Assembly: GCA_017938315.1 (NCBI GenBank)
Contig: JAGBBV010000031.1
Coordinates: 61,226-125,225 of the forward strand
Source: Lachnospiraceae bacterium
GTDB taxonomy: Bacteria > Bacillota > Clostridia > Lachnospirales > Lachnospiraceae
DNA: 64,000 nt
Direction of reading: 5' to 3'
In this document: piece by piece, positions 1 through 64,000 of the stretch
Position numbering within the stretch: position 1 is the stretch's first letter
Layout: every line of letters starts with the position of its first letter
Notes under the pieces: generated by a model
The model's database searches: none
What the model saw: the letters and a program-made list of their open reading frames with translations, nothing else
What the model was told of the DNA's origin: nothing
Position numbers and translations under genes: made by a program

Positions 1-332
1 ATAATCGTAATCGAAGTATTATAATCAGAAATTATTTGGGGAATAAATCCGGCTACATGATAAAAGGCAGATAATTCCTCTCCCAATTTATATAAATCAG
101 GAAAATAAGTATCTGCCCAAAAAGTGACCGCATGACGAAAAGAACCGGAAGAAAGTTCATGAAACACAACACGCTTATCCGGCAAATCAACTGTGTGTCC
201 TGACTGGGCACCACCGTTATGCCGAATCACCAACACGTTTTCGTGCTGCGAGGAAAGAAAATCCACCGCCATTCCTTTCCCCTCATCACCAAATCCTTTT
301 CCTACTACTGCACAAATATATGGTCTACTCAA
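1..332 (-). CDS. Divergent adenylosuccinate synthetase-like protein (3' end outside window)
   Basis: I translated about 110 N-terminal residues. They contain GDEGKG at about 15-20 and SGHT at about 45-48, which match the catalytic Asp loop and catalytic His loop of PurA (GTP-dependent IMP-aspartate ligase). A VFHELSSGSFR stretch matches the VLHLIPSGI region of that family. The rest is unlike housekeeping PurA: canonical WGDEGKGK reads FGDEGKGM here. I chose a TTG start whose last two bases overlap the TGA of the upstream VWA gene (TTGA), with GAAAGGG ahead of it, so translation is probably coupled. PurA-like chemistry is well supported; the true substrate is unknown. It is probably a paralogue working with its VWA and zinc-ribbon neighbours. 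Confidence 0.75.
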   Translation of the reverse strand, partial: MSRPYICAVVGKGFGDEGKGMAVDFLSSQHENVLVIRHNGGAQSGHTVDLPDKRVVFHELSSGSFRHAVTFWADTYFPDLYKLGEELSAFYHVAGFIPQIISDYNTSITI

Positions 333-1225
333 AAGAAAAACCCTTTCTTTTTATTTTTAATTACCAGATTTTTTATTGCATTCTTTACAACCGGCTGTGC
401 AAGCTCTGACCACTGTCCTACAACCTTGCTCTCTTCCATCCCGTCAACTAATTGCATGGTACTAATAATAATCTCGGGAAGCATACTAACTGCTGTCGGG
501 GGAATGCATAAAACCCGTCCCGGAAGAATCTTCGCAAAATTGGAGGGCACACCAAAGCCATTTGGTCGGATATGTATGTGAAAAATCTCAAACTTCTCAC
601 CAGCCATTTTAGCAAGCTTCTCAGAACTGATACTCTCCGACTCATCATCAAAAATTCGCTTAATATCTTCCGATGCCAACTTCGAATGACAGTCCGCATC
701 ACCAATCGTAAACAGAAATCCTTTTTTACCATGTTTCTCAAACGCATCCGCCTGAACATGCTTCGCCGCAAAATACCACAATAATTCAAAGTCCTCCGGC
801 ATATCTCCTCCGGCTGACTCTAGCCATAAGCTAAGCAACTGTTCTGCAATACGGATGTCTGATTCAAATTGTGTTACTTGCAGTGGTGCCAAATCAGTCA
901 CATCACCAATCGCCGCAAACAGCATCTGCGGATCTTTTACCGGATTAGTGGAATATATTTTCATCATGGTTTCATTCAATCCGTTTTTGGCTATTTCTGC
1001 AGACAAATACCCCATAGACCCTGTCACATCCAGCCCAATCATAATTGGTGTAGAGTCAGGATGTTCCTCAGAATCTCTGGATTCTCTTACATTAATAAAC
1101 TTAGGATTAAATCTTTCTTCCATCTGGTTTGCTCTGAAAATCTGTGAAGCTGTTGATGTTTCTGTTATCTTCGAACTATTTTTTAATTTTTTCCAATCTG
1201 CACTTGTATAACTACCTCTTCCCAT
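329..1225 (-). CDS. VWA-domain protein
   Basis: This 298-residue protein has DVTGS at residues 66-70, a metal-ion-dependent adhesion site of the von Willebrand A fold, followed by the alternating strands and helices expected for VWA (about 60-270). There is no signal peptide or membrane segment, so it should be cytosolic. The N-terminal 50 residues are polar and look like a linker. The start has a strong AGGAGG site. It lies 26 bases after the zinc-ribbon gene and overlaps the PurA-like gene by 4 bases, so the three are one translational unit. VWA proteins usually act as Mg-dependent assembly or interaction modules; the partner here is inferred to be one of the neighbours. Confidence 0.85.
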   Translation of the reverse strand: MGRGSYTSADWKKLKNSSKITETSTASQIFRANQMEERFNPKFINVRESRDSEEHPDSTPIMIGLDVTGSMGYLSAEIAKNGLNETMMKIYSTNPVKDPQMLFAAIGDVTDLAPLQVTQFESDIRIAEQLLSLWLESAGGDMPEDFELLWYFAAKHVQADAFEKHGKKGFLFTIGDADCHSKLASEDIKRIFDDESESISSEKLAKMAGEKFEIFHIHIRPNGFGVPSNFAKILPGRVLCIPPTAVSMLPEIIISTMQLVDGMEESKVVGQWSELAQPVVKNAIKNLVIKNKKKGFFF

Positions 1226-1251
1226 TTCCTTATTCTCCTCCTTTTATCTTC

Positions 1252-2145
1252 CTACATAGTAAACTTTGTAAAATGTCTTCCCCCTAATTCCTCTTCTATC
1301 ACTTTATCCCACATCTCGAAGTCTTCATATGCATTTTCCCTGGGCTTACTCTCTAGAAATTCGATAAGCGGATGCGGTGCATCCCCATATTTTTCCCCCA
1401 ACAAAGCCGTTGCTACCATTCTAATATCTTTTATGTCCTGTTTTGCTCCATTTATCTGTTCACCGGCTTTATGCCAATTGCCATATAATGCTGCTTCATG
1501 TGTCTTCGTATTAATGTAAACTGCCTCCCGCGTAATACCACCATGGCACTTATCGCAAAAGGCCAGTACGCATGCAATATTTTCTAATCTGGATATTATC
1601 CACTCTACATGTTTCGCCGGTAAGGTGCCAAACATAGCAACCGGATGTAAATTCTCATCCTTGGAATATACCAGCATAACTCTTTCATCCGCAAGCTCAT
1701 ACTTCCCTGCAAAGTCCGGAAAACTTCTGCGCAGTCCCTTCATATCAGCCTGTGGGAATGTCACTTCTGACAGTTGTCTTACTGCCATATCCGCCATTTG
1801 ACTCTTATCTTTTGGGAAAATATATATTACATTCCTACGGGCAGCATACATACTGATTCCTTCTTCTATACTCTTGTATATGTACTGTATGGTAATATCT
1901 GTCCCATTTTTGTCGGTCAATACTTCTGTTTCATAATCACTCCACAAACATTCCAAATATCCTTCTGCACTCTCATCATCTGCTGCTGCGCTTAAATATT
2001 CAAGGATTCTCTTTCGGAACATTTTGTATTCTTGTAATTCATGATCATTAAAAAATTGCCTCGAACCACAATATGGGCATTTCAAATCACCAATCCGGCT
2101 AACTGCCATTTCCCCGGCACAATTTGCACACTTGAAATTAACCAA
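1252..2145 (-). CDS. Zinc-ribbon protein of unknown function
   Basis: This 297-residue protein opens with a CANC...CPYC zinc ribbon (about residues 6-26). A second CDKC pair lies near residue 198. The rest is a soluble alpha/beta region I do not recognise. The only good start is TTG at 2145, preceded by GGGGGGATGG; an ATG seven bases upstream runs straight into a stop. It is the first gene of the unit that continues into the VWA and PurA-like genes, and it has its own promoter at 2177-2206. It could be a nucleic-acid-binding or structural adaptor, but that is only a guess from the zinc ribbon. Confidence 0.75.
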   Translation of the reverse strand: MVNFKCANCAGEMAVSRIGDLKCPYCGSRQFFNDHELQEYKMFRKRILEYLSAAADDESAEGYLECLWSDYETEVLTDKNGTDITIQYIYKSIEEGISMYAARRNVIYIFPKDKSQMADMAVRQLSEVTFPQADMKGLRRSFPDFAGKYELADERVMLVYSKDENLHPVAMFGTLPAKHVEWIISRLENIACVLAFCDKCHGGITREAVYINTKTHEAALYGNWHKAGEQINGAKQDIKDIRMVATALLGEKYGDAPHPLIEFLESKPRENAYEDFEMWDKVIEEELGGRHFTKFTM

Positions 2146-2176
2146 TATCCATCCCCCCTATTTTACATATAGCGCC

Positions 2177-2206
2177 ATTATATCACACTTTCTGCACAAG
2201 GACCAA
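2177..2206 (-). promoter_or_regulatory. Sigma-A promoter of zinc-ribbon/VWA/PurA-like unit
   Basis: On the minus strand TTGGTC is followed after 18 bases by TATAAT. The -10 carries a TG extension (TGATATAAT). It lies about 30 bases upstream of the TTG start at 2145, which separates this unit from the TetR/acyltransferase operon. Confidence 0.7.
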
Positions 2207-2215
2207 GATTTCTGC

Positions 2216-2572
2216 TTAATTATATTTGCAACCGCACACACCGCAATAGGCGCTATCTTTACGGATGTTTCTGTTTCCACACACACCGCATTCGTATTGT
2301 TCATTTTTAATCTCTATTTTCACATTCTTATGTTTTGCAAAAAATTTATCTATCTCATTATCCTGTCTGAGTTCCACAAACAGAAGGCATGCAAAACCTC
2401 CCAACAATAATCCGCCTATTACAAACAGTATTTTGGCAAGTATAATAGCAATCCTACATTCACAAAAAGTATTTAGCCACAATAATATTCCCGGTATCAG
2501 GAGCATCATTGTTAAGCCCATACCGATTACTTTTCCCCCATAATGAATGGAATTAATTTTCTTTATTTTCAC
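2216..2572 (-). CDS. Small membrane protein with C-terminal zinc ribbon
   Basis: This 118-residue protein has two membrane segments (about residues 13-35 and 42-67), a charged helix, and a C-terminal CGVC...CGVC zinc ribbon at about 95-114. It overlaps the 3' end of the acyltransferase-like gene by 20 bases, so it is cotranslated with it. It is not a member of any family I can name. The layout, a membrane anchor with a cytosolic zinc knuckle, resembles other small zinc-ribbon membrane proteins of Clostridia. Because it shares the TetR operon it may support export or membrane placement of whatever the acyltransferase makes, but this is inference. Confidence 0.7.
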   Translation of the reverse strand: MKIKKINSIHYGGKVIGMGLTMMLLIPGILLWLNTFCECRIAIILAKILFVIGGLLLGGFACLLFVELRQDNEIDKFFAKHKNVKIEIKNEQYECGVCGNRNIRKDSAYCGVCGCKYN

Positions 2573-3764
2573 TACTACACACCTTCATAATTCCGTTTAA
2601 TGTTACAACTCCTAACGTCAGTTTAGCTGCCGGAGATGCCGGCGGAATAAACATGATTGATTTTATATTTTTGTTTTCTACTTTGCCTAAATTGGTGATA
2701 CTGTAGGACTTCGGACTACTAAGTCCGAACATGCTGCCACCGACAAACTTGCCTGCTTTACTTTCAAATCCACCCAATGCAGAAATTGCCGCTGCATCAA
2801 GCAAGGTAGGTGTCATCTCAAAATAGCATGCAAGCACCAGCATTAAGGCACGATTGTTTTTCATATGCTTTTGTACTAATTGATGGACTTCTTTCGCTTT
2901 TTCTACCACATCGGTTGTACGGCTCTTACAATGAATACCCATTGCCGTAGAGTAGTTACCCAGAGCACCTTTATGATAGCGGGCAAACAGGTTACGAATA
3001 TCTGCTGCAATAATAATTTTTTTTGTACCTGTTTTCACGTACACATGTGCCATCAAAAGATCATTCATAGTAAAACCATTCTCTTTACAAAGCCGTACCA
3101 TTTCGCCAAGTTTTACACTGTTAACTTCATATTCGCGATGTTCTATGGTATGTTTCTTACCGTAATCTTTGACAAAATTTTGGTACGCTTCGTAAGTAAC
3201 CACATGGTTTTCTTTTTTCCATTGTTTATTTGCACGCTTTACAAGCAATTTACTGATTCCGGATAATCTGCTCCCTTTAGGCAAATCCTCTATCCTTTCC
3301 ATTAGCTGCTCTTCCGCAAATACAGGTTTATTTTCACCCACATAATCATCTGCAAATTCCTGTGCAATCTCTAAAAGTCCTCTGCCGTCAGCAAGCAAAT
3401 GGTGCGCAATAAAAAGAATTACCATTCCGTGCTCTTTAGGATATACATAAACTTTTAACAATCCACCTTCAAATACTTGAAAATCCTGCTTTGCCACCTC
3501 TTTATAATCCGTCCACAAGGTTTGCGTATTTTGCTTTACTTCTAATGTAATTTGGGATTCTTCCGTCACTTTATAATAAAGGCGGTCCGTCCCTTCTTCA
3601 TATGCAATCAAACTTCTGAGGAACGGATGTGCACCTGCCATTCTGCTCAAAGTGTCCTTCACACTTTTGTCATCATACTCTTTTTCTATTTCCATAAGAA
3701 TACCAAAATGCATATTGGGACACATAAAATGTGCTCTTTCCGTAACCAAATATTGTCTTTTCAT
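2553..3764 (-). CDS. Condensation-domain-like acyltransferase
   Basis: This 403-residue protein has HHLLADG at residues 121-127, the HHxxxDG catalytic motif of the nonribosomal-peptide condensation / PapA / chloramphenicol-acetyltransferase-like superfamily. The length of about 400 residues fits one stand-alone domain with both halves of the V-shaped fold. No adenylation or carrier domain is nearby. Such orphan enzymes usually transfer an acyl group to an alcohol or amine, for example in lipid esterification. A GAGGAAGAGAG site precedes the ATG. It starts 30 bases after the TetR gene and overlaps the zinc-ribbon membrane protein. The substrate cannot be read from the sequence. Confidence 0.8.
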   Translation of the reverse strand: MKRQYLVTERAHFMCPNMHFGILMEIEKEYDDKSVKDTLSRMAGAHPFLRSLIAYEEGTDRLYYKVTEESQITLEVKQNTQTLWTDYKEVAKQDFQVFEGGLLKVYVYPKEHGMVILFIAHHLLADGRGLLEIAQEFADDYVGENKPVFAEEQLMERIEDLPKGSRLSGISKLLVKRANKQWKKENHVVTYEAYQNFVKDYGKKHTIEHREYEVNSVKLGEMVRLCKENGFTMNDLLMAHVYVKTGTKKIIIAADIRNLFARYHKGALGNYSTAMGIHCKSRTTDVVEKAKEVHQLVQKHMKNNRALMLVLACYFEMTPTLLDAAAISALGGFESKAGKFVGGSMFGLSSPKSYSITNLGKVENKNIKSIMFIPPASPAAKLTLGVVTLNGIMKVCSSENKEN

Positions 3765-3793
3765 TCTCTCTTCCTCTCTTTGTAGCTTCTCTT

Positions 3794-4375
3794 TTAAACA
3801 ATCTGTTCAATAACACCTTCAAGCATGATATCGATAACTTGCTTTTGCATCTCTTCCGGCTGTTCCTGCAGAGATATCCATGCCAGGTAAAGCGTTTGAA
3901 ATACTTTAGATACCACTTCTGTTTTTTGGCAAAACTTTATTCCATGATTTTGCATTACCTTTACAGCATCAAGCCCTTGTTTGCTATATTCTGCAAGTCT
4001 TTCCGGAGATACTTTTCTTGCAATCAGTTCTGCTGTTTCTTTGTCAATGGATGTAAGAAGCGGATACTTACGCACTAAAACAGACATGGTATAAAATACC
4101 AACTTAATTTTTTCCCCATCTGCTTTTCCTTTACTATCCTCAAGAGTATGCTCCAGTACATCAAATATTTCTTTCTGCCTCTTCTGTGCAATCTCCAAAA
4201 ATAAGTATTCTTTTCCTTCATAAAACTTATAAAATGACGCCTTTGCAATACTTACAGCTTTTACAATGTCATCAATCGTTACTTTTCTGATACCATAAGC
4301 AGTGAATAAATGTTCCCCTTCCTCCAACAAACATTGATTAATTCTGTTTCTTTCCTGTTCTGAAAACCTTGGCAT
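3794..4375 (-). CDS. TetR-family transcriptional regulator
   Basis: This 193-residue protein has an N-terminal TetR helix-turn-helix at about 12-60 (VTIDDIVKAVSIAKASFYKFY) and a variable helical ligand domain after that. It is the first gene of the operon TetR, acyltransferase, membrane zinc ribbon. A ribosome site (AAGGAG) precedes the ATG. An inverted repeat 17-46 bases upstream (4392-4421) is a candidate autoregulatory operator. The inducer is unknown; many TetR proteins next to acyl enzymes sense lipids or hydrophobic compounds, but nothing here proves that. Confidence 0.9.
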   Translation of the reverse strand: MPRFSEQERNRINQCLLEEGEHLFTAYGIRKVTIDDIVKAVSIAKASFYKFYEGKEYLFLEIAQKRQKEIFDVLEHTLEDSKGKADGEKIKLVFYTMSVLVRKYPLLTSIDKETAELIARKVSPERLAEYSKQGLDAVKVMQNHGIKFCQKTEVVSKVFQTLYLAWISLQEQPEEMQKQVIDIMLEGVIEQIV

Positions 4376-4391
4376 ATTTTCTCCTTATATG

Positions 4392-4421
4392 AACTATATT
4401 TTCTTTTTAGTATATATAGTT
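4392..4421 (-). promoter_or_regulatory. Candidate TetR operator
   Basis: The 8-base arms AACTATAT (4392-4399) and ATATAGTT (4414-4421) form an exact inverted repeat in the promoter region of the TetR gene. A minus-strand TATACT lies inside it. The region is AT-rich, so chance palindromes are likely and support is moderate. Confidence 0.4.
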
Positions 4422-4488
4422 TATCACCGGAAGCTTTTTCTGTAAATAAACAAATGATATTTTACATGGTGGGAAATTATTTGAGGCA

Positions 4489-4532
4489 TGAGAAAAGACC
4501 GGATGTGTAAAACATACCGGCCTTCTCATTCA
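4489..4532 (-). other. Hairpin downstream of XRE gene
   Basis: ATGAGAA and TTCTCAT arms enclose an inner CCGG...CCGG stem just past the stop of the small XRE regulator. No clear U-run follows on the minus strand, so it may be a weak or factor-assisted terminator. Confidence 0.4.
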
Positions 4533-4550
4533 TTCTGAAATGTATGGACT

Positions 4551-4763
4551 TTAAATATCAAAATAAAAAACATCTTCAAACTTTTTATCTAATGCTATGC
4601 ACAAAATCAGCGCCAACTTAGCCGTTGGGCTAAACTGTCCCGTTTCTATGGAACTAATTGTATTTCTTGATACACCTACCATACCTGCTAATTCATCCTG
4701 AGACAGCTTCTGTTGTTTTCTTATCTCCTTCAGCCTGTTTTTTAATACAAGTTCTTCTTTCAT
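4551..4763 (-). CDS. Small XRE-family repressor
   Basis: This 70-residue protein is little more than one helix-turn-helix (LSQDELAGMVGVSRNTISSI, about residues 20-39), followed by the short hydrophobic tail typical of stand-alone Cro/CI-like regulators of the YozG/YgzD type. It is cotranscribed with the membrane protein at 4776-5111, 12 bases away. The operon promoter is covered by four related 16-base dyads, so this protein is probably their binder and represses its own operon. The regulator plus small membrane protein pairing is common in Clostridia. Confidence 0.88.
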   Translation of the reverse strand: MKEELVLKNRLKEIRKQQKLSQDELAGMVGVSRNTISSIETGQFSPTAKLALILCIALDKKFEDVFYFDI

Positions 4764-4775
4764 ACTCTCACCGCC

Positions 4776-5111
4776 TTATAAAATTGTGGATGTTGCTATC
4801 AGGTTTCGGAAATGTGCAATCAGAACAATGATGGTTAATATAACTGACATTACTCCTACTACCATGCTTTTCTTATTTTTCATTTTCACAGCTTTCATTA
4901 TCTGTACAATAGCAGTATAGCTTGTGCAAAGTGCAACTAAACCATAATTCTTTCTTCCCTGAATTATAATTTCAGCCGCATATAATAAACAACCTATCGC
5001 AATCTCCACTACACAGGCAATTTCACTGCTTTTTTCCAGTATGCTTTCTTCCACTAAATCTTTGTTTTTGTTCTCCTGTCTGCTCATTTCTAAAATATCT
5101 TCTTTTCCCAT
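4776..5111 (-). CDS. Small three-helix membrane protein (DUF6442-like)
   Basis: This protein is about 111 residues, with a charged N-terminus of the form MGKEDILEMSRQENKNKDLVE and three membrane segments after residue 30. An upstream in-frame ATG at 5144 has no ribosome site and falls in an operator, whereas the ATG at 5111 follows GGAGG by 8 bases, so I start there. The N-terminus and the neighbouring XRE gene match a widespread uncharacterised Clostridia family I recall as DUF6442; the family number is from memory. Its function is unknown. It may be regulated together with, or sensed by, the XRE protein. Confidence 0.8.
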   Translation of the reverse strand: MGKEDILEMSRQENKNKDLVEESILEKSSEIACVVEIAIGCLLYAAEIIIQGRKNYGLVALCTSYTAIVQIMKAVKMKNKKSMVVGVMSVILTIIVLIAHFRNLIATSTIL

Positions 5112-5145
5112 TTTTCTATCCTCCATAGTTTTCCTGTTTTTCATT

Positions 5146-5246
5146 GCAAAGTATACTTTTCATTTTCTGCCAAGTTCACTTGGCATATCTGTACTATATC
5201 ATTGCCAAGTACACTTGTCAACATTTTTTTGCAAAGTTTTCTTGGA
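5146..5246. promoter_or_regulatory. Array of four XRE operator-like dyads
   Basis: There are four related 16-base dyads. GCAAAGTATACTTTTC is at 5146, GCCAAGTTCACTTGGC (perfect) at 5169, GCCAAGTACACTTGTC at 5204 and GCAAAGTTTTCTTGGA at 5231. The consensus is GCMAAGTNNACTTGGC. They cover the promoter, the start site and the leader of the XRE/membrane-protein operon. Confidence 0.8.
5193..5221 (-). promoter_or_regulatory. Promoter of XRE/membrane-protein operon
   Basis: On the minus strand TTGACA (5221-5216), 17 bases, TATAGT (5198-5193) form a near-consensus sigma-A promoter. The dyad at 5204-5219 overlaps the -35 and spacer, and the dyad at 5169-5184 falls just downstream of the start, an arrangement suited to repression. 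Confidence 0.8.
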
Positions 5247-5274
5247 ATTTTTATTTTAGATATTGATTTATCAT

Positions 5275-5522
5275 TAATCTGACTATTTTGCCAATTTAAA
5301 ATATATTGTTCATCCGTTTCTCTAATCGGCTCAATTAATTTTCTACGCTCTTGATGTAATTTTTCATATATTATTTGTTCTATAATAATATTGCACTTTA
5401 TTTCTCCCTTTGCAAATACGTAGTAGCCCGGAAGGGACACCTATTAATGCTTCTTCCTTTTCATTTATTAATTGTTGAAGGTATTCTTTTCGTGCTTCAA
5501 GTAGATTTTTGATTTGATCCAT
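5275..5522 (-). pseudogene. Decayed conserved clostridial gene (frameshifted, deleted)
   Basis: A good AGGAGG site precedes ATG at 5522. The first frame reads MDQIKNLLEARKEYLQQL and then a GLLRICKGRNKVQYYYRT segment before stopping at 5364. A second frame then carries LHQERRKLIEPIRETDEQY and a following W, and fades at about 5275. The two pieces match successive parts of one conserved clostridial protein that I recall as a coiled N-terminus, a (K/R)LxxPIxxTDEEY linker and a nuclease-like C-terminus. The middle and the C-terminus are missing here. The family memory is unverified; the broken frame is direct. Confidence 0.6.
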
Positions 5523-5589
5523 ACGGATTTTCCTCCTAATTAAACCTAAAATTTTTGTTGCAACATATAAATTTTCATTTTGGGATAAT

Positions 5590-5830
5590 ATAGATGCCAA
5601 TATTTGTCCTGTTAAACTATTTTCAACAGATAGATTTGTATGTATCTTTACTTATAGATGACGAGAATTAGATTTTTTTGATATATCGTATTCTTTTTTG
5701 AAACTTTTTAGGGAATTTTAACAGATATATTCATATATTTTTACATATATAGATGTCAACATGTCATTTTTTATGAGATTTGTGACAGATAGTTTTTATT
5801 TTAGAGCATTTATAGATGTCAATGTTGGAT
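5590..5830. repeat. Degenerate tandem repeat, about 64-base unit
   Basis: ATAGATG starts at 5590, 5654, 5749 and 5812 (intervals 64, 95 and 63). A second word, ACAGATA, recurs at 5626, 5721 and 5785, which is 36 bases into the first and third units. Copies end in similar T-rich tracts. This explains most of the gene-free stretch 5600-5880, which has no coding signal. Units 1 and 3 are closest; unit 2 has about 31 extra bases. Confidence 0.5.
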
Positions 5831-5884
5831 TAGACCCAAACGTAAGTGAAAAGGAGGATTCCGCAAGGAAACATTTTCGAAAAC

Positions 5885-5917
5885 ATCTCCCGGAAAGCCT
5901 ACAGCTCTCCGGGAGAT
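5885..5917 (-). terminator. Intrinsic terminator after small peptide gene
   Basis: ATCTCCCGGA and TCCGGGAGAT arms form a strong stem, followed on the minus strand by GTTTTCG. It ends the guaA/small-peptide transcript. Confidence 0.75.
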
Positions 5918-5941
5918 ATTCTGCATCATGTACAAACTGCT

Positions 5942-6025
5942 TTATAATAAGATAATCGCAACAGCTACTACGATTCCAACAAGAACAATAATGCTTCCTG
6001 CCAATTTCATATTTCCCTTTTTCAC
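5942..6025 (-). CDS. 27-residue membrane peptide
   Basis: A GTG start, 7 bases after GGGAGG, opens 27 codons ending in TAA. The product is a lysine-bearing head (KKGNMK) and one hydrophobic segment, LAGSIIVLVGIVVAVAIILL. It lies 37 bases after guaA on the same strand and directly before a strong terminator, so it is probably read from the guaA transcript. The ribosome site, single-helix composition and terminator placement argue for a real gene too short for routine annotation. Its role is unknown; single-pass peptides of this size often bind larger membrane complexes. Confidence 0.6.
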   Translation of the reverse strand: MKKGNMKLAGSIIVLVGIVVAVAIILL

Positions 6026-6062
6026 ATTTTTTCCTCCCTTTTGTATCTATACTCAAAAAGTT

Positions 6063-7355
6063 CTATTCGAACTCTATGGTAGCCACGGGTTTTTTCGTAA
6101 TTTCATACACGACCCTATTAATGCTGGGAACTTCTGCAGTAATTCTGTCTGCGATCTTCTCCAGAATATCATAATCAATTCTTTCAATGGTTGCTGTCAT
6201 GGCGTCAATGGTATTTACGGCACGGATAACACACATATAACCCATGCTTCTTGCATTGTCTCTCACACCTACAGCCTTGAAATCAGGCACTACGGTAAAG
6301 TACTGCCATACCTTCTTATCAAGTCCTGCTTTTGCAAATTCATCACGAAGGATTGCATCGGACTCACGAAGTGCTTCCAGACGGTCACGGGTGATTGCAC
6401 CAAGGCAACGAACGCCAAGGCCGGGGCCGGGGAAGGGCTGGCGGTACACCATTTCTGCGGGAAGACCAAGTTCTACGCCACAAGCACGGACTTCATCCTT
6501 GAAGAGCTGTGCCAAAGGCTCAACAAGTGCAAACTGTAAATCTTCGGGAAGTCCGCCTACATTATGATGGGACTTCACACATTTTGCTGTCTTGGTTCCG
6601 CTCTCAATAATATCGGGATAAATAGTTCCCTGTCCGAGGAAATCAATGCCTTCAAGTTTTCTTGCTTCTTCTTCAAACACACGGATAAACTCTCCGCCGA
6701 TAATTTTTCTTTTTTCTTCAGGGTCAGCTACATTTTCAAGCTTTGTCAAAAATCTTTCGGTAGCATCTACATAAATAAGATTTGCATTTAACTGATTCTT
6801 AAATACTTCAACAACATTTTCAGACTCATTCTTACGCATAAGACCATGATTTACGTGTACACATACAAGCTGCTGACCGATAGCCTTTAATAAGAGGGCA
6901 GCCACAACAGAAGAATCCACACCGCCTGACAATGCAAGGAGAACCTTCTTATCTCCAACCTGACGGCGAACCAGTTCCACCTGGTCTTCAATGAAGTTCT
7001 TCATATTCCAGTTAGCTTCTGATTTACATGTATCAAACACAAAGGTCTTTAATGTATCTTCATCAGGCAACTGTGCGAGCTGCTGCTCACACTTTGCAGT
7101 CGGATGATCAATTGCCATAACAGGATAACCGCAATCATAAATGGCAGGGTCTACATCAACAGGCACACCATCTACCACTCTGTTTTCGCCACCGTTTAAA
7201 ATGATACCTTTTACATTGTTAAGTGCCTTTAATTCGTCTACGGTAATATCATGGGGATGAATTTCACTGTACACGCCCATATCACGAATTTCTCTGGCAA
7301 TTACTGTGTTTTCTGTACTACCAAGGTCCAGAATTACAATCATGTCTTGTTTCAT
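6063..7355 (-). CDS. guaA: GMP synthase with truncated glutaminase domain
   Basis: This 430-residue GuaA compares with the usual 510-520. The ATP-pyrophosphatase domain is intact (SGGVDSS at 143-149) and so is the dimerisation domain (FPGPGLGVRC onward), so XMP amination to GMP is expected. The N-terminal glutamine amidotransferase domain starts normally (GVYSEIHPHDIT, IILNGGENRVVDG). Where the nucleophile elbow GICYGMQ should be, it reads MAIDHPTAKC, and about 80 residues carrying the His and Glu of the triad are missing before NWNMKNFIEDQ. It should therefore use free ammonia or a separate glutaminase. I chose ATG 7355 over GTG 7358 for spacing from AAAGGAG. Confidence 0.93.
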   Translation of the reverse strand: MKQDMIVILDLGSTENTVIAREIRDMGVYSEIHPHDITVDELKALNNVKGIILNGGENRVVDGVPVDVDPAIYDCGYPVMAIDHPTAKCEQQLAQLPDEDTLKTFVFDTCKSEANWNMKNFIEDQVELVRRQVGDKKVLLALSGGVDSSVVAALLLKAIGQQLVCVHVNHGLMRKNESENVVEVFKNQLNANLIYVDATERFLTKLENVADPEEKRKIIGGEFIRVFEEEARKLEGIDFLGQGTIYPDIIESGTKTAKCVKSHHNVGGLPEDLQFALVEPLAQLFKDEVRACGVELGLPAEMVYRQPFPGPGLGVRCLGAITRDRLEALRESDAILRDEFAKAGLDKKVWQYFTVVPDFKAVGVRDNARSMGYMCVIRAVNTIDAMTATIERIDYDILEKIADRITAEVPSINRVVYEITKKPVATIEFE

Positions 7356-7402
7356 CACTTTACTCCTTTGCCTGAAATAAACTTTTGTTTTTTTACTGAC
7401 TC

Positions 7403-7431
7403 ATTATAGTACAAAACTTTACCGCAGAAAA
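7403..7431 (-). promoter_or_regulatory. guaA promoter
   Basis: On the minus strand TTTTCT, 17 bases, TATAAT lies about 50 bases upstream of the guaA start. The -10 is consensus and the -35 is weak. Confidence 0.55.
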
Positions 7432-7492
7432 GTATTTTCTTCAACAAATTTCAAAAAAATAAAAAAAAAATATTTTCAAATGGACATCATTG

Positions 7493-7528
7493 TGCTAAAG
7501 TGTTAAACGTAGTAAGCACTTTATAGCA
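7493..7528 (+). promoter_or_regulatory. Leader hairpin before purC
   Basis: TGCTAAAGTG (7493-7502) pairs with CACTTTATAGCA (7517-7528), leaving a two-base bulge. It sits just before the GGAG ribosome site of purC and could mark an operator or a translational control element. It does not resemble a purine riboswitch. Confidence 0.35.
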
Positions 7529-7542
7529 AAGGAGACTTTATC

Positions 7543-8229
7543 ATGAAAAAAATTTATGAAGGTAAAACCAAAGATGTGTACAGCCTTGACAACGGAAACG
7601 TTATGCTGAAGTTTAAAGACGACTGTACAGGAAAAGACGGTGTGTTTGATCCCGGTGAAAACAGCGTAGGTTTAACAATCGAAGGTATCGGAAAAGCTAA
7701 CCTTGAAACATCCATTCACTACTTTGAACTTTTAAAAGCCGCAGGCATCAAAACACATTATGTAAGTGCTGATGTTGAAAATGCTACAATGGAAGTTCTT
7801 CCCGCAACAGTATTTGGACATGGTCTTGAGGTAATCTGCCGCCAGGTTGCAACTGGAAGTTTTATCCGCAGATATGGTGAGTACATAAAGGATGGCACTG
7901 TATTAGAAGGTGGTTATGTAGAATGTACATTTAAGAATGATGCTTTAGGTGATCCCCTTGTAACAGGTGAAGGTCTTGCTGCTCTTGGAATCATGACTCC
8001 TGCTATGTTCGAAAGCATGAAAGAACAGACTTTAAAGATTACCAAAATCGTTTCTGATGATTTAAAATCTATGGGTCTTGATTTATGGGATATCAAATTT
8101 GAATTTGGTTACAACAACGACGAAGTAATTCTCATCGACGAAATCGCTTCCGGTAACATGCGTGTATACAAGGATGGCAAGATTGTTGATCCCGTTGAAT
8201 TAACCAAAATCATTTTAAGCAACGTATAA
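7543..8229 (+). CDS. purC: Phosphoribosylaminoimidazole-succinocarboxamide synthase
   Basis: PurC joins aspartate to CAIR using ATP in the eighth step of IMP synthesis. The 228-residue length is typical of single-domain bacterial PurC. It begins with the family signature (K)[10 protein letters not shown] and has the conserved [17 protein letters not shown] (substrate-binding) and [10 protein letters not shown] / [11 protein letters not shown] segments. A GGAG site lies 8 bases before the ATG. It is divergent from guaA, so the intergenic region could coordinate purine genes, but no other pur gene is adjacent. A terminator follows directly. Confidence 0.97.
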
Positions 8230-8255
8230 AAAGACAAGCTTAATACTTAATATAG

Positions 8256-8290
8256 AAGGACTTTGATGCAATGCACCAAAGTCCTTTTTG
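8256..8290 (+). terminator. purC terminator
   Basis: AAGGACTTTG and CAAAGTCCTT form a perfect 10-base-pair stem followed by TTTTT. It lies 26 bases after the purC stop. Confidence 0.9.
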
Positions 8291-8297
8291 TTTCTTC

Positions 8298-8660
8298 TCA
8301 GTCGATTTTCGACATGTTTATAAATTTATATTTTTCCATGGTTTGCATATATTGCACCAACCGCCCGTAAAGAGGCTCTGCCGCATCGCCAAATCTATTT
8401 TTTACCAAAAGGGCGATATCATAAACACTTCTCTTTCCGTCAATCAACGGCCAAATAAAGTTTCCCATTTCATCTAAATGAATCTGTGAAATCTTCGGTT
8501 TCTTTAACAAAAGTTGTGCCAGACGATTAAATGTACCTGCGTTTTCTACGAAAACAGTAACCTTTCCGTTGGCATCAACTGTGCTTATCAATTTATCATT
8601 GTGCATTGGCACATAATCTAAATAGTTGTCTGCCTTCTCGTTTTTACGTATCTTTGCCAC
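8298..8660 (-). CDS. PqqD-family protein
   Basis: This protein is about 120 residues. Its C-terminal half has the PqqD-fold pattern (GNFIWPLIDGKRSVYDIALLVKNRFG), a peptide-binding winged-helix-like fold that often carries precursor peptides to radical SAM enzymes. I start at GTG 8660 (GTGGCAAAGATACG), which follows GGGGAAAGG and overlaps the OPT gene by 17 bases; an ATG at 8687 lacks a site. No radical SAM enzyme or precursor peptide is nearby, and the coupling is to the OPT transporter. It may be a free-standing peptide-binding partner of the transporter, but that is inference. Confidence 0.8.
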   Translation of the reverse strand: MAKIRKNEKADNYLDYVPMHNDKLISTVDANGKVTVFVENAGTFNRLAQLLLKKPKISQIHLDEMGNFIWPLIDGKRSVYDIALLVKNRFGDAAEPLYGRLVQYMQTMEKYKFINMSKID

Positions 8661-10551
8661 TTGCTTTTCCTTTCCCCTGCATAGCAAATCTCATGATACA
8701 AAATATCATAATGACAAGAAGCACAATACCACCAATAATTCCTGTATTTACAATAGCAGACAAATCAATAACACCAGCCACATTTACCACTGCAAGAATA
8801 GCAAGCAAAATACCCATTAATCCTTCACCGGCAATCAAACCTGAGCAGAATAAAATACCGCTGTTTGCCTCTTTATTTTCTTCTTTTTCCTGATTCTTCT
8901 TATCTGCAAACCACTTGATGATACCCCCAACCATGATTGTGGAACTAAGTTCCATGGGCAGATACAAACCGATAGCCACAGGCAGTACAGGAATTTTTAA
9001 CACTTCAAGTGCGATGGCAATAAACACACCGATTAGCACAAGTGCCCATGGAAGATTCCCTTCCATCACCCCTTCCACAATCATCTTCATCAAGGTGGCC
9101 TGGGGTGCAGAAAGCTCTGCTGTACCATAACCTCCCCATGCCAGGTTAAATAGTACAAGTACACCACCAATTGTGAGGGCGGAAACAACCGCACCAATCA
9201 GTTCACCAATCTGCTGTTTCCTGGGTGTGGCACCAAGAATATAACCTGTCTTTAAATCCTGTGAAGTGTCTCCTGCCATAGCCGCAACAATACAGATAAC
9301 GGAACCAATCGCGATGGCACCGGTCATCCCCTGTATCCCTGCATTTCCTGTTGCTTTCAGTGCAAGAGTCGCAAATAGAAGTGTAGCAATTGCCATACCG
9401 GATACCGGATTATTGCTGCTACCTACAAGACCTACCATTCTGGAGGAAACCGTAGCAAAAAAGAAACCAAATATAACTACAAACAGTGCTCCCGGGAAAG
9501 TTACGGGAATCTGAGGGAGAAGCCAGATAGCTACAACCATCAACGCTATCCCGGTCATAATCGCTTTCATGTCCATGTCCTGTGCGGTACGAAAGTTATT
9601 CCTTTTTCCCTCTCCCTTCATTCCTTTTATGGCATCTATGAAGGTTGACACAATCAGTGGCAAAGATTTTACCAGACTGATAATACCACCTGCTGCAACC
9701 GCGCCGGCGCCAATATATCTGATGTAACTGCTCCAGACGGCACTTGCTCCGCCGATTGCATACATATTTGCAATGGTATCCGTTCCCGGGTACAGCACAG
9801 TATCACTACCAAAAGTAATGATTGCAGGAATGAGTACAAACCATCCGATTAATCCCCCTGCAAACAAGTAAGAAGAAATCTTAGGACCACAAATATACCC
9901 CACACCTAAAAGTGCAGGGTAAACTTCTACAGAAAATTCTGTCTTTAATCCTTTTATGGGTGCGGTAATTACGCCGGGAACCACCTTTAGTCCATCTACC
10001 ACAAATTTAAATGCTGCTGCCAGTCCCATTCCCACAAACACACTCTTTGCCCCGGCTCCTCCTTCTTCCCCTGCAAGTAACACTTTTGCGCAAGCAGTCC
10101 CTTCAGGGTAAGGCAAGATACCATGTTCTTTCACAATTAAAGCTTTGCGTAGAGGGACCATAAACAGTACACCCAAAACACCTCCGCAAAGAGAAATCAG
10201 GGCAATGGTCAGAAGGCTAGGCGTTTCTGTCACACCATCTTTTGCCCACAAAAATAATACCGGCAAAGTGAAAATAGCACCTGCTGCCAAGGACTCACCT
10301 GCCGAACCAATGGTCTGAACAATATTACTTTCCAGTATGGAATCCTTTTTCATGATCACGCGAATCACACCCATGGAAATAACCGCCGCCGGAATGGATG
10401 CTGAAACCGTCATCCCCACTCTAAGCCCCAGATAGGCATTGGCTGCGCCGAAAATAATTGCCAAAAGAATTCCCATTATTACCGATGTAGCCGTAAGCTC
10501 CGACGTAATCTTATCCGCCGGAACATACGGCTTAAATTCTTCCTTTTTCAT
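8644..10551 (-). CDS. OPT-family oligopeptide transporter
   Basis: This 635-residue protein has about 14-16 hydrophobic segments and many GA-rich, proline-containing helices. It opens with a short charged head and the family-typical ...NAYLGLRVGMTVSASIPAAV segment. Internal sequences such as LPYPEGTACAKVLLAGEEGG, a proline/acid loop after the third helix, and NPVSGMAIATLL are diagnostic of bacterial OPT proteins. These are proton-coupled importers of oligopeptides, amino-acid conjugates or metal chelates across the membrane. It is likely cotranslated with the PqqD-like gene. The substrate cannot be told from the sequence. Confidence 0.95.
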   Translation of the reverse strand: MKKEEFKPYVPADKITSELTATSVIMGILLAIIFGAANAYLGLRVGMTVSASIPAAVISMGVIRVIMKKDSILESNIVQTIGSAGESLAAGAIFTLPVLFLWAKDGVTETPSLLTIALISLCGGVLGVLFMVPLRKALIVKEHGILPYPEGTACAKVLLAGEEGGAGAKSVFVGMGLAAAFKFVVDGLKVVPGVITAPIKGLKTEFSVEVYPALLGVGYICGPKISSYLFAGGLIGWFVLIPAIITFGSDTVLYPGTDTIANMYAIGGASAVWSSYIRYIGAGAVAAGGIISLVKSLPLIVSTFIDAIKGMKGEGKRNNFRTAQDMDMKAIMTGIALMVVAIWLLPQIPVTFPGALFVVIFGFFFATVSSRMVGLVGSSNNPVSGMAIATLLFATLALKATGNAGIQGMTGAIAIGSVICIVAAMAGDTSQDLKTGYILGATPRKQQIGELIGAVVSALTIGGVLVLFNLAWGGYGTAELSAPQATLMKMIVEGVMEGNLPWALVLIGVFIAIALEVLKIPVLPVAIGLYLPMELSSTIMVGGIIKWFADKKNQEKEENKEANSGILFCSGLIAGEGLMGILLAILAVVNVAGVIDLSAIVNTGIIGGIVLLVIMIFCIMRFAMQGKGKASGKDT

Positions 10552-10633
10552 TTAACACCTCTTCATACATTATTATCTTTACCAACATATCATGATTATA
10601 TAAATATATGAAGTGGTTATATTTTCCTGTCTG

Positions 10634-13306
10634 CTACATACTGTAATAAGCTACACCAATTGTCTGCATTCCCGAATTGCATGCAACAGTAAATGAGGCT
10701 TTTTGCATAATTACCCGCTTAAACGGAATACATTTTAGCACTTCTCTTTTAATGAGTTCCTGTTGTTTTACGCTACAGCCCACATATGTGATAAATACCA
10801 CATCTTTGTTAATTTTTCTTTTCTTTCGCAGGTGATGACGTATCCCTTTTTTCCATGCACTTTCCACGCTTCCTCCAAGGAGGCCGCTTACCACTGCATT
10901 TTTATGACGCATGGTAACATATGGATGAAGTTCCAACATATTACACAATTTCGCCACCGCGGAATTTGTACGTCCATTCCGATAAAAAATATCTGCCCCC
11001 GGCATAACAATAGCTGTCTGCACATGACTATGCATCTTATTTACGGCGTCAATAATTTCTTCAACACTCTTGTTTTCTGTTGCCAGCCTTGCTGCATGCA
11101 AGGTAATGAGTCCCTGTCCACAGGATATCTGTGCAGAATCAACTACATGCACATGTCCAAAGCCTTTTGCCGCCGCTACCGCAATACCATAGCTCTTTCC
11201 GGCCCTGGAGCCTAGTGAAATATGGATAACACTTTCTGCTTCTGTCAGTGCCTCGGCAAAAAATTCTTCAAATTCTTCTACGGTAACACTATCCGGAGTT
11301 GCACTGCTTGTCTCTGTAGACATGTATTGTTCCAAACTGTCAGAATCAATTTCACGGGTATCTGCAAACCGGCCGTAGGGCGTTTTAATATAAAGATACA
11401 TTACTTTAATATCATATTTTTCCAATAACTCTGCAGGAATATCACAAGCACAATCTGAGGTGATATATATTTTTTTACGTCTTTTCTTTGCAATTTTTTG
11501 TATTTGCCCCAAACGCTGTGCCTCTGTAATATTCTGCTTTTGATATTCAATAATCTCTGCCGGCAAAAAGCGAAGAATCTCAAGTTCCATCACTTTTCCT
11601 TGAATGGGTTTCCCTACATAGCCGTCAAAGCCCTGCTCTTCATATACCTGCCTTGCATTCGCAATTGTATTTCCGGTCAGTGCAATGACTGCAGATTCAC
11701 GACACAAACCATTTTCCTGACTGCGTATTTCCTGTAGCGTCATACGGCCATTCATACCGGGCATCATGTCGTCAAGCAAAATGACATGATAAAATTTCTT
11801 TTTTGCCATTTCCAGACACTCTGCTCCGTTTTTTGCAATGTCAACCTGAACTTTCGTTGCCTCCAACAATTTCTTCGCAATCATGGAATTCATATCATTA
11901 TCATCCACCACGAGCACTCTTGCCTGAGGAGCTTCAAAATCCGGTTCATAAATTTGTCCTTCTTCCATTTTTCTATCCAGCGGACTCATTACACCTACCG
12001 GCTTCACATTTGAAATCTTTTGTTTTACGCTTATGGTAAAAATGGTACCTTTCTTATAAATACTGTCAATTTTAATTTCTCCGTCCATTAAGCCAAGTAA
12101 CTGCTTGACAATGGAAAGTCCCAAACCACTTCCCATAATCCCGGCATTTTTCTTTTCATCTATCCGGTTAAAGGAATCATATATATTTTCCATATCTTCT
12201 TTGCGGATACCCATGCCCGTATCCGCAACTTTGATTTTCAGCGTAACTTCATCGCCGTTGCTTTCCTCTCCTTGTACACTTAGTGTAACAGAACCTTCCT
12301 CCGTATATTTCACGGCATTGTCCAGAAGATTGAGCAGAATTTGCCGGATTCTTTTTTCATCACCGAAAAGTTCCGAAGGCAATCCGGGATCAATATCCAG
12401 CTTAAAATCCAACTTCTTTTTTTCCATTTGTACCCAAATTAGGTCTGTCAAATCCTCGACCAATGTCTTGAGTTTATATTTTACGGGTACAATGTGCATC
12501 TTATCCATTTCCATCTGGGATAAATCCAAAATGTCATTTACCTGATTAAGTAGCAACTTGCTTGCAAGCTGAATATCCAATGCATATTCCCTTGTTTCTC
12601 CGCCGGGATTGGCACGCATAATCATCTCGTTAAGCCCCATGATTGCATTAATTGGTGTTCTGATTTCGTGGCTCATATTGGCAAAGAACACATTTTTTGA
12701 ATCTCTATTTCTTTCCAGTTCTTCTTTTTGTGCAACATTTGTTTTATGTTCTTCTTCATAAATTCTCATATGCACCTGCAGTATCAATCCACAAATCATA
12801 CTTGCCATAACAACTGACAAAAAGGAATCCCAAAAAACAGCTTCTTTTGATGCAAGTGGTGTTATATACTCCGGATAGCAATATGCCATATGATATAATA
12901 ACGCACTCATGCCAAGTGAAAAGCATAAATGAACGAATAAATTTTTCCCTTTAAACATAAGAAAGCCGTATAAAACGATAATCACCAGCCACATGGGAGC
13001 TCCTCCCTCAATACCACCGCCGGAAAAGAACATCAGTGGCATAATGACTGTCATAATGAGAAAATCAAGAATTGCAGCTGCCAAATAATAGCGTTTATGT
13101 TTGAAGGTTAAATACCAGACAATTCCTATTGCTGCCAGAAATAGTATCATCACCGGCAATAGTTTAATTCCGGATTCCATAATCATAAAATTTTCTATAA
13201 TTGTTAAAAGGGTTGCAAATCCGCCCACAATGATAATGATCCGGAACATTCTTTCCCTCAGTTCACAGTCTTTTCCTGTGATAAACTGAATTATCTTTTT
13301 ACCCAT
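10634..13306 (-). CDS. Hybrid histidine kinase fused to a DegV lipid-binding domain
   Basis: This 890-residue protein has, in order, about six membrane segments (20-180), a dimerisation/phosphoacceptor domain with MSHEIRTPIN (His 213), an ATPase domain (N box NLLDNAVKY about 326-334, DTGMGI and GSGLGLSIV), a receiver (about 462-580, LLDDMMPGMNG with Asp 513) and a C-terminal DegV/EDD domain (about 612-890: YITSDCACDIPAELLEKY, then SLGSRAGKSYG). DegV proteins (FakB group) bind fatty acids for phosphorylation by FakA. Fusion to a kinase suggests lipid-responsive signalling. It lies 3 bases after the other hybrid kinase, so the two are cotranslated. Confidence 0.93.
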   Translation of the reverse strand: MGKKIIQFITGKDCELRERMFRIIIIVGGFATLLTIIENFMIMESGIKLLPVMILFLAAIGIVWYLTFKHKRYYLAAAILDFLIMTVIMPLMFFSGGGIEGGAPMWLVIIVLYGFLMFKGKNLFVHLCFSLGMSALLYHMAYCYPEYITPLASKEAVFWDSFLSVVMASMICGLILQVHMRIYEEEHKTNVAQKEELERNRDSKNVFFANMSHEIRTPINAIMGLNEMIMRANPGGETREYALDIQLASKLLLNQVNDILDLSQMEMDKMHIVPVKYKLKTLVEDLTDLIWVQMEKKKLDFKLDIDPGLPSELFGDEKRIRQILLNLLDNAVKYTEEGSVTLSVQGEESNGDEVTLKIKVADTGMGIRKEDMENIYDSFNRIDEKKNAGIMGSGLGLSIVKQLLGLMDGEIKIDSIYKKGTIFTISVKQKISNVKPVGVMSPLDRKMEEGQIYEPDFEAPQARVLVVDDNDMNSMIAKKLLEATKVQVDIAKNGAECLEMAKKKFYHVILLDDMMPGMNGRMTLQEIRSQENGLCRESAVIALTGNTIANARQVYEEQGFDGYVGKPIQGKVMELEILRFLPAEIIEYQKQNITEAQRLGQIQKIAKKRRKKIYITSDCACDIPAELLEKYDIKVMYLYIKTPYGRFADTREIDSDSLEQYMSTETSSATPDSVTVEEFEEFFAEALTEAESVIHISLGSRAGKSYGIAVAAAKGFGHVHVVDSAQISCGQGLITLHAARLATENKSVEEIIDAVNKMHSHVQTAIVMPGADIFYRNGRTNSAVAKLCNMLELHPYVTMRHKNAVVSGLLGGSVESAWKKGIRHHLRKKRKINKDVVFITYVGCSVKQQELIKREVLKCIPFKRVIMQKASFTVACNSGMQTIGVAYYSM

Positions 13307-13309
13307 AGG

Positions 13310-16093
13310 CTATTTCTCCTCACCTGCAAGTTTCTTTCGTATTCTTGATACCAGTTCTACCGCTGCCATGTAATCACACATTTCCACTTTTCTATAAGCA
13401 TCTGCCAATCGGCCCCTTAACGATGTGCCATGATATTGATACTCCTGCAGCGTTTCAATCACTTCCGCCAATCTCTGACCATCCAACGCATACACCGCGT
13501 TTTCCATTTCTTCCAGTTTTTTCTTAAATTCATCATCCGTAAGGTCGGGCATTACTGTTATATCTGCTACTGCTTCACTTTCTTTCTCCTGTTCTGTCTG
13601 CAGCTCCTCATCAGACAACAGAAGCCGACACAGTTTTTCTAACACATCTTCATACTTTTCTACAAAAGGACCGTGATTTTTCTCTATAAACTCCCAATTG
13701 CCTTCACGTCCGGCAAGTTCCAGTTGTTTTGCAAGTTCTGATGTCTTTAATGCACCGATACTGTACATGGCGCTCTTGATGCCATGAACCTCTATCACAT
13801 AGCTATTCCAATCCTGTTGCTCATGCAGCCTGTCAACTTTTAGCCCACTCTTTTTATAGTCTTTGCAATACTCAGTAAGCACTCTGATGTATTGTTCTTT
13901 CCCGTTGCAGTATAGGATTCCTTTTACCACATCAAAGCCTAAATCCATAAGTGCTTTTTCCACATCTTCATTTTCCTTGCCATCTTTCTCCAGATTTTCT
14001 GCATAAGTGGTACTTTCCTGCTCTTTTACATAAACTATTTTTTCAGCCGGGAGATTTCTTTTCAGAACTCTTTCAAGCACCGATCTCTCCACCGGTTTCT
14101 CCAGAAAATCGTCAAATCCTTCCGACAATAATGTTTCCCTTGTTCCTGCTACGGCATTTGCTGTCAGGACCACAATTGGCACATTTTGGAAGTAGGTTCC
14201 GACCTTTGTCCGGATCTGATGAAGAGTTTCCACTCCGTCCATTTCCGGCATCATGTGATCCATGAACACAAAATCATAGTCAGCCGTCATAATTTTCTCT
14301 AATGCTTCCTTACCGCTTTCCGCAGTAGTAACCTCAATACCATACCAATTAAGCAGCCCTTCTATCACTCTTATATTTGTATGATTATCATCAACCACCA
14401 ATACACGGGCATTCTTTACCATAAACTTTTCGCCCATTTTTCTTCTTCTGTCTTTTCCGCTGCTTTCCAGGTTGTTGATAACTGAAAGAATTGTCAAAAT
14501 ATAGAACGGCTTATACACCTTTAATAATTGCGGATTCGTAACATATTTTTCATCGTAATCGTCAAGCACAACAATCACATTGGTCTCATTTGCCAATTCG
14601 TCGAAATATTCTTTTCCTTCCTTATATTCCACCACGCTGATAAATACATGGGAAAACTTTTCTTTTTCCTCTCTTCTTTGCAATTCCTGTAAATTACGGC
14701 AGATCTGACATTTTGCCTTCAGCTGTTCCACCATGTGTATGATATTGTCGGTATATTCATCTCGAATTGCCATCATGTCAAACTGTTCCATGTCAATATA
14801 TGTGGCAACATTAATATTTTCTTTGTTTTGAATAGACGCAATAGGTGTTTCATCGAGCACCTTCTGAGGAACTACAAACTTGATTGCACTTCCTTTGCCC
14901 GGTTTACTTTTTACTGTAATTGCACCTCCCATTTTTTGCACCAAGGCATGGGAAATTGCAAGCCCCAAACCAACGCCGCCTTCATGACGGTTTCTCTTTG
15001 CATCCGCCTGATTAAAACTCACGAACATTTTTTCAAGGCTCTGTTCGTTCATTCCAATACCGGTATCCTTAACCGTGACTGCCAGGTTAATACCGTAAGT
15101 TTCTTTTCTATAGCCAATTTCCAGGGAAACACAGCCTTCTTCCGTAAACTTTATGGCATTATCCACCAAGTTCATGATAACTCTTCTAAGTTTCTTTTCA
15201 TCTCCCAAAAGGCCACTGGGCATATTGGCATCACAGTCTACAATCAGCTCAATTTTCTTATCTTTTTTTCTGGACATTGCCACATTTATGACATCATTAA
15301 TTGTAGATGCAATATTATAAGCTTCTTCTTCCAATTCTATCTTTCCGGATTGTAGTTCAGAAAAGTCTAAAATATCACTGACTACCATCATTAGGTCATG
15401 TCCGGAGCGTTCAATATCTTTTATTTTTTCTGTCACATTCTCCGGCAATTCTTCCCTAAGTACCAGTTCGCTCATGCCACATATCGTATTAATAGGTGTT
15501 CTGATTTCATGACTGACGTTTGCCAGAAAATCATTTTTACTTTCCTCTGCCATTTCCAGTTCTTCAACTGCTGCTACCAGCCTGTTGCTGCCATCATTGT
15601 TCCGTTTCGTCCAAATGTACATAATGTATTCAAGCAAAATGACATTGCCGCTTTGCAGAAGTATACTCATAACATCATTTGCACTCTCAGAAGCAAACGC
15701 AAATAAGGAAAATGTATGGTATCCCAAAATCAAGATAAAAGAAACCGTGGTTATAAAAATGATTTCTTGGATACCATATAGCCCAAGCAAGATAATAAAC
15801 GTCGCAAAAACAGCATATACCTGTGCCAGACTTTCTGTATTCACCGCATAAATCACCACACTTATTTGCATCAAAACAGAGGATATTTTTACCCTAAAAG
15901 AATACGTATTTACGCCGGCTAAATGTATAAGCCAGTCCGTCATCACTAAAAACAGCAATAGAAAGTTAATCAATCCGGCTTTTTCATGATTTGCAAAAAA
16001 CAGCATCATTCCGACACTGTACATAGTATAAATAATCAGCAAAAACCTTTCTATTTTTCTTTGGTTATTGGCATTATAAGTCACTTTATCCAA
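13310..16093 (-). CDS. Hybrid histidine kinase with receiver and Hpt domains
   Basis: This 927-residue protein has five or six membrane segments (15-165), a phosphoacceptor domain with VSHEIRTPIN (His 195), a full ATPase domain (NLVDNAIKF, DTGIGM, GLGLAISHAL), a degenerate receiver-like segment (about 430-545) and a true receiver (VLVVDDNHTN, FMDHMMPEMDG). The C-terminal helical part carries VHGIKSAMYSIGA, an Hpt phosphotransfer site. A full His-Asp-His relay is therefore present on one chain. The start is TTG, 8 bases after GGAGG. The gene follows the chemotaxis block but is separated from it by a strong hairpin terminator. No DNA-binding output is adjacent, so signals may leave through the neighbouring receivers. 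Confidence 0.93.
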   Translation of the reverse strand: MDKVTYNANNQRKIERFLLIIYTMYSVGMMLFFANHEKAGLINFLLLFLVMTDWLIHLAGVNTYSFRVKISSVLMQISVVIYAVNTESLAQVYAVFATFIILLGLYGIQEIIFITTVSFILILGYHTFSLFAFASESANDVMSILLQSGNVILLEYIMYIWTKRNNDGSNRLVAAVEELEMAEESKNDFLANVSHEIRTPINTICGMSELVLREELPENVTEKIKDIERSGHDLMMVVSDILDFSELQSGKIELEEEAYNIASTINDVINVAMSRKKDKKIELIVDCDANMPSGLLGDEKKLRRVIMNLVDNAIKFTEEGCVSLEIGYRKETYGINLAVTVKDTGIGMNEQSLEKMFVSFNQADAKRNRHEGGVGLGLAISHALVQKMGGAITVKSKPGKGSAIKFVVPQKVLDETPIASIQNKENINVATYIDMEQFDMMAIRDEYTDNIIHMVEQLKAKCQICRNLQELQRREEKEKFSHVFISVVEYKEGKEYFDELANETNVIVVLDDYDEKYVTNPQLLKVYKPFYILTILSVINNLESSGKDRRRKMGEKFMVKNARVLVVDDNHTNIRVIEGLLNWYGIEVTTAESGKEALEKIMTADYDFVFMDHMMPEMDGVETLHQIRTKVGTYFQNVPIVVLTANAVAGTRETLLSEGFDDFLEKPVERSVLERVLKRNLPAEKIVYVKEQESTTYAENLEKDGKENEDVEKALMDLGFDVVKGILYCNGKEQYIRVLTEYCKDYKKSGLKVDRLHEQQDWNSYVIEVHGIKSAMYSIGALKTSELAKQLELAGREGNWEFIEKNHGPFVEKYEDVLEKLCRLLLSDEELQTEQEKESEAVADITVMPDLTDDEFKKKLEEMENAVYALDGQRLAEVIETLQEYQYHGTSLRGRLADAYRKVEMCDYMAAVELVSRIRKKLAGEEK

Positions 16094-16125
16094 TGCTTCA
16101 TCCTCCTACTGCTGTAAAAGCACCT

Positions 16126-16199
16126 ATAAAAAACATACTGACATACCCGCACGCTGCTCCGATGTCTTTTCATCGGACAACACACCGGATGCCAGTATG
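16126..16199 (-). terminator. Long structured terminator between mcp and hybrid kinase
   Basis: The outer arms CATACTG/CAGTATG and an inner TCCGATG/CATCGGA stem with an AAAAGA loop form a roughly 66-base structure. On the minus strand it is followed by TTTTTTAT. It should reduce expression of the two hybrid kinases relative to the che genes. Confidence 0.8.
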
Positions 16200-16217
16200 C
16201 TTACAATTTACTTTGTT

Positions 16218-17564
16218 TTAATATTTTCCAAAACTATCATTTAAAGAAATAATCTGTTCATTTTTATCAGATGTAAAATCATATTCCTGTTCAACATTTC
16301 CTGCATCTAAAGCCATGCCTTTTAGCTTATAAATTGCAAGCATGTCACGGACCCTACTTGCCTGGGACGACATTTCCATACTTGCCGCTGCACATTCTTC
16401 ACTTGTTGCAGAATTATTCTGTACTACCTGGGATACCTGTGCAATTGCCTGGTCAATCTGGGAAATGGCTGCCGCCTGATAATTGGATGCTTCTGCAATA
16501 TCCGTAATCATACGTTCACTCTTGGCTACCGCTGTTGTAATTTCACCAAGTGCCTGTGCAGTTCCGTTTGCAATCTTGGAGCCTGCTTCCACTTTGCGGA
16601 TGGAATCTTCAATCATTTCTGCTGTTTCTGCCGCCGCGGAGGAACTCTTTGCCGCCAGATTTCTTACCTCCTCTGCAACTACTGCAAAGCCTTTTCCTGC
16701 ATCTCCTGCTCTTGCTGCTTCTACAGCTGCATTGAGTGCTAATATATTTGTCTGGAATGCAATGTCATCAATCACTTTAATAATTTTAGAAATGCTCTCG
16801 GATGCTTTATTAATCTCTTCCATGGCAACCACCATTTCCTGCATTTCCACATTGCCTTTTTTCACGTCTTCAATTGCCTGTGCCACCAGCTGTGCTGCCG
16901 CATTGGCCTGGTTTGCGTTTTCTCTTGTTTTTTCTGCCACATCTGCAATAGATGCTGTAATCTCTTCAATGGCACTTGCCTGTTCTGTAGAGCCTTGTGC
17001 CAAAGCTTCGCTGGCTGCCGCTACCTGGGAAGAATTTGCAGTCACTTTATATGCTGCATCTTTGATGTTGCCCAAAGAATGCTGTGTCTGTGCCACCATC
17101 TTTTGAAGTGCAAATCCCATCACGTCTTCATCTGATTTAGGTGTTACTTCCACCATCATATTGCCGTTTGCAACTTCCTGTGCTACCTGTGCATTTTCCT
17201 TTGTATTATCAATTACCTTTTGAAAGCTGTCAATTAATGCACCAAACTCATCGTTTCCTCTTTTTTTCATCTTCAGGTCAACCTTGCCCTGGGCCAAATC
17301 ATCTGCTGCTTTCATAAGGTCTGCCATGGATTTTTTGATATTAATTACCACCACCGATACAATACCGCCGATAGAAATCTGCATTGCGATAAACTCAATC
17401 GCAGTAAAGGTGGCAAAACTGCTTAAATAGGATACCGGATCATCTACCGTAACGATTGTCTGTGCTGTTCTATATCCCAAAAACAATGATAAAACTAATA
17501 GGAAATCTACAACGATAAAGCTAATACATAATTTAGTAACCATTTTAATATTTTTCGCATTCAT
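16218..17564 (-). CDS. Methyl-accepting chemotaxis protein without a large sensor domain
   Basis: This 448-residue protein has two membrane helices (about 9-30 and 52-76) separated by only about 20 residues, then HAMP (about 75-130) and a long signalling coiled coil. The conserved hairpin tip is present ([21 protein letters not shown]). Glu/Gln-rich heptads on both sides are candidate methylation sites for CheR and CheB. It has no extracellular ligand pocket, so it probably senses through its membrane part or through partners. It lies 5 bases after cheW, within the che operon. It ends in a soluble tail, with no CheR-tethering pentapeptide visible. Confidence 0.95.
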
Positions 17565-17569
17565 AATGA

Positions 17570-18067
17570 TCAGTCTCCTTCTTCCAAAGTCTCTTCACTC
17601 ATCTGCTCAAGAACGGATAAGTCTTCATCTTTTATTAATTTGTCAGGATCAAGAAGTAGTTTTACATCTTCCCCCACTTTACCGATACCATAGACATATT
17701 TATTTTGGGTTCTTTCCTCTTTTGTTAAGCTTGGCGGAGCAACAATGTCACCTTCCTCAATCTCAACCACTTCAGCAATTCTCTCAACAATGAGTCCAAC
17801 CACCGTATCCTTTACGTTAATGATAATAATACAGGTTCTGTCCGTGTATTCGAGAGGTTCCTGCTTGAATCTGATTCTCACATCAATGACAGGAATAATT
17901 TTACCCCGAAGGTTAATAAGTCCTTTTATGTAATCCTCGCTTTCAGGCATCTGAGTAATTTCCTGATATACAATAATTTCATTTACATATTCTATCTTCA
18001 GTCCAAAATACTCATTTCCCGATTTGAAGGTTACATATTTATTCAGCTGTGTAGTCATCTCACTCAT
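17570..18067 (-). CDS. cheW: Chemotaxis coupling protein CheW
   Basis: CheW bridges the chemoreceptor tip and CheA. This product has about 165 residues when started at ATG 18067 ([14 protein letters not shown]), which follows GGAAAGGG; an in-frame ATG at 18097 would overlap cheA and lacks a good site. The core ([40 protein letters not shown]) is textbook CheW with the conserved NLRGxxxPVxDxR loop. The C-terminus is a short acidic extension. It lies between cheA and the receptor gene in the same operon. Confidence 0.96.
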
Positions 18068-18089
18068 ATGTACCCTTTCCTTTCCGTTT

Positions 18090-20246
18090 TTATTCAATTA
18101 ATCCGATTGCATCCAAAATCAGGGCAATACTTCCATCGCCAAGTTGTGTGCACCCTGATAATCCTTTTACCTTCTTTATGTAATCAGGAATGGGCTTTAC
18201 AACGATTTCCTGTTTACCAACAAGGCTGTCTACAAGCAGACATATGGTTTTCTTTTCAACGGTAACCATTACAAGCATTCCTTCTTCCTCTGCGCAGGCT
18301 CCGGGAACCTGATAGCGCTCGGCAACTCTTAAAACAGGATATGCTTCTCCGCGGATCATCACAAACTCTTCACCGGTGGGTTCCTTAACAATTCTGTGCT
18401 CACGCATTCCTACAAATTCATTGACAGAATTGGTTGGTATTACAAAGGAAGACTTTCCAACCTTCATAACGATACCGTCTATAATGGAAAGAGTAAGGGG
18501 AATTTTAAGGTTCATAATACTGCCCTGGCCGGGAGTACTTTCAATTACCAAGGAACCGCCGATTGCCTGAATGTTGGAAACCACAACATCCATTCCCACG
18601 CCTCTTCCGGAATATTCCGTAACCTGTTCATTAGTAGAAAATCCGGGAAGGGTGATAAACTGGTACACCTCACTGTCGGTGTATTCTTCATCAGTCTTAC
18701 CATTATCCAAAAGTCCCTGTTTTCTGGCTTTTGCTAATATCTTTTCACGGTCAAGACCTTTTCCGTTATCCTGCACACCGATGATTACTTTTCCGGACTC
18801 CGTCTTTGCCCAAAGAGTAACCTTTCCCTTTTCTGTCTTGCCTTTTGCCGCTCTCTCATCCGGCATCTCAATACCATGGTCAACAGAGTTTCTAACCAGA
18901 TGCATAAGGGGATCTGAAATATGCTCTATGATATTTTTATCTACTTCCGTTTGTTCCCCAATCATCTCAAATTCTATATCTTTCCCAAGTTTTCTGGATA
19001 CATCAAACACAATCCGGTTCATTTTTTGGAAAGTGTTCTGAAGAGGAACCATTCTCATGCTCATGATTACATTCTGGAGGTCAGTGGATATCTTACTGAG
19101 CTGTGCCGCTGCTTTATTAAAGTTATCAAGTTTCAGTCCCGGCACCTTTAAATCCGAATTCTGCAGTACAACAGATTCTGAGATGACAAGTTCTCCAATC
19201 AAATCCATGAGCATGTCCATCTTATGTACATCCACACTGATTAAAGCAGCCTTTTCCGCCTTCTTGGCTTTATCCTTTACCAGTTTCTTTCCTTTACCGG
19301 GTTCTTTGGTTTGAATAACGAAATCACCGGGTGCCATTTTCTTTTCCGGTGCTTTTTCTCCCGATACCTGCTCACCCGCCGCTTTATCGGCATCTGCTTT
19401 TGCTTCAATATCTTCTACAGACGAATCCAAGTCAATTCTGATTTCGGCTCCAAAACTGTCAAAACCTCTCTGGAAATCTGCGGCAGTGCATTCATAAATT
19501 TCTACTTTTTTAAGTTCGTAGCCTTCCTGGACGATATCTCTCAGTTTTTCTTCTGATGCCTGCGTCTGCAAAAGAATTTTAAAACCGTTCTCTAAGATTT
19601 CATCTGCACTTTTTTCGTCCGCAATAATATCTTCCGGGAAGTGTAACAAATCTTCTGCCACTTCCTTTAATGCGTAAACAGCTTTGTATGCATGGACATT
19701 TGCCAACGGAATATCTGCCTGATAAGTCAGATACAATTTATAAAAGTGACTGGCACTGGTGGCCATGGGAGCAATGTAAAAATGTTGCGGTTCTTCGTAT
19801 ACATTTTCCTTTGCTTTAGCGGCCTGCTTTCCGTCTTCCTCTTTGATTCTCTTAAGAAATTCATCGAGAAGTGTCAAATAATCACCGGCACTTCCATCTG
19901 CCGGATCGCCGTTTTGTATCTTAATCATTTCACTGGAAATAAAATCTACTACCTGCAGAACGTGTTCCACTAATTCTAAATGGGGTACATTGGTAGGTTT
20001 TGATTCCCTGAGGAAGAAAAATACATCCTCCAGTTTGTGAGATATTTTTGTTATCTCATCAAACATCATTACCCCTGAAGAACCTTTTATGGTATGCATG
20101 GCACGAAAGATTTCATTGATTGCATCCTCATCAAAGCATTCCTCATCCTTCTGTTCCAATACAATTTCCTGAAGACGTTCCAGCAGCTGTCCGTTTTCAA
20201 ACAGGTAGACATCCAGCATCCCCTGTGTATTAAACTCTTCTGCCAT
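18090..20246 (-). CDS. cheA: Chemotaxis histidine kinase CheA
   Basis: This 718-residue protein has an N-terminal Hpt domain with AMHTIKGSSG (His 51), an intermediate region with a CheY/CheB-docking-like fold (about 150-260), a charged linker, dimerisation helices (about 340-400), an ATPase domain (HLVRNSVDHGIE, DNGKGLD, GRGVGMDVV) and a C-terminal CheW-like domain. All catalytic boxes are present, so autophosphorylation and transfer to the adjacent receivers are expected. It shares the operon with cheW, cheB, cheR and a receiver. cheC, cheD and cheV are absent here, unlike the classic Bacillus set. Confidence 0.97.
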   Translation of the reverse strand: MAEEFNTQGMLDVYLFENGQLLERLQEIVLEQKDEECFDEDAINEIFRAMHTIKGSSGVMMFDEITKISHKLEDVFFFLRESKPTNVPHLELVEHVLQVVDFISSEMIKIQNGDPADGSAGDYLTLLDEFLKRIKEEDGKQAAKAKENVYEEPQHFYIAPMATSASHFYKLYLTYQADIPLANVHAYKAVYALKEVAEDLLHFPEDIIADEKSADEILENGFKILLQTQASEEKLRDIVQEGYELKKVEIYECTAADFQRGFDSFGAEIRIDLDSSVEDIEAKADADKAAGEQVSGEKAPEKKMAPGDFVIQTKEPGKGKKLVKDKAKKAEKAALISVDVHKMDMLMDLIGELVISESVVLQNSDLKVPGLKLDNFNKAAAQLSKISTDLQNVIMSMRMVPLQNTFQKMNRIVFDVSRKLGKDIEFEMIGEQTEVDKNIIEHISDPLMHLVRNSVDHGIEMPDERAAKGKTEKGKVTLWAKTESGKVIIGVQDNGKGLDREKILAKARKQGLLDNGKTDEEYTDSEVYQFITLPGFSTNEQVTEYSGRGVGMDVVVSNIQAIGGSLVIESTPGQGSIMNLKIPLTLSIIDGIVMKVGKSSFVIPTNSVNEFVGMREHRIVKEPTGEEFVMIRGEAYPVLRVAERYQVPGACAEEEGMLVMVTVEKKTICLLVDSLVGKQEIVVKPIPDYIKKVKGLSGCTQLGDGSIALILDAIGLIE

Positions 20247-20259
20247 TTAGCTCTCCTTT

Positions 20260-20652
20260 CTATATCAAGCCAAATTTCTTAAGTACCTGTTCGAATTTGT
20301 CCTGATCTATGGGCTTGCCGGAATATACCGTACATCCCAGTTCAAATGCCATCTTTACATTCTTTTCATCATTTAATGCAGTGGTCATAATCACCTTTGC
20401 TGCCTTTTCCTTGGGAATTTCTCTCTCTTTTTCCAGATTACGGATTCCCACAAGCGCCTGATAACCGTCCATGACCGGCATCATAATATCTAAACATACC
20501 AAATCATACGGGTCATCATCCTCCAGTGCCATCATAAAGGCATCTATAGCCTCCATACCGTCCACAGTTACGTCACACTCACCATACTTTGACAAAAAGT
20601 TTGTCATAAATTTTCTGGTAACAAAATCATCCTCCGCTAATAATATTTTCAT
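20260..20652 (-). CDS. Single-domain receiver (CheY-like)
   Basis: This stand-alone receiver has about 130 residues: acidic pocket AEDD at 5-8, phosphoacceptor Asp in CLDIMMPVMDG, switch Thr in MTTAL and conserved Lys in YSGKP. I start at ATG 20652 (MKILLAEDD) after GGGAGACGAT; the upstream ATG 20676 overlaps cheB and gives an unlikely KGGKGDD leader. It lies between cheB and cheA, so it is probably the CheA output. It has no effector domain. It may act on a motor or on other kinases rather than on flagella, because no flagellar genes are seen. Confidence 0.93.
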   Translation of the reverse strand: MKILLAEDDFVTRKFMTNFLSKYGECDVTVDGMEAIDAFMMALEDDDPYDLVCLDIMMPVMDGYQALVGIRNLEKEREIPKEKAAKVIMTTALNDEKNVKMAFELGCTVYSGKPIDQDKFEQVLKKFGLI

Positions 20653-20672
20653 ATCGTCTCCCTTTCCGCCTT

Positions 20673-21701
20673 TCACATTTTACTAAGTAAGGAATACGTC
20701 CTCTTAGCAATTTCCGGCAATTTTTCCTGATATTCTACCGCTCCTATTTCATATGCCACCTTTGGCATTCCATATACAATACAAGTGGATTCATCCTGGC
20801 CTATGGTCCTTGCTCCGGCCTTTTTCATTTCCAGAAGTCCTTTGGCTCCGTCTCCTCCCATTCCCGTCAGAATGATTCCCACAGCGTTATTCTTTACTAC
20901 CTCTGCAACCGATTGAAACAGCACATCAACGGAAGGGCAATGCCCGTTTACTTTAGGTCCCTTTTTTATCACTACCTGAAAATTTCCGTTTACTTTCACA
21001 AGTTGCATATGTGCATCCCCACCCGGTGCAATTAACACCTGCCCCGGCAGTACCACATCTCCGGTTTTTGCTTCTTTCACCCTGACCTTACACATATTAT
21101 CAAGTCTCTGTGCATACATTTCCGTAAATTTGGGTGGCATGTGCTGTACAATTACTACCCCAGGTATATCCGTGTCAAATTCCTTTAGCACCGTAGCAAT
21201 TGCTTCTGTACCTCCCGTTGAGGCACCTATTGCAACCACCAAATTTTTGTTTGCTACTTTTTCGTTGTGCACCGGTGACTGTATTACCGTTTTTTTCTTT
21301 GCACTCACCTTGGCAACTGATGCTACTTTTACCTTTTCTATCAGTTCGTTTTTCACGAAATCTTCTATTTGTATGCCACTGGCACCTACCGGCTTTGCCA
21401 CAAAATCTACAGCCCCTGCATTTAGTGCATCAAAAACCTTGCTGCTTAGAGAACTGATTACGATAACCGGAAGGGGATGTTGGGGCATCAATTTCCGTAA
21501 AAATTCTATCCCGTTCATCTTGGGGAGTTCTACATCCAATGTCATTACATCCGGCCGATGTGCAATGATTGCATCTCTCGCTTCAAAGGGATCCTTTGCT
21601 GTAGCCACCACTTCAATCTCCTGGTCCGCGCTTAATCCCCTCACTAAAATTTCCCGGAAGAGTAAAGAATCTTCTACTACCAATACCCGTATCCGTCGCA
21701 T
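20673..21701 (-). CDS. cheB: Chemotaxis methylesterase CheB
   Basis: CheB removes methyl groups from chemoreceptors and can deamidate Gln. The N-terminal receiver (VLVVEDSLLFRE, TLDVELPKMNG) is followed by a linker and the esterase domain with GASTGG (nucleophile Ser), QHMPPKFT (His) and GMGGDGAKG (Asp). That is a full triad. I start at ATG 21701, 5 bases past GGAGATGAA; a longer frame from 21743 would overlap cheR and lacks support. It sits 14 bases after cheR and just before the receiver gene. The length, about 342 residues, is standard. Confidence 0.97.
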   Translation of the reverse strand: MRRIRVLVVEDSLLFREILVRGLSADQEIEVVATAKDPFEARDAIIAHRPDVMTLDVELPKMNGIEFLRKLMPQHPLPVIVISSLSSKVFDALNAGAVDFVAKPVGASGIQIEDFVKNELIEKVKVASVAKVSAKKKTVIQSPVHNEKVANKNLVVAIGASTGGTEAIATVLKEFDTDIPGVVIVQHMPPKFTEMYAQRLDNMCKVRVKEAKTGDVVLPGQVLIAPGGDAHMQLVKVNGNFQVVIKKGPKVNGHCPSVDVLFQSVAEVVKNNAVGIILTGMGGDGAKGLLEMKKAGARTIGQDESTCIVYGMPKVAYEIGAVEYQEKLPEIAKRTYSLLSKM

Positions 21702-21715
21702 ATATTCATCTCCTT

Positions 21716-22522
21716 TTACTTTTTCCGGAAAACAGACGGACAAATCAGTTCAAGTGGCAGAGCTCCTCTGTCTATGGTTTCCGTTCTTCCCACAAACAAA
21801 TATCCACCGGGTTCCATCACGTCATATATCTTCTGTATTAATTCACGTTTTGTATCTTTATCAAAATAAATCATGACATTCCGCAAGAAAATAATATGCA
21901 TTTTTCTTTTAAACGGAAATGTATCCATGAGATTAAATTGTCTGAATAATATCTGTTCTTTGATTTCCGGATTCATCTCATACCGCACTCCGTCTTCCAC
22001 AAGGTGCATATACTGATGTTTCCAATGGGGCAGTAAATCTGTTACCTGCTCCCGTTCATAGATTCCTTTCGCAGCATATTGTAATGCTTTTGTTGACACA
22101 TCCGTTGCCAAAACTTTTGTATCCCACGGCTTTTCTTCAAAACAAAAGAAATCACGAAGTAGCATCGCCAACATGTAAGGTTCCTGCCCGGTAGATGCTG
22201 CACCGCACCAAATACACAAATCACGTTTTTTCTCTTCTTTTTTCTTAAGTTCGGGAAGTACCACCTGCTTTAAAAAATCAAAGTGTTCAAACTCTCTCAT
22301 GAAAAAGGTATGATTGGTGGTTAAGATATCTACCAGTTGCTTTTCTTTTGCACCTGTAATATCCGATTCCACGGCGTCCATGTATTCAGTGTAACTGCCA
22401 TACCCGTTTGCACGTAAAAAATTTTCCAGTCTTCCCTGTATCATTTCCTTCTTGCGCTCTAAATCAATACCATAACGGCCTTTCACAAATTGATAGATGC
22501 GACGGAATTCTCCCTCAGTCAT
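21716..22522 (-). CDS. cheR: Chemotaxis methyltransferase CheR
   Basis: This 268-residue CheR transfers methyl groups from S-adenosylmethionine to receptor glutamates. The N-terminal helical domain is followed by the methyltransferase fold with WCGAASTGQEPYMLAM, a variant of the WSAGCSTGEEPYSLAM cofactor loop. NVMIYFD and GYLFVGRTE match the C-terminal conserved strands. It is cotranscribed with the RpfG-like gene upstream and cheB downstream. There is no C-terminal TPR domain. An intact CheR/CheB pair implies that the adjacent receptor adapts. Confidence 0.97.
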   Translation of the reverse strand: MTEGEFRRIYQFVKGRYGIDLERKKEMIQGRLENFLRANGYGSYTEYMDAVESDITGAKEKQLVDILTTNHTFFMREFEHFDFLKQVVLPELKKKEEKKRDLCIWCGAASTGQEPYMLAMLLRDFFCFEEKPWDTKVLATDVSTKALQYAAKGIYEREQVTDLLPHWKHQYMHLVEDGVRYEMNPEIKEQILFRQFNLMDTFPFKRKMHIIFLRNVMIYFDKDTKRELIQKIYDVMEPGGYLFVGRTETIDRGALPLELICPSVFRKK

Positions 22523-22549
22523 AAATAACCGTACCTTTCCGGCGGCAAT

Positions 22550-23626
22550 CTAGTGGAACTGCCTGGTAATCTTTTTCATAATCCAGAAAATATCCGGATT
22601 AAATCGTTTAACAGCATCTTTTTCCATGATATCAAGAGCTTCTTCTCTGCTGAAAGCATCACGGTATGTACGCACTTCCGTCAAAGCACAATAAGTATTT
22701 ACAACGGATACAATCTGTGCCGATAAAGGAATTTCATTTCCTTTCTTTCCCTCCGGATAACCGCTTCCGTCCCAGTTCTCATGATGGAAATACGCAATTT
22801 CCATTGCCATGTGGATAAAATCGTTGTCACTGCTACCGCCTTCTTCTATATCTCTCAAAATCTTAGCTCCGATAGTAGTGTGGGTACGCATTATTTTCCG
22901 TTCTTCCTGGGTAAGACGACCTTTTTTCTGCAAAATATCCGTAGGAATTGCCATATTTCCCAAATCACAGAGAGGGGTTGCAAGTTCAATCGTATCTACA
23001 TAACTGTCAGAAATAACAGCCCCATAGTTGGCTGATAACTGCATTGCTTCTGCCAGAATACGACAATTATACCTAAGGCGTTCCATATGTCTTTCATCAT
23101 AACGTGCATTTTCACGTGCTACACGGATCAACGCATAAAGCACATTCCTACGCTCTTTTTCCATCTGCTTAATCTGCTCACTGATAGATACTTGAAGCTG
23201 TCTGTTCATTTCCGCCATGCTGTGATTAGCCTCGTGAAGTTTCAAGTGCATACCGACTCTGGCCTTTACTACTTCATGTATAAAAGGTTTTGTAATATAG
23301 TCTTCTCCACCTACGGAAAATCCTTTTACAATATCCTGAGGATCGTCAAATGCTGAAATAAAAATAATGGGAATATCTCTGGTAAGGGGATCTTCTTTTA
23401 TTTTTTCGCAGACCTCATAACCATCCATCTCCGGCATCGCTATATCTAAGATAATCAGCTCCGGCTCCATATGTGGAATCATTTTTAATGCCTGGGCACC
23501 ATTTTCCGTAAGTATTGGCTGACAATCCATTTCTCTGATAATGTCGCGAAGCACAAAGCGGTTTGCCTCCACATCATCAACAATTAAAATTCGGGGAATG
23601 TCCCTATTAAATTTACCCCCTGTCAT
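22550..23626 (-). CDS. Receiver plus degenerate HD-GYP protein (RpfG-like)
   Basis: This protein has about 358 residues: an N-terminal receiver (ILIVDDVEANR, ILDIAMPEMDG, Lys in ITKPF), a helical linker (about 135-185) and an HD-GYP domain. HHENWDGSGYP is intact, but the expected LHDIGK reads LCDLGN and the later ADxYDALT reads VNTYCALT. The defining His-Asp pair and a metal-binding Asp are therefore lost, and c-di-GMP hydrolysis is doubtful. It may act as a c-di-GMP-binding or protein-interaction module. The start at 23626 follows GGAGG by 7 bases. It lies between the PAS kinase and cheR. Confidence 0.92.
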   Translation of the reverse strand: MTGGKFNRDIPRILIVDDVEANRFVLRDIIREMDCQPILTENGAQALKMIPHMEPELIILDIAMPEMDGYEVCEKIKEDPLTRDIPIIFISAFDDPQDIVKGFSVGGEDYITKPFIHEVVKARVGMHLKLHEANHSMAEMNRQLQVSISEQIKQMEKERRNVLYALIRVARENARYDERHMERLRYNCRILAEAMQLSANYGAVISDSYVDTIELATPLCDLGNMAIPTDILQKKGRLTQEERKIMRTHTTIGAKILRDIEEGGSSDNDFIHMAMEIAYFHHENWDGSGYPEGKKGNEIPLSAQIVSVVNTYCALTEVRTYRDAFSREEALDIMEKDAVKRFNPDIFWIMKKITRQFH

Positions 23627-23651
23627 GTAGCACCTCCATGTTACATGCTCA

Positions 23652-25115
23652 TTAAACCATCTTCTGTAATAGTTCAAAAGCTGCTGTTGCCTTTTCGTAG
23701 TCTCCCTTTTGTACTGCCATTTTAAGTCTCAGTGCATGACTCTTTACTTCTCTTGGTGCTTCCTCCACCAACTGTTTTACTGTCTCTGCAAACATCTCTG
23801 CCTTTTCCCAATTCTCCATTTCCAGACAAAGAATAAGCTTTGACATTTTCTTTTCTATCTCTTCTTTATTTTCAGGTTCGCCGTATTTCCATATCTTCTC
23901 ACCGGCACTATTTACCGACATGCTTTGCAATTTACCTAACATATCTTTTTCTATAAATTCTGCAGTATACTCTTTTCCGGCATCCTCCTCTGCATAGGCT
24001 TTATCTTCCTCTGCAATTTCAGCCCAAATGTCAAAAGTAAAGATTGTTCCTTTTCCCACCGTACTTTCCACATGGATATTTCCACCCATCAGTTCAATGA
24101 GCTGTTTACATATATTAAGTCCAAGTCCTGTGCCGCCATATCTTCTGGAAATGGAAGCATCTACCTGATAAAAGCTTTGAAACAGCTTATCCTGTGCTGC
24201 CTTGTCAATTCCAATTCCGGTGTCAATCACCATAAAAAATAGTTGAATCCGGTTTCCTGTCTGGGCAGTTTTAACCACTTCCACATGAATCTCACCGACC
24301 GCAGTAAACTTGTAAGCATTTGAGATAAGGTTATTTAATATCTGGACTATCCGGAGTTCATCGCCGACAATATATTCAGGAATACTATTTGGTACCGTGA
24401 TGGAAAATTCAAGTCCTTTCTCTATGATCCGGTTGATATGGTTAGACTTTACATAGTCAATCATATTCCGGAATTGGAATCTCCTCGGTTCCAAAACAAA
24501 TTTTCCCGCTTCCAATTTGGAAAAGTCCAAGATGTTATTAATAATGGAATGCATATCTCTGCACCCACGTTCAACCAGATGAAGAAGCCGTAGTTTTTCT
24601 TCATCCTCTTCTTTATTAATGAGCGCCTGCGCATTTCCCAAGATTCCATTTACCGGTGTCCTGAGTTCATGGGTCACATTTGCAACAAACTCCGACTTCA
24701 CCTTTTGGGCCACTTCCGCTTCCTGTCCAACCTGGCTTACCTTTTTCTCTAAAAAATTTTCATTTGAAACGTCATAAGCCGTACATATGTATCTATCTTC
24801 TTCACCTAATTTTCCTTCCGGATCTTCATATTTAAGAAGCCGTATTTTGGTAGGAAAACAGGTTCTGTTTTTGCGGTATGCCATGATATTATGGGATTCC
24901 CCACCAATTTCGCATTCAATAGCAAGACCGCCTCCCTCTACTGAAAACTCGCCGGGAAAAATTTCCGTAATGGACTGGCCGCACAATTCATCCTGATATT
25001 CAAGTTTTTTCATCGCTGCTTGATTTGCATATACAATTTCACCACTTTGGTTAAATATGATTACAATTCCAAGCACATTATCTAAAGTAAACTGAAATAA
25101 ACTTTTCGATTGCAT
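23652..25115 (-). CDS. PAS-domain histidine kinase
   Basis: This 487-residue soluble kinase has a PAS domain (about 5-115), a coiled linker, a phosphoacceptor domain with VTHELRTPVN, an ATPase domain (NLISNAYKF, DTGIGI, GGTGLGLNICKQL) and a C-terminal helical extension of about 100 residues that resembles a degenerate Hpt without an obvious HxxKG site. It has no membrane segment and no receiver. It is the first gene of the chemosensory operon, directly behind a sigma-A promoter, with a GGAGGAAAGT ribosome site. It most likely feeds the receiver/HD-GYP protein 25 bases downstream. Confidence 0.93.
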   Translation of the reverse strand: MQSKSLFQFTLDNVLGIVIIFNQSGEIVYANQAAMKKLEYQDELCGQSITEIFPGEFSVEGGGLAIECEIGGESHNIMAYRKNRTCFPTKIRLLKYEDPEGKLGEEDRYICTAYDVSNENFLEKKVSQVGQEAEVAQKVKSEFVANVTHELRTPVNGILGNAQALINKEEDEEKLRLLHLVERGCRDMHSIINNILDFSKLEAGKFVLEPRRFQFRNMIDYVKSNHINRIIEKGLEFSITVPNSIPEYIVGDELRIVQILNNLISNAYKFTAVGEIHVEVVKTAQTGNRIQLFFMVIDTGIGIDKAAQDKLFQSFYQVDASISRRYGGTGLGLNICKQLIELMGGNIHVESTVGKGTIFTFDIWAEIAEEDKAYAEEDAGKEYTAEFIEKDMLGKLQSMSVNSAGEKIWKYGEPENKEEIEKKMSKLILCLEMENWEKAEMFAETVKQLVEEAPREVKSHALRLKMAVQKGDYEKATAAFELLQKMV

Positions 25116-25142
25116 ACTTTCCTCCAGACCCTACATACTAAA

Positions 25143-25171
25143 ATTATAGTAAATATGTACTAAATATACAA
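25143..25171 (-). promoter_or_regulatory. Promoter of the chemosensory operon
   Basis: On the minus strand TTGTAT (25171-25166), 17 bases, TATAAT (25148-25143) is a vegetative promoter. It does not fit the sigma-D consensus TAAA-N15-GCCGATAA, so these genes do not look like part of a flagellar regulon. The rest of 25172-25358 is AT-rich and holds nothing I can name. Confidence 0.75.
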
Positions 25172-25358
25172 GAGATTTTTTCAAAAAATGACAATTTTTT
25201 TCGATTATTTTCGTCTATTGATGTTTTTTAGCATAAATTGTTGCAATTTTATCATATAATACATCTTTTTTCCCCCAATTTCCTCGTTTGTAAATTTTCT
25301 GAAAACTTATCAAACTGTAAAAAAACAGGTGAGACCACGCAAAAGTCAAGATTTATTG

Positions 25359-25387
25359 TTGTTTAATTTGCATATTCAAACTATAAT
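25359..25387 (+). promoter_or_regulatory. Promoter of SDR gene
   Basis: TTGTTT, 17 bases, TATAAT lies about 45 bases before the ATG, and GGAAGG serves as the ribosome site. Confidence 0.7.
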
Positions 25388-25433
25388 AAGAGTATATATG
25401 GGGCAAACATTTTATTGAAAGGAAGGTATTTTT

Positions 25434-26195
25434 ATGGGACGTTTAGATGGTAAAGTTGCTATCATCACAGGCAGTAATTCCGGTGTAGGTGCCGCTACTG
25501 CCAAGTTATTTGCAAAAGAAGGGGCAAAAGTGGTTATCAGTGCCCGCAGACTTCCTCAGCTTGAAGAGGTTGCTGAAGAGATTAAATCCGCAGGCGGCGA
25601 AGTATTAATTGTACAAACCGATGTTTCTAAAGTAGAAGATGCGGAAAATCTTGTAGAAAAAACAGTAGAAACTTTTGGCAAGGTTGATATTCTTGTTAAC
25701 AATGCCGGTGTCTTGGAAGCAGGTTTAAAACCCATCGACTGCTATGAGGACGAAGACCTTGAATATGTTCTTAACATCAACACCAAGGGATGTCTTTACT
25801 GCACAAGAGCTGCTGTGAAAGAAATGATGAAAAACAATGCCGGTTCTATTATCAACTTAGATTCTGTCGCAGGTGCGTTTGGAACAGGCGGTGCCGCTTA
25901 CGTTACCAGTAAGGCTGCCGTTATCGGTGTAACCAAGCATACTGCACTCCGCTTTGCAGGAACCGGAATCCGTTGTAACTCTGTAAATCCCAGTTCCATT
26001 GCCACACCCATGGCAAAGACTGACCCTGCAACATTAAATCAGGATATGTTTGGACAGATGAGAAAGCATATGAACTTATCCGTACCGATTTGTATGCCGG
26101 AGGATGTTGCCAATATCTTGCTTTTCCTTGCAAGTGATGAGTCAAGAGCCATTACCGGTCAGGTGATCGTATCCGACTTCGGTGCAACATTATAA
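25434..26195 (+). CDS. Short-chain dehydrogenase/reductase
   Basis: This 253-residue classical SDR has a Rossmann glycine motif SNSGVGAA (about 14-21) after VAIITG, an NNAG motif near residue 89, a catalytic Ser in INLDSVAG and a YVTSK active-site Tyr/Lys pair. The C-terminal GQVIVSDFGATL closes the fold. It should be an NAD(P)-dependent oxidoreductase acting on an alcohol or ketone. The substrate is not evident; relatives are loosely annotated as 3-oxoacyl-reductase-like or glucose dehydrogenase-like. It is monocistronic, with its own promoter and a perfect terminator. Confidence 0.95.
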   Translation: MGRLDGKVAIITGSNSGVGAATAKLFAKEGAKVVISARRLPQLEEVAEEIKSAGGEVLIVQTDVSKVEDAENLVEKTVETFGKVDILVNNAGVLEAGLKPIDCYEDEDLEYVLNINTKGCLYCTRAAVKEMMKNNAGSIINLDSVAGAFGTGGAAYVTSKAAVIGVTKHTALRFAGTGIRCNSVNPSSIATPMAKTDPATLNQDMFGQMRKHMNLSVPICMPEDVANILLFLASDESRAITGQVIVSDFGATL

Positions 26196-26214
26196 TTTCA
26201 ATTTTTAAAAAATA

Positions 26215-26253
26215 GACCTTGAAGCGGTTTTAAACACCGTTTCAGGGTCTTTT
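26215..26253 (+). terminator. SDR terminator
   Basis: A 14-base-pair stem (two G-U pairs), GACCTTGAAGCGGT with ACCGTTTCAGGGTC, is followed by TTTT. Confidence 0.92.
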
Positions 26254-26371
26254 CCATTTTTGGCAACAACTGCCCTTTTAATTTTCCCTCTGTTTGAGAA
26301 AAATAGTAATGTAACTTTAGCTGTCGCAATCTGCGTCAGCTTTTTCCGCTTTTTTAAGAAGGAGGTAAATG

Positions 26372-26836
26372 ATGGATACAACTCATATTTGTACCTGCAG
26401 GGAACAAATTGCCATGGCGACTGTTCCCATGCAGGAATGGTGTGAACCCTATGATCTGACTACCGCATTGGAGGAGGGAACCATTTTCCCTTGTTTAAAT
26501 TTCACCTTTTATAAGGCTCCCGAGGGAAAATGTAAATGTAAATCCTGCAGCAGTATGGCTGATAAATCTCAGAAAACCAGAGAAGAAAAAATGAGCAGAC
26601 TTGCCGTTGTCAGCTTTGCCATTAACGACTTGACCCTTTATTTGGATACCCATCCCGATTGTCCCAACGGACTTGCTTTATTCCGCGAATTGTTGGATGA
26701 AAGGCTTACTCTTCTTTCAGAGTTTGCTGGAGAATTTTATCCTTTAACTCAAATTTCTATGGTAACCGGAAACTATGACTCTAATCAGTACGGCTGGCCA
26801 GAAGGACCTATGCCGTGGGAAGGAGCGTGCATCTAA
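26372..26836 (+). CDS. Fused spore-coat proteins CotJA-CotJB
   Basis: This protein has about 154 residues. The first 60 residues match CotJA (VPMQEWCEPYDLTTALEEGTIF pattern). A Cys/Lys-rich linker (KCKCKSC) follows, and residues about 78-150 match CotJB (AINDLTLYLDTHPDCPNGL...FAGEFYPLT). In Bacillus these are two genes. The two parts are in one frame here, so this is a fusion, not a read error. The start is ATG 26372, 6 bases after GGAGG; an adjacent ATG at 26369 is possible. The stop overlaps cotJC by one base. The protein is part of the inner spore coat. Confidence 0.88.
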   Translation: MDTTHICTCREQIAMATVPMQEWCEPYDLTTALEEGTIFPCLNFTFYKAPEGKCKCKSCSSMADKSQKTREEKMSRLAVVSFAINDLTLYLDTHPDCPNGLALFRELLDERLTLLSEFAGEFYPLTQISMVTGNYDSNQYGWPEGPMPWEGACI

Positions 26837-27450
26837 TGTTTGCTTATGAAAAAAGACTTCAATTTCCCGTAAAAATTAAAAACACCAATCCTGATACTGC
26901 CAGACTTATTATGAGTCAGTACGGCGGACCTGACGGTGAACTTTCTGCCAGTATGCGTTATTTATCCCAGCGTTATACCATGCCTGTAAAAAAAGTGGGC
27001 GGACTTTTAACTGATATCGGTACTGAAGAATTAAACCATATGGAAATCATATGTGCCATGGTATACCAGTTGACCCGTGATTTATCAGAAGCGGATGTGA
27101 AAAAAGCCGGATTTGACGCTTATTATATTGACCACACCAAAGGTATCTGGCCTCAGGCTGCTGCCGGCATTCCCTTTACTTCCCTGGAATTTCAGTCTAA
27201 AGGCGATGCCATTACGGACTTATTTGAAAACCTTGCTGCCGAACAAAAAGCCAGAACCGTATATGACAACCTGCTTCGTGTAATCGATGATCCTGATGTC
27301 ATTGCACCCTTGAAGTTTTTGCGTGCAAGAGAAATTGTACACTTCCAGCGTTTCGGTGAAGCCCTGGAAATGACAAAAGAAACCTTGGACCACAAGAACT
27401 TCTACTGCTGTAATCCTGAATTTGACAAAAAGAAAACAAGTCTTCTTTAA
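26836..27450 (+). CDS. cotJC: Spore-coat manganese catalase CotJC
   Basis: This protein has about 204 residues of the manganese catalase family. The ferritin-like four-helix bundle carries metal ligands in EELNHMEI, and in the EQKART and EIVHFQRF segments. CotJC degrades peroxide or acts as a coat structural protein in spores. The ATG overlaps the cotJA-cotJB stop (TAATG) and follows GGAAGGAG. It shows that the organism belongs to a spore-forming lineage. The sporulation promoter was not identifiable by eye in the 118 bases before the operon. Confidence 0.95.
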   Translation: MFAYEKRLQFPVKIKNTNPDTARLIMSQYGGPDGELSASMRYLSQRYTMPVKKVGGLLTDIGTEELNHMEIICAMVYQLTRDLSEADVKKAGFDAYYIDHTKGIWPQAAAGIPFTSLEFQSKGDAITDLFENLAAEQKARTVYDNLLRVIDDPDVIAPLKFLRAREIVHFQRFGEALEMTKETLDHKNFYCCNPEFDKKKTSLL

Positions 27451-27460
27451 TTTTTATGAA

Positions 27461-27497
27461 CGGACTGTCGATATTTTCCTCGGCAGTCCGCTTTATT
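27461..27497 (+). terminator. cotJ operon terminator
   Basis: CGGACTGTCG and CGGCAGTCCG arms (one mismatch) are followed by CTTTATTT. Confidence 0.85.
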
Positions 27498-27525
27498 TGA
27501 CAGGTTAATTTTGTCATTCTATACT
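27497..27525 (+). promoter_or_regulatory. Promoter of alpha/beta hydrolase
   Basis: TTGACA, 17 bases, TATACT is close to consensus sigma-A. It ends 45 bases before the ATG. Confidence 0.85.
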
Positions 27526-27570
27526 AGTATCATCGTTTTTGGGCAATGCTATGTATGAGGTGATTGATAT

Positions 27571-28500
27571 ATGTTTTTACTGATTCTTTTTACATTATTA
27601 TTTTTCATTTTATTGGTTTCCTATATTTCATACAGGCTTGCTTTTTATGCACCGAAGCGGTTGCCGGAAGGTGAAGTTTCCATGCCCGTAGGCGAACAAT
27701 ATGAAGCACACCGTCCCGGCATTTCAAAATTTGTTGATGAAATGCTCTCACGCCCTTTTGAGGCAGTTACCATTTCATCACACGACGGCAAAAAACTTTA
27801 TGCCAGATATTATCACGTGGCAGATGGCGCCCCCTTACAGATTTTCTTCCACGGCTATAAAAGCAGTGCTGAACTTGATTGCTGTGGCGGTAGCAAGTTG
27901 GCAAACAGACTTGGCCAGAATACCCTCGTGGTGGATCAGCGTTCCCACGGTAAAAGTGAAGGGTCTTCCATTACCTTCGGCGTCAAGGAGCGAAAAGATT
28001 GTTTATGCTGGATTCACTATGCCCGCATGCGATTCGGCGATGATGTGAAAATTATTCTTTCCGGTCTTTCCATGGGTGCCGCTACCGTTCTGATGGCAAC
28101 AGACCTAGAACTCCCCGAAAACGTAATCGGAGTGATTGCCGATTGCCCTTACTCTTCTCCGAAAGCGATTATCCAAAAGGTTTGCCGCGATATGCATTTG
28201 CCTGCAAAGCTTATGTATCCCTTTGTGAGATTAGGTGCCCGCATTTTTGCCGGTTTTGACTTAGAGGAAAGCAGTGCTCTTTCCGCTGTGGCAAAAGCAG
28301 GGATTCCGATTTTACTGATTCACGGGGAAGATGACCGGTTTGTTCCTTGTGATATGAGTCGGGATATCCACAAATCATGTGGTTCCAGAATTGTCTTTGA
28401 GACGGTTCCCGGTGCAGGGCACGGACTAAGCTATATGGTAGCACCACAGCGGTATGAAGAAGTGACTACGGAATTTGTAAAAAGTATTTTGGAAGGATAA
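27571..28500 (+). CDS. Membrane-anchored alpha/beta hydrolase
   Basis: This 309-residue protein has an N-terminal hydrophobic helix (residues 1-24) that should anchor it, then an alpha/beta hydrolase fold. FFHGYKSS forms the oxyanion loop, GLSMGA the nucleophile elbow, GEDDRF holds the acid and GAGHG the catalytic His. It resembles the YqkD/BEM46-like serine hydrolases of Firmicutes. It is monocistronic, with a strong promoter and a bidirectional terminator. The substrate is unknown, probably an ester or lipid. Confidence 0.93.
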   Translation: MFLLILFTLLFFILLVSYISYRLAFYAPKRLPEGEVSMPVGEQYEAHRPGISKFVDEMLSRPFEAVTISSHDGKKLYARYYHVADGAPLQIFFHGYKSSAELDCCGGSKLANRLGQNTLVVDQRSHGKSEGSSITFGVKERKDCLCWIHYARMRFGDDVKIILSGLSMGAATVLMATDLELPENVIGVIADCPYSSPKAIIQKVCRDMHLPAKLMYPFVRLGARIFAGFDLEESSALSAVAKAGIPILLIHGEDDRFVPCDMSRDIHKSCGSRIVFETVPGAGHGLSYMVAPQRYEEVTTEFVKSILEG

Positions 28501-28512
28501 TTTATATTGCAG

Positions 28513-28549
28513 AAAAATCCGCAATTTCACAAAGGAAATCGCGGATTTT
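28513..28549. terminator. Bidirectional terminator
   Basis: AAATCCGC and GCGGATTT arms extended by ATTTC/GAAAT, with T-runs on both strands, separate the converging hydrolase and aminotransferase genes. Confidence 0.9.
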
Positions 28550-28550
28550 T

Positions 28551-29732
28551 TTATGATTGTAACAGTTCCTGTAACTTAGCAAGACGCCTTAATGCCTCAT
28601 CTATGGTTTCTTTTTCTCTTGCAAAATGGAAACGAATAAGATGATTCACATCTTCTTTGAAAAAGCTGGAGCCCGGCACTGCCGCCACTCCAATATTCTT
28701 TATCATCCATTCACAAAATTCTAAGTCGGTCCAACCTTCAAACTGTGGCAAATCTAAGAAATCCTGAATATCTACCATGACAAAATAAGTACCTTGGGGT
28801 ACGTTGTGCTTTAACCCAATCTCATCCAACCCTTTTATAAAATAATCTCTCTTCTCCGTATAAGTAGCAAGCAATCCATCATAATAGTCCTGTGAAAATT
28901 GTAATCCCACGGTAGCCGCTTCCTGAAGCGGTGCTGCTGCCCCCACGGTCAAAAAATCATGCACTTTCTTGGCATGTTCGATTACGGCTTCCGGTCCGAT
29001 TACATATCCCAATCGCCATCCGGTGATGGAATAAGTCTTCGATAAAGAATTACAGGTAATGGTATGCTCATACATTCCCGGCAAAGATGCCATGCAGGTA
29101 TGTTCATAAGGTGCATATACAATATGCTCATACACTTCATCAGTTACCACAAAGGCATCATATTTTATTGCAAGGTCCCCAATCGCCATCAGTTCTTCTC
29201 TTGAAAATACTTTTCCACAGGGATTGGAAGGATTACAAACAATAATTGCCTTAGCACCCTGCAAAAATCCCTCTTCTATTAAGGCAAGGTCAAAATCATA
29301 CTCAGGCGGAACAAGGGGAATATAAATCGGCTCTGCTCCGGAGAGAATGGCATCTGCCCCATAATTTTCATAAAAAGGAGAAAATACCATCACCTTGTCT
29401 CCCGGGTTACAAATGGTCATCATGGCACACATCATGGCTTCCGTTCCGCCACAGGTAACCACGATTTCCGTATCCGGATTTATTTCTCTGCCAACAGCTT
29501 TACTCTGCTTCTTCGCAAGGGCATCACGGAAATTCTTGGCACCGAAGGTAATGGAATACTGATGGGGTCCTTCTTTAGCCGCTTTCGCAAGTGCTTCTGT
29601 GATTTCCATCGGCGGGTCAAAGTCCGGAAATCCCTGGGATAAATTGATGGCTCCGTGGGCGTTGCTGATTCGCGTCATACGACGGATAACGGAGTCTGTG
29701 AAAGTGTATACTCTGTCGCTTAAGGTTGGCAT
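28551..29732 (-). CDS. PLP-dependent class I/II aminotransferase
   Basis: This 393-residue fold-type I aminotransferase has NLSQGFPDFDPP near the N-terminus, ITFGAKNFRDAL (AspB-like Y/G loop), NPSNPCGKV, DEVYEH and the PLP-lysine motif SLSKTYSITGWRLGY, with the C-terminal Arg in RFHFARE. It groups with the aspartate/methionine/kynurenine aminotransferase-like proteins of Clostridia. It transfers amino groups between an amino acid and a 2-oxo acid. It is monocistronic with no biosynthetic neighbour, so the exact substrate cannot be assigned. Confidence 0.95.
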   Translation of the reverse strand: MPTLSDRVYTFTDSVIRRMTRISNAHGAINLSQGFPDFDPPMEITEALAKAAKEGPHQYSITFGAKNFRDALAKKQSKAVGREINPDTEIVVTCGGTEAMMCAMMTICNPGDKVMVFSPFYENYGADAILSGAEPIYIPLVPPEYDFDLALIEEGFLQGAKAIIVCNPSNPCGKVFSREELMAIGDLAIKYDAFVVTDEVYEHIVYAPYEHTCMASLPGMYEHTITCNSLSKTYSITGWRLGYVIGPEAVIEHAKKVHDFLTVGAAAPLQEAATVGLQFSQDYYDGLLATYTEKRDYFIKGLDEIGLKHNVPQGTYFVMVDIQDFLDLPQFEGWTDLEFCEWMIKNIGVAAVPGSSFFKEDVNHLIRFHFAREKETIDEALRRLAKLQELLQS

Positions 29733-29783
29733 GGTGGATCCTCTTTTCTTCTATTTGTTTTAATCAATGTTAATCTTATCTAG

Positions 29784-30683
29784 TTAATTATAGAACGAAT
29801 TCACCGTTTCTTCAAACACTTCCACTATCTTCTTATTTATTTCCTCTGCCTTCTCATGATTCAGTCCGTGTCCGGCGTTTTCATAGAAGGTAACATTCAT
29901 CCGGTATTTCCGTAAAGCCTCCTCGCCGCCAAGTTTTTCAAAAGGGTCTTCACGTCCGACCAGATATACGATTTTATCCCGGATACGGTCTATCTCTTCA
30001 TCCGTAAAGTAACGCACCTTATGATAACCCATGGCCATATTATTAAAGCCACGCAGTAAATAGGTATAATGCTCCATGATATCTTCGTTGTCCAAAAACA
30101 CCGCACTGTTTTCCCCACATAATTTAGTAATTAGTTTTTTCACATTCTTTTTACTTGGAAAAAGTGCCTCCGGCAAAAATATTTTCAGCATGACCGGCAT
30201 GCCCTCTTTCTTTTTTCTGCCAGGTACTGCACCGGAAATACTGATTCCCTTAATGACACGCTCCGGTCTATCCAAGGTATATGCCTGCACTAAATATCCT
30301 CCATGGGATACTCCGGCAAAATAGGCTTTCGGCAATTCTAATTCATCCAATATTTGATCTATCCAGCAAATATCATCAAAATCTTTATTATATAATTCTC
30401 CCGGAACACTTTTTCCCGGTCCACCAAGGGTATCTATGGCGTAAATGCGGTAATACTTACTTAAATATTTTGCATTATAAATCCACATAAGAGCAGAATC
30501 ATCACCTACACCATGAAATAACACAAGAGGCGGATTTGCTTTATTTCCACAAACAATTATATGTGTTCTCCCGTATGTTGTATCAATATCTGTTTCTTCC
30601 ATCTCCACATCCCATAAAGTCAAAAGCTTATCATAGGTCCTCATGATTTCATGTTGGGACTTTTTATTTCTGTATACTTTCAT
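29784..30683 (-). CDS. Alpha/beta hydrolase
   Basis: This 299-residue soluble alpha/beta hydrolase has FHGVGDDS as the oxyanion loop, GVSHGGYL as the nucleophile elbow, GREDPF as the acid and NAGHGLN as the catalytic His. A helical cap lies between about 165 and 230. It is the last gene of the TetR/rhomboid/hydrolase operon, 22 bases after the rhomboid gene. The family covers esterases, lipases and haloperoxidase-like enzymes. TetR control suggests response to a small hydrophobic molecule, which is inference. Confidence 0.93.
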   Translation of the reverse strand: MKVYRNKKSQHEIMRTYDKLLTLWDVEMEETDIDTTYGRTHIIVCGNKANPPLVLFHGVGDDSALMWIYNAKYLSKYYRIYAIDTLGGPGKSVPGELYNKDFDDICWIDQILDELELPKAYFAGVSHGGYLVQAYTLDRPERVIKGISISGAVPGRKKKEGMPVMLKIFLPEALFPSKKNVKKLITKLCGENSAVFLDNEDIMEHYTYLLRGFNNMAMGYHKVRYFTDEEIDRIRDKIVYLVGREDPFEKLGGEEALRKYRMNVTFYENAGHGLNHEKAEEINKKIVEVFEETVNSFYN

Positions 30684-30705
30684 CTTTTCAATCCTTTTCT
30701 TTTAT

Positions 30706-31326
30706 TCATATCTTTACTTTTATTTCTCTTGCAGTTACTATCACTGTGACTATGCCTACCACAATTCCGGAGATATGCCCCACAAAGGATGTTAGGGCAT
30801 TTACGGGATTCATCATCAGTAGCATCTGCAGCATTCCCCAAAACTGAAAAGCAAAATAGTAAAAAAGAGGTTGTTTCAAGTAAGGCGTTTCTCTCTTTTT
30901 CAGCACAAGAAAAATACAGTAAAAGGCAACAGTTGCAAATGCATAGGTTATGGTAGATATTCCGCTTATCTTGGTAGGATTGTTAAGGCTTGCCAGTTGC
31001 AATGACACCGCCGTCACCACCAATTCCGTCAAGAAAAGCACAAATATCTTCTTACTTCCCAGCACTTTCTCAACAATGATTCCAAACGGCACAAGCCCCA
31101 TAAAATTCATAATCATATGTACCCACATAACCCACTTGGGTTCAACATTATGGATAAAGCAACCACTGAAATACTGCCAGAAATATTGCGGTCTTGTTTC
31201 AATACAAAGGTAATCAAACAGTGCCGGCTCTAACCAGACAATACATGACAGCACAAAACTGATTAATGTAAGAGTAACTGTCACAACCGGAAATCCTTTT
31301 ATTTTATACAAATCACTTAACTTCAT
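30706..31326 (-). CDS. Rhomboid-family membrane protein
   Basis: This 206-residue protein has six membrane helices. HMIMNFMG matches the TM2 His/Asn region of rhomboid proteases, GISTITYA occupies the place of the GxSG active-site motif, and GHISGIVVG carries the TM6 His. The usual Gly after the Ser is Thr, so proteolytic activity is likely but not certain. It follows the TetR gene by 4 bases (AAAGAGG site) and precedes the hydrolase. Substrates of such small rhomboids are single-pass proteins with helix-breaking residues. Confidence 0.85.
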   Translation of the reverse strand: MKLSDLYKIKGFPVVTVTLTLISFVLSCIVWLEPALFDYLCIETRPQYFWQYFSGCFIHNVEPKWVMWVHMIMNFMGLVPFGIIVEKVLGSKKIFVLFLTELVVTAVSLQLASLNNPTKISGISTITYAFATVAFYCIFLVLKKRETPYLKQPLFYYFAFQFWGMLQMLLMMNPVNALTSFVGHISGIVVGIVTVIVTAREIKVKI

Positions 31327-31330
31327 TTAT

Positions 31331-31921
31331 TCATACCTCTTTTTCATCCTTTTGGAAAACCCGTAAATAAAAACGATTTAATTGCCTTTGCAGCATCTCT
31401 ATATCTCCCGAAAAATATGCCAGCATAATTGCAGCCTGATACTCTGCTGCCAAATCTTCCGCAGATTCCTCCCCGATTTCACCACGTTTCTTTAACGCCA
31501 TAAAAATATTTGCCTCATGTGCAAGAGGTGCAACAATTACCAAATCGTGCCAAGCTCTGTCCGCCTCTTTATTATGCAGACGCTCGCACTCTAACACTTT
31601 CAGTAAAGGTGCAATCTGTGGATTTTGGAGGTATCCTGTAAGAAAAAATACACCTGCCTGTACAAAGGCTTCCTGCTCTACTGTCTCAGTCTTTGAAAAT
31701 GCATTTATAAAAACTGTTTGCAAACTATCTTTCATATCATTTGCCCTCTGAATAAGGGCATCAAAAATCTCCTGTTTGCTGCTAAAGTGATGATAAATGG
31801 AGCTGACACGGATTCCTACAGCTGATGCCAAATCACGCATGGAAAGTGCGGCATAACCTTTTTCTGCAAACAGTGTCAGTGCTTCCTGTAAGATAAGTTC
31901 CCGGGTATTTTTTTCTTCCAT
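31331..31921 (-). CDS. TetR-family transcriptional regulator
   Basis: This protein has about 196 residues. The TetR helix-turn-helix lies at about 10-50 (LSMRDLASAVGIRVSSIYHHF), with a helical ligand domain after it. I start at ATG 31921, preceded by AGGAGGATATCA; the 27-codon upstream extension crosses the promoter. It heads the rhomboid/hydrolase operon. A short AACGAGCGTT dyad sits at the expected start site (31971-31983), an ideal place for self-repression. Confidence 0.92.
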   Translation of the reverse strand: MEEKNTRELILQEALTLFAEKGYAALSMRDLASAVGIRVSSIYHHFSSKQEIFDALIQRANDMKDSLQTVFINAFSKTETVEQEAFVQAGVFFLTGYLQNPQIAPLLKVLECERLHNKEADRAWHDLVIVAPLAHEANIFMALKKRGEIGEESAEDLAAEYQAAIMLAYFSGDIEMLQRQLNRFYLRVFQKDEKEV

Positions 31922-31970
31922 TGATATCCTCCTATGGTTTTCTTTAGCTTGTATTATTTTACTTTTCGTC

Positions 31971-32018
31971 CGAACGCTCGTTAGGCTATATATTACACCC
32001 ATTTTTCTGCAATGTCAA
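31971..32018 (-). promoter_or_regulatory. Promoter and operator of TetR/rhomboid/hydrolase operon
   Basis: On the minus strand TTGACA (32018-32013), 17 bases, TAATAT (31995-31990). The palindrome AACGAGCGTT lies directly downstream at the start site, within 31971-31983. Confidence 0.8.
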
Positions 32019-32036
32019 CATGCTTTCCTATAGCGA

Positions 32037-32064
32037 AACCCCGATTCACGTTTATGAATCGGGG
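32037..32064 (-). terminator. Terminator after DUF3021-like gene
   Basis: CCCCGATTCA and TGAATCGGGG form a perfect 10-base-pair stem. T-rich sequence follows on both strands (TTTCG on minus, CCTTTTATT on plus). Confidence 0.8.
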
Positions 32065-32069
32065 TCCTT

Positions 32070-32462
32070 TTATTCTTTATTCTTTTCTTCTATTAAAACA
32101 TTAATAGCCTTTACTTCATCTCTAAGGCTAAGAGTATCTAAGCACATGCATACTCCGAAAATACCAACCGTCATAAGTGCCAGCACCACTACCGGCAAAT
32201 TTGCATACCAATCAAAAATCCATCCGGTAAATAGAACAGTTGCTATGACGTATAAAAGCTTTAATCCCGTTTCCAGTATAGGATAACGGTATTCAAAATG
32301 ATTCATAATATAAATTCCGATATAAATTGCAAGATTTAATAGCAGGGCCTGAAAAACAGTGCTGATAAAAATTGCCGTTCCGCCGTAGCATAATGCGATA
32401 CCTGCAAGCACTACCAAGGTAATGCCGGTTGTTGCCATAATATTTAACATCATTTTCCTCAT
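32070..32462 (-). CDS. DUF3021-like four-helix membrane protein
   Basis: This protein has about 130 residues with four membrane segments and a short charged tail. It resembles DUF3021, membrane proteins that almost always accompany a LytTR regulator and restrain it. I start at ATG 32462, which overlaps the LytTR stop (ATGA) after AAAGGGG; the upstream extension lies inside LytTR. The pairing and overlap are the main support. It probably anchors or inhibits the regulator. Confidence 0.85.
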   Translation of the reverse strand: MRKMMLNIMATTGITLVVLAGIALCYGGTAIFISTVFQALLLNLAIYIGIYIMNHFEYRYPILETGLKLLYVIATVLFTGWIFDWYANLPVVVLALMTVGIFGVCMCLDTLSLRDEVKAINVLIEEKNKE

Positions 32463-32908
32463 CTGCGGCCCCTTTCTTGTAATGCTTCCTTGATATCCTT
32501 TAAATACTTTCTGGTCACACATACACTCTCACCATTTAAAAGCACCGCCTCTAATTTACTGTTTACAAGCCTCTTCACGCCTTTCAGCACTCCAATATTC
32601 AGTATGGTAGATTTACTGACCCTGACAAAGCCTGCCTCTTTAAGCATCTCTTCCAGCTCATAAATCCTGAAATTGCTTTGATAAACATCTCTCTCACAAT
32701 AAACAAAGGTTTTCTTATCTACACTTTCGGCATAATAAATATCGCACAAAGAAACGGCATACTCTTCATTTTCTTTTCGGCAAAGAATTGTTTCATCCAC
32801 GGAGCGCACAAAATCTGCTATCCGCTTAATGCTTACTGACATCTCGCGATATGCAATTGTCACTTCAGGCTCCATAACATCCTGCCGCTCATTCATTACC
32901 AAACGCAT
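32459..32908 (-). CDS. LytTR-domain transcriptional regulator
   Basis: This protein has about 149 residues. The C-terminal LytTR DNA-binding domain covers about 50-145 (IYYAESVDKKTFVYC, FVRVSKSTILNIGVLKGV, VTRKYLKDIKEAL). The N-terminal 50 residues are not a receiver, so this is the stand-alone LytTR type that pairs with a membrane partner. I start at ATG 32908 after GAGGAG. An extended -10 element (TGATATGAT) lies upstream at about 32946-32954. Targets probably include its own operon. Confidence 0.9.
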   Translation of the reverse strand: MRLVMNERQDVMEPEVTIAYREMSVSIKRIADFVRSVDETILCRKENEEYAVSLCDIYYAESVDKKTFVYCERDVYQSNFRIYELEEMLKEAGFVRVSKSTILNIGVLKGVKRLVNSKLEAVLLNGESVCVTRKYLKDIKEALQERGRR

Positions 32909-32977
32909 ACTTTTCTCCTCTTTTGTGTACATCATCCATCCATATCATATCACAAAATCAGAGTGCATGTATAATGC

Positions 32978-33820
32978 TTATTTTTTCTTATAGCATGTTT
33001 TAAAATAATAAATAAAAACTGCCAAACAGGATACTGTCTGTGCAATTCCAATGCGCACCGCCATAAACTCATCTGCTCCTGTATCGGAAACCACATGGAG
33101 AATATTCACAATGGTATTATTCACAAAATGGTCGCCCAGTGCCATAAAAAGATTTCCTGTAATTTTCGTAAGCAGTGCAAACTTGTATCCTACAAGTGCG
33201 GATGTTACCACCAACATAATTACATTTGCTATCATCCCGCCCATACTCATGGTGCCATCATAGTAGTTACGGATTGGCCCTATCATATGCCATACGCCAA
33301 AAAACAGTGCGGAAATAAACGCCGATATCAGAAAGGTGTATTTCTTTTCCAATATCTTTATAAATAAGCCCCTAAAAATGCAATCCTCCATAATTACATT
33401 CACAATATTTCCTATGATACAAATGAGAAAGAAGACCATTTCCGTACGATATCCGATATTTTGGTCTACTGCATAGGCACTTACATACAACTGTAGGGAA
33501 TCAAAATCCCCCCTCGATACTACCATCAAGATTTCTACTGTATAGGCAATCAAAAATACGGCAAGCCCAAATGCCAGTCCTTTGGTCAGATTCTTCAGAC
33601 TGTTTTCCCTTGAAAATCCGATGTCGGCAAAGGTAAATTGTAACTGTTTTACAGCAATTACCAAAACAACAATTCCTATCAGCTTATGTATAATTGCTTC
33701 CCCAACCCATGTCTGGTCTGTACGCCAGATAAAATATTCTATTAAGCGAAATGCAAAGCACACAATATAAATAAAAGAAATCGTAGTAAAAATCCTTTGT
33801 TTTTGCTGCATCTTGTTCAT
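32978..33820 (-). CDS. CPBP-family membrane protease
   Basis: This protein has about 280 residues and roughly eight membrane segments. MEDCIFRG stands in place of the EExxxR motif (second Glu changed to Asp), FFGVWH is the FxxxH motif, and a later GDHFVNN supplies the HxxxN/D residues. These are the metal-binding glutamate and histidines of the CAAX-protease/bacteriocin-processing family. I start at ATG 33820 after AGAGAGGAAAG. Such proteins in Clostridia often sit near regulators and peptide loci, but no peptide gene is visible here. Confidence 0.88.
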   Translation of the reverse strand: MNKMQQKQRIFTTISFIYIVCFAFRLIEYFIWRTDQTWVGEAIIHKLIGIVVLVIAVKQLQFTFADIGFSRENSLKNLTKGLAFGLAVFLIAYTVEILMVVSRGDFDSLQLYVSAYAVDQNIGYRTEMVFFLICIIGNIVNVIMEDCIFRGLFIKILEKKYTFLISAFISALFFGVWHMIGPIRNYYDGTMSMGGMIANVIMLVVTSALVGYKFALLTKITGNLFMALGDHFVNNTIVNILHVVSDTGADEFMAVRIGIAQTVSCLAVFIYYFKTCYKKK

Positions 33821-33860
33821 ATTCTTTCCTCTCTTTATCTGTAAAATAATCCTCTCCTGC

Positions 33861-33889
33861 ACAATATCACAAGACATTTACAATTACAA
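33861..33889 (-). promoter_or_regulatory. Promoter of CPBP gene
   Basis: On the minus strand TTGTAA, 17 bases, TATTGT lies about 40 bases from the start codon. Confidence 0.6.
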
Positions 33890-33951
33890 TTAGAGGACTA
33901 CCAAGATGCATATTAAGGTGACTGTGTTGCAGTTACCAACGCAACTTTTTC

Positions 33952-35766
33952 TCACTTCATATGCTTTCTGAATACTTCCCGTAACTCTAACGGAATGTAT
34001 CTGCCTTCATTGACTTCCTCGTAGGTAGCTACCGGCCTGCGGAACATATCATCAAGTACTACATAAGAAAAATCTCCACCATCATAATTCCACATACTCC
34101 ATGAAAAACCATACTCGTCACATACTGTTAAAATATCATCAAAGTATTCTGCCGTACATCTTACATCATTGGTACTCATAACACCAAACTCCTGTAACAT
34201 CACTTGTACCCCTGTCCGCTCTGAGAACTCATGATATACTTCTAATGTATCCCTTATCATTTGATAACCTTGTTCGTATTCTGTCAAATCTTCCTTTAAG
34301 GTAACGCGACCGTACTCATCAATCACAGCATTGGTGGGCGGGAGATCGACACCTTCAATCCACTGTGCCGCCAAGATTGCTCTATAGTTTGGTGTTTCCA
34401 CAATCAAATTATTCAATTCCAACCATTGTAAATCCGGATTTTCATGATTATAGAAAAATTCAACTTTCTCAGCATCTTTTTCCAAAGAATATACCAATCT
34501 CATTTCCTCTCCACCGGCTTCATAACAATTGAACATAGCTGTACCATATTCATCCACAATAACATCAAGTCCGGCACTTTCCACTAAATCCTTTGTAATT
34601 TCCTGCGCATACACAGTTTCACCATCTGCTTTAATAGTGAGCTTTCCTCCAAGATTCCCCATGCCCAAGCACATGCAAAATGTTGTTTTTGCCGGGAAAT
34701 TCCCATTTATAGTATACGAATTCTCCGGATAAAGGCCGCAACTGATTGCCGGTAGCGGATATGACATCAGTATCGGGTCATTTCTGTTTGTCCCTGAAAA
34801 CAAGTCAAAATTTGCATGTGTAAAAGAAGTAGGTTCATAAAAGTGAAATGTCTGCACAACAGGCTCACCCGCAAGTCCTTCCACCGGCACATGTGCATAA
34901 TCTAACATATCAGCAAAAATCAGCCTTTCCGGTGAATGCCCATGCACCACCTCAATACCTCTTTTTATAAAGCGAACATATTGTTCTTCTTCTAAAAACC
35001 GTGGTGGCTCATTATACAAATTAAAGGACAATGCATTTGTTGAAATATCTGCATAACGTGCAGAAATCATATCCCAAAAATCAAAGAATATCTGCTCTTC
35101 TTTACTACCTTCCGTAAATAAAAGTTCTCTGCTGGTTTCCTCATCTCCGCCAATCATATAGCCTCCCGGTGTATTGTGTACATCAAGGCATACATGAATA
35201 TTCCGCTCAACACACCATGAAATCATATCGTCCAAATTTTTCAGTTCATTTAAGTTTGCATTATCGCTATTTCCGCCAAAAAATGTTCCTGCACTACCGG
35301 TTCCGTCCTCATCAAAAAAAATTCTGGTATCCAGCGGCACACGAATAAAGTTAAATCCTTCATTCGCAATTTCATCAAATGTAACCTCTGTAAAATAAGG
35401 TAATACTCCTTCGCAAGTCCATCCAAATTCATATTTCGAATTAGGGCTTGTTCCATACCAATCAGGAAGATCTTGATATGATACTTCTTCCATCTGTTCT
35501 GCCATTTTTTTAATATCTGCAGAAATTGTATTTGTCACAACACGCCCATCAGTACGGGAGACAAAGACTTCCTCTACTGCCGGAGTTACACTTTCCGTTT
35601 GAACCGCCGTCTCTTCCGAGGTCGAGATTTCTGCTTCAGTTTCCTGCTCTGCTTCAGAAACGGGTTCGGCAACTGCTGTCTCTTCACCTGAAACTTGATT
35701 ACAGCCAACCACACTCAGCATAAAAATACTGCATATCATCAAAATGGAAATCAGTCTTTTTTTCAT
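33952..35766 (-). CDS. Secreted GH5-type glycosidase lipoprotein
   Basis: This 604-residue protein has a lipobox ending at Cys 22 (SVVGC) and an acidic Glu/Ser/Thr linker to about residue 70. A TIM barrel then carries FNLYNEPP (acid/base Glu 253) and VMLQEFGV (nucleophile Glu 526), the GH5 cellulase/mannanase pattern. A beta-rich insert at about 325-460 splits the barrel before the last strands and may bind carbohydrate. It should be anchored on the outer face of the membrane and cut beta-1,4-glucans or mannans. It has its own extended -10 promoter (TGTTATAAT) and is flanked by an XRE-TPR regulator. Confidence 0.9.
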   Translation of the reverse strand: MKKRLISILMICSIFMLSVVGCNQVSGEETAVAEPVSEAEQETEAEISTSEETAVQTESVTPAVEEVFVSRTDGRVVTNTISADIKKMAEQMEEVSYQDLPDWYGTSPNSKYEFGWTCEGVLPYFTEVTFDEIANEGFNFIRVPLDTRIFFDEDGTGSAGTFFGGNSDNANLNELKNLDDMISWCVERNIHVCLDVHNTPGGYMIGGDEETSRELLFTEGSKEEQIFFDFWDMISARYADISTNALSFNLYNEPPRFLEEEQYVRFIKRGIEVVHGHSPERLIFADMLDYAHVPVEGLAGEPVVQTFHFYEPTSFTHANFDLFSGTNRNDPILMSYPLPAISCGLYPENSYTINGNFPAKTTFCMCLGMGNLGGKLTIKADGETVYAQEITKDLVESAGLDVIVDEYGTAMFNCYEAGGEEMRLVYSLEKDAEKVEFFYNHENPDLQWLELNNLIVETPNYRAILAAQWIEGVDLPPTNAVIDEYGRVTLKEDLTEYEQGYQMIRDTLEVYHEFSERTGVQVMLQEFGVMSTNDVRCTAEYFDDILTVCDEYGFSWSMWNYDGGDFSYVVLDDMFRRPVATYEEVNEGRYIPLELREVFRKHMK

Positions 35767-35858
35767 ATCTGTACCTCCAAAAGTTTTGGTATTTTACTCT
35801 CTATTTTTAATTATAACATAATTATGTTTTCTTGAATATTTGAGGGATTAAAAACGGT

Positions 35859-35904
35859 AAAAAAATGGAAAGGTACCGACAGATACCTCCATCGTGACCT
35901 TTCC
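35859..35904 (-). terminator. Terminator of XRE-TPR gene
   Basis: GGAAAGGT and ACCTTTCC arms are followed on the minus strand by ATTTTTTT. It lies 20 bases past the regulator stop. Confidence 0.85.
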
Positions 35905-35923
35905 GCATTTATTGATTATTATA

Positions 35924-36955
35924 CTATTCCCCGTATGCCTTGATATGATTATTCATAGCCTCGACAATTTCATTATACTTATCAGGTGCAATTCCTTCTT
36001 CTTTCAGTTCGTTTAAAAAGGACTGATATACATTCTCAGCTTCCTGCTTTTCACCTGCCCTTGTGTATGCAATCATCCTATGTAATGCTATCATCTTTCG
36101 TGTATGATAATAGATGTTTTCATTAATAAAGTCTTTCTTTGAGGCATAAGCCTTTAACAATTTTTCACCAAAATCACAAATGCTGAGTGCTTCCTCTTTT
36201 TCATCATAGTACGCATAGTTTTCAGCAAGCATGCGCAAATGCTTTCCTAAAACGCCAAACAAAATCTTTGAACTGTCCGCCATGGCATCTTTCATCTCCT
36301 GAAATCCTTTTTCAAAGAAAACAAGTTCCATTTGAATAGATTCTTTCACGCTGTTAGATGCCAAACTAGGCAACACGTTTATATGTTCTCTGGCATTATC
36401 ATAGTCCTGCCTATGGATATAAATCCATGCAAGTGCATAATGCGCTTTGTCAATCAGCTCGTGGTTACTACTGTATCTGATAACCTGAATACCTTTTCTA
36501 ATTCCATCATCATACAAACGTTCATACTTTTCCGGCTGCCCACTTAAAAATCCGCACAAATCAACATGCATGCTTAAGTTCGCAACCTGTTGTACATATT
36601 CAACCATAATTTCATAGTTGGTAGGATTTTTCGTTGTTTCTTCGGAAAGATACTCGCAAATTCTCAGTGCACTGCCGGAGCCGTCACTTGCATCATTTAA
36701 TTCTTTTACATTTTGCAGGATGCGGCTTGTAATTGCCTCATCATGGCTTAACTGATCATAACCGAATAATGTATCTGTGGTAATTCCAAGAATCTGTGCA
36801 ATAGGAATCACAAGACTAATATCCGGGAGTCCTGCTTCTGATTCCCAACGGCTTACTGCCTGTGGTGTCACCCCTAATAAATTCGCTAATTCTTCCTGTG
36901 TAAAGCCTTTATTTTTTCTATAAACCCTGATATTTGCTCCTAAATGATTGTTCAT
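35924..36955 (-). CDS. XRE regulator with TPR-like C-terminal domain
   Basis: This 343-residue protein has an N-terminal helix-turn-helix at about 8-62 (FTQEELANLLGVTPQAVSRWE), followed by about 270 residues of helical TPR-like repeats. This is the layout of peptide- or protein-sensing XRE regulators. A close relative lies at 47152-48219 with the same architecture and the same promoter motif. The ribosome site is CGGAGG. It could control the GH5 gene downstream of it, but a terminator separates them. Confidence 0.92.
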   Translation of the reverse strand: MNNHLGANIRVYRKNKGFTQEELANLLGVTPQAVSRWESEAGLPDISLVIPIAQILGITTDTLFGYDQLSHDEAITSRILQNVKELNDASDGSGSALRICEYLSEETTKNPTNYEIMVEYVQQVANLSMHVDLCGFLSGQPEKYERLYDDGIRKGIQVIRYSSNHELIDKAHYALAWIYIHRQDYDNAREHINVLPSLASNSVKESIQMELVFFEKGFQEMKDAMADSSKILFGVLGKHLRMLAENYAYYDEKEEALSICDFGEKLLKAYASKKDFINENIYYHTRKMIALHRMIAYTRAGEKQEAENVYQSFLNELKEEGIAPDKYNEIVEAMNNHIKAYGE

Positions 36956-36973
36956 ATTTTTTCCTCCGCTCTC

Positions 36974-37021
36974 TTATCGGTACCGTAAGTTCATTGTACC
37001 TAAGGTAATGAATAAAAACAA
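36974..37021 (-). promoter_or_regulatory. Promoter with TCGGTACCGTAA operator, copy 1
   Basis: On the minus strand TTGTTT (37021-37016), 17 bases, TACAAT (36998-36993). Immediately downstream lies the palindrome CGGTACCG within TTACGGTACCGA. A related half-site, TTACC, lies in the spacer. The same motif occurs in front of the paralogous regulator at 48242. Confidence 0.7.
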
Positions 37022-37054
37022 TCAATGTATATTTGCATAAAAAACAATTTAGGG

Positions 37055-38359
37055 TTAATACAGCCAAATCATTTCATTGTTGATTTCCATTAATAACCAG
37101 TAGTAAGCGGCATCATCCTTCCACAATTCATATCGTCTTATGTAAATATTGAACCCTTCTGTTGTTTGAAGGACTGCCACATCATCCTTGCATTCCCATG
37201 TAACCTCATATCTCAGATCGCCATATTCAATCCAGCCCGTATTATCCTCGCTAAGCTCCATATAAACATACTCATAAGTGCCATCTGATATTTCGTAGGG
37301 AAGATAAGTCATTTCTCCGGATTCCGGATTTACAATTGCATAGCCTATCCAGGGAACATCGGCAAGTGCATATTCATTACAGGAGAGTTCTTCCATATTC
37401 TCCGGCTCAAATATGGGTACATATTCATACTCAGGATATTCTGTAATTTCAGACCAAGTACAATCAACGGCATAAATATCCTGCCAGAAAAACCAAGTAT
37501 TCGTTTCTTCTTCTCCAAAAGTACAGTTATAAAAATGCAATTCAGAATCTGCTGAATTTCCATAATATCCGCCACTGTAGGAACCGGTAAGAATGCAATC
37601 ACGGAACTCAAAATTGCCCACACCTTCAATAAGAAACAGCGTTCCATCGGAGCAATCCCGAAGGGTACTATTGTACACGTAAAGATCCCCTGTCCCTTTT
37701 CCTGTTTCAATCGCATAAACACCGCAACCATATAAATCCATTGCTGAAAGCGTAATATTTTTGCAGCCATAGAAATTTAAAACATTTCCGGAACATGCAC
37801 CGGTTTCCGTATGTCCCATTGTCAGAAATGACAGATTTAAATCGCAGCAATTAAAAAATGTCAAAACGGCTGCATACCTTGGTTCCACCACAATCTCTGT
37901 CTGGGCAAGACTTTCCGCATCTCCCATAATCGTTAAGTCATCCGCATTTTTAATTACAACCTCTACACCATCATAGCAATACTCAAGCTTAACATAGGGA
38001 TGTTCTTCATTCCAATCATAGCCTTTCCACATTTGTACTTCTTGCAAGTATTCACTCATGTTGTAATAACCGGGTTCCACAAAAATTGTTGCTCCCGGTG
38101 CAATTGCTTCCAAAAATTCTTCTGTGCTGCTGACATGGATGACCTCTTCAACCTCCGGAAGTTCTGTATTTTCCTCTTCCTCCGGTGCTTTTTCATTCTC
38201 TGTCGTCTCTTCTTCTATTGTTTCCGATGCCTCAGAAGACTGATTTTCTGTTGCTTCTATGTCCGCAGCCTTAGCCTCTTTTCCACCGCATCCGGTTAAA
38301 AGCAATAAAGAAAGTATCAGTAATATGGTAATATATCTATAACTATTTCTTTTCTTCAT
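37055..38359 (-). CDS. Lipoprotein with right-handed beta-helix
   Basis: This protein has about 434 residues. The lipobox LLLTGC is near residue 24, and an acidic Glu/Thr linker runs to about residue 75. Repeated short strands (ITLSAMDLYGC, LYVYNSTLRDC, FEFRDCILTGS, LHFYNCTFG) form the parallel beta-helix fold of pectate-lyase-like and surface proteins. A C-terminal beta domain of about 100 residues follows. I start at ATG 38359 (MKKRNSYRY), the signal peptide. No catalytic residues are recognisable. It is the last gene of the five-gene run that begins at 42623. Confidence 0.82.
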   Translation of the reverse strand: MKKRNSYRYITILLILSLLLLTGCGGKEAKAADIEATENQSSEASETIEEETTENEKAPEEEENTELPEVEEVIHVSSTEEFLEAIAPGATIFVEPGYYNMSEYLQEVQMWKGYDWNEEHPYVKLEYCYDGVEVVIKNADDLTIMGDAESLAQTEIVVEPRYAAVLTFFNCCDLNLSFLTMGHTETGACSGNVLNFYGCKNITLSAMDLYGCGVYAIETGKGTGDLYVYNSTLRDCSDGTLFLIEGVGNFEFRDCILTGSYSGGYYGNSADSELHFYNCTFGEEETNTWFFWQDIYAVDCTWSEITEYPEYEYVPIFEPENMEELSCNEYALADVPWIGYAIVNPESGEMTYLPYEISDGTYEYVYMELSEDNTGWIEYGDLRYEVTWECKDDVAVLQTTEGFNIYIRRYELWKDDAAYYWLLMEINNEMIWLY

Positions 38360-38384
38360 ATAATTTGTCTCTCCATACATCTGC

Positions 38385-39761
38385 CTATTTTCTAATCGGC
38401 ATGCCATTTTCTCCAACCATATAAATGCCAAAATCCTGTTCCGGACTATCAAAATTATCTAGCAATAAATTATCAGGATTGAGCGGTAATATAAAGTTAT
38501 CGGATGGTATATACGCAGGTGCCACGTTCATCTCTCCCGCTCTGACAAACTGTCCGTCACTGACATCAAACACCACCAGCATCATCTGCCTGTTGTCTGC
38601 ATCGTTTTCTTCACAGAACAAATACAAATAATGTTTACCATCTGCTGTTTTTACATAATACGGATGATAACCGTATGCGTAAAAATCTTCATAATGGTAA
38701 TGTCCGTCCGTATCGGTGTAGATACCGAACTGAGAATAGAAACGCCCTTCCTCATTATATACTCCGGTAACATTTAACTCTTCCAATGTGCCATCTCCAT
38801 CCAAATCCGTGAAGAAGGAGGAATCCAGTGGAAGTCTTACCATATATGCCTCAGGCGCATTCATATACTTCTCCTCAAACAGCTCCGGATGTTCTGCAAA
38901 AGAAATAGTCGCTGTCTGTCCTCCATTACCCGGCTCGGTAATATCCCCATCGCCAAAATAGAATGTGACTCCATTGTAATCCAGTGTCCAGCTGATGCCG
39001 TCCTCCGGTGTGTTCCTAAAATAGTCCTGAAGGACAGTTTCCGGGTAACCCTCGCCGGCCCAAAGATGATTATTCAATTCGCTTGTAACCAAGGATGGGA
39101 TTTGGGTCATATCCTTGATCACATCGGTTAGAAGTAATTGCTGACCGGTTTGGGTGTCATAGTTACTCCCCTGCATTCCTCTGAAATCTTCAATAAATCC
39201 GTAGTCCGCATAAGAGTCTGTTAAATAACTTACCGCCACACTGTCTGCTCTTCTAACCTGCACATCCACGGTCGATATCTGGGTTTCAAAATAGGAATCC
39301 ACATCAAACATTTCCTGTGCAAAGCTTACCATATTATCCGCCTCATCTTCCTGGGAACGGGTTATCATTCCTGCTGTTTCCGACATCATGCGGGCCATCT
39401 CAGGATATGTCTCTTCACCTTCCCAAAAAGTCACGTAATTAAACTTATTTATCATCAGGAATTTCTCAAAGTCATTTACCCCTTCATACCTTGCCTTACG
39501 GGTTTCCTGCAAAGACAGTATCTGGGGTTTTTCTACTATTGGGGATGCGTCTTCTGATTTTTCAACCGCCTCAGTACCTTCCGGCTCTTGTTCTTGCGGC
39601 ATCTCTTCCGGCTCTTTTTCGGTCACGCTCTCTGCAATACTCTCCGTCACTTGCACTTGCGGAGTATATTCTTCTTTCTCAGCCTCCGGAGCCTTAGCAC
39701 CACATGCTGTCAACATCCCTATCATGCATATCAATAACATAGCTGATATTACTTTTTTCAT
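38385..39761 (-). CDS. Lipoprotein with DUF3298/RsiV-like domain
   Basis: This 458-residue protein has signal peptide and lipobox MLTAC (Cys near 20), then a Glu/Pro-rich linker to about residue 80. The centre (NYDTQTGQQLLLTDVIKD, WTLDYNGVTFYFGDGDIT) matches the DUF4163/DUF3298 extracellular domains of RsiV-type proteins, which bind lysozyme in Bacillus. The C-terminus adds a propeller-like domain with DLDGDGTLEEL, a calcium-loop-like sequence. There is no transmembrane helix, so it is not an anti-sigma factor. It shares the run of envelope proteins with its neighbours. Confidence 0.8.
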   Translation of the reverse strand: MKKVISAMLLICMIGMLTACGAKAPEAEKEEYTPQVQVTESIAESVTEKEPEEMPQEQEPEGTEAVEKSEDASPIVEKPQILSLQETRKARYEGVNDFEKFLMINKFNYVTFWEGEETYPEMARMMSETAGMITRSQEDEADNMVSFAQEMFDVDSYFETQISTVDVQVRRADSVAVSYLTDSYADYGFIEDFRGMQGSNYDTQTGQQLLLTDVIKDMTQIPSLVTSELNNHLWAGEGYPETVLQDYFRNTPEDGISWTLDYNGVTFYFGDGDITEPGNGGQTATISFAEHPELFEEKYMNAPEAYMVRLPLDSSFFTDLDGDGTLEELNVTGVYNEEGRFYSQFGIYTDTDGHYHYEDFYAYGYHPYYVKTADGKHYLYLFCEENDADNRQMMLVVFDVSDGQFVRAGEMNVAPAYIPSDNFILPLNPDNLLLDNFDSPEQDFGIYMVGENGMPIRK

Positions 39762-39796
39762 ATGCTTCGTACCTTTCCTTTTTGCTTACTTCCCAC

Positions 39797-40318
39797 TTAT
39801 GCCCATGGGTCCTGCTTCGTAGGAATCCGGATATCTGCGAGACATTGTATCTCGTTAATAAACCATTGGTTTGTAGATGGTTTTCTTCTAAGTCTGACCG
39901 GTCTTGGGGAATCTGCACCACCACTGGTCACATAAAGAGTTGCCCAGTTCTCTTCCTCAAAGGAATAGGGGTTTGCACTCACTGTAATCGTATATGGTTT
40001 GGCAGGCATATAATCATTTTCCGGCGTTGCACCCTTAAAGAAAGAAAATGTCTTATACTGTTTCCCCGACAGGCGCTCCTTAATGAATGCTTTTTCTCTT
40101 TCATTCACATTTTCCGGTCCTTTCAGATAGTCAAGCATTTCCCATGTGGCATTTGCATCATTTTCCAGATTACAAAGTACCGCAATACAAAGCGCCGTTG
40201 TCTTGAATGCGGAATCCAACGAGGCTTCCGGTAGTCCTTTTAATTCTACCACACTTGTAGGTAAAGAAGCAAAAGTAAAGCTTTCTGTTTGGTTTTTATT
40301 TGAATTAAGTAGTGCCAT
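39797..40318 (-). CDS. Conserved protein, DUF6935-like
   Basis: This 173-residue soluble protein has the sequence pattern FFKGATPENDYMPAKPYTIT, then SGGADSPRPVRLRRK, and ends LADIRIPTKQDPWA. I recall these as hallmarks of the DUF6935 family of Firmicutes; the family number is from memory. No signal peptide or membrane segment is seen, unlike its lipoprotein neighbours. It sits between two lipoprotein genes in the same run, with AAAGGAG before the ATG. The function is unknown; in other genomes relatives occur near zinc-ribbon or VWA/TerD-type genes, which I cannot verify here. Confidence 0.82.
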   Translation of the reverse strand: MALLNSNKNQTESFTFASLPTSVVELKGLPEASLDSAFKTTALCIAVLCNLENDANATWEMLDYLKGPENVNEREKAFIKERLSGKQYKTFSFFKGATPENDYMPAKPYTITVSANPYSFEEENWATLYVTSGGADSPRPVRLRRKPSTNQWFINEIQCLADIRIPTKQDPWA

Positions 40319-40355
40319 TTTATAGTCTCCTTTGCGTATTTTTTTATAACATGTA

Positions 40356-41768
40356 TTACTGTCGAACCAGCGGCATGTCTATAACAGAGTCATTGGTAAC
40401 ATACATTGTGTCGCCCTCGATTCTGATTACAAAACCGCCCTCAGAACCGTCCTCATAAAAGAATTCTAAATAGTCACTTCTGAGAAAATCATAGGTAATA
40501 GGAAACTCGTAAAGCTCACCGTCAACGTAACTATACATACCTGTGCCATCTGCTTTAAAGGTAAAGGTTTCCTGATAACCACTTTCCTCATCTACCCATG
40601 TTCCCAAAACTTCTTTGACATAAGGATTACCAGAATCTGTTTCTGAAGTCACTTCCGCTTCTTCCGGTTCTTCAGTCTCTTCGCTTTGGATTACCTGCTT
40701 ATCCAATAGTAGTTCATTGCCAAACCTGTCTATCATCGTCAGCAGGTCTCCGTTAACCGAGATTGTGAAATCTTCTATATCTTCTTCATCATAGGTCAGC
40801 GTCAAAACATCACTGCTTACGGTAAAAGTAAAAGGATACTCAGGTCCACTAATCAGTACGCCCGTACCATCAGCATTGAAAATATATGTATCCTCCCAAT
40901 CGCTGTCTCTCTCAAGCCATGTACCAAGAAGCTCACCGGTGCTAACGTTCACAACCGGTGCTGCAGATTCCCCGTCATTTGCTGTAAAGGGATTTTCGAT
41001 GCCGGAATCTACACCGAAAAGTTCTCCTATAATCCACGCACATTGATCCTGTGTCAATTCATCCATGCCATATGAATACATGTCAAAGCCGAAAAGTGCT
41101 TTTGTTGTAAGGTCTTTGATTTCACCCGTGCCTTCTTCAGCCTTCCAATAGTCCAGGTCATATTCAACACCTACGAAAAGTTCAGTCTGTTCGCCGTAAT
41201 CCATAAATGTGTACTTGGTTTCAATCATAATGACATCATGTCCTTCCCATTTAAAACCAAGGGGTGTGACCACCTGAGAGCAGCCGCTGTTTTCTGCTGC
41301 TGTTTCAGCATCAACTTCACCATCAAAATAGAGCTGTGCAATAATCGGATAAGCAACCGGCTCGTTATTGTATGCGTCACGATGCCAGTGCATCCTGCTG
41401 GTTGCTGAATACTCATTGACTTCGTCATCCACCTCAACTGTCATGACGCTGCCATCTTCTTCATAAATTTGTAACGTACTTTCGCCAAATGCTGCCCCCT
41501 CCGGGCAGAAGATCTCTGATGTATACTTTTCTTCATCATCATTGCCCCAGCCATAATAAACCATAACGCTGGATACATCACTTTTATCTGATTCAACAGT
41601 TTCTGTTGTTTCAGCAGATGTTTCAGAACCGGCAGTTGTCTTATTTTCGGAAGCAACTGTTGTGCTTTCGGAAGAGCCTGCATCTTTCGATGACTTATTA
41701 CCTCCGCAGGCTGTTAAGGAACATACCATCATGCTTGATAAAATAAGTGCTAATACTCTCTTTTTCAT
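40356..41768 (-). CDS. Lipoprotein with two tandem lipocalin-like repeats
   Basis: This 470-residue protein has a lipobox SLTAC (Cys 21) and a Ser/Thr/Glu linker to about residue 65. A unique domain spans about 65-260. Two copies of a roughly 80-residue repeat follow: GTWLERDSDWEDTYIFNADG and GTWVDEESGYQETFTFKADG. These resemble DUF5640-type beta-barrel repeats. The protein should sit on the outer membrane face. It is the second gene of the run controlled from 42744, 18 bases after the DUF4428-like gene. The ligand or partner is unknown. Confidence 0.82.
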   Translation of the reverse strand: MKKRVLALILSSMMVCSLTACGGNKSSKDAGSSESTTVASENKTTAGSETSAETTETVESDKSDVSSVMVYYGWGNDDEEKYTSEIFCPEGAAFGESTLQIYEEDGSVMTVEVDDEVNEYSATSRMHWHRDAYNNEPVAYPIIAQLYFDGEVDAETAAENSGCSQVVTPLGFKWEGHDVIMIETKYTFMDYGEQTELFVGVEYDLDYWKAEEGTGEIKDLTTKALFGFDMYSYGMDELTQDQCAWIIGELFGVDSGIENPFTANDGESAAPVVNVSTGELLGTWLERDSDWEDTYIFNADGTGVLISGPEYPFTFTVSSDVLTLTYDEEDIEDFTISVNGDLLTMIDRFGNELLLDKQVIQSEETEEPEEAEVTSETDSGNPYVKEVLGTWVDEESGYQETFTFKADGTGMYSYVDGELYEFPITYDFLRSDYLEFFYEDGSEGGFVIRIEGDTMYVTNDSVIDMPLVRQ

Positions 41769-41786
41769 TTTTTCATTCTCCTATTA

Positions 41787-42623
41787 CTATTTTTTCAACA
41801 GTTTTCCAAAGAATCCCTGTTTCACTTTTCCTTCTTCAATATCATTTGCCATCTCAATGCCCTGCTTAACAGCTTCCTCCACATTGCCGCCTGTTGCTGC
41901 TGCCTTAAATGCTGCCATCGCAGTATCGCTAATGTTTTTCATCTGCATTTTGTTTTTTCTCGCCTCATCATAAAGACCATGGTTTAACCAATTAATGCGA
42001 TCCTGATTCATTCTCTGTGCAAAATCATAGAAGGCTTCCTCTTCCTCTTTATTTCTGACATCTCCCTGCAGTTTGATTTCACGGATGCAATCATTGTTAT
42101 ATGGAATTACCACTGTGCAGGAAGTAACATTTCCTTCCGTATCTTTACGTTCTTCTACGGTCACATAATTTGCATTCATGTTTGTGACTTCATGCCTTCT
42201 GCTATCTTCAAGTACCGCATTTTCTGCTTCGAACCTATAAGGAATTAAAGTATCAAAGTAAAATACAGGAATGTGTTCATAACGGCTCATTGCGTCCAAA
42301 TTAATCTGAAACGCTCCAATCCTTGTGTTGCAACGGTAATGCACTCTTAAACTTCCCAAATCCCATGTCTTAAAGTTTCTCTCTGCACTCTGGAAACGGT
42401 TCTCTGCATTGTCAAAGCTTGCTTCAAAATCAGCTTCTTCCTGTGCCAATGTTTCCATCATATTTTGTGCTGCGTCTTTCGAAGTGTAATCCATTCTTGC
42501 AAAATAATTTGTTTTTCTTTTGCAGTCATTACAAATAAATTCTTTTGACGCCAATTTGGAACGTTTTAACATTCCTACTTCTGTTTCACAAAAGGTGCAA
42601 GCCTCTTTACTAAAAAGTCCCAT
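41787..42623 (-). CDS. DUF4428-like zinc-ribbon protein
   Basis: This 278-residue protein starts with a zinc ribbon (CTFCETEVG...FICNDCKRK, residues 10-35), as in DUF4428. A soluble middle domain follows, then a C-terminal helix (about 225-278) rich in Ala and charged residues. It is the first gene of the run that continues into three lipoproteins and a DUF6935-like gene. It has its own TATAAT promoter with an upstream LuxR-box candidate at 42721-42744. The start follows GGAAGGAG. The molecular role is unknown. Confidence 0.82.
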   Translation of the reverse strand: MGLFSKEACTFCETEVGMLKRSKLASKEFICNDCKRKTNYFARMDYTSKDAAQNMMETLAQEEADFEASFDNAENRFQSAERNFKTWDLGSLRVHYRCNTRIGAFQINLDAMSRYEHIPVFYFDTLIPYRFEAENAVLEDSRRHEVTNMNANYVTVEERKDTEGNVTSCTVVIPYNNDCIREIKLQGDVRNKEEEEAFYDFAQRMNQDRINWLNHGLYDEARKNKMQMKNISDTAMAAFKAAATGGNVEEAVKQGIEMANDIEEGKVKQGFFGKLLKK

Positions 42624-42696
42624 ACTCTTTTTCTCCTTCCGACAGATATTCCTCTTTTTTGCATTATGTTTCTAAAAACATTTACCACTGTACCTT

Positions 42697-42744
42697 ATTA
42701 TACAAATGTTTTTGTTTTACACCCCCGCCAATCGGCTAGTTTTT
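42697..42744 (-). promoter_or_regulatory. Promoter with GCCRATYGGC box, copy 1
   Basis: On the minus strand the box TAGCCGATTGGCGGGGGT is followed after 18 bases by TATAAT (42702-42697). The box overlaps the -35 position, as for an activator. A second copy with the same layout lies at 43445-43493. Confidence 0.7.
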
Positions 42745-42749
42745 GGCAT

Positions 42750-42775
42750 AAAAACGCCGGTGCATTTGCACCGGC
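42750..42775 (-). terminator. Terminator of LuxR regulator gene
   Basis: GCCGGTGC and GCACCGGC form a perfect 8-base-pair stem followed by GTTTTTATG on the minus strand. Confidence 0.85.
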
Positions 42776-42793
42776 TTAGTTGAAAATATATTT

Positions 42794-43414
42794 TTACTTT
42801 ATGACAATGCCCAAACTCCGTGCTTTGGCAGCAAGTTCTGTCCTGGTTTTAAATCCCGTCTTGTCCAAAAGATTTTGTACATGATATTTTACTGTACTGG
42901 CTGATATGGAAAGTCTCTCTCCAATCTCTGTATTGCTGTCTCCTGTGGTCAGTTCGCGGAGAATGTCCAGTTCCCTCTCTGTAAATTCATGGTTGGTACT
43001 GTTTCCGATTCTAATTAAAGGCGTATTGTCCGGATAAACACTTTCCCCCTCCATAGTTCTGTCCATCACGTCCAAAATCGCATTCTTTTTCCCGTCCTTA
43101 TACCAAAAAGATTCCACGCCGATTTCTCTGGCTCTCTCAAGCCACGAATATTCCGGCATTGATGTTACAATAATTATCTTGATATGGGGAAATGTCTGTT
43201 TTACTTCCGCTGCAGCTTCCAAGCCACTATGTCCAAGTTCTGTCATCACGTCCATCAAAATCAAATCCACTTTTTGATTCCGGCACATGGATAATGCCAG
43301 CCCTGCATTTGCTACCGAACCTACATGCGTATAGTTTTCACTGGAATTAATGAATATTTCAAATAATTGCCTTGGCATTTCCTGGTCTTCAACTACTAAA
43401 ACATGATACGCCAT
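42794..43414 (-). CDS. NarL/LuxR-type response regulator
   Basis: This 206-residue protein has an N-terminal receiver (VLVVEDQ, Asp 55 in LILMDVMTELG, Lys in YKDGK) and a C-terminal LuxR helix-turn-helix (about 142-205, ITGDSNTEIGERLSISASTVKYHVQNLL-like core). It partners the kinase at 43500. An identical box sits before this gene and before the lipoprotein run, with the same -10 spacing, so it probably activates itself and that run. The ribosome site is AAAGGAG. Confidence 0.95.
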   Translation of the reverse strand: MAYHVLVVEDQEMPRQLFEIFINSSENYTHVGSVANAGLALSMCRNQKVDLILMDVMTELGHSGLEAAAEVKQTFPHIKIIIVTSMPEYSWLERAREIGVESFWYKDGKKNAILDVMDRTMEGESVYPDNTPLIRIGNSTNHEFTERELDILRELTTGDSNTEIGERLSISASTVKYHVQNLLDKTGFKTRTELAAKARSLGIVIK

Positions 43415-43444
43415 GAATAGGACTCCTTTCTTTCCGTTAATACC

Positions 43445-43493
43445 ATTTTATCTGTATGTCATATCAGTTACCCCCGCCGATTGGCTAATTTTT
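43445..43493 (-). promoter_or_regulatory. Promoter with GCCRATYGGC box, copy 2
   Basis: On the minus strand TAGCCAATCGGCGGGGGT is followed after 19 bases by TAAAAT (43450-43445), just before the LuxR regulator gene. It differs from copy 1 at two symmetrical positions within the palindrome. Confidence 0.7.
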
Positions 43494-43499
43494 ATTATC

Positions 43500-44741
43500 T
43501 TATACGGGTATTGTTAAAATCATGGAAAACTGTTCCTTGTATTCTATCCTAAACTTACCTTTTCTTGTCTCCAGCATTCTTTGTATATTGGACAGGCCAC
43601 CGCCAAGATTTATATTTCCTTCCGGCATGATTCCATCATTGGAAATCACCACCGTCAGATAATGATTCTCACGGATCATTTCTACGGTTACGTTCTTTGC
43701 ATCTGCATGCTTCACTGCATTTGCAATTGCCTCCCGAAGAGCTGCCACAAACAGTTCTCTTGTTTCTGAAGAAATGTTCTTCGGGAACTCCCCAACAAAG
43801 GACAAATTGATTCCCAGAAGTTTCGCTAATTTATCAATCTCTGAAGTGTCAAGGCTTTCTTTATTTCTTTCTGCATTACTTCCCAGCAAAATGGCATTGT
43901 TTCTCCATAGTGTCAAAGCCCTGCGAAACTCTTCTTCCGATAATAGCGTTTCGGTGGCTGCAGTGGTCAGTAGCATCAAACGGTTCATCTCATCATGAAT
44001 GTAAATCTTTGCATCCAGTATTTCCTGCTTTCGCACTATTTCTTCCATGCTCTGATTATATCTTTTAAGATTTTCATTCATTTTTTGTAGGTCTTTTGTT
44101 TTCTGCTCCAATATTTCATTCTTCTTATAAAGTTCTGTCACATCAGCTGCAATCAATTCATGTATTTTTTTATCATTAAAATCCACCAACGTATGTAAAA
44201 ACAGCTTTATGCTTCCGTCCGGCAAGCTCATACATTCTGAATCGATTGTCCGGTAAAAATTTTCCCCATTCAAAAGTATCTCCCCGGTAAGCAGAAAACA
44301 GAGTTCATCCATATATTGATTGGACAGAATAATTCTTCCGCCATCTTCCCAGTAGCAAAGACCTGCCTGCAATCTGTCAATACTGTCTTTTACTGACATT
44401 TGTGTGATGTGGTCTTCTTTCCATTTTCCAAAAAAAGAGGCCAGACTTATACTGATTGCTGTAATCATCCCGATAAAAAGAAGCCACCATATAACACATA
44501 TATTTCCCGGAAATATTGAAATCTGGGCGTTTCTTCCTCCCTCTTGCCTGTGTGCTATATCCGCTATAACCTGAAGCGTCAAATAAACAGTGAAAAGTAT
44601 GGCTACGGATATACTAATATGTAATTTCTTTTTCATTTGAACTGCGCGCATCGCATTCCATATACCGAGAATGAATACAATAATTACCCATGCGCAGATA
44701 AGTCCCCTAAGTGTGTCGGGCAATTCATAAAACCGGGTCAT
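43500..44741 (-). CDS. Sensor histidine kinase (HisKA_3-like)
   Basis: This 413-residue protein has three membrane segments (about 12-32, 44-62 and 80-102), a PAS-like stretch (about 115-200), a coiled coil, and a phosphoacceptor with YIHDEMNRL (His 249) of the NarX/LiaS type. The ATPase domain has ALREAIANAVKHA (N box) and GGGLSNIQ (G box). It pairs with the LuxR regulator downstream. Its start is 3 bases from the stop of the 773-codon 7TM gene, so the two are cotranslated. Confidence 0.93.
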   Translation of the reverse strand: MTRFYELPDTLRGLICAWVIIVFILGIWNAMRAVQMKKKLHISISVAILFTVYLTLQVIADIAHRQEGGRNAQISIFPGNICVIWWLLFIGMITAISISLASFFGKWKEDHITQMSVKDSIDRLQAGLCYWEDGGRIILSNQYMDELCFLLTGEILLNGENFYRTIDSECMSLPDGSIKLFLHTLVDFNDKKIHELIAADVTELYKKNEILEQKTKDLQKMNENLKRYNQSMEEIVRKQEILDAKIYIHDEMNRLMLLTTAATETLLSEEEFRRALTLWRNNAILLGSNAERNKESLDTSEIDKLAKLLGINLSFVGEFPKNISSETRELFVAALREAIANAVKHADAKNVTVEMIRENHYLTVVISNDGIMPEGNINLGGGLSNIQRMLETRKGKFRIEYKEQFSMILTIPV

Positions 44742-44744
44742 CGC

Positions 44745-47048
44745 CTACACCTCCTCTATAAGCCCAAAACGGATATAACTGATACCGTCTTCATGGCTTA
44801 CATTTGCATAAAACCTATTATTCTCCAGTTTCCTACTTACATCCTCACACAAAATTGCCTGTACACCTTCCAGTGTCATCTTCAGTGCAAATTTAGGTTC
44901 GTCTTCCATTTTAACGGAAACTGCCTGCAATCCACCCAAGTAATCCTCCAGCAGCTGTTCTAACACTTCATAGAGCAATATGATACTTTTTGCCGGAATC
45001 TTCTTACTTACTCTTCCTACATAGTCACCAAGTATCCCCGCATGTCCCAGGTAACGTAAGGATTCTGTAATTGCCATACCCAGTTCTGCCAGATTCATCT
45101 GCTTATCATTTTCCGCAAGCAAGGTCAGGTTCGCATATCGCTTCATGTAGGCTCCCAAAAAGCATATAATTGCAGCATTTTTGTTTCTGACTTTGGCATC
45201 ACCGGTATCTAGGGCTTCTGTTGCCAACGCTGCTATTTTAGTGGATTGTGTTAGGGTCTTTTCCGTAATTAAGTCATATAATTTTGTTCTCTGTTCAATG
45301 GAAACCTGTCTTTCTTTTAATTCATTTTCCAAACGTATTAGGTCTGTTTCTTCCTCAAGCAGAGAATGGATTTCCTCTAATTTTGTGTTTATTTCATTCA
45401 GTTCGCTGATATCATTTTGCCAATAGGTATATCCGCCCGGAATACGTTCACAGTATAATTCCGTATTTTCATCCAGTTTAATTGGTTCTTCTGATTCCCT
45501 CTGGGAGGGCAAAAGACTTGCCGCCGTAATGGATTTATAAATTGCATTTCCTTTTTTATCTGTGATTTGCATAGCCAGTGAACTGACATTCAACAGTTCT
45601 CCGTATCCCTTATTACTGGGAATAAGGCCTATACGGATGCAGCATTCCCAAAACAGTGCTATCATGAAGCATACCGTCTCCGGAAACTCTACTATCATCT
45701 GGCCATTAATCCTGGGCATTTTTCCAAAGGTAATTAACAGCTGCATTGTAATGCCCATAACAAAGGGAATCACAATCACCCACCACCGTTTTTTAATGGC
45801 TGAGAGCCTGCTCTTTTTAAACATAACTCTTATAGTAAATGCATAAAGTAAATAAATCCAACCTATGATGACAAAATACATAAGACCATAGGTATAATTC
45901 CTATCCCAATTGGCAAATCCCGGTGCAAAGCAAAACACCTTTTGATGAAGATCATTTGTTAGTACAAGCACAAGCAAAAAAGTAGTAATTACCCCCATTA
46001 TATATCTCGGTATACGTAATGCTCTCTTATCATCGCCATCAATACTTAGCGTCGCATAAAATGTACACAATGGAATGTATAACATAGGCAAATAATATAA
46101 ATACCATGTATATCTTGCACACCCGGAAGCCTCAGAAAATGCCTCATATTTTACGGTACGCAAAAACAAAAACACCACAATCAGCCAGGCGCATACCATC
46201 AGCCACCTCTTCAGGTTCCCTCTGCCTGCTATTCTTTCCGAAAAATATATGACCAGTAGGACTCCCAATCCCAAAAAGTACAAGCTTGAAATCATCCGGT
46301 ACGGAAAAGCATCGGGAATAATATCTACTTCCGCAAAAAAGCATAACACCAGCAAAAAGAAGTAAAGCAAGATACTGTGTAAAATATCGTTTTCATTTTC
46401 CACTGTAAACAAAATGCCGGATAAGCAAATTGCCTCTATGCAAAGCTGCAATAATATGGTTGGAAAAATAATTTGAAAAACCACTGCCAGAAGGCTCGAC
46501 GTAAGGAAAATGTAAACCGTTGCCTTCTTTACCAGACGTACTTCTTTCCCGTAACGCATCATTAAGTAATAGTTGAAAACCATATATAGCAGTGCGTTGA
46601 CATAAAGAACTGTCATTCCCCAGTCGTGTGTATAAACCCGGTTTGCATCATAGTAAAAAACTTCACGCAGAAAAGGATTCAGTATCAGCAAAACCACATC
46701 AATTGTATACGGAATTGCCAATCCTATATGAAACAAACGGTTTCTCTTTGTTTTTTTGTCCAAATCAATCAGGAATACTATGTAGAGGCAAAACAGATAG
46801 GGCATGATGTTTTGGACTGCCAGATATCCATAATTGAGCACATCTCTCAGTTCATATGACCACACCACAATATAAGAGTTACCGATAGAACTTAAAATAT
46901 CTAAAAGGGAAGCCCAAAATGTTGCCACCAGCAAAACAAATAGAATAAAATTCTGTCTCTTCCAAAATCCCTTTTTGGTAAAAGCAAGCACAATAGAAAA
47001 CAGCGATATTACCACTGCAAAGACGTCAAAGTATACGTTATAAATCAT
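44745..47048 (-). CDS. 7TM sensor protein with degenerate kinase-like C-terminus
   Basis: This protein has about 767 residues. About eight to twelve membrane segments span residues 1-450, starting with the 7TM-type input domain seen in Clostridia kinases. A PAS-like region (ITDKKGNAIYK), coiled coil and helical domain follow. The C-terminus (ILLYEVLEQLLEDYLGG) aligns in position with a kinase N box but has no G boxes and no phosphoacceptor His motif, so it is probably not a kinase. I start at ATG 47048 after GGGAGAGGGG. It likely acts as a sensory partner of the kinase downstream. Confidence 0.85.
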   Translation of the reverse strand: MIYNVYFDVFAVVISLFSIVLAFTKKGFWKRQNFILFVLLVATFWASLLDILSSIGNSYIVVWSYELRDVLNYGYLAVQNIMPYLFCLYIVFLIDLDKKTKRNRLFHIGLAIPYTIDVVLLILNPFLREVFYYDANRVYTHDWGMTVLYVNALLYMVFNYYLMMRYGKEVRLVKKATVYIFLTSSLLAVVFQIIFPTILLQLCIEAICLSGILFTVENENDILHSILLYFFLLVLCFFAEVDIIPDAFPYRMISSLYFLGLGVLLVIYFSERIAGRGNLKRWLMVCAWLIVVFLFLRTVKYEAFSEASGCARYTWYLYYLPMLYIPLCTFYATLSIDGDDKRALRIPRYIMGVITTFLLVLVLTNDLHQKVFCFAPGFANWDRNYTYGLMYFVIIGWIYLLYAFTIRVMFKKSRLSAIKKRWWVIVIPFVMGITMQLLITFGKMPRINGQMIVEFPETVCFMIALFWECCIRIGLIPSNKGYGELLNVSSLAMQITDKKGNAIYKSITAASLLPSQRESEEPIKLDENTELYCERIPGGYTYWQNDISELNEINTKLEEIHSLLEEETDLIRLENELKERQVSIEQRTKLYDLITEKTLTQSTKIAALATEALDTGDAKVRNKNAAIICFLGAYMKRYANLTLLAENDKQMNLAELGMAITESLRYLGHAGILGDYVGRVSKKIPAKSIILLYEVLEQLLEDYLGGLQAVSVKMEDEPKFALKMTLEGVQAILCEDVSRKLENNRFYANVSHEDGISYIRFGLIEEV

Positions 47049-47110
47049 GTTCCCCTCTCCCACCATCTTACAAGTATGTGTCTATTATATAACGTTTCTT
47101 CATAAAATAA

Positions 47111-47137
47111 AATAACCGGGAATAAATCCCGGTTATT
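47111..47137 (-). terminator. Terminator of second XRE-TPR gene
   Basis: AATAACCGGGA and TCCCGGTTATT arms are followed on the minus strand by TTATTTTATG. Confidence 0.88.
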
Positions 47138-47151
47138 ATAAATATAAAATA

Positions 47152-48219
47152 CTATTTTGCATTATTTATCATCCACTCTGCCTTGGCAATTCTTCCGTCC
47201 ATATATTCACGGGTTGTATGGCAGATACCATCTGTATCATTTTCATCAAACATCAGGCAATGCCTGCCTTTAGGGTTTTTCTGTGCTTCAAAATAATTAT
47301 CACGGATAGCATATAATTCCTGCAAATAAGTTTTTGCCTTATCCACATATCCCAAATTTGCGCAATCGTAAATAATTCCGGTAAGTAGGGATGCCTTCTG
47401 GAAAACTTGCCTGTGCGGCAGGAAATCTCCTCCGGATAAAAAAGCATCAATTAGTCTGAGCATATATTCATTAAGCGCCAAACAGTCCTCACTTGCTGCA
47501 CCACCACACTGATTCCGATAAATTTTTGCCGCCAACCTGATACAACGGGTTGTAAAGCGTGCCTTTGAAGCAAAACTCTTTTTAATCTTTTCCATTGCCA
47601 CATCATATTTTTCATCCGCAAATGCCATCTCTGCTTCCCAGTAATCTCTATCTCCATATACATAAGGCAGATTTTTCATAAAGTTTTCGGCTTTTTCTGT
47701 TTCTCCGCATAGGTCATAGGCTCTGGCCGCCAAATAATAGGTCTTACATAAATTATCAGGATTGTTTTCATAGCGGAAAACACTATTGCTGTACCTGTCA
47801 CACTCTTCCAAAAATACTTCCTTGGATACTTCTATTTTCTTTTTGGAAAACAGTTCAATGAAACTCTCAAGACATGCCAGTGCCACCTCTGGCACATCAG
47901 GATATTTGTCAAAAAACTTCGATGCACTCTGATACAAATTCTCAGCTCTGTTAATATCATCAATTAAATTAATTCCGGTTAACTGAACTTTAATTTCTTT
48001 CAATTCCTTTTCATAGGCTGCATCAGTATATCCGAGCAGTTTATCCGTAGAAATCTCCAATACTTTTGCTAGTGGGACGATCTGTGAAATGTCCGGCATC
48101 CCTGCATCTGTCTCCCACTTGGAAACTGCCTGTGTAGATACACCGATTAATTCTGCTAACTGTCCCTGTGTCAGCTTCTTGTCTTTTCTGTAAAATTTAA
48201 TTGTTTCTCCTATGGTCAT
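47152..48219 (-). CDS. XRE regulator with TPR-like C-terminal domain
   Basis: This 355-residue protein has the same architecture as the regulator at 35924. Its helix-turn-helix is at about 8-62 (LTQGQLAELIGVSTQAVSKWE), followed by a LPDISQIVPLAKVL-like continuation and helical repeats to the C-terminus. The ribosome site is TGAGGTGAAG. Its promoter carries the same TCGGTACCGTAA palindrome. The two genes are probably paralogues with overlapping DNA specificity. The inducing peptide or protein is not obvious. Confidence 0.92.
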   Translation of the reverse strand: MTIGETIKFYRKDKKLTQGQLAELIGVSTQAVSKWETDAGMPDISQIVPLAKVLEISTDKLLGYTDAAYEKELKEIKVQLTGINLIDDINRAENLYQSASKFFDKYPDVPEVALACLESFIELFSKKKIEVSKEVFLEECDRYSNSVFRYENNPDNLCKTYYLAARAYDLCGETEKAENFMKNLPYVYGDRDYWEAEMAFADEKYDVAMEKIKKSFASKARFTTRCIRLAAKIYRNQCGGAASEDCLALNEYMLRLIDAFLSGGDFLPHRQVFQKASLLTGIIYDCANLGYVDKAKTYLQELYAIRDNYFEAQKNPKGRHCLMFDENDTDGICHTTREYMDGRIAKAEWMINNAK

Positions 48220-48238
48220 ACGTCTTCACCTCATTTTT

Positions 48239-48280
48239 TATTCGGTACCGTAAACCTATGGTAACAGAAATATTATAACA
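48239..48280 (-). promoter_or_regulatory. Promoter with TCGGTACCGTAA operator, copy 2
   Basis: An extended -10 (TGTTATAAT on minus, TATAAT at 48277-48272) without a clear -35 is followed by GTTACC and then the CGGTACCG palindrome at 48242-48253. Confidence 0.65.
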
Positions 48281-48326
48281 GAGTACAGCAACAAGTTGGA
48301 AATAAAAATTCAACGGAGCGTGGAAT

Positions 48327-49118
48327 TTATATGTCGCCATAAATCCCCAATTCATTTTCTATATACTTTGCCACCCCATCATCATTATTACTTTCCGTAA
48401 TATCATCTGCTATTTCCCTTATCTTGAGAATTGCATTTGCTACCGCAACACCGTTTCCTACATTTTGCAATATTTCATAATCATTCTCATCATCACCAAA
48501 TGCAATCATTTCATTCAAGTTAATATGCAGTATTTCTCCCAACGCTAAAACTGCCTGGTACTTGCCTGACTTCCTACTGACAAATCCATACAAGTCTTCA
48601 CCGCGATAGGAGTATAAGCGGCAATCATACTTCTCAGCCAGTATCTTTGCTTCTTCACAGGTATTTAATATTGCAGCTATTTTATACGCAGGGCAATTCA
48701 ACGGCTCTGTAAAGTCTCTTGATACACGCCACTCTTCGTCTATTCCTTCTGCCGAGCAAAATAGTTTCTTCCCTGTACTTGCAACAAACTCATTCCCAGT
48801 ATTTTTCTGCAACAATTCATTTATAATGCCATCGCTTTGCATCTCATCCATGGCACAACCATAAATCATCTCACCATTATGATAAATCTGTGTTCCGTCT
48901 GCTAAGATTGCATAGTCAGGCGAAATCATATTAAGATATTTTTCTGCTTTAAACCAAAATCTTGCTGTCGCAACGGCAATTACGATTCCTCTTTTTTTAC
49001 ATTCTTGTAATGTCTTTAATGTGTATTCGGAAACACTCCCATCTGAATGCAAAAGTGTTCCGTCTAAATCTAATATAATTGCTTTCCATTTGCTTTGGTT
49101 TTCCACGCGCATACTCAT
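48327..49118 (-). CDS. Cof-type HAD phosphatase
   Basis: This 263-residue protein has ILDLDGTLL (nucleophile Asp of motif I, about residues 15-23), VATARFW (motif II) and IAFGDDENDYEIL (motif IV), with a C2B cap between. It belongs to the Cof/YidA sugar-phosphatase group. It lies behind the lactose/galactose operon and the galM remnant, so dephosphorylation of a sugar phosphate is plausible but unproven. A GGAGG site is present before the ATG; a second in-frame ATG two codons later is possible. Confidence 0.93.
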   Translation of the reverse strand: MSMRVENQSKWKAIILDLDGTLLHSDGSVSEYTLKTLQECKKRGIVIAVATARFWFKAEKYLNMISPDYAILADGTQIYHNGEMIYGCAMDEMQSDGIINELLQKNTGNEFVASTGKKLFCSAEGIDEEWRVSRDFTEPLNCPAYKIAAILNTCEEAKILAEKYDCRLYSYRGEDLYGFVSRKSGKYQAVLALGEILHINLNEMIAFGDDENDYEILQNVGNGVAVANAILKIREIADDITESNNDDGVAKYIENELGIYGDI

Positions 49119-49163
49119 GATTGCCTCCGGATCAGTAAAAGTATATTGTTCCGTATTATACTC

Positions 49164-49310
49164 TTACTCTTTTATGATTTCAAGTAGATTTTTATAGCAT
49201 ATGAAGGCAAAAACAGATAGCTGAACATGCATTCCTTTACTATTTTCAAGAATATAAATGCTTGCCTCTTCCCCCTCTTTAGTTGTTCCAAATCTTATGC
49301 GCTCAATCAT
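49164..49310 (-). pseudogene. galM: galM (aldose 1-epimerase) N-terminal remnant
   Basis: This 48-codon frame starts 15 bases after the AraC gene, with a TGGAG site. It reads MIERIRFGTTKEGEEASIYI and then LENSKGMHVQLSVF before an unrelated tail and stop. The first 37 residues match the N-terminus of galactose mutarotase (xFGxTKDGxEVxLYTLxNSKGMxVxxxxYGA). The remaining 300 or so residues of the enzyme are absent. Its place at the end of the gal operon fits a former galM gene removed by deletion. Mutarotase could be supplied elsewhere. Confidence 0.7.
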
Positions 49311-49325
49311 CTCGAAAATCTCCAC

Positions 49326-50153
49326 TTATGCACTACATCCGTCATTGGTATGCTCATTTGCATTCGACACCATAGCCTTGCTACGGAATTCTCTCGGTGT
49401 CATTTTATATTGTTCTTTAAACACTCTGTTAAATGTTCTTTGACTTTCAAAACCACAATCCAACGCAATATTTGTGATAGATTCTTTTGAGTCCTGCAAT
49501 ATTGCCTGTGCGTAGCTTAATCGAATTCCATTGACATATTTGCTGAAATTGCAGTGAAATGTTTTTGCAAACATCCTTGACAAAACATATTTGCTTACGC
49601 ATAAATCAAATGCCATTTTTTCCAGTGTTATCTCTTCTCTAAAGTTCTTCGCAACATATTCAACTGCTTTGTATATGATATCATCCGTTCCAACCGAATC
49701 CTTGTTTATGATCTCCATGTCCATAAACACATGCGCAAGTATTATTTGCATGTAAGCCTTTGCCAACCTGCCGTTATATTCTTTCTGCTTCACAAGCTGA
49801 TTGATAACATATTCAATATCCGGCGAAACATCCTCTTTTGTAATTACCGGTATCTTAGGACAACAGTTTTGCAGCTCCTCAATATAAGATGAGAAGAGTG
49901 TTGGCCTTGCAAATAAATAGATTGCTCTATTTCTTCCGGAACCAAAAACCTGATAATGATGAATAACATTGGGAAAAACAATACCAAAGTCTCCCTTTTC
50001 CAAATGAAATAACTCTTGCCCCACTCCCAATTCGACACTTCCCTCTGTTACAAAGATCATCTCTATTTCCTCATGCAGATGAGGTGGAACATGAATGGTT
50101 TTCTTTTGTTCCAGTGCTATTTCTGTATTTCTTTTTTCGTATGTTAATATCAC
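49326..50153 (-). CDS. AraC-family regulator with cupin domain
   Basis: This 275-residue protein has an N-terminal cupin-like sensor (PPHLHEEIEMIFVTEGS, residues about 22-38) and a C-terminal double helix-turn-helix (LCVSKYVLSRMFAKTF and ALDCGFESQRTFNRVFKEQY, about 170-262). I use the GTG start at 50153, 8 bases after GGAG. It follows galT by 18 bases, so it is in the lactose/galactose operon and probably gives feedback control. A second AraC protein is divergent at the other end of the locus. Confidence 0.93.
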   Translation of the reverse strand: MILTYEKRNTEIALEQKKTIHVPPHLHEEIEMIFVTEGSVELGVGQELFHLEKGDFGIVFPNVIHHYQVFGSGRNRAIYLFARPTLFSSYIEELQNCCPKIPVITKEDVSPDIEYVINQLVKQKEYNGRLAKAYMQIILAHVFMDMEIINKDSVGTDDIIYKAVEYVAKNFREEITLEKMAFDLCVSKYVLSRMFAKTFHCNFSKYVNGIRLSYAQAILQDSKESITNIALDCGFESQRTFNRVFKEQYKMTPREFRSKAMVSNANEHTNDGCSA

Positions 50154-50171
50154 TTCAATTACTCCATATAA

Positions 50172-51653
50172 TTACAGCGAAGCTATAAATCGCTTGAATG
50201 CACTTATTCCATCCTCAGTATGCTTATATACACCGGCACATTCTAAAACTTTAACAAATACCTTTGCAATCTCATCTTTTAGAATCTGGTTTATATTATC
50301 AGCATTAATATCATACTTATCACACCACTCATCTACCCAGTCCGCGTGCTTTGCAATTTCATCTATTGCTCTAATATCTTTTCCATCCAAAATCGCTTCT
50401 CCAAGAAGGAGCATCTCTTTTTTTAGTCTTGCAGGAAGAACAGCCAAACCCATGACCTCTATCAATCCAATATTTTCTTTCTTGATATGATGGAGTTTTT
50501 CTTCCGGATGATATACCCCCCAAGGACTTTCTTCAGTTGTAATGTTGTTGCGAAGCACTAAATCCATCTCATATAGATTTCCATTCATTCTGGCAATAGG
50601 TGTAATGGTGTTATGTGGTTCTCCGTTCGTCTCGCTAAAGATAAATGCTTTCTCATCTGTGTACTCACGCCATGCTTTCAAAATGTAATCAGACAGTTCT
50701 ACAATTCTTTCCGCTTTAGCACTTTGTAACCTTATAACCGACATCGGCCATTTTAAAATGCCGGATGTCACATCTTCGTAACCATCTATCTGAAACTTAT
50801 ATTCATAAGGTGCTCTTGCCATAGCAAATGTATAGGAACCGCCCTGAAAATGGTCATGACTTAAGATGGAACCACCTACAATCGGCAGGTCGGCATTAGA
50901 ACCAATTATATAGTGCGGAAACTGTTTTACAAAATCAAGCAGCTTTACAAATACATCCCTGTCAATCCGCATTGGTGTATGCTCTTTATTAAACACGATG
51001 CAGTGCTCGTTATAATACACATATGGAGAATACTGCAAGCAATAATCGCATCCTGCCAACTTCACAGGAATAATTCTGTGATTTTGTCTTGCCGGATGAG
51101 AAAAATGTCCTGCATATCCCTCATTCTCTTCACAAAGCAAGCACTTGGGATAGTCATTTTTCTTAGTAGTTGCAGCCTTCGCTATATCTCTAGGGTCCTT
51201 CTCCGGTTTTGAAAGGTTAATGGTAATATCAATCTGACCATACTCTGTGTCAGTAGTCCACTTCTCGTCTTTTTCGATTCTGTCTCGTCTAATGTAATTG
51301 GTGTCCTGACTGAACTTATAGTAATAATCAGTGGCAAGCTTTGGGCTTGTGGCATAGTGCTCTTTAAAGTTTTCTCTTACATGTGAAGGCATCGGAGTAA
51401 TCAATCCCATAATCCTTGTATCAAACAAGTCTTTTGTTGTTATTGTATCGTCCTCCATAAGGCTCTGTTCCAAAGCATAATCCATCATATCGGAAAGAAT
51501 AAGGTGAATCGGTCTGACTTTCTCGTCACTCCATGTAAACTCCTTCTTGCCGAATAGCTCTAACAACCTGTTAATCACATACACCTTATCATCTTCTTCA
51601 ATCAGTCCGTTTGTCATTCCATAGCTTACTAATTCTGATATTAACTTATCCAT
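50172..51653 (-). CDS. galT: UDP-glucose-hexose-1-phosphate uridylyltransferase, Firmicutes type
   Basis: This 493-residue protein is the long clostridial/lactobacillal GalT (class 2), not the roughly 350-residue E. coli type. It exchanges UMP between UDP-glucose and galactose-1-phosphate. The N-terminus (LFGKKEFTWSDEKVRPIHLIL), FVKQFPHYIIGSNADLPIVGG and SILSHDHFQGG, with the catalytic His pair, are typical. FSETNGEPHNTITPIARMNG follows. It lies 21 bases after galE. With GalK and GalE it completes the Leloir pathway. Confidence 0.96.
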   Translation of the reverse strand: MDKLISELVSYGMTNGLIEEDDKVYVINRLLELFGKKEFTWSDEKVRPIHLILSDMMDYALEQSLMEDDTITTKDLFDTRIMGLITPMPSHVRENFKEHYATSPKLATDYYYKFSQDTNYIRRDRIEKDEKWTTDTEYGQIDITINLSKPEKDPRDIAKAATTKKNDYPKCLLCEENEGYAGHFSHPARQNHRIIPVKLAGCDYCLQYSPYVYYNEHCIVFNKEHTPMRIDRDVFVKLLDFVKQFPHYIIGSNADLPIVGGSILSHDHFQGGSYTFAMARAPYEYKFQIDGYEDVTSGILKWPMSVIRLQSAKAERIVELSDYILKAWREYTDEKAFIFSETNGEPHNTITPIARMNGNLYEMDLVLRNNITTEESPWGVYHPEEKLHHIKKENIGLIEVMGLAVLPARLKKEMLLLGEAILDGKDIRAIDEIAKHADWVDEWCDKYDINADNINQILKDEIAKVFVKVLECAGVYKHTEDGISAFKRFIASL

Positions 51654-51674
51654 GTCAAAACACCTTCCTTTGTA

Positions 51675-52658
51675 CTAATAACCGTTTGGATGATTTTCAT
51701 GCCAGTGCCATGCCGTTTCAATGATTGTATGTAAATCAGCATATTTAGGCTTCCAGCCTAAAATCTCCTTTGCCTTTGTACTAGATGCAATCAATGTTGA
51801 AGGATCGCCTGCTCTTCTTGGTTCTTCCTTTGCCGGAATCGGATGATTTGTAACCTGACGGGCAACATCAATTACTTCTTTTACTGTAAATCCTACTCCA
51901 TTTCCTAAATTGAAGATGTCACTCTCGCCACCATTTGCCAGATACTCCATAGCTAAAATGTGTGCCTGTGCCAAATCATTTACATGAATATAATCTCTAA
52001 TGCATGTGCCATCCTTTGTGTCGTAATCATTACCAAATACAGAAATGTATTCTCTCTTGCCATTTGGAACTTGTAATATAAGTGGAATCAAATGTGTCTC
52101 CGGATTATGCGCTTCCCCAATCTTTCCATTTGGGTGTGCACCACAAGCATTAAAATATCTAAGAGACACATATCTTAAATCATGTGCTTTGGAAGTCCAC
52201 TTAAACATCTTCTCCATAGAAAGTTTTGTCTCGCCATAGCAGTTGGTCGGAAGTGTTCTGTCAGTTTCAAGAATTGGAATACTCTCTGGCTCTCCATATG
52301 TAGCGGCAGTCGATGAAAATACAATCTTGTCAACTCCATGCTCTACCATGCTTTCTAATAACACTTCTGTTCCACAAAGGTTGTTACTATAATACTTAAG
52401 AGGATTTGTCATACTCTCGCCAACCTGTGAGCTTGCCGCAAAGTGAATAACACCATCTATCTTCTCTTTAGCAAAAACTTCATCCAAGAACTTTCTGTCA
52501 CGGATATCTCCCTCGTAAAACTTTGCCTCCGGATGAACAGCATCCACAAATCCTGTCAGAAGATTATCTATTACAACTACCTCATGTCCTGCATCAATCA
52601 ATTCGTAAACTGTGTGTGAACCAATATATCCGGCTCCACCTAATACTAAAACCTTCAT
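51675..52658 (-). CDS. galE: UDP-glucose 4-epimerase
   Basis: This protein has about 327 residues, with NAD-binding GGAGYIGS near the N-terminus, SSTAATYGEP (catalytic Ser/Thr region) and the YxxxK pair in NCYGETKLSMEK. CIRDYIHVNDLAQAH is the usual substrate segment. It interconverts UDP-galactose and UDP-glucose. I prefer ATG 52658 over the overlapping GTG 52661. It lies between galK and galT in the operon. Confidence 0.97.
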   Translation of the reverse strand: MKVLVLGGAGYIGSHTVYELIDAGHEVVVIDNLLTGFVDAVHPEAKFYEGDIRDRKFLDEVFAKEKIDGVIHFAASSQVGESMTNPLKYYSNNLCGTEVLLESMVEHGVDKIVFSSTAATYGEPESIPILETDRTLPTNCYGETKLSMEKMFKWTSKAHDLRYVSLRYFNACGAHPNGKIGEAHNPETHLIPLILQVPNGKREYISVFGNDYDTKDGTCIRDYIHVNDLAQAHILAMEYLANGGESDIFNLGNGVGFTVKEVIDVARQVTNHPIPAKEEPRRAGDPSTLIASSTKAKEILGWKPKYADLHTIIETAWHWHENHPNGY

Positions 52659-52677
52659 CACATCTACACCTGCTTTC

Positions 52678-53955
52678 CTATATTATCTGAATACCGCCAT
52701 ATTTTCTGATTCTTAAATCACTACAAGATCCTGCTCCAAAAATCAAGTCCATGTTCTTTTTGTACTCATCCACATGACTATTTTTAACAAATGCCTGTAT
52801 TGTTCCTGCAAAGCCTCCACCATGAACTCTGCTGACACCGTTCTCTCCTAATACTACATCACTTGTTGCTAATGCAACAGATACGTTCTGGCAGTTCACA
52901 TCACTATTGGCATATACATTCTGTAAATACTTGTATGAAGAATCGCCAGATGCTTTCACATTATATAAAAATTGTTCAAAATCACCTTTTTTCAATGCAG
53001 TAACTTCTTGTCCCACTCTTTCGTTTTCATTTACGAAGTGCAATGCTCTTAATACACTTCTATCTCCAAATTCAGAACGAAGAGCAACAATATTTTTCAA
53101 AATATCCTGTGCTGTGATACCTCTAAGCACATCTTGTCCGAAGTGTTTTGCAACAAGTTTCATTTCCTTTGGAACAGCTGCATACTCATCTGTTAAATCT
53201 GCATGAGAACCTTTTGTATCAGTAATACACAAGCTGTAACCATACTGTTCCATATCAACCTCAACTTTTTCGACTATCGGTTTGCTCGGATTTTCAAAAT
53301 CAATATACACAAGATTTCCGACTGAACATGCCATCTGATCCATTAATCCACAAGGTTTACCGAAATAGATATTTTCTGCATACTGACCTATAATAGCAAT
53401 ATCAATTGCAGATACACTCATATTGTTATATAAGCCTGATAAAATTGTTCCAATCAAACTTTCAAATGCAGCCGATGACGAAAGACCTGCACCTATCAAA
53501 ACATCGCTTGTAACAAAAGCAGAAAATCCACCAACCCCATATTGTCTATTCAAAAATCCTGATACAACACCTTTAATTAAAGCTGTCGTAGTTTCTTTTT
53601 CTTCCTGTTTCAGCAAAATATCGTCAAGTGAAATTACAATTTCCTCGTACTCATCAGAAACCAGGCGAATCACATTGTCATTTGTGGCTCTGACAATCCC
53701 AATACTGTCAAGATTTATAGATGCAGCTAATACAGTTCCGTGTTGGTGGTCTGTGTGGTTTCCACCAACCTCGCTTCTTCCCGGAGCACTAAAAATCTTT
53801 GCTTCGCCCGGTTCATATATTTCTTCGAACCTTCTGATTGCTTCTACATATCTACTTTTCTGATAATCCAACAGTTTATCATCCACATAAACATCCAGCA
53901 ATTTACTGTCAAATTCTCCACTCTGTATTTTTTCAATCATTATCTCTGTATTCAT
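52678..53955 (-). CDS. galK: Galactokinase
   Basis: This 425-residue GHMP kinase carries SAPGRSEVGGNHTDHQHG (galactokinase signature; GRxEVxGxHTDY in relatives), a P-loop-like SSSAAFESL and VHGGGFAGTIQAF. It phosphorylates galactose released by LacLM to galactose-1-phosphate using ATP. It is slightly longer than E. coli GalK because of an N-terminal extension of about 35 residues, which is common in Clostridia. It follows lacM by 37 bases. Confidence 0.96.
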   Translation of the reverse strand: MNTEIMIEKIQSGEFDSKLLDVYVDDKLLDYQKSRYVEAIRRFEEIYEPGEAKIFSAPGRSEVGGNHTDHQHGTVLAASINLDSIGIVRATNDNVIRLVSDEYEEIVISLDDILLKQEEKETTTALIKGVVSGFLNRQYGVGGFSAFVTSDVLIGAGLSSSAAFESLIGTILSGLYNNMSVSAIDIAIIGQYAENIYFGKPCGLMDQMACSVGNLVYIDFENPSKPIVEKVEVDMEQYGYSLCITDTKGSHADLTDEYAAVPKEMKLVAKHFGQDVLRGITAQDILKNIVALRSEFGDRSVLRALHFVNENERVGQEVTALKKGDFEQFLYNVKASGDSSYKYLQNVYANSDVNCQNVSVALATSDVVLGENGVSRVHGGGFAGTIQAFVKNSHVDEYKKNMDLIFGAGSCSDLRIRKYGGIQII

Positions 53956-53992
53956 TGTAAAAACCTCTTTCTTCTAAAACACCAACAGTCTC

Positions 53993-54946
53993 TTAACATA
54001 TTATGAAAGAAAAATGAATATCTTCTTCTGCATTGATATGGTATGCTTTTTCAACATCACTGCCCCAACTGTCAATTCCACCTACACCTCTTACTGCTCC
54101 ATACACACAAAGCACTGTTCTTCTTGCCGGTGGCAGTTCCTCATGGTGCATTGCATTTTCGATCTCGCTTGCTGTATAAGGAAGGCAGGAGAATGCAAAT
54201 GTATTTTTATCCTTCTCAATTCTCAAAATCTGATCCGAATTGTTTTTTCTGCTGTTATTAAGACTTGTGCGTCTTGATACTTCTAACCAATCCGTATCCA
54301 TTCTCATACCACACTCCTGCGGTACAAGGTATGGTGTCAGACTTAAGTTATTTATCTCATACACCCCTTTTACAGCTCCAGCCATACGATCCGGGTAAGT
54401 TTCACCGGAAAGTCCTTCATACATATATTTATCAGCCAATGTTGGCATAATAAATCTTAATCCGAATACCGGAAGTTCCGGTAATCCCTGCGCACCCTTG
54501 TAAGAAACATTTACTGCAATCTTACCTTTGTTGTCCACACTATAAACCACCTCTACAGTAGTTGCAGGTGTAGTAATAGTCTCATACACATATTTTACAA
54601 CCACATTTTCAGCGAAAACATCTCCGCCATACTTATTGTTATCCGGTGCACAAGGCTTTCCCTGTGACTCGCCATCTGTAATTACTTCTACCTCTTTGCA
54701 GTCGATAAACACATCTGCTGCAAGCCAGCTTCCACTCTTAATGTGAAACTTGCTTCCTCTATCATTATCTGTCAAAGCTCTCCAAAAAGTAGGTTTTGGA
54801 CAACGGTAAAGCCATTCATATCCATTTTTTACAAGGGACTCCAGACCGCCCTGTGCATAAGAGAAAATGTAATCAAAACCTTCTCCATGAACGCCAAGTG
54901 TGAAATCTCCATATACTACTCTTAATAATTTAGATGTACAATCCAT
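53993..54946 (-). CDS. lacM: Beta-galactosidase small subunit
   Basis: This 317-residue protein corresponds to the C-terminal beta-sandwich domain of LacZ (domain 5; for example FGLRFIMPTLADKYMYEGLSGE). In LacLM-type enzymes this domain is a separate subunit that completes the active site. The 318-residue length of lactobacillal LacM is almost the same. It overlaps lacL by 17 bases, the overlap I recall for the Lactobacillus and Leuconostoc genes. Its own ribosome site (GTGAGGT) lies inside lacL, so this is a true two-gene enzyme and not a frameshifted lacZ. Confidence 0.95.
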   Translation of the reverse strand: MDCTSKLLRVVYGDFTLGVHGEGFDYIFSYAQGGLESLVKNGYEWLYRCPKPTFWRALTDNDRGSKFHIKSGSWLAADVFIDCKEVEVITDGESQGKPCAPDNNKYGGDVFAENVVVKYVYETITTPATTVEVVYSVDNKGKIAVNVSYKGAQGLPELPVFGLRFIMPTLADKYMYEGLSGETYPDRMAGAVKGVYEINNLSLTPYLVPQECGMRMDTDWLEVSRRTSLNNSRKNNSDQILRIEKDKNTFAFSCLPYTASEIENAMHHEELPPARRTVLCVYGAVRGVGGIDSWGSDVEKAYHINAEEDIHFSFIIC

Positions 54947-56828
54947 AGTAATACCTCACTTCCTGCATTGCCGGTTTTTCTCTTCTATCTGCAAATACAA
55001 TTCCGTTTCCGGAGAACTCGTAATCTGCCGGTCTATCATCAAAATCTCCACCGTATCTTAATACTTCCTTGCCTGTTACCTCATCCTTTACCATGATTGC
55101 CTGGTCAATGAAATCCCAGATGAATCCACCCTGATACATATCGTATTTATCAATCAGTTTCATGTAAGAACCAAGCCCACCCATTGAATTACCCATATCA
55201 TGCATGAATTCACATAAGATGTATGGTTTCTTTGCACTGTTCCTCAAATACTCTTCAACATCTGCCGGCTTTGCATACATACGACTTTCTAAATCTGAAA
55301 TGGTATCCTCATAGGCTCTATTGTAATAAGAACTCTCATAATGAACTAACCTTCCATCGTTCTTATCTTTGAAGTATTTGTTCATAGCTTCGATATCATC
55401 ACCCGCATAAGACTCATTTCCCAAAGACCAGAATAATACGGAAGTATGGTTTTTAAAGGTTTCGAAGTTATTTCTTGCCCTGTCAATAACTGCTTCTCTC
55501 CACTGTGGTATCGAACCCGGTACATTACAAGATGGCTCGATAGCACCAAGTTTCTGGAAAGAACCATGGCTTTCTAAATTGGTTTCTGACATCAGATAAA
55601 CACCTGCCTCGTCACACATATAATACCAAGGGATCTGGTCCGGATAGTGGCATGTTCTCACCGCGTTAATGTTATTCCTCTTAACACACTGCATATCTGA
55701 AATCATTTCTTCCATTCCGATCACTCGTCCGGTTTTTGCACTCCATTCATGTCTGTTTACACCTACCAGAACAAGTCTCTTACCATTTAAGTACATTACC
55801 TTATCAATAATCTCTAATCTTCTAAAACCAACCTTGTATGGAACTACCTCTACAAGCTGCTTACCATCATATAATTCAATGTAAGTATCGTAGAGATATG
55901 GACTGTGATTGTCCCAGGGAATTACCGTTTCCACGTCCACTGTAAGAGTACCTTCCACGATACCGGATACATCTGCAAGTGTGATACTCTCACACAAGAG
56001 CTTATTTCCAGCCTTATCAGCAAGTACAAACTTTGCACTCTTTGTGCAATCCTTTGTAGAAGAAACCTTTACATCTACAATAATTTTGCCACTTGCATTG
56101 TCCTTATTCAGAATAGGTTGAATCCACATATCCTGCACATGAATATCAGGAATTGCTTTTAATGTAACATTTCTAAAGATTCCAAAGAATCGAAAGAAAT
56201 CCTGATCCTCTAAAAATGCTGCCGTGCTCATCTTATGCACCTGTACTGCAAGCACATTGTTCTTCTCTTTGATATAAGGCGTCAAGTCAAACTCTGATGG
56301 TGTAAAACTGTCTTCTGCATATCCGATAAACTCTCCATTTAACCAAACATACATTGCCTCTTCCACACCCTCGAAGCATATACTAATTCTTTTGTCAACT
56401 AATTCACTGTCAAGGTCAAATGTCTTCACATAAGAACCTACCGGATTATACTCTGCTTCACTGAACATTCCTGCGCCATCTCCGGCACCTTCTATACTAT
56501 GTGCACCTCTAAGGTACTTCTTTCCCTCCCAAGGATACAAAGTATTGATATATCGAATCTGATCATAACCAGCCAACTCAATATGTCCCGGAACCATAAT
56601 CTTATCAAAGCTACTTCTGTCATAATCTACCTGATGGAACTCTTGGGGTCTCTCCATGGCATTGATACTGAACTGAAAATCCCATTGACCATTTAATGAT
56701 TGTAAAAGCTTATTTTTTCCTCTTTCCAACTCTGTATAATTCATAAAATAATTATGATCACTATGTGCATCTGTCTGATTTACACGAAATACTTCCGGGT
56801 TATCCAACCATTTAATATTTGCCTGCAT
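54930..56828 (-). CDS. lacL: Beta-galactosidase large subunit
   Basis: This protein has about 632 residues from ATG 56828 (RBS GTGAGG 7 bases before; an upstream GTG at 56840 overlaps that site). It is a GH2 enzyme: jelly-roll, immunoglobulin-like and TIM-barrel domains in order. SLGNES carries the acid/base Glu 472 and CEFMHDMGNS the nucleophile Glu 540. It cleaves lactose to glucose and galactose. It sits after the transporter, with a perfect hairpin in the gap, and overlaps lacM. Confidence 0.96.
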   Translation of the reverse strand: MQANIKWLDNPEVFRVNQTDAHSDHNYFMNYTELERGKNKLLQSLNGQWDFQFSINAMERPQEFHQVDYDRSSFDKIMVPGHIELAGYDQIRYINTLYPWEGKKYLRGAHSIEGAGDGAGMFSEAEYNPVGSYVKTFDLDSELVDKRISICFEGVEEAMYVWLNGEFIGYAEDSFTPSEFDLTPYIKEKNNVLAVQVHKMSTAAFLEDQDFFRFFGIFRNVTLKAIPDIHVQDMWIQPILNKDNASGKIIVDVKVSSTKDCTKSAKFVLADKAGNKLLCESITLADVSGIVEGTLTVDVETVIPWDNHSPYLYDTYIELYDGKQLVEVVPYKVGFRRLEIIDKVMYLNGKRLVLVGVNRHEWSAKTGRVIGMEEMISDMQCVKRNNINAVRTCHYPDQIPWYYMCDEAGVYLMSETNLESHGSFQKLGAIEPSCNVPGSIPQWREAVIDRARNNFETFKNHTSVLFWSLGNESYAGDDIEAMNKYFKDKNDGRLVHYESSYYNRAYEDTISDLESRMYAKPADVEEYLRNSAKKPYILCEFMHDMGNSMGGLGSYMKLIDKYDMYQGGFIWDFIDQAIMVKDEVTGKEVLRYGGDFDDRPADYEFSGNGIVFADRREKPAMQEVRYYYGLYI

Positions 56829-56848
56829 AATATTCCTCACTTTCTATA

Positions 56849-56879
56849 ATAGCCTCTAAAGTTATACTCTAGAGGCTAT
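56849..56879 (-). other. Intercistronic hairpin between transporter and lacL
   Basis: ATAGCCTCTA and TAGAGGCTAT make a perfect 10-base-pair stem in the gap between the permease and lacL. No U-run follows on the minus strand, so it is more likely an mRNA stability or processing element than a terminator. Confidence 0.6.
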
Positions 56880-56886
56880 CATCATG

Positions 56887-58254
56887 CTACTGTCTTTCTG
56901 CTTTCAATTTTTCATTAGCCTCTTCTACATTCATAAATGACAGGATGATTGTAATCAATAAATCAAGGATGAAAGGAAGCCAGAGATACATAAAATACAT
57001 CATGTTAATACAGCTATCCGGCTGTATCGCAGCATCACCATTAATAAATCCGCTAAGGTCAAGCATCCAACCTGCGATTGCAGTACCGATACCACCACCA
57101 ATTTTTACACCTAATGAAGTACAGGAATACATAGTACCGTCTACTCTTTTTCCAGTCTTTAAGTATGTATATTCAGAACAGGACGCAATAACCGCATTCA
57201 TATCCCCCTGCCAAGGACCCTGTCCTAAAGCTGCAACCGCAGTAAAGAGTAACATCAAAGGAACGCTTCCCATGTATCCGGCTACAACTACCAGCAAACG
57301 TCCTACTGTAGCAACCATATAACTATATTTATTAAGCTTGTACATTCCTTTCCACTTTGATACCAAGTTAGGAGTGAATACTAACGCTATAATTAACGGA
57401 ATGTTTACTGCCCAAGAGAATGCTCCAAATAGGTTTTTGTTAAGAAGCACATATGTCATGAAGTAGATACCAATGTTAATCATTGCTCCATATAACTGTT
57501 GAAGAATATATACGACACAAATCATCAAGTAGTACTTGTTAGTGAACAATAACTTTGCAGACTGAATCAAAGTAAGCTTGTCATCTTTTTTCTCCTCTAC
57601 AGTTTCACCCTCTGCCAGTTCCTCCTCCGGAAGTTCTTTTACAGAGAATACTGCAAGTGTATTTGTAATAACACCTAAGATACAGTAAATAATTGCTATA
57701 TTTCTCCAACCTGCTGCTCCACCACCTAACGCATCTACTGCGCCAACTGTGATTGTCTGAATAAGCAAGCTTGTACTGAATGCAAAGATGAATCTGAAAG
57801 AGCCCATCTGTACTCGTTCTTTGCTGTTCTTTGTTACAAGTGCTGTAAGTGCTGAATAAGCAATATTGTTTGCTGTGTAAAATACGGCGTTCAATAATGT
57901 ATATGCAATGAAGAACCATGCATACTGTGCTATCTGCCCCATGTTAGTCGGTATTGCAAATACTCCAAACAATGTGATTGCACATCCGAAGAATCCCCAA
58001 AACATCCAAGGCCTTGCTTTACCCATTTTAGACTTAGTCTTGTCAATCATAGAACCAAAGAACACGTCTGTGATTCCATCAAACAATTTTGATACCGCAA
58101 TCAATGTTCCTACAATACCGGCATTCAATCCTACTGTGTTTGTCAGATAAATCATCACGAATGATGATAAAAACGCATACACTACGTTACCTGCAATATC
58201 ACCTGTTCCGTATCCGACGATATTTCGCATTTTTAAATACTTTTTCTGCTCCAT
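56887..58254 (-). CDS. GPH-family lactose/galactoside transporter
   Basis: This 455-residue MFS-superfamily protein of the glycoside-pentoside-hexuronide:cation symporter group has 12 membrane helices, and the N-terminal segment GYGTGDIAGNVVYAFLSSF and loop DKTKSKMGKARPWMFWG are characteristic of the group. Unlike LacS of streptococci it lacks a C-terminal IIA domain. It is the first gene of the lactose/galactose operon, so lactose import with a cation is the probable role. Confidence 0.93.
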   Translation of the reverse strand: MEQKKYLKMRNIVGYGTGDIAGNVVYAFLSSFVMIYLTNTVGLNAGIVGTLIAVSKLFDGITDVFFGSMIDKTKSKMGKARPWMFWGFFGCAITLFGVFAIPTNMGQIAQYAWFFIAYTLLNAVFYTANNIAYSALTALVTKNSKERVQMGSFRFIFAFSTSLLIQTITVGAVDALGGGAAGWRNIAIIYCILGVITNTLAVFSVKELPEEELAEGETVEEKKDDKLTLIQSAKLLFTNKYYLMICVVYILQQLYGAMINIGIYFMTYVLLNKNLFGAFSWAVNIPLIIALVFTPNLVSKWKGMYKLNKYSYMVATVGRLLVVVAGYMGSVPLMLLFTAVAALGQGPWQGDMNAVIASCSEYTYLKTGKRVDGTMYSCTSLGVKIGGGIGTAIAGWMLDLSGFINGDAAIQPDSCINMMYFMYLWLPFILDLLITIILSFMNVEEANEKLKAERQ

Positions 58255-58282
58255 AATAAAATCTCCCTTTCTCTTTGATAAA

Positions 58283-58333
58283 TTTGTAACCTCGCCGTTG
58301 CAAATCGTTTCTTTATTAACTATCTAAATTATA
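58283..58333 (-). promoter_or_regulatory. Lactose operon promoter and CTCGCC-core dyad
   Basis: A minus-strand TATAAT (58333-58328) has no good -35, as expected for an activator-dependent promoter. Downstream in the leader, TTTGTAAC and GTTGCAAA flank a CTCGCC core (58283-58304). No catabolite-response element of good quality was found. Confidence 0.55.
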
Positions 58334-58475
58334 CTAAACTAACTATTAAAAATACATATCAAGAATTGGACAAAACATGCACAAAATGATACAATAAACA
58401 AAACGAGATGCATTTTTGCTGATTATTTCATCATATTCCACATCAAAAAATGAATTATCCATAGCAAGGAGATAT

Positions 58476-59330
58476 ATGTACACAAATAACGCCTACCTAA
58501 ACAATACAACTATGGACATAAAGGACAAGTCTCAGCCTTTGATAGTTACCAGTTGTGGCACCTATCACTTATTCACGCGTCCAAAATTACCAACTTGGCG
58601 ACCTAGGGGCAGATTGGACTTTCAGCTCTTATACATTGCTTCCGGCAAAGCTCATTTTCACTTTGGTGGCAAAGAAGAGATTGTTACCGCCGGACATATG
58701 GTTCTTTATCGGCCAAAAGAGCCACAAAAATACGAATATTACGGAGAAGATCAGACTGAAGTATATTGGGTACATTTTACAGGCAGTGATGTTACAAACA
58801 TCCTCCGCTCATATGGACTTACGAAAGATAAACATGTCTATTATTGCGGAAAAGGACTTGATTACCAGAATCACTTTCGCCTGATGATTCAGGAACTGCA
58901 AATGTGTAAGGAACATTATACAGAAATATTGGAAATTCATTTACGTGAAATCTTTATTATGATTCATAGACATTTGCAAATCAGCTCAAGAATGAACAAC
59001 AGTCAAATCGCAGAAGATATTGATGCTGCCACTTTATATTTTAACGAGCATTACAACGAAGAAATAAACATTGAAGAATATGCAAAGAGTCACAATATGA
59101 GCACTAGCTGGTTCATTCGTAACTTTAAGCAATATACCGGCTTTACACCACTACAGTATATTTTGTCCGTGCGTATCTATAATGCCGAAGCGCTTCTGAA
59201 AAGTAATCTATACAACATTACGGAAGTTGCAAGCATCTTGGGCTATGACAATCCGCTCTATTTTAGCAGAACATTCAAAAAATTGAAGGGGATTTCACCT
59301 TCTGAATACAGAAACAATATTGAACACTAG
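58476..59330 (+). CDS. AraC-family activator of the lactose operon
   Basis: This 284-residue protein has an N-terminal cupin-like sugar-binding domain (about 18-160) and a C-terminal AraC DNA-binding domain (about 190-284, ESTSWF-like HNMSTSWFIRNFKQYTGFTPL and SILGYDNPLYFSRTFKKLKGISP). I start at ATG 58476 after AAGGAG; an upstream TTG frame is not supported. It is divergent from the transporter operon, whose promoter lacks a -35, so it is the likely activator. A terminator follows. Confidence 0.93.
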   Translation: MYTNNAYLNNTTMDIKDKSQPLIVTSCGTYHLFTRPKLPTWRPRGRLDFQLLYIASGKAHFHFGGKEEIVTAGHMVLYRPKEPQKYEYYGEDQTEVYWVHFTGSDVTNILRSYGLTKDKHVYYCGKGLDYQNHFRLMIQELQMCKEHYTEILEIHLREIFIMIHRHLQISSRMNNSQIAEDIDAATLYFNEHYNEEINIEEYAKSHNMSTSWFIRNFKQYTGFTPLQYILSVRIYNAEALLKSNLYNITEVASILGYDNPLYFSRTFKKLKGISPSEYRNNIEH

Positions 59331-59336
59331 AAAAGC

Positions 59337-59367
59337 AAAAAGAAGGACATACATAATCCTTCTTTTT
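59337..59367 (+). terminator. AraC gene terminator
   Basis: AAAAAGAAGGA and TCCTTCTTTTT arms with a 9-base loop are followed by a T-rich tract. Confidence 0.88.
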
Positions 59368-59466
59368 CTTTTGCAATTTTTGTCTACTTTTAAATCTATT
59401 TTGGCGAGTAATACGTCTCATTTTGAATTATGATTACCTCAGATCAAACGAAAGGAGATGATAAAT

Positions 59467-59553
59467 ATGAAGCAGAACATAATCAAATTCTTTGATGAAG
59501 TACTTAACTTTTACAGACCGATATTTCTCCACACAACATACCGTATGTGGTAA
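59467..59553 (+). CDS. Possible 28-residue peptide
   Basis: An AAAGGAG site lies 9 bases before ATG. The frame is 28 codons and ends in TAA. The peptide is amphipathic, with a basic start (MKQNIIKFFDEVLNFYRP) and an aromatic C-terminus ending TYRMW. It lies in a 620-base gap without other genes, between the AraC terminator and the toxin-antitoxin block. Nothing resembles a precursor cleavage site or a partner export gene. It may be a small signalling or regulatory peptide, or a chance frame. Confidence 0.35.
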   Translation: MKQNIIKFFDEVLNFYRPIFLHTTYRMW

Positions 59554-59584
59554 TCCATAATACACATACATTTATCCTTTCCTG

Positions 59585-59616
59585 TAAATTATTAACCTCG
59601 CCAATTTAATAATTTA
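59585..59616. other. Inverted repeat with CTCGCC core
   Basis: TAAATTATTA and TAATAATTTA are 10-base arms separated by ACCTCGCCAATT. The core AACCTCGCC also lies at 58288-58296 in the lactose leader. It may be a binding site for the same factor. Confidence 0.35.
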
Positions 59617-59704
59617 TACAATAATAGGATTTAATAAAAACGCGTTTGTAGACTTGCCTACTAAATGCTTCACATATACTTTTACATTAGATATGTTTCA
59701 AAAG

Positions 59705-59735
59705 AAATGCCGCAGATTCCTCTGCGGCATCTTTT
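59705..59735 (+). terminator. Intrinsic terminator (GCCGCAGA type), copy 1
   Basis: ATGCCGCAGA and TCTGCGGCAT form a perfect 10-base-pair stem with a TTCC loop, followed by CTTTTTATC. The same hairpin occurs at 63594. Between 59740 and 59899 I see no gene. Confidence 0.85.
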
Positions 59736-59899
59736 TATCATTATCTTCGTATACTCACATTACCATGTGGAATCATCTTGGGGGCGACACCTTACTTAGC
59801 CCATATGCATACCTTAACTACTGTATTTATACTATTATATTCCATCATGTTTACACAAAGATATTACATAGCATAAAATATTCCACATACTAAATATTT

Positions 59900-59940
59900 A
59901 AGGGAGAAATCCCACCAATCACCTGTAGAATTTCTCCCTT
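59900..59940 (-). terminator. Hairpin terminator of toxin-antitoxin operon
   Basis: AAGGGAGAAAT and ATTTCTCCCTT arms form an 11-base-pair stem just past the toxin stop. The run after it is A/T mixed (TAAATATTTAG), so strength is moderate. Confidence 0.65.
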
Positions 59941-59950
59941 TAAAGCATAT

Positions 59951-60211
59951 TTAATCATCATAGTGTCCTTTACATGACGCTATGATAACAGCTCCATCTT
60001 TTTCTTTATAGACGATTCGATTCGAATCATCGATTCGTCTACTCCACCAACCGCTCAAATTATTTTTCAGTGGCTCCGGCTTGCCAATGCCACCATAACA
60101 TTCCCTTTGTATATCCTTAATAAGCATATTAATTCGTTTTAAGGTCTTTTTGTCTTGGCTCTGCCATTCAAGGTATTCTTCCCAAGCTCGCTCATCCCAG
60201 AGTATCTTCAT
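59951..60211 (-). CDS. yoeB: Toxin of the Txe/YoeB family
   Basis: This 86-residue RelE-superfamily mRNA interferase has the YoeB pattern: WDERAWEEYLEWQ near the N-terminus, KRINMLIKDIQR, GIGKPEPLKNNLSGWWSRRI and a C-terminal IIASCKGHYDD with the catalytic His and terminal acidic/aromatic residues. YoeB cuts mRNA at the ribosomal A site. It follows its antitoxin by 3 bases. The antitoxin is RelB/DinJ-like rather than the usual YefM. Confidence 0.93.
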   Translation of the reverse strand: MKILWDERAWEEYLEWQSQDKKTLKRINMLIKDIQRECYGGIGKPEPLKNNLSGWWSRRIDDSNRIVYKEKDGAVIIASCKGHYDD

Positions 60212-60214
60212 ACA

Positions 60215-60475
60215 TTAGTCCTCAATCAATTCGTGCTCAGCAAGAACCGCTTTCCCAGATTCAATATCTTCTACTACCTTTTTCAAATATGCCATATTAC
60301 TTTCAGAATAAAATGGATCTACCGATACGTCAAAAGGAATTCTTTTTTCTCTAGTCATCTTTTTTGCAAATATCGTAAATGCAGTTGTCATGCTTAATCC
60401 TAAATCTTTACATGTTTCTTCCATGCTTTTCTTCAATTCTTCATCCATACGAAAGTTAATCATTGCCTGTGCCAT
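60215..60475 (-). CDS. RelB/DinJ-family antitoxin
   Basis: This protein has about 86 residues from ATG 60475 (MAQAMINFRMDEELKK) after AAGGAG; a longer frame has no site. The ribbon-helix-helix head (FRMDEELKKSMEETCKDLGLSMTTAFTIF) is diagnostic of RelB/DinJ. The C-terminal tail (ESGKAVLAEHELIED) should wrap the toxin. It represses its own promoter with the toxin; an inverted repeat (TGTAAAGCA / TGCTTTACA) overlaps the -35. Confidence 0.93.
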   Translation of the reverse strand: MAQAMINFRMDEELKKSMEETCKDLGLSMTTAFTIFAKKMTREKRIPFDVSVDPFYSESNMAYLKKVVEDIESGKAVLAEHELIED

Positions 60476-60501
60476 AATCATCACTCCTTTTCTGTAATTT
60501 A

Positions 60502-60555
60502 ATTTTACCATGTGCCTCTCCATCTGTAAAGCATTTGTCATTGTTTTGCTTTACA
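60502..60555 (-). promoter_or_regulatory. Toxin-antitoxin promoter and operator
   Basis: On the minus strand TTTACA (60530-60525), 17 bases, TAAAAT (60507-60502). The perfect 9-base arms TGTAAAGCA (60525-60533) and TGCTTTACA (60547-60555) overlap the -35 and upstream region, the expected autoregulatory site. Confidence 0.75.
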
Positions 60556-60612
60556 TTTATTGTATTCAAATTTATGAAATAAATTCATACATTTCAAAAA
60601 AGCCCCCAAATA

Positions 60613-60646
60613 ATTAGCCAAGAACACTTAACTATTCCTGGCTAAT
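60613..60646 (-). terminator. Amidohydrolase operon terminator
   Basis: ATTAGCCA/TGGCTAAT arms, extended by GAA/TTC across a short bulge, lie just past the amidohydrolase stop; a T-run (CTTTTTTG) follows about 10 bases later on the minus strand. Confidence 0.65.
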
Positions 60647-60656
60647 CCTCTCCACA

Positions 60657-61418
60657 TTACATATTTAATGAATACACTTCCACCGCATTTTTTTCGAATA
60701 CTCTTTTTTCTATCCCCTCTTTCAATCCCAACTTTTTAACAAACTGAATATGTTCCTTTTGACTGCATCCGGAATAATCTGAACCAAACAAAACTCTTTC
60801 CGGCACTTTCTCTATCAATTTCTTTATCTTTGCCTCCATATTCGCCAAAATAGTTGCATCATCCGCAATTGAGGAAATGTCAAAATATACATTGGGAAAC
60901 TCTTCTAGCAGTAAACACTTCTCTATCTGCGGATAAAAACAGTGACAGCAGATTAATTTCAATTCAGGATATTGTTTTGCAACCTCTGCCACTAGCATGA
61001 CATCACTATATTGACTATTATCCCATCCCGAATGAAAGAGTACGGGCACGTTGTAATGTATAGCAAGTTCATATACATCCTTTAGTGTTTCATCTGTAAG
61101 ATAAAACGCTTCATGTCCGGTAAACAATTTAATCCCCACAATCTGTTTTTTATCTAGATATTCTTTTAGTTTCAATAACTGTGTCTGAAATTCGAAAAAT
61201 GGACTTATTCCACCAACCACATCAACATTGTCTGTTTCCGCAAACAACTCTACACTTTCATCCATTGTTCCAATAATACTTTCCATGCTTGAGTCCGATA
61301 TTACAATACAATGGCTTACTCTATTTTCTTTCATTTCATATAACAACCGTTCCTTTTGTTGCTGAAGTGAATGACATCCGATACATACCGGCAAATGCAC
61401 ATGCGCATCAATAATCAC
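60657..61418 (-). CDS. Amidohydrolase-superfamily protein
   Basis: This 253-residue protein opens with DAHVHLP, the HxH metal motif of strand 1. GIKLFTGH supplies the Lys-bearing strand 4, VLFHSGWDN the next His, LICCHCF another, and FGSDYSGC the catalytic Asp near the end. It fits the amidohydrolase family 2 (decarboxylase/TatD-like) TIM-barrel metalloenzymes. The substrate is unknown. It overlaps the GNAT gene by 11 bases and shares its operon. Confidence 0.9.
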   Translation of the reverse strand: MIIDAHVHLPVCIGCHSLQQQKERLLYEMKENRVSHCIVISDSSMESIIGTMDESVELFAETDNVDVVGGISPFFEFQTQLLKLKEYLDKKQIVGIKLFTGHEAFYLTDETLKDVYELAIHYNVPVLFHSGWDNSQYSDVMLVAEVAKQYPELKLICCHCFYPQIEKCLLLEEFPNVYFDISSIADDATILANMEAKIKKLIEKVPERVLFGSDYSGCSQKEHIQFVKKLGLKEGIEKRVFEKNAVEVYSLNM

Positions 61419-61896
61419 TTGTCATCACCTCACTTATCACTTTCACCATAAATAAACATGGGTTTTCCTCATCCCAAACACACGTAAACACTTCTAATGG
61501 ATAAAAACCTTCTTTCCTATAGAAAGCCCTCGTACCGTTATAAGGCTCATATATTGCCGATTCATCCAGTGTCTTAACTGTTAAGAACTTATAATTATTT
61601 TCTTTACAAAAGTCAACACATGCAGTCATCAACCGATGTCCAATTCCCATTCTGTGATACTCTTTTAGAACACCGAAATTATAAACATCTGCCGTATATT
61701 CGTTATGAATTTTTAACACCGCAAAACCTACTGCTTTACTACCATCAAAAGCTACAATAAACGGATATTCTCTGTGTATCACTGATTTATTCTCAATGTC
61801 TTCCGGTGGAGAAAACCATTCTGGCAAAGCATTCATAACTTCTAATGTAATTCTTGTTTTTTCGTCTTTGTTTTCTACTGTTTTTATTGCTATCAT
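61408..61896 (-). CDS. GNAT-family N-acetyltransferase
   Basis: This protein has about 162 residues. The GNAT fold contains AVGFAVLKIH, VYNFGVLKEYHRMGIGHRLM (acetyl-CoA-binding Q/RxxGxG/A variant) and a C-terminal GTRAFYRKEGF. I start at ATG 61896 after AGGAGGAAAAG; the upstream 41-codon frame runs through a terminator-like hairpin. It overlaps the amidohydrolase. The substrate is not known; candidates include amino-glycosides, amines and protein N-termini. Confidence 0.92.
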   Translation of the reverse strand: MIAIKTVENKDEKTRITLEVMNALPEWFSPPEDIENKSVIHREYPFIVAFDGSKAVGFAVLKIHNEYTADVYNFGVLKEYHRMGIGHRLMTACVDFCKENNYKFLTVKTLDESAIYEPYNGTRAFYRKEGFYPLEVFTCVWDEENPCLFMVKVISEVMTSDY

Positions 61897-61957
61897 TCTT
61901 TTCCTCCTAACTCTGACAAGGCAATAAACGCCGATCCGCTTTGCGAACCGTCTTATT

Positions 61958-61990
61958 ATAAAAAAAGCTACAGATATCACTCTGTAGCTA
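61958..61990 (-). terminator. Terminator or attenuator before GNAT gene
   Basis: AGCTACAGA and TCTGTAGCT arms (on the minus strand followed by TTTTTTTATAAT) lie about 60 bases before the GNAT start. A weaker hairpin, ACTGT/ACAGT plus TTTTTA, precedes it around 62030-62050. It may end the peptidase-E transcript or act as an attenuator in the GNAT leader. Confidence 0.7.
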
Positions 61991-62103
61991 AACTTAAACT
62001 TATACAGAGCAAAAATCATTCATGACATCAAAATAAAAACTGTACTAGGACAGTCTCTTATTTTCTATTCATTTCTGATCTTCTGCTCTTTCCGTCTATT
62101 TTC

Positions 62104-62120
62104 CTATCGGTAACCGATAG
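62104..62120. promoter_or_regulatory. Perfect 17-base palindrome CTATCGGTAACCGATAG
   Basis: The arms CTATCGGT and ACCGATAG flank one central base in the gene-free 61897-62263 interval. It lies about 55 bases downstream of a candidate minus-strand promoter (62176-62204) and upstream of the GNAT leader hairpins. It is a strong operator candidate. Confidence 0.6.
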
Positions 62121-62175
62121 TACGATAATCGGGCTAATCACTTCCTTTTCATCATTGTTGCCTTGTCATATATTT

Positions 62176-62204
62176 ATACTAACATTACAGTCCAATTCTT
62201 ACAA
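62176..62204 (-). promoter_or_regulatory. Candidate promoter of the GNAT/amidohydrolase unit
   Basis: On the minus strand TTGTAA (62204-62199), 17 bases, TAGTAT (62181-62176). The leader would be about 270 bases before GNAT and contain the 17-base palindrome and two hairpins. Confidence 0.5.
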
Positions 62205-62263
62205 TACAATAATTCGAACTATTTCTCTATTAACAACGCTTTCTTCAATTATTGTTAATCTTC

Positions 62264-62824
62264 CTATTCTCCAACTATTTCTAGCTCAACCGGGAATTCT
62301 CGTATGACAAGAGCACAGGTATTTGTCAATCTAATATTATCTTTTATGGGATATGTCACTTTCCCTCTCGTTTCTCCATCTGAACAATGTACTTCCAATC
62401 TTGTATTTATCAATCCTAAATTACCAACTAAATTATTAGAAAAAATAAGACTTCCTGCACTCACACCGATCACCATTCCATTCGCTCTGATATACTCCAT
62501 CAAAATCTTATTGAATCCAGTCGCATTTACTCTTTCAAGCAAATAAGTAGTATCACCGCCACACAAATATACTACATCATATTTCTGCAGTTCAGCCATC
62601 CCCATTCCTGTATGCAAATCAAAAACTCTAATATTTTTATTTTGAATACCGCACTTTAACAAATCATTCATACATTTGGGCAACACCGCTATTGCTCCTG
62701 CATCTATAGCTGCTGTTGGAACAAATAGTGCCTTTACTTCTAACATATCTTTTCCTATCATTTTCATAAAATACTGTTTAATTTCTTCTGTTTCTAAACC
62801 GGCTGATGTTAATAATACTCTCAT
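62264..62824 (-). CDS. Peptidase E-like (S51) protein
   Basis: This protein has about 186 residues of the class I glutamine-amidotransferase-like fold. The nucleophile elbow is IGVSAGSLIFS, with Ser in place of Cys, as in peptidase E (aspartyl dipeptidase). LCGGDTTYLLE is the oxyanion/turn motif. I start at ATG 62824 after AGGAG; the upstream frame covers the XRE stop. It lies 8 bases after the XRE gene and so is in its operon. Confidence 0.9.
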   Translation of the reverse strand: MRVLLTSAGLETEEIKQYFMKMIGKDMLEVKALFVPTAAIDAGAIAVLPKCMNDLLKCGIQNKNIRVFDLHTGMGMAELQKYDVVYLCGGDTTYLLERVNATGFNKILMEYIRANGMVIGVSAGSLIFSNNLVGNLGLINTRLEVHCSDGETRGKVTYPIKDNIRLTNTCALVIREFPVELEIVGE

Positions 62825-62832
62825 ATCTGCTC

Positions 62833-63450
62833 CTATTCTGCCCAATTCATTTCTCCATCTGAAATGCCCATTTTCCGGCATTCCGCACAAACATAATCTT
62901 TTTCTGCTTGATTACCAATCTGATATTTCAATATTTTATCCTTGAATACAATATATTTCTCATTTCCTGCTTTGAAATCAACAAACCAATTCCCACCATT
63001 ATCCGGATCAGCGACCATTACCTTGGCTATTTGCTCTGGAAAATCCTTTTTATCACTGGTAAAAAATAATACAGTCCAATACTTGGGTTTTCCACCTGTA
63101 TTCCACAGTTCAATTTTATGAACATTCAGCAAATCTATAATGGCATCATCCGCAATACTTTCTTTAATCAATACCCCTTCATATACTTCTTGTTTCTTCC
63201 CATTAATCGCGTTATTTCCACAACTATGAACTTCCTTAACCTCACTTAATATCAATTCGTCTTTTAACAACACATCCATAGAAACATGAAAGATTTCCCC
63301 CAGTATTAACAATTTCTCCGTTTCTGGCAATGCAATATCCGCCTCCCACTTGGATATGGATTGCCTACTCACATTGCATCTTGACGCAAGTTCTTCTTGG
63401 GTCATGCCATTTGCTTTTCGTAACTCTATAATTTTCTCGGATAACTTCAT
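62833..63450 (-). CDS. XRE regulator with unknown C-terminal domain
   Basis: This 205-residue protein has an N-terminal helix-turn-helix (MTQEELASRCNVSRQSISKWE, residues 16-36) and a C-terminal part (about 85-205) that I do not recognise. That part contains a VCAEC pair that could bind metal. The ribosome site GGAGG precedes the ATG. It heads the operon with peptidase E. The perfect palindrome AACTTTAAAGTT at 63512-63523 lies about 60 bases upstream and may be its operator. Confidence 0.9.
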   Translation of the reverse strand: MKLSEKIIELRKANGMTQEELASRCNVSRQSISKWEADIALPETEKLLILGEIFHVSMDVLLKDELILSEVKEVHSCGNNAINGKKQEVYEGVLIKESIADDAIIDLLNVHKIELWNTGGKPKYWTVLFFTSDKKDFPEQIAKVMVADPDNGGNWFVDFKAGNEKYIVFKDKILKYQIGNQAEKDYVCAECRKMGISDGEMNWAE

Positions 63451-63511
63451 ACAAGCTTACCTCCTGCATTTATTAATTTTATTGTAAAGAATCTTTATTA
63501 TTATTACCACC

Positions 63512-63523
63512 AACTTTAAAGTT
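63512..63523. promoter_or_regulatory. Palindrome AACTTTAAAGTT
   Basis: A perfect 12-base palindrome lies upstream of the XRE/peptidase-E operon. AT-rich composition makes it only a weak operator candidate. Confidence 0.35.
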
Positions 63524-63593
63524 CTTTTTTGCAACTCCCAGTTGCCACAAACCAAATTGTCGATACCCAAACTCACTAAACTTTATATAAAAA

Positions 63594-63625
63594 ATGCCGC
63601 AGATTCCTCTGCGGCATTTTTTATA
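63594..63625. terminator. Intrinsic terminator (GCCGCAGA type), copy 2
   Basis: ATGCCGCAGA and TCTGCGGCAT with a TTCC loop are followed by TTTTT on plus, and A/T-rich sequence also follows on minus. It is the same hairpin as at 59707. The stretch 63626-63878 shows no convincing gene. Confidence 0.85.
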
Positions 63626-63878
63626 TACATATTCAAATTATTCCGACAATAAATCGGCAACGCTTTTTTGCAACCAATTTGCAACCACGCTTCCCAAAAT
63701 CCAGTGTTTTCAGGCATTCCGAGCGTTTTTCTCCTATTCGAACTCATTTGCTATTTTTTATCAAACCGTTTTTTTTATTCTTTTCGTTCTCATGTCGCGT
63801 ATCATTTGATACGTTTTCCATTAAATTCAACTAGTTCAAAAGCTGTTGTACCCAAAGTATACCCAGACCGAGTTACCA

Positions 63879-64000
63879 CTACATCTTATTCCTCAAAGTT
63901 TGTATCACACTATCATAGTTCTCTGGCTGATGTGGAAATATACAATTCGTACAAACCTTTATTGTTCGTCCTTCCTTCTCTACATATCGGGGATTGCCCG
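63879..64000 (-). CDS. 3' end of an unidentified gene
   Basis: A minus-strand open frame runs from the window edge to a TAG at 63881-63879. About 40 residues are visible: GNPRYVEKEGRTIKVCTNC, followed by IFPHQPENYDSVIQTLRNKM. The CTNC pair hints at a zinc-binding tail. I cannot name the family. Most of the gene is outside the window. Confidence 0.5.
   Translation of the reverse strand, partial: GNPRYVEKEGRTIKVCTNCIFPHQPENYDSVIQTLRNKM

Follow-up and report, generated by a model that had tools for sequence, protein, structure and literature searches.

An 890 aa hybrid histidine kinase with a DegV domain fused behind its receiver is encoded at positions 10634..13306 (minus strand) of the window, i.e., the whole stretch of 64,000 nt of Lachnospiraceae DNA that was analyzed. 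The gene is adjacent to that of a second hybrid kinase with an Hpt-like region. The best explanation, to which we give an even chance of being correct, is that the fused DegV is a lipid-type sensing module within a two-kinase phosphorelay that shares one Hpt. The novelty is that an otherwise ordinary hybrid kinase core is joined to an unusual domain, apparently repurposed, and that the module around it is conserved. The first-pass annotation was aware of no described function for kinase-DegV annotations, and no published work on such a fusion was found in the open-licence PubMed Central literature; in the accessible sections of PMC12688256 a DegV is merely a neighbouring gene.

Domain organization of the fused protein

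The open reading frame has an ATG start and is read from 13306 down to 10634. The first-pass annotation gave these limits exactly but left the strand unsaid; the gene and all its domains are on the minus strand. The N-terminal membrane region (residues 1–185, positions 12752..13306) has six hydrophobic segments in a Kyte-Doolittle scan (residues 23–41, 49–67, 75–93, about 99–125, 123–141 and 162–180). It shows no Pfam family above the cut-off, either in the window protein or in an alignment of 25 fused proteins. The HisKA domain (residues 204–266, positions 12509..12697, Pfam E 1.3e-15) has His213 as the phospho-acceptor, and HATPase_c (residues 315–429, positions 12020..12364, E 4.9e-25) displays Asn330, Asp362, Gly364, Gly366 and Gly392/394/396. 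The receiver (Response_reg, residues 464–571, positions 11594..11917, E 5.5e-19) has Asp469, the phospho-site Asp512, Thr544 and Lys566. The HisKA histidine, N-box, G-boxes, and receiver aspartate and lysine of a hybrid histidine kinase are all present, and the earlier description of a membrane hybrid kinase with a complete catalytic core and receiver is confirmed by Pfam, hydropathy and invariant residues.

A linker (residues 583–611, positions 11474..11560) leads to the DegV domain (residues 612–888, positions 10643..11473, Pfam E 4.2e-37). The match spans profile positions 1–278 of 280, in agreement with the full-length C-terminal DegV first proposed. A truncated DegV was considered and rejected, as both the full Pfam profile and the full structural model are covered. 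The predicted structure displays the whole two-lobed FakB fold at full length, consistent with a DegV/EDD fold. Among the 25 of 134 NCBIfam families listed, the DegV domain model TIGR00762 is above the cut-off and no equivalog reaches it. Other hybrid kinases with a C-terminal receiver have the same catalytic core and receiver, and it is the DegV, as output or sensor domain, that distinguishes the fusion.

Distribution and conservation

Matches that run from a kinase or receiver into DegV are found at at least 85 places in at least 69 of 397 genomes of the family, the window's own genome included; both numbers are lower bounds, with two to three matches scored per genome among the matches listed. 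A chance or misannotated fusion was rejected because of this recurrence. An in-frame TAG interrupts one place (in genome G342), and some others are incomplete. Every member (25/25) of an alignment of fused proteins has the four Pfam domains. Sampling of 295 genomes across the order gave the fused frame in 10/48 genomes of the family and, outside it, in one genome (G621) of 231–247, the range reflecting 16 unmatched genomes that have no individual listing. The G621 sequence groups inside the sequences of the family, so transfer or mis-binning is possible. The 27 related loci in named genomes are nearly all from Lachnospiraceae, Roseburia or Acetatifactor MAGs, many of them from herbivore gut. 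A contig labelled Candidatus Gastranaerophilales also carries a fused gene, which groups tightly with Acetatifactor sequences; this is probably a mis-binned contig.

All 82 fused proteins compared (82/82) have His213, Asn330, Asp362, the glycines of the G-boxes, Asp469, Asp512 and Lys566. Asn326 and Asp468 are each kept in 81/82, and Thr544 is present in 80/82 with Ser in the other two. Rows excluded were L153, which has a stop inside the match, and a 41-aa piece in L097. Mean pairwise identity is 58% in the kinase, 39% in DegV and 28% in the membrane region, the fastest evolving part.

A neutral fusion or a decaying, functionless domain appears very improbable. The FakB residues are mostly lost in the window protein, as such decay would have it, but the fused domains form one clade, the linker is nearly constant in length (25–33 residues, median 28, across the 82 fused proteins), and full open frames of the fusion are present across many genera. 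The DegV also shows a low omega, indicative of purifying selection, at dS values near saturation.

FakB residues in the fused DegV domain

Characterized FakB/DegV carriers, S. aureus FakB1 among them, are free proteins, whereas here the domain forms the C-terminus of a kinase. Five FakB1 residues were compared (Thr62, Ser95, Arg173, Arg205 and His270), with numbering and roles as given in the accessible text of PMC8892158. Thr62, Ser95 and His270 form a network that holds the fatty-acid carboxylate (PMC8892158, accessible text), Arg205 is reported as central to the binding of FakA and the encounter with the membrane (accessible text of PMC8892158 and PMC9136124), and Arg173 is needed for the Fak reaction (PMC9136124, likewise). 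FakB1 Ser171 was left out, as Gly is found there in 21/24 standalone DegVs. Counts refer to 85 fused domains, i.e., 90 rows minus five duplicates from two collections, with L133, nearly identical to L132, retained.

In the window DegV, with residues numbered by manual counting along the alignment, Thr62 is replaced by Pro671, Ser95 by Gly703, Arg205 by Gly811 and His270 by Asn877; Arg173 alone is kept, as Arg779. Fused domains overall keep from zero to three of the five. The first-pass annotation had named missing lipid-pocket residues as evidence against its reading, and this objection holds for four positions and not for Arg173. The carboxylate network is thus not retained in the window, and relatives keep parts of it: position 62 is Ser or Thr in 55/85 fused domains and position 95 is Ser in 37/85. 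The pocket chemistry is therefore not uniform and may differ among clades. With four of five positions replaced, the window protein may be unable to hold a carboxylate. A bound fatty acid that tunes the relay, as first suggested, is possible and would involve a rebuilt head-group site.

Arg205 is absent in 83/85 fused domains, that of the window included, and is kept in 2/85, compared with 22/22 standalone DegVs; Arg is found one column earlier in 14 fused rows, so an alignment shift could mask a few retained Arg205 residues. On this comparison, the fused DegV as a FakB that works with FakA was rejected. The proposal that the relay controls lipid handling is likewise unsupported by way of FakA, because the FakA-docking arginine is lost. 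One form of it, a relay-controlled carrier in which receiver phosphorylation gates fatty-acid delivery to FakA, is improbable. A fakA gene, which the first-pass annotation had proposed looking for, is indeed present elsewhere in the same 2.63-Mb assembly, and Arg173 is kept in the window and in 41/85 fused domains; against such a carrier stand the loss of Arg205 and the eight standalone DegV genes already in this genome. Retention of the predicted FakB-type fold together with loss of the FakA contact fits a sensor better than a cargo carrier.

Partner kinase and a probably shared Hpt

The partner hybrid kinase, HK1 (positions 13310..16093, minus strand), consists of HisKA, HATPase_c and a receiver, and has a C-terminal Hpt-like region with VHGIKSAMYSIG. 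It has a TTG start in the list of open reading frames and ends 3 bases ahead of the fusion start. The Hpt match scores 20.2 bits in Pfam, below the cut-off of 24.6, and the His motif is present. The first-pass annotation recognized the fusion itself but missed this larger unit, i.e., the directly upstream kinase with its Hpt and the chemotaxis operon.

The pairing is conserved. A hybrid-kinase ORF on the same strand is located directly upstream of 59 of 63 fused ORFs in the fetched relatives (one of the 59 is another fused copy, at L081), mostly with an overlap or with a gap of tens of bases at most. Of the remaining four, two loci (L076 and L127) look interrupted, with partner pieces nearby, and two (L082 and L083) are near contig ends. 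At L081 (7751–13137) a tandem pair of fused HK-REC-DegV genes follows one Hpt kinase.

A partner with kinase, receiver and Hpt is found in 51/63, a number that includes three C-terminal pieces (L084, 305 aa; L100, 270 aa, at a contig start; L123, 438 aa). In five others (L092, L094, L098, L125 and L126) the Hpt follows DegV within the fused protein, and all five partners are without one. At L086 the Hpt is a separate ORF beside the pair (Pfam 25.3 bits). The Hpt shifts between proteins, yet the module tends to keep one, an argument for a common relay fed by both kinases. In a quick tree of kinase cores, 63 of 64 fused kinases form one set, together with the split L097 kinase, apart from 58–59 partner-type kinases; this separation implies a long-standing pairing. 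In 33/63 the next two upstream ORFs include a receiver protein, either REC alone or REC-HD-GYP; the flag was set in 35, and L076 and L127 were removed because it came from a kinase piece.

These arrangements also bear on a different role, in which the DegV no longer binds lipid and is a docking or dimerization module, e.g., one that holds the fused kinase beside HK1 or the Hpt. The nearly constant pairing with HK1 and the replaced carboxylate-network residues of the window protein are in keeping with this, as is the Hpt placed directly after DegV in 5/63, which puts DegV where phosphotransfer partners meet. However, the whole two-lobed FakB fold is predicted to be kept and conserved, more than simple docking seems to need, and part of the polar site is retained in many relatives. 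We consider docking unlikely, while giving it appreciable weight.

Origin of the fused DegV

In a tree of 108 DegV domains, 84 fused domains, L041 and L097 form one clade (support 100/99); bootstraps are not fully settled, and L133 was omitted from this tree. The first-pass annotation would have taken a fusion that breaks in close relatives as evidence against it; the clade has only these two standalone members, so this objection does not hold. L097 is a fused-clade DegV that is now encoded apart from its kinase, an apparent split. L041 is basal and is sister to all fused domains. This standalone DegV belongs to the window's own genome, where its gene comes immediately after HK-REC-Hpt and REC-HD-GYP genes, and it keeps three of the five FakB residues, with Asn instead of Arg205. 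Such a placement would follow from entry of DegV into the relay ahead of the fusion; early fission is a possible alternative. This second module (L041 3462–11683, on contig C7) reads GGDEF-EAL, isochorismatase-like, REC-HD-GYP, HK-REC-Hpt, the standalone DegV and then an ApbA-like reductase. Standalone DegVs of the closest outgroup (L114, L119 and L124) have the FakB-type His and Arg, and ordinary two-component pairs are encoded beside them or at a distance of a few genes.

The loci offer an evolutionary series of which each step is testable: a standalone FakB-like DegV, a standalone DegV beside a relay kinase (L041), a fused DegV, and a DegV followed by Hpt.

Proposed function

In the preferred reading, the fusion and a second membrane hybrid kinase would work in the same phosphorelay and use a single Hpt between them. 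The C-terminal domain of the fusion would descend from a FakB-type fatty-acid carrier that lost the FakA-docking residue and most carboxylate-holding residues. DegV would now be a cytoplasmic sensing module whose ligand, acyl-chain-like or otherwise hydrophobic and membrane-borne, comes from the inner leaflet. Its occupancy, or movement of its lid, may alter phosphate handling by the adjacent receiver and kinase through the short linker of nearly constant length. Phosphate would then pass via the shared Hpt to a receiver output, which in many relatives may be the REC or REC-HD-GYP protein.

A point against DegV as the sensor is that the membrane region is a second candidate input. The signal might enter through this six-segment domain, with DegV as a secondary regulator, e.g., in feedback from the membrane lipid state. 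The region is present in the fused proteins and evolves fastest, as sensor regions often do, and RpfC senses its fatty-acid signal through an N-terminal membrane input region (PMC5391125, accessible text). Such an entry leaves unexplained the loss of FakB residues in step with entry into the module. Moreover, the standalone DegV of L041 adjoins a membrane hybrid kinase without being fused to it, so DegV is important to the module in its own right. We regard input through the membrane domain as doubtful.

Chemotaxis genes and HD-GYP proteins

Upstream of HK1, also on the minus strand, are genes for a methyl-accepting chemotaxis protein (HAMP and MCPsignal, 16218..17564), CheW (17570..18097), CheA (Hpt, P2, H-kinase_dim, HATPase_c and CheW, 18090..20246), a single receiver-domain, CheY-like protein (20260..20676), CheB (20673..21743) and CheR (21716..22522), all from Pfam. 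Still further upstream are a receiver-HD-GYP protein (22550..23677, from a domain match and motif reading) and a 487-aa PAS-histidine kinase (23652..25115, domain match). The window shares with nine fetched loci (L043–L047, L050, L052, L054 and L061) an arrangement in which chemotaxis genes precede the kinase pair. The window's genome has two CheA matches, flagellin and 21 GGDEF matches.

The HD motif of the window HD-GYP protein is LCDLGN, compared with the usual LHDxGK, and the GYP motif HHENWDGSGYP is kept. Of 23 HD-GYP proteins compared, 19 keep the HD motif and four have lost it (window, L044, L046 and L058). Judged by these motifs, the HD-GYP may have become an output without catalytic activity in modules linked to chemotaxis genes; the fetched stretch of L058 has no che operon. 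The output in the window would probably be the chemotaxis branch or a non-catalytic HD-GYP.

A broader and tentative account, which we put a little short of even, is that a FakB-type carrier was recruited into the two-kinase, one-Hpt relay as a cytoplasmic lipid sensor and then wired to a chemotaxis operon in this herbivore-gut lineage. The cell may in this way steer, or set c-di-GMP, by its own membrane state or by gut lipids (fatty acids or other amphiphiles).

Comparison with known systems

DhaQ of L. lactis is a paralogue of DhaK that now co-activates the Dha kinase operon, acting with the transcription factor DhaS. A structure comparison shows a fold relation between the modelled fused DegV and the DhaQ structures (PDB 2iu4 and 2iu6). 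The fused DegV is a candidate for a repurposing of the DhaQ type: the FakA-docking Arg is lost and the domain is placed in a regulatory protein. DhaQ with DhaS differs in that it is not in a phosphorelay, has another ligand and is not fused to a kinase. If the preferred reading is true, this would be the second case, after DhaK/DhaQ, of a ligand-binding subunit of a two-part kinase turned regulator. It would also connect lipid state directly, at the molecular level, with a phosphorelay in Lachnospiraceae, and give names and expectations to many proteins annotated just as 'DegV family' hybrid kinases.

To our knowledge, SaeS has no DegV domain. SaeRS and fatty acid kinase of S. aureus offer a partial parallel, in that the free fatty acid level affects a two-component system (PMC5539427, accessible text); that effect is indirect, through the fatty-acid pool, unlike what is proposed for the fusion. 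RpfC-RpfG, which responds to the fatty acid DSF in Xanthomonas, consists of a membrane HK-REC-Hpt protein and a REC-HD-GYP response regulator (PMC5391125, accessible text). HK1 and the HD-GYP neighbour in the operon share this layout, a likeness of layout only that is no proof of a shared signal. RpfC is without a DegV domain and without a second fused kinase, and the window HD-GYP protein is without the HD histidine of the RpfG-type catalytic motifs.

Two other genes of the window were noted. A 773-aa protein (44745–47066) has a Pfam match to the HisKA_7TM region only and no kinase domain, and a PqqD-like protein (8298–8687) is encoded directly after an OPT oligopeptide transporter gene.
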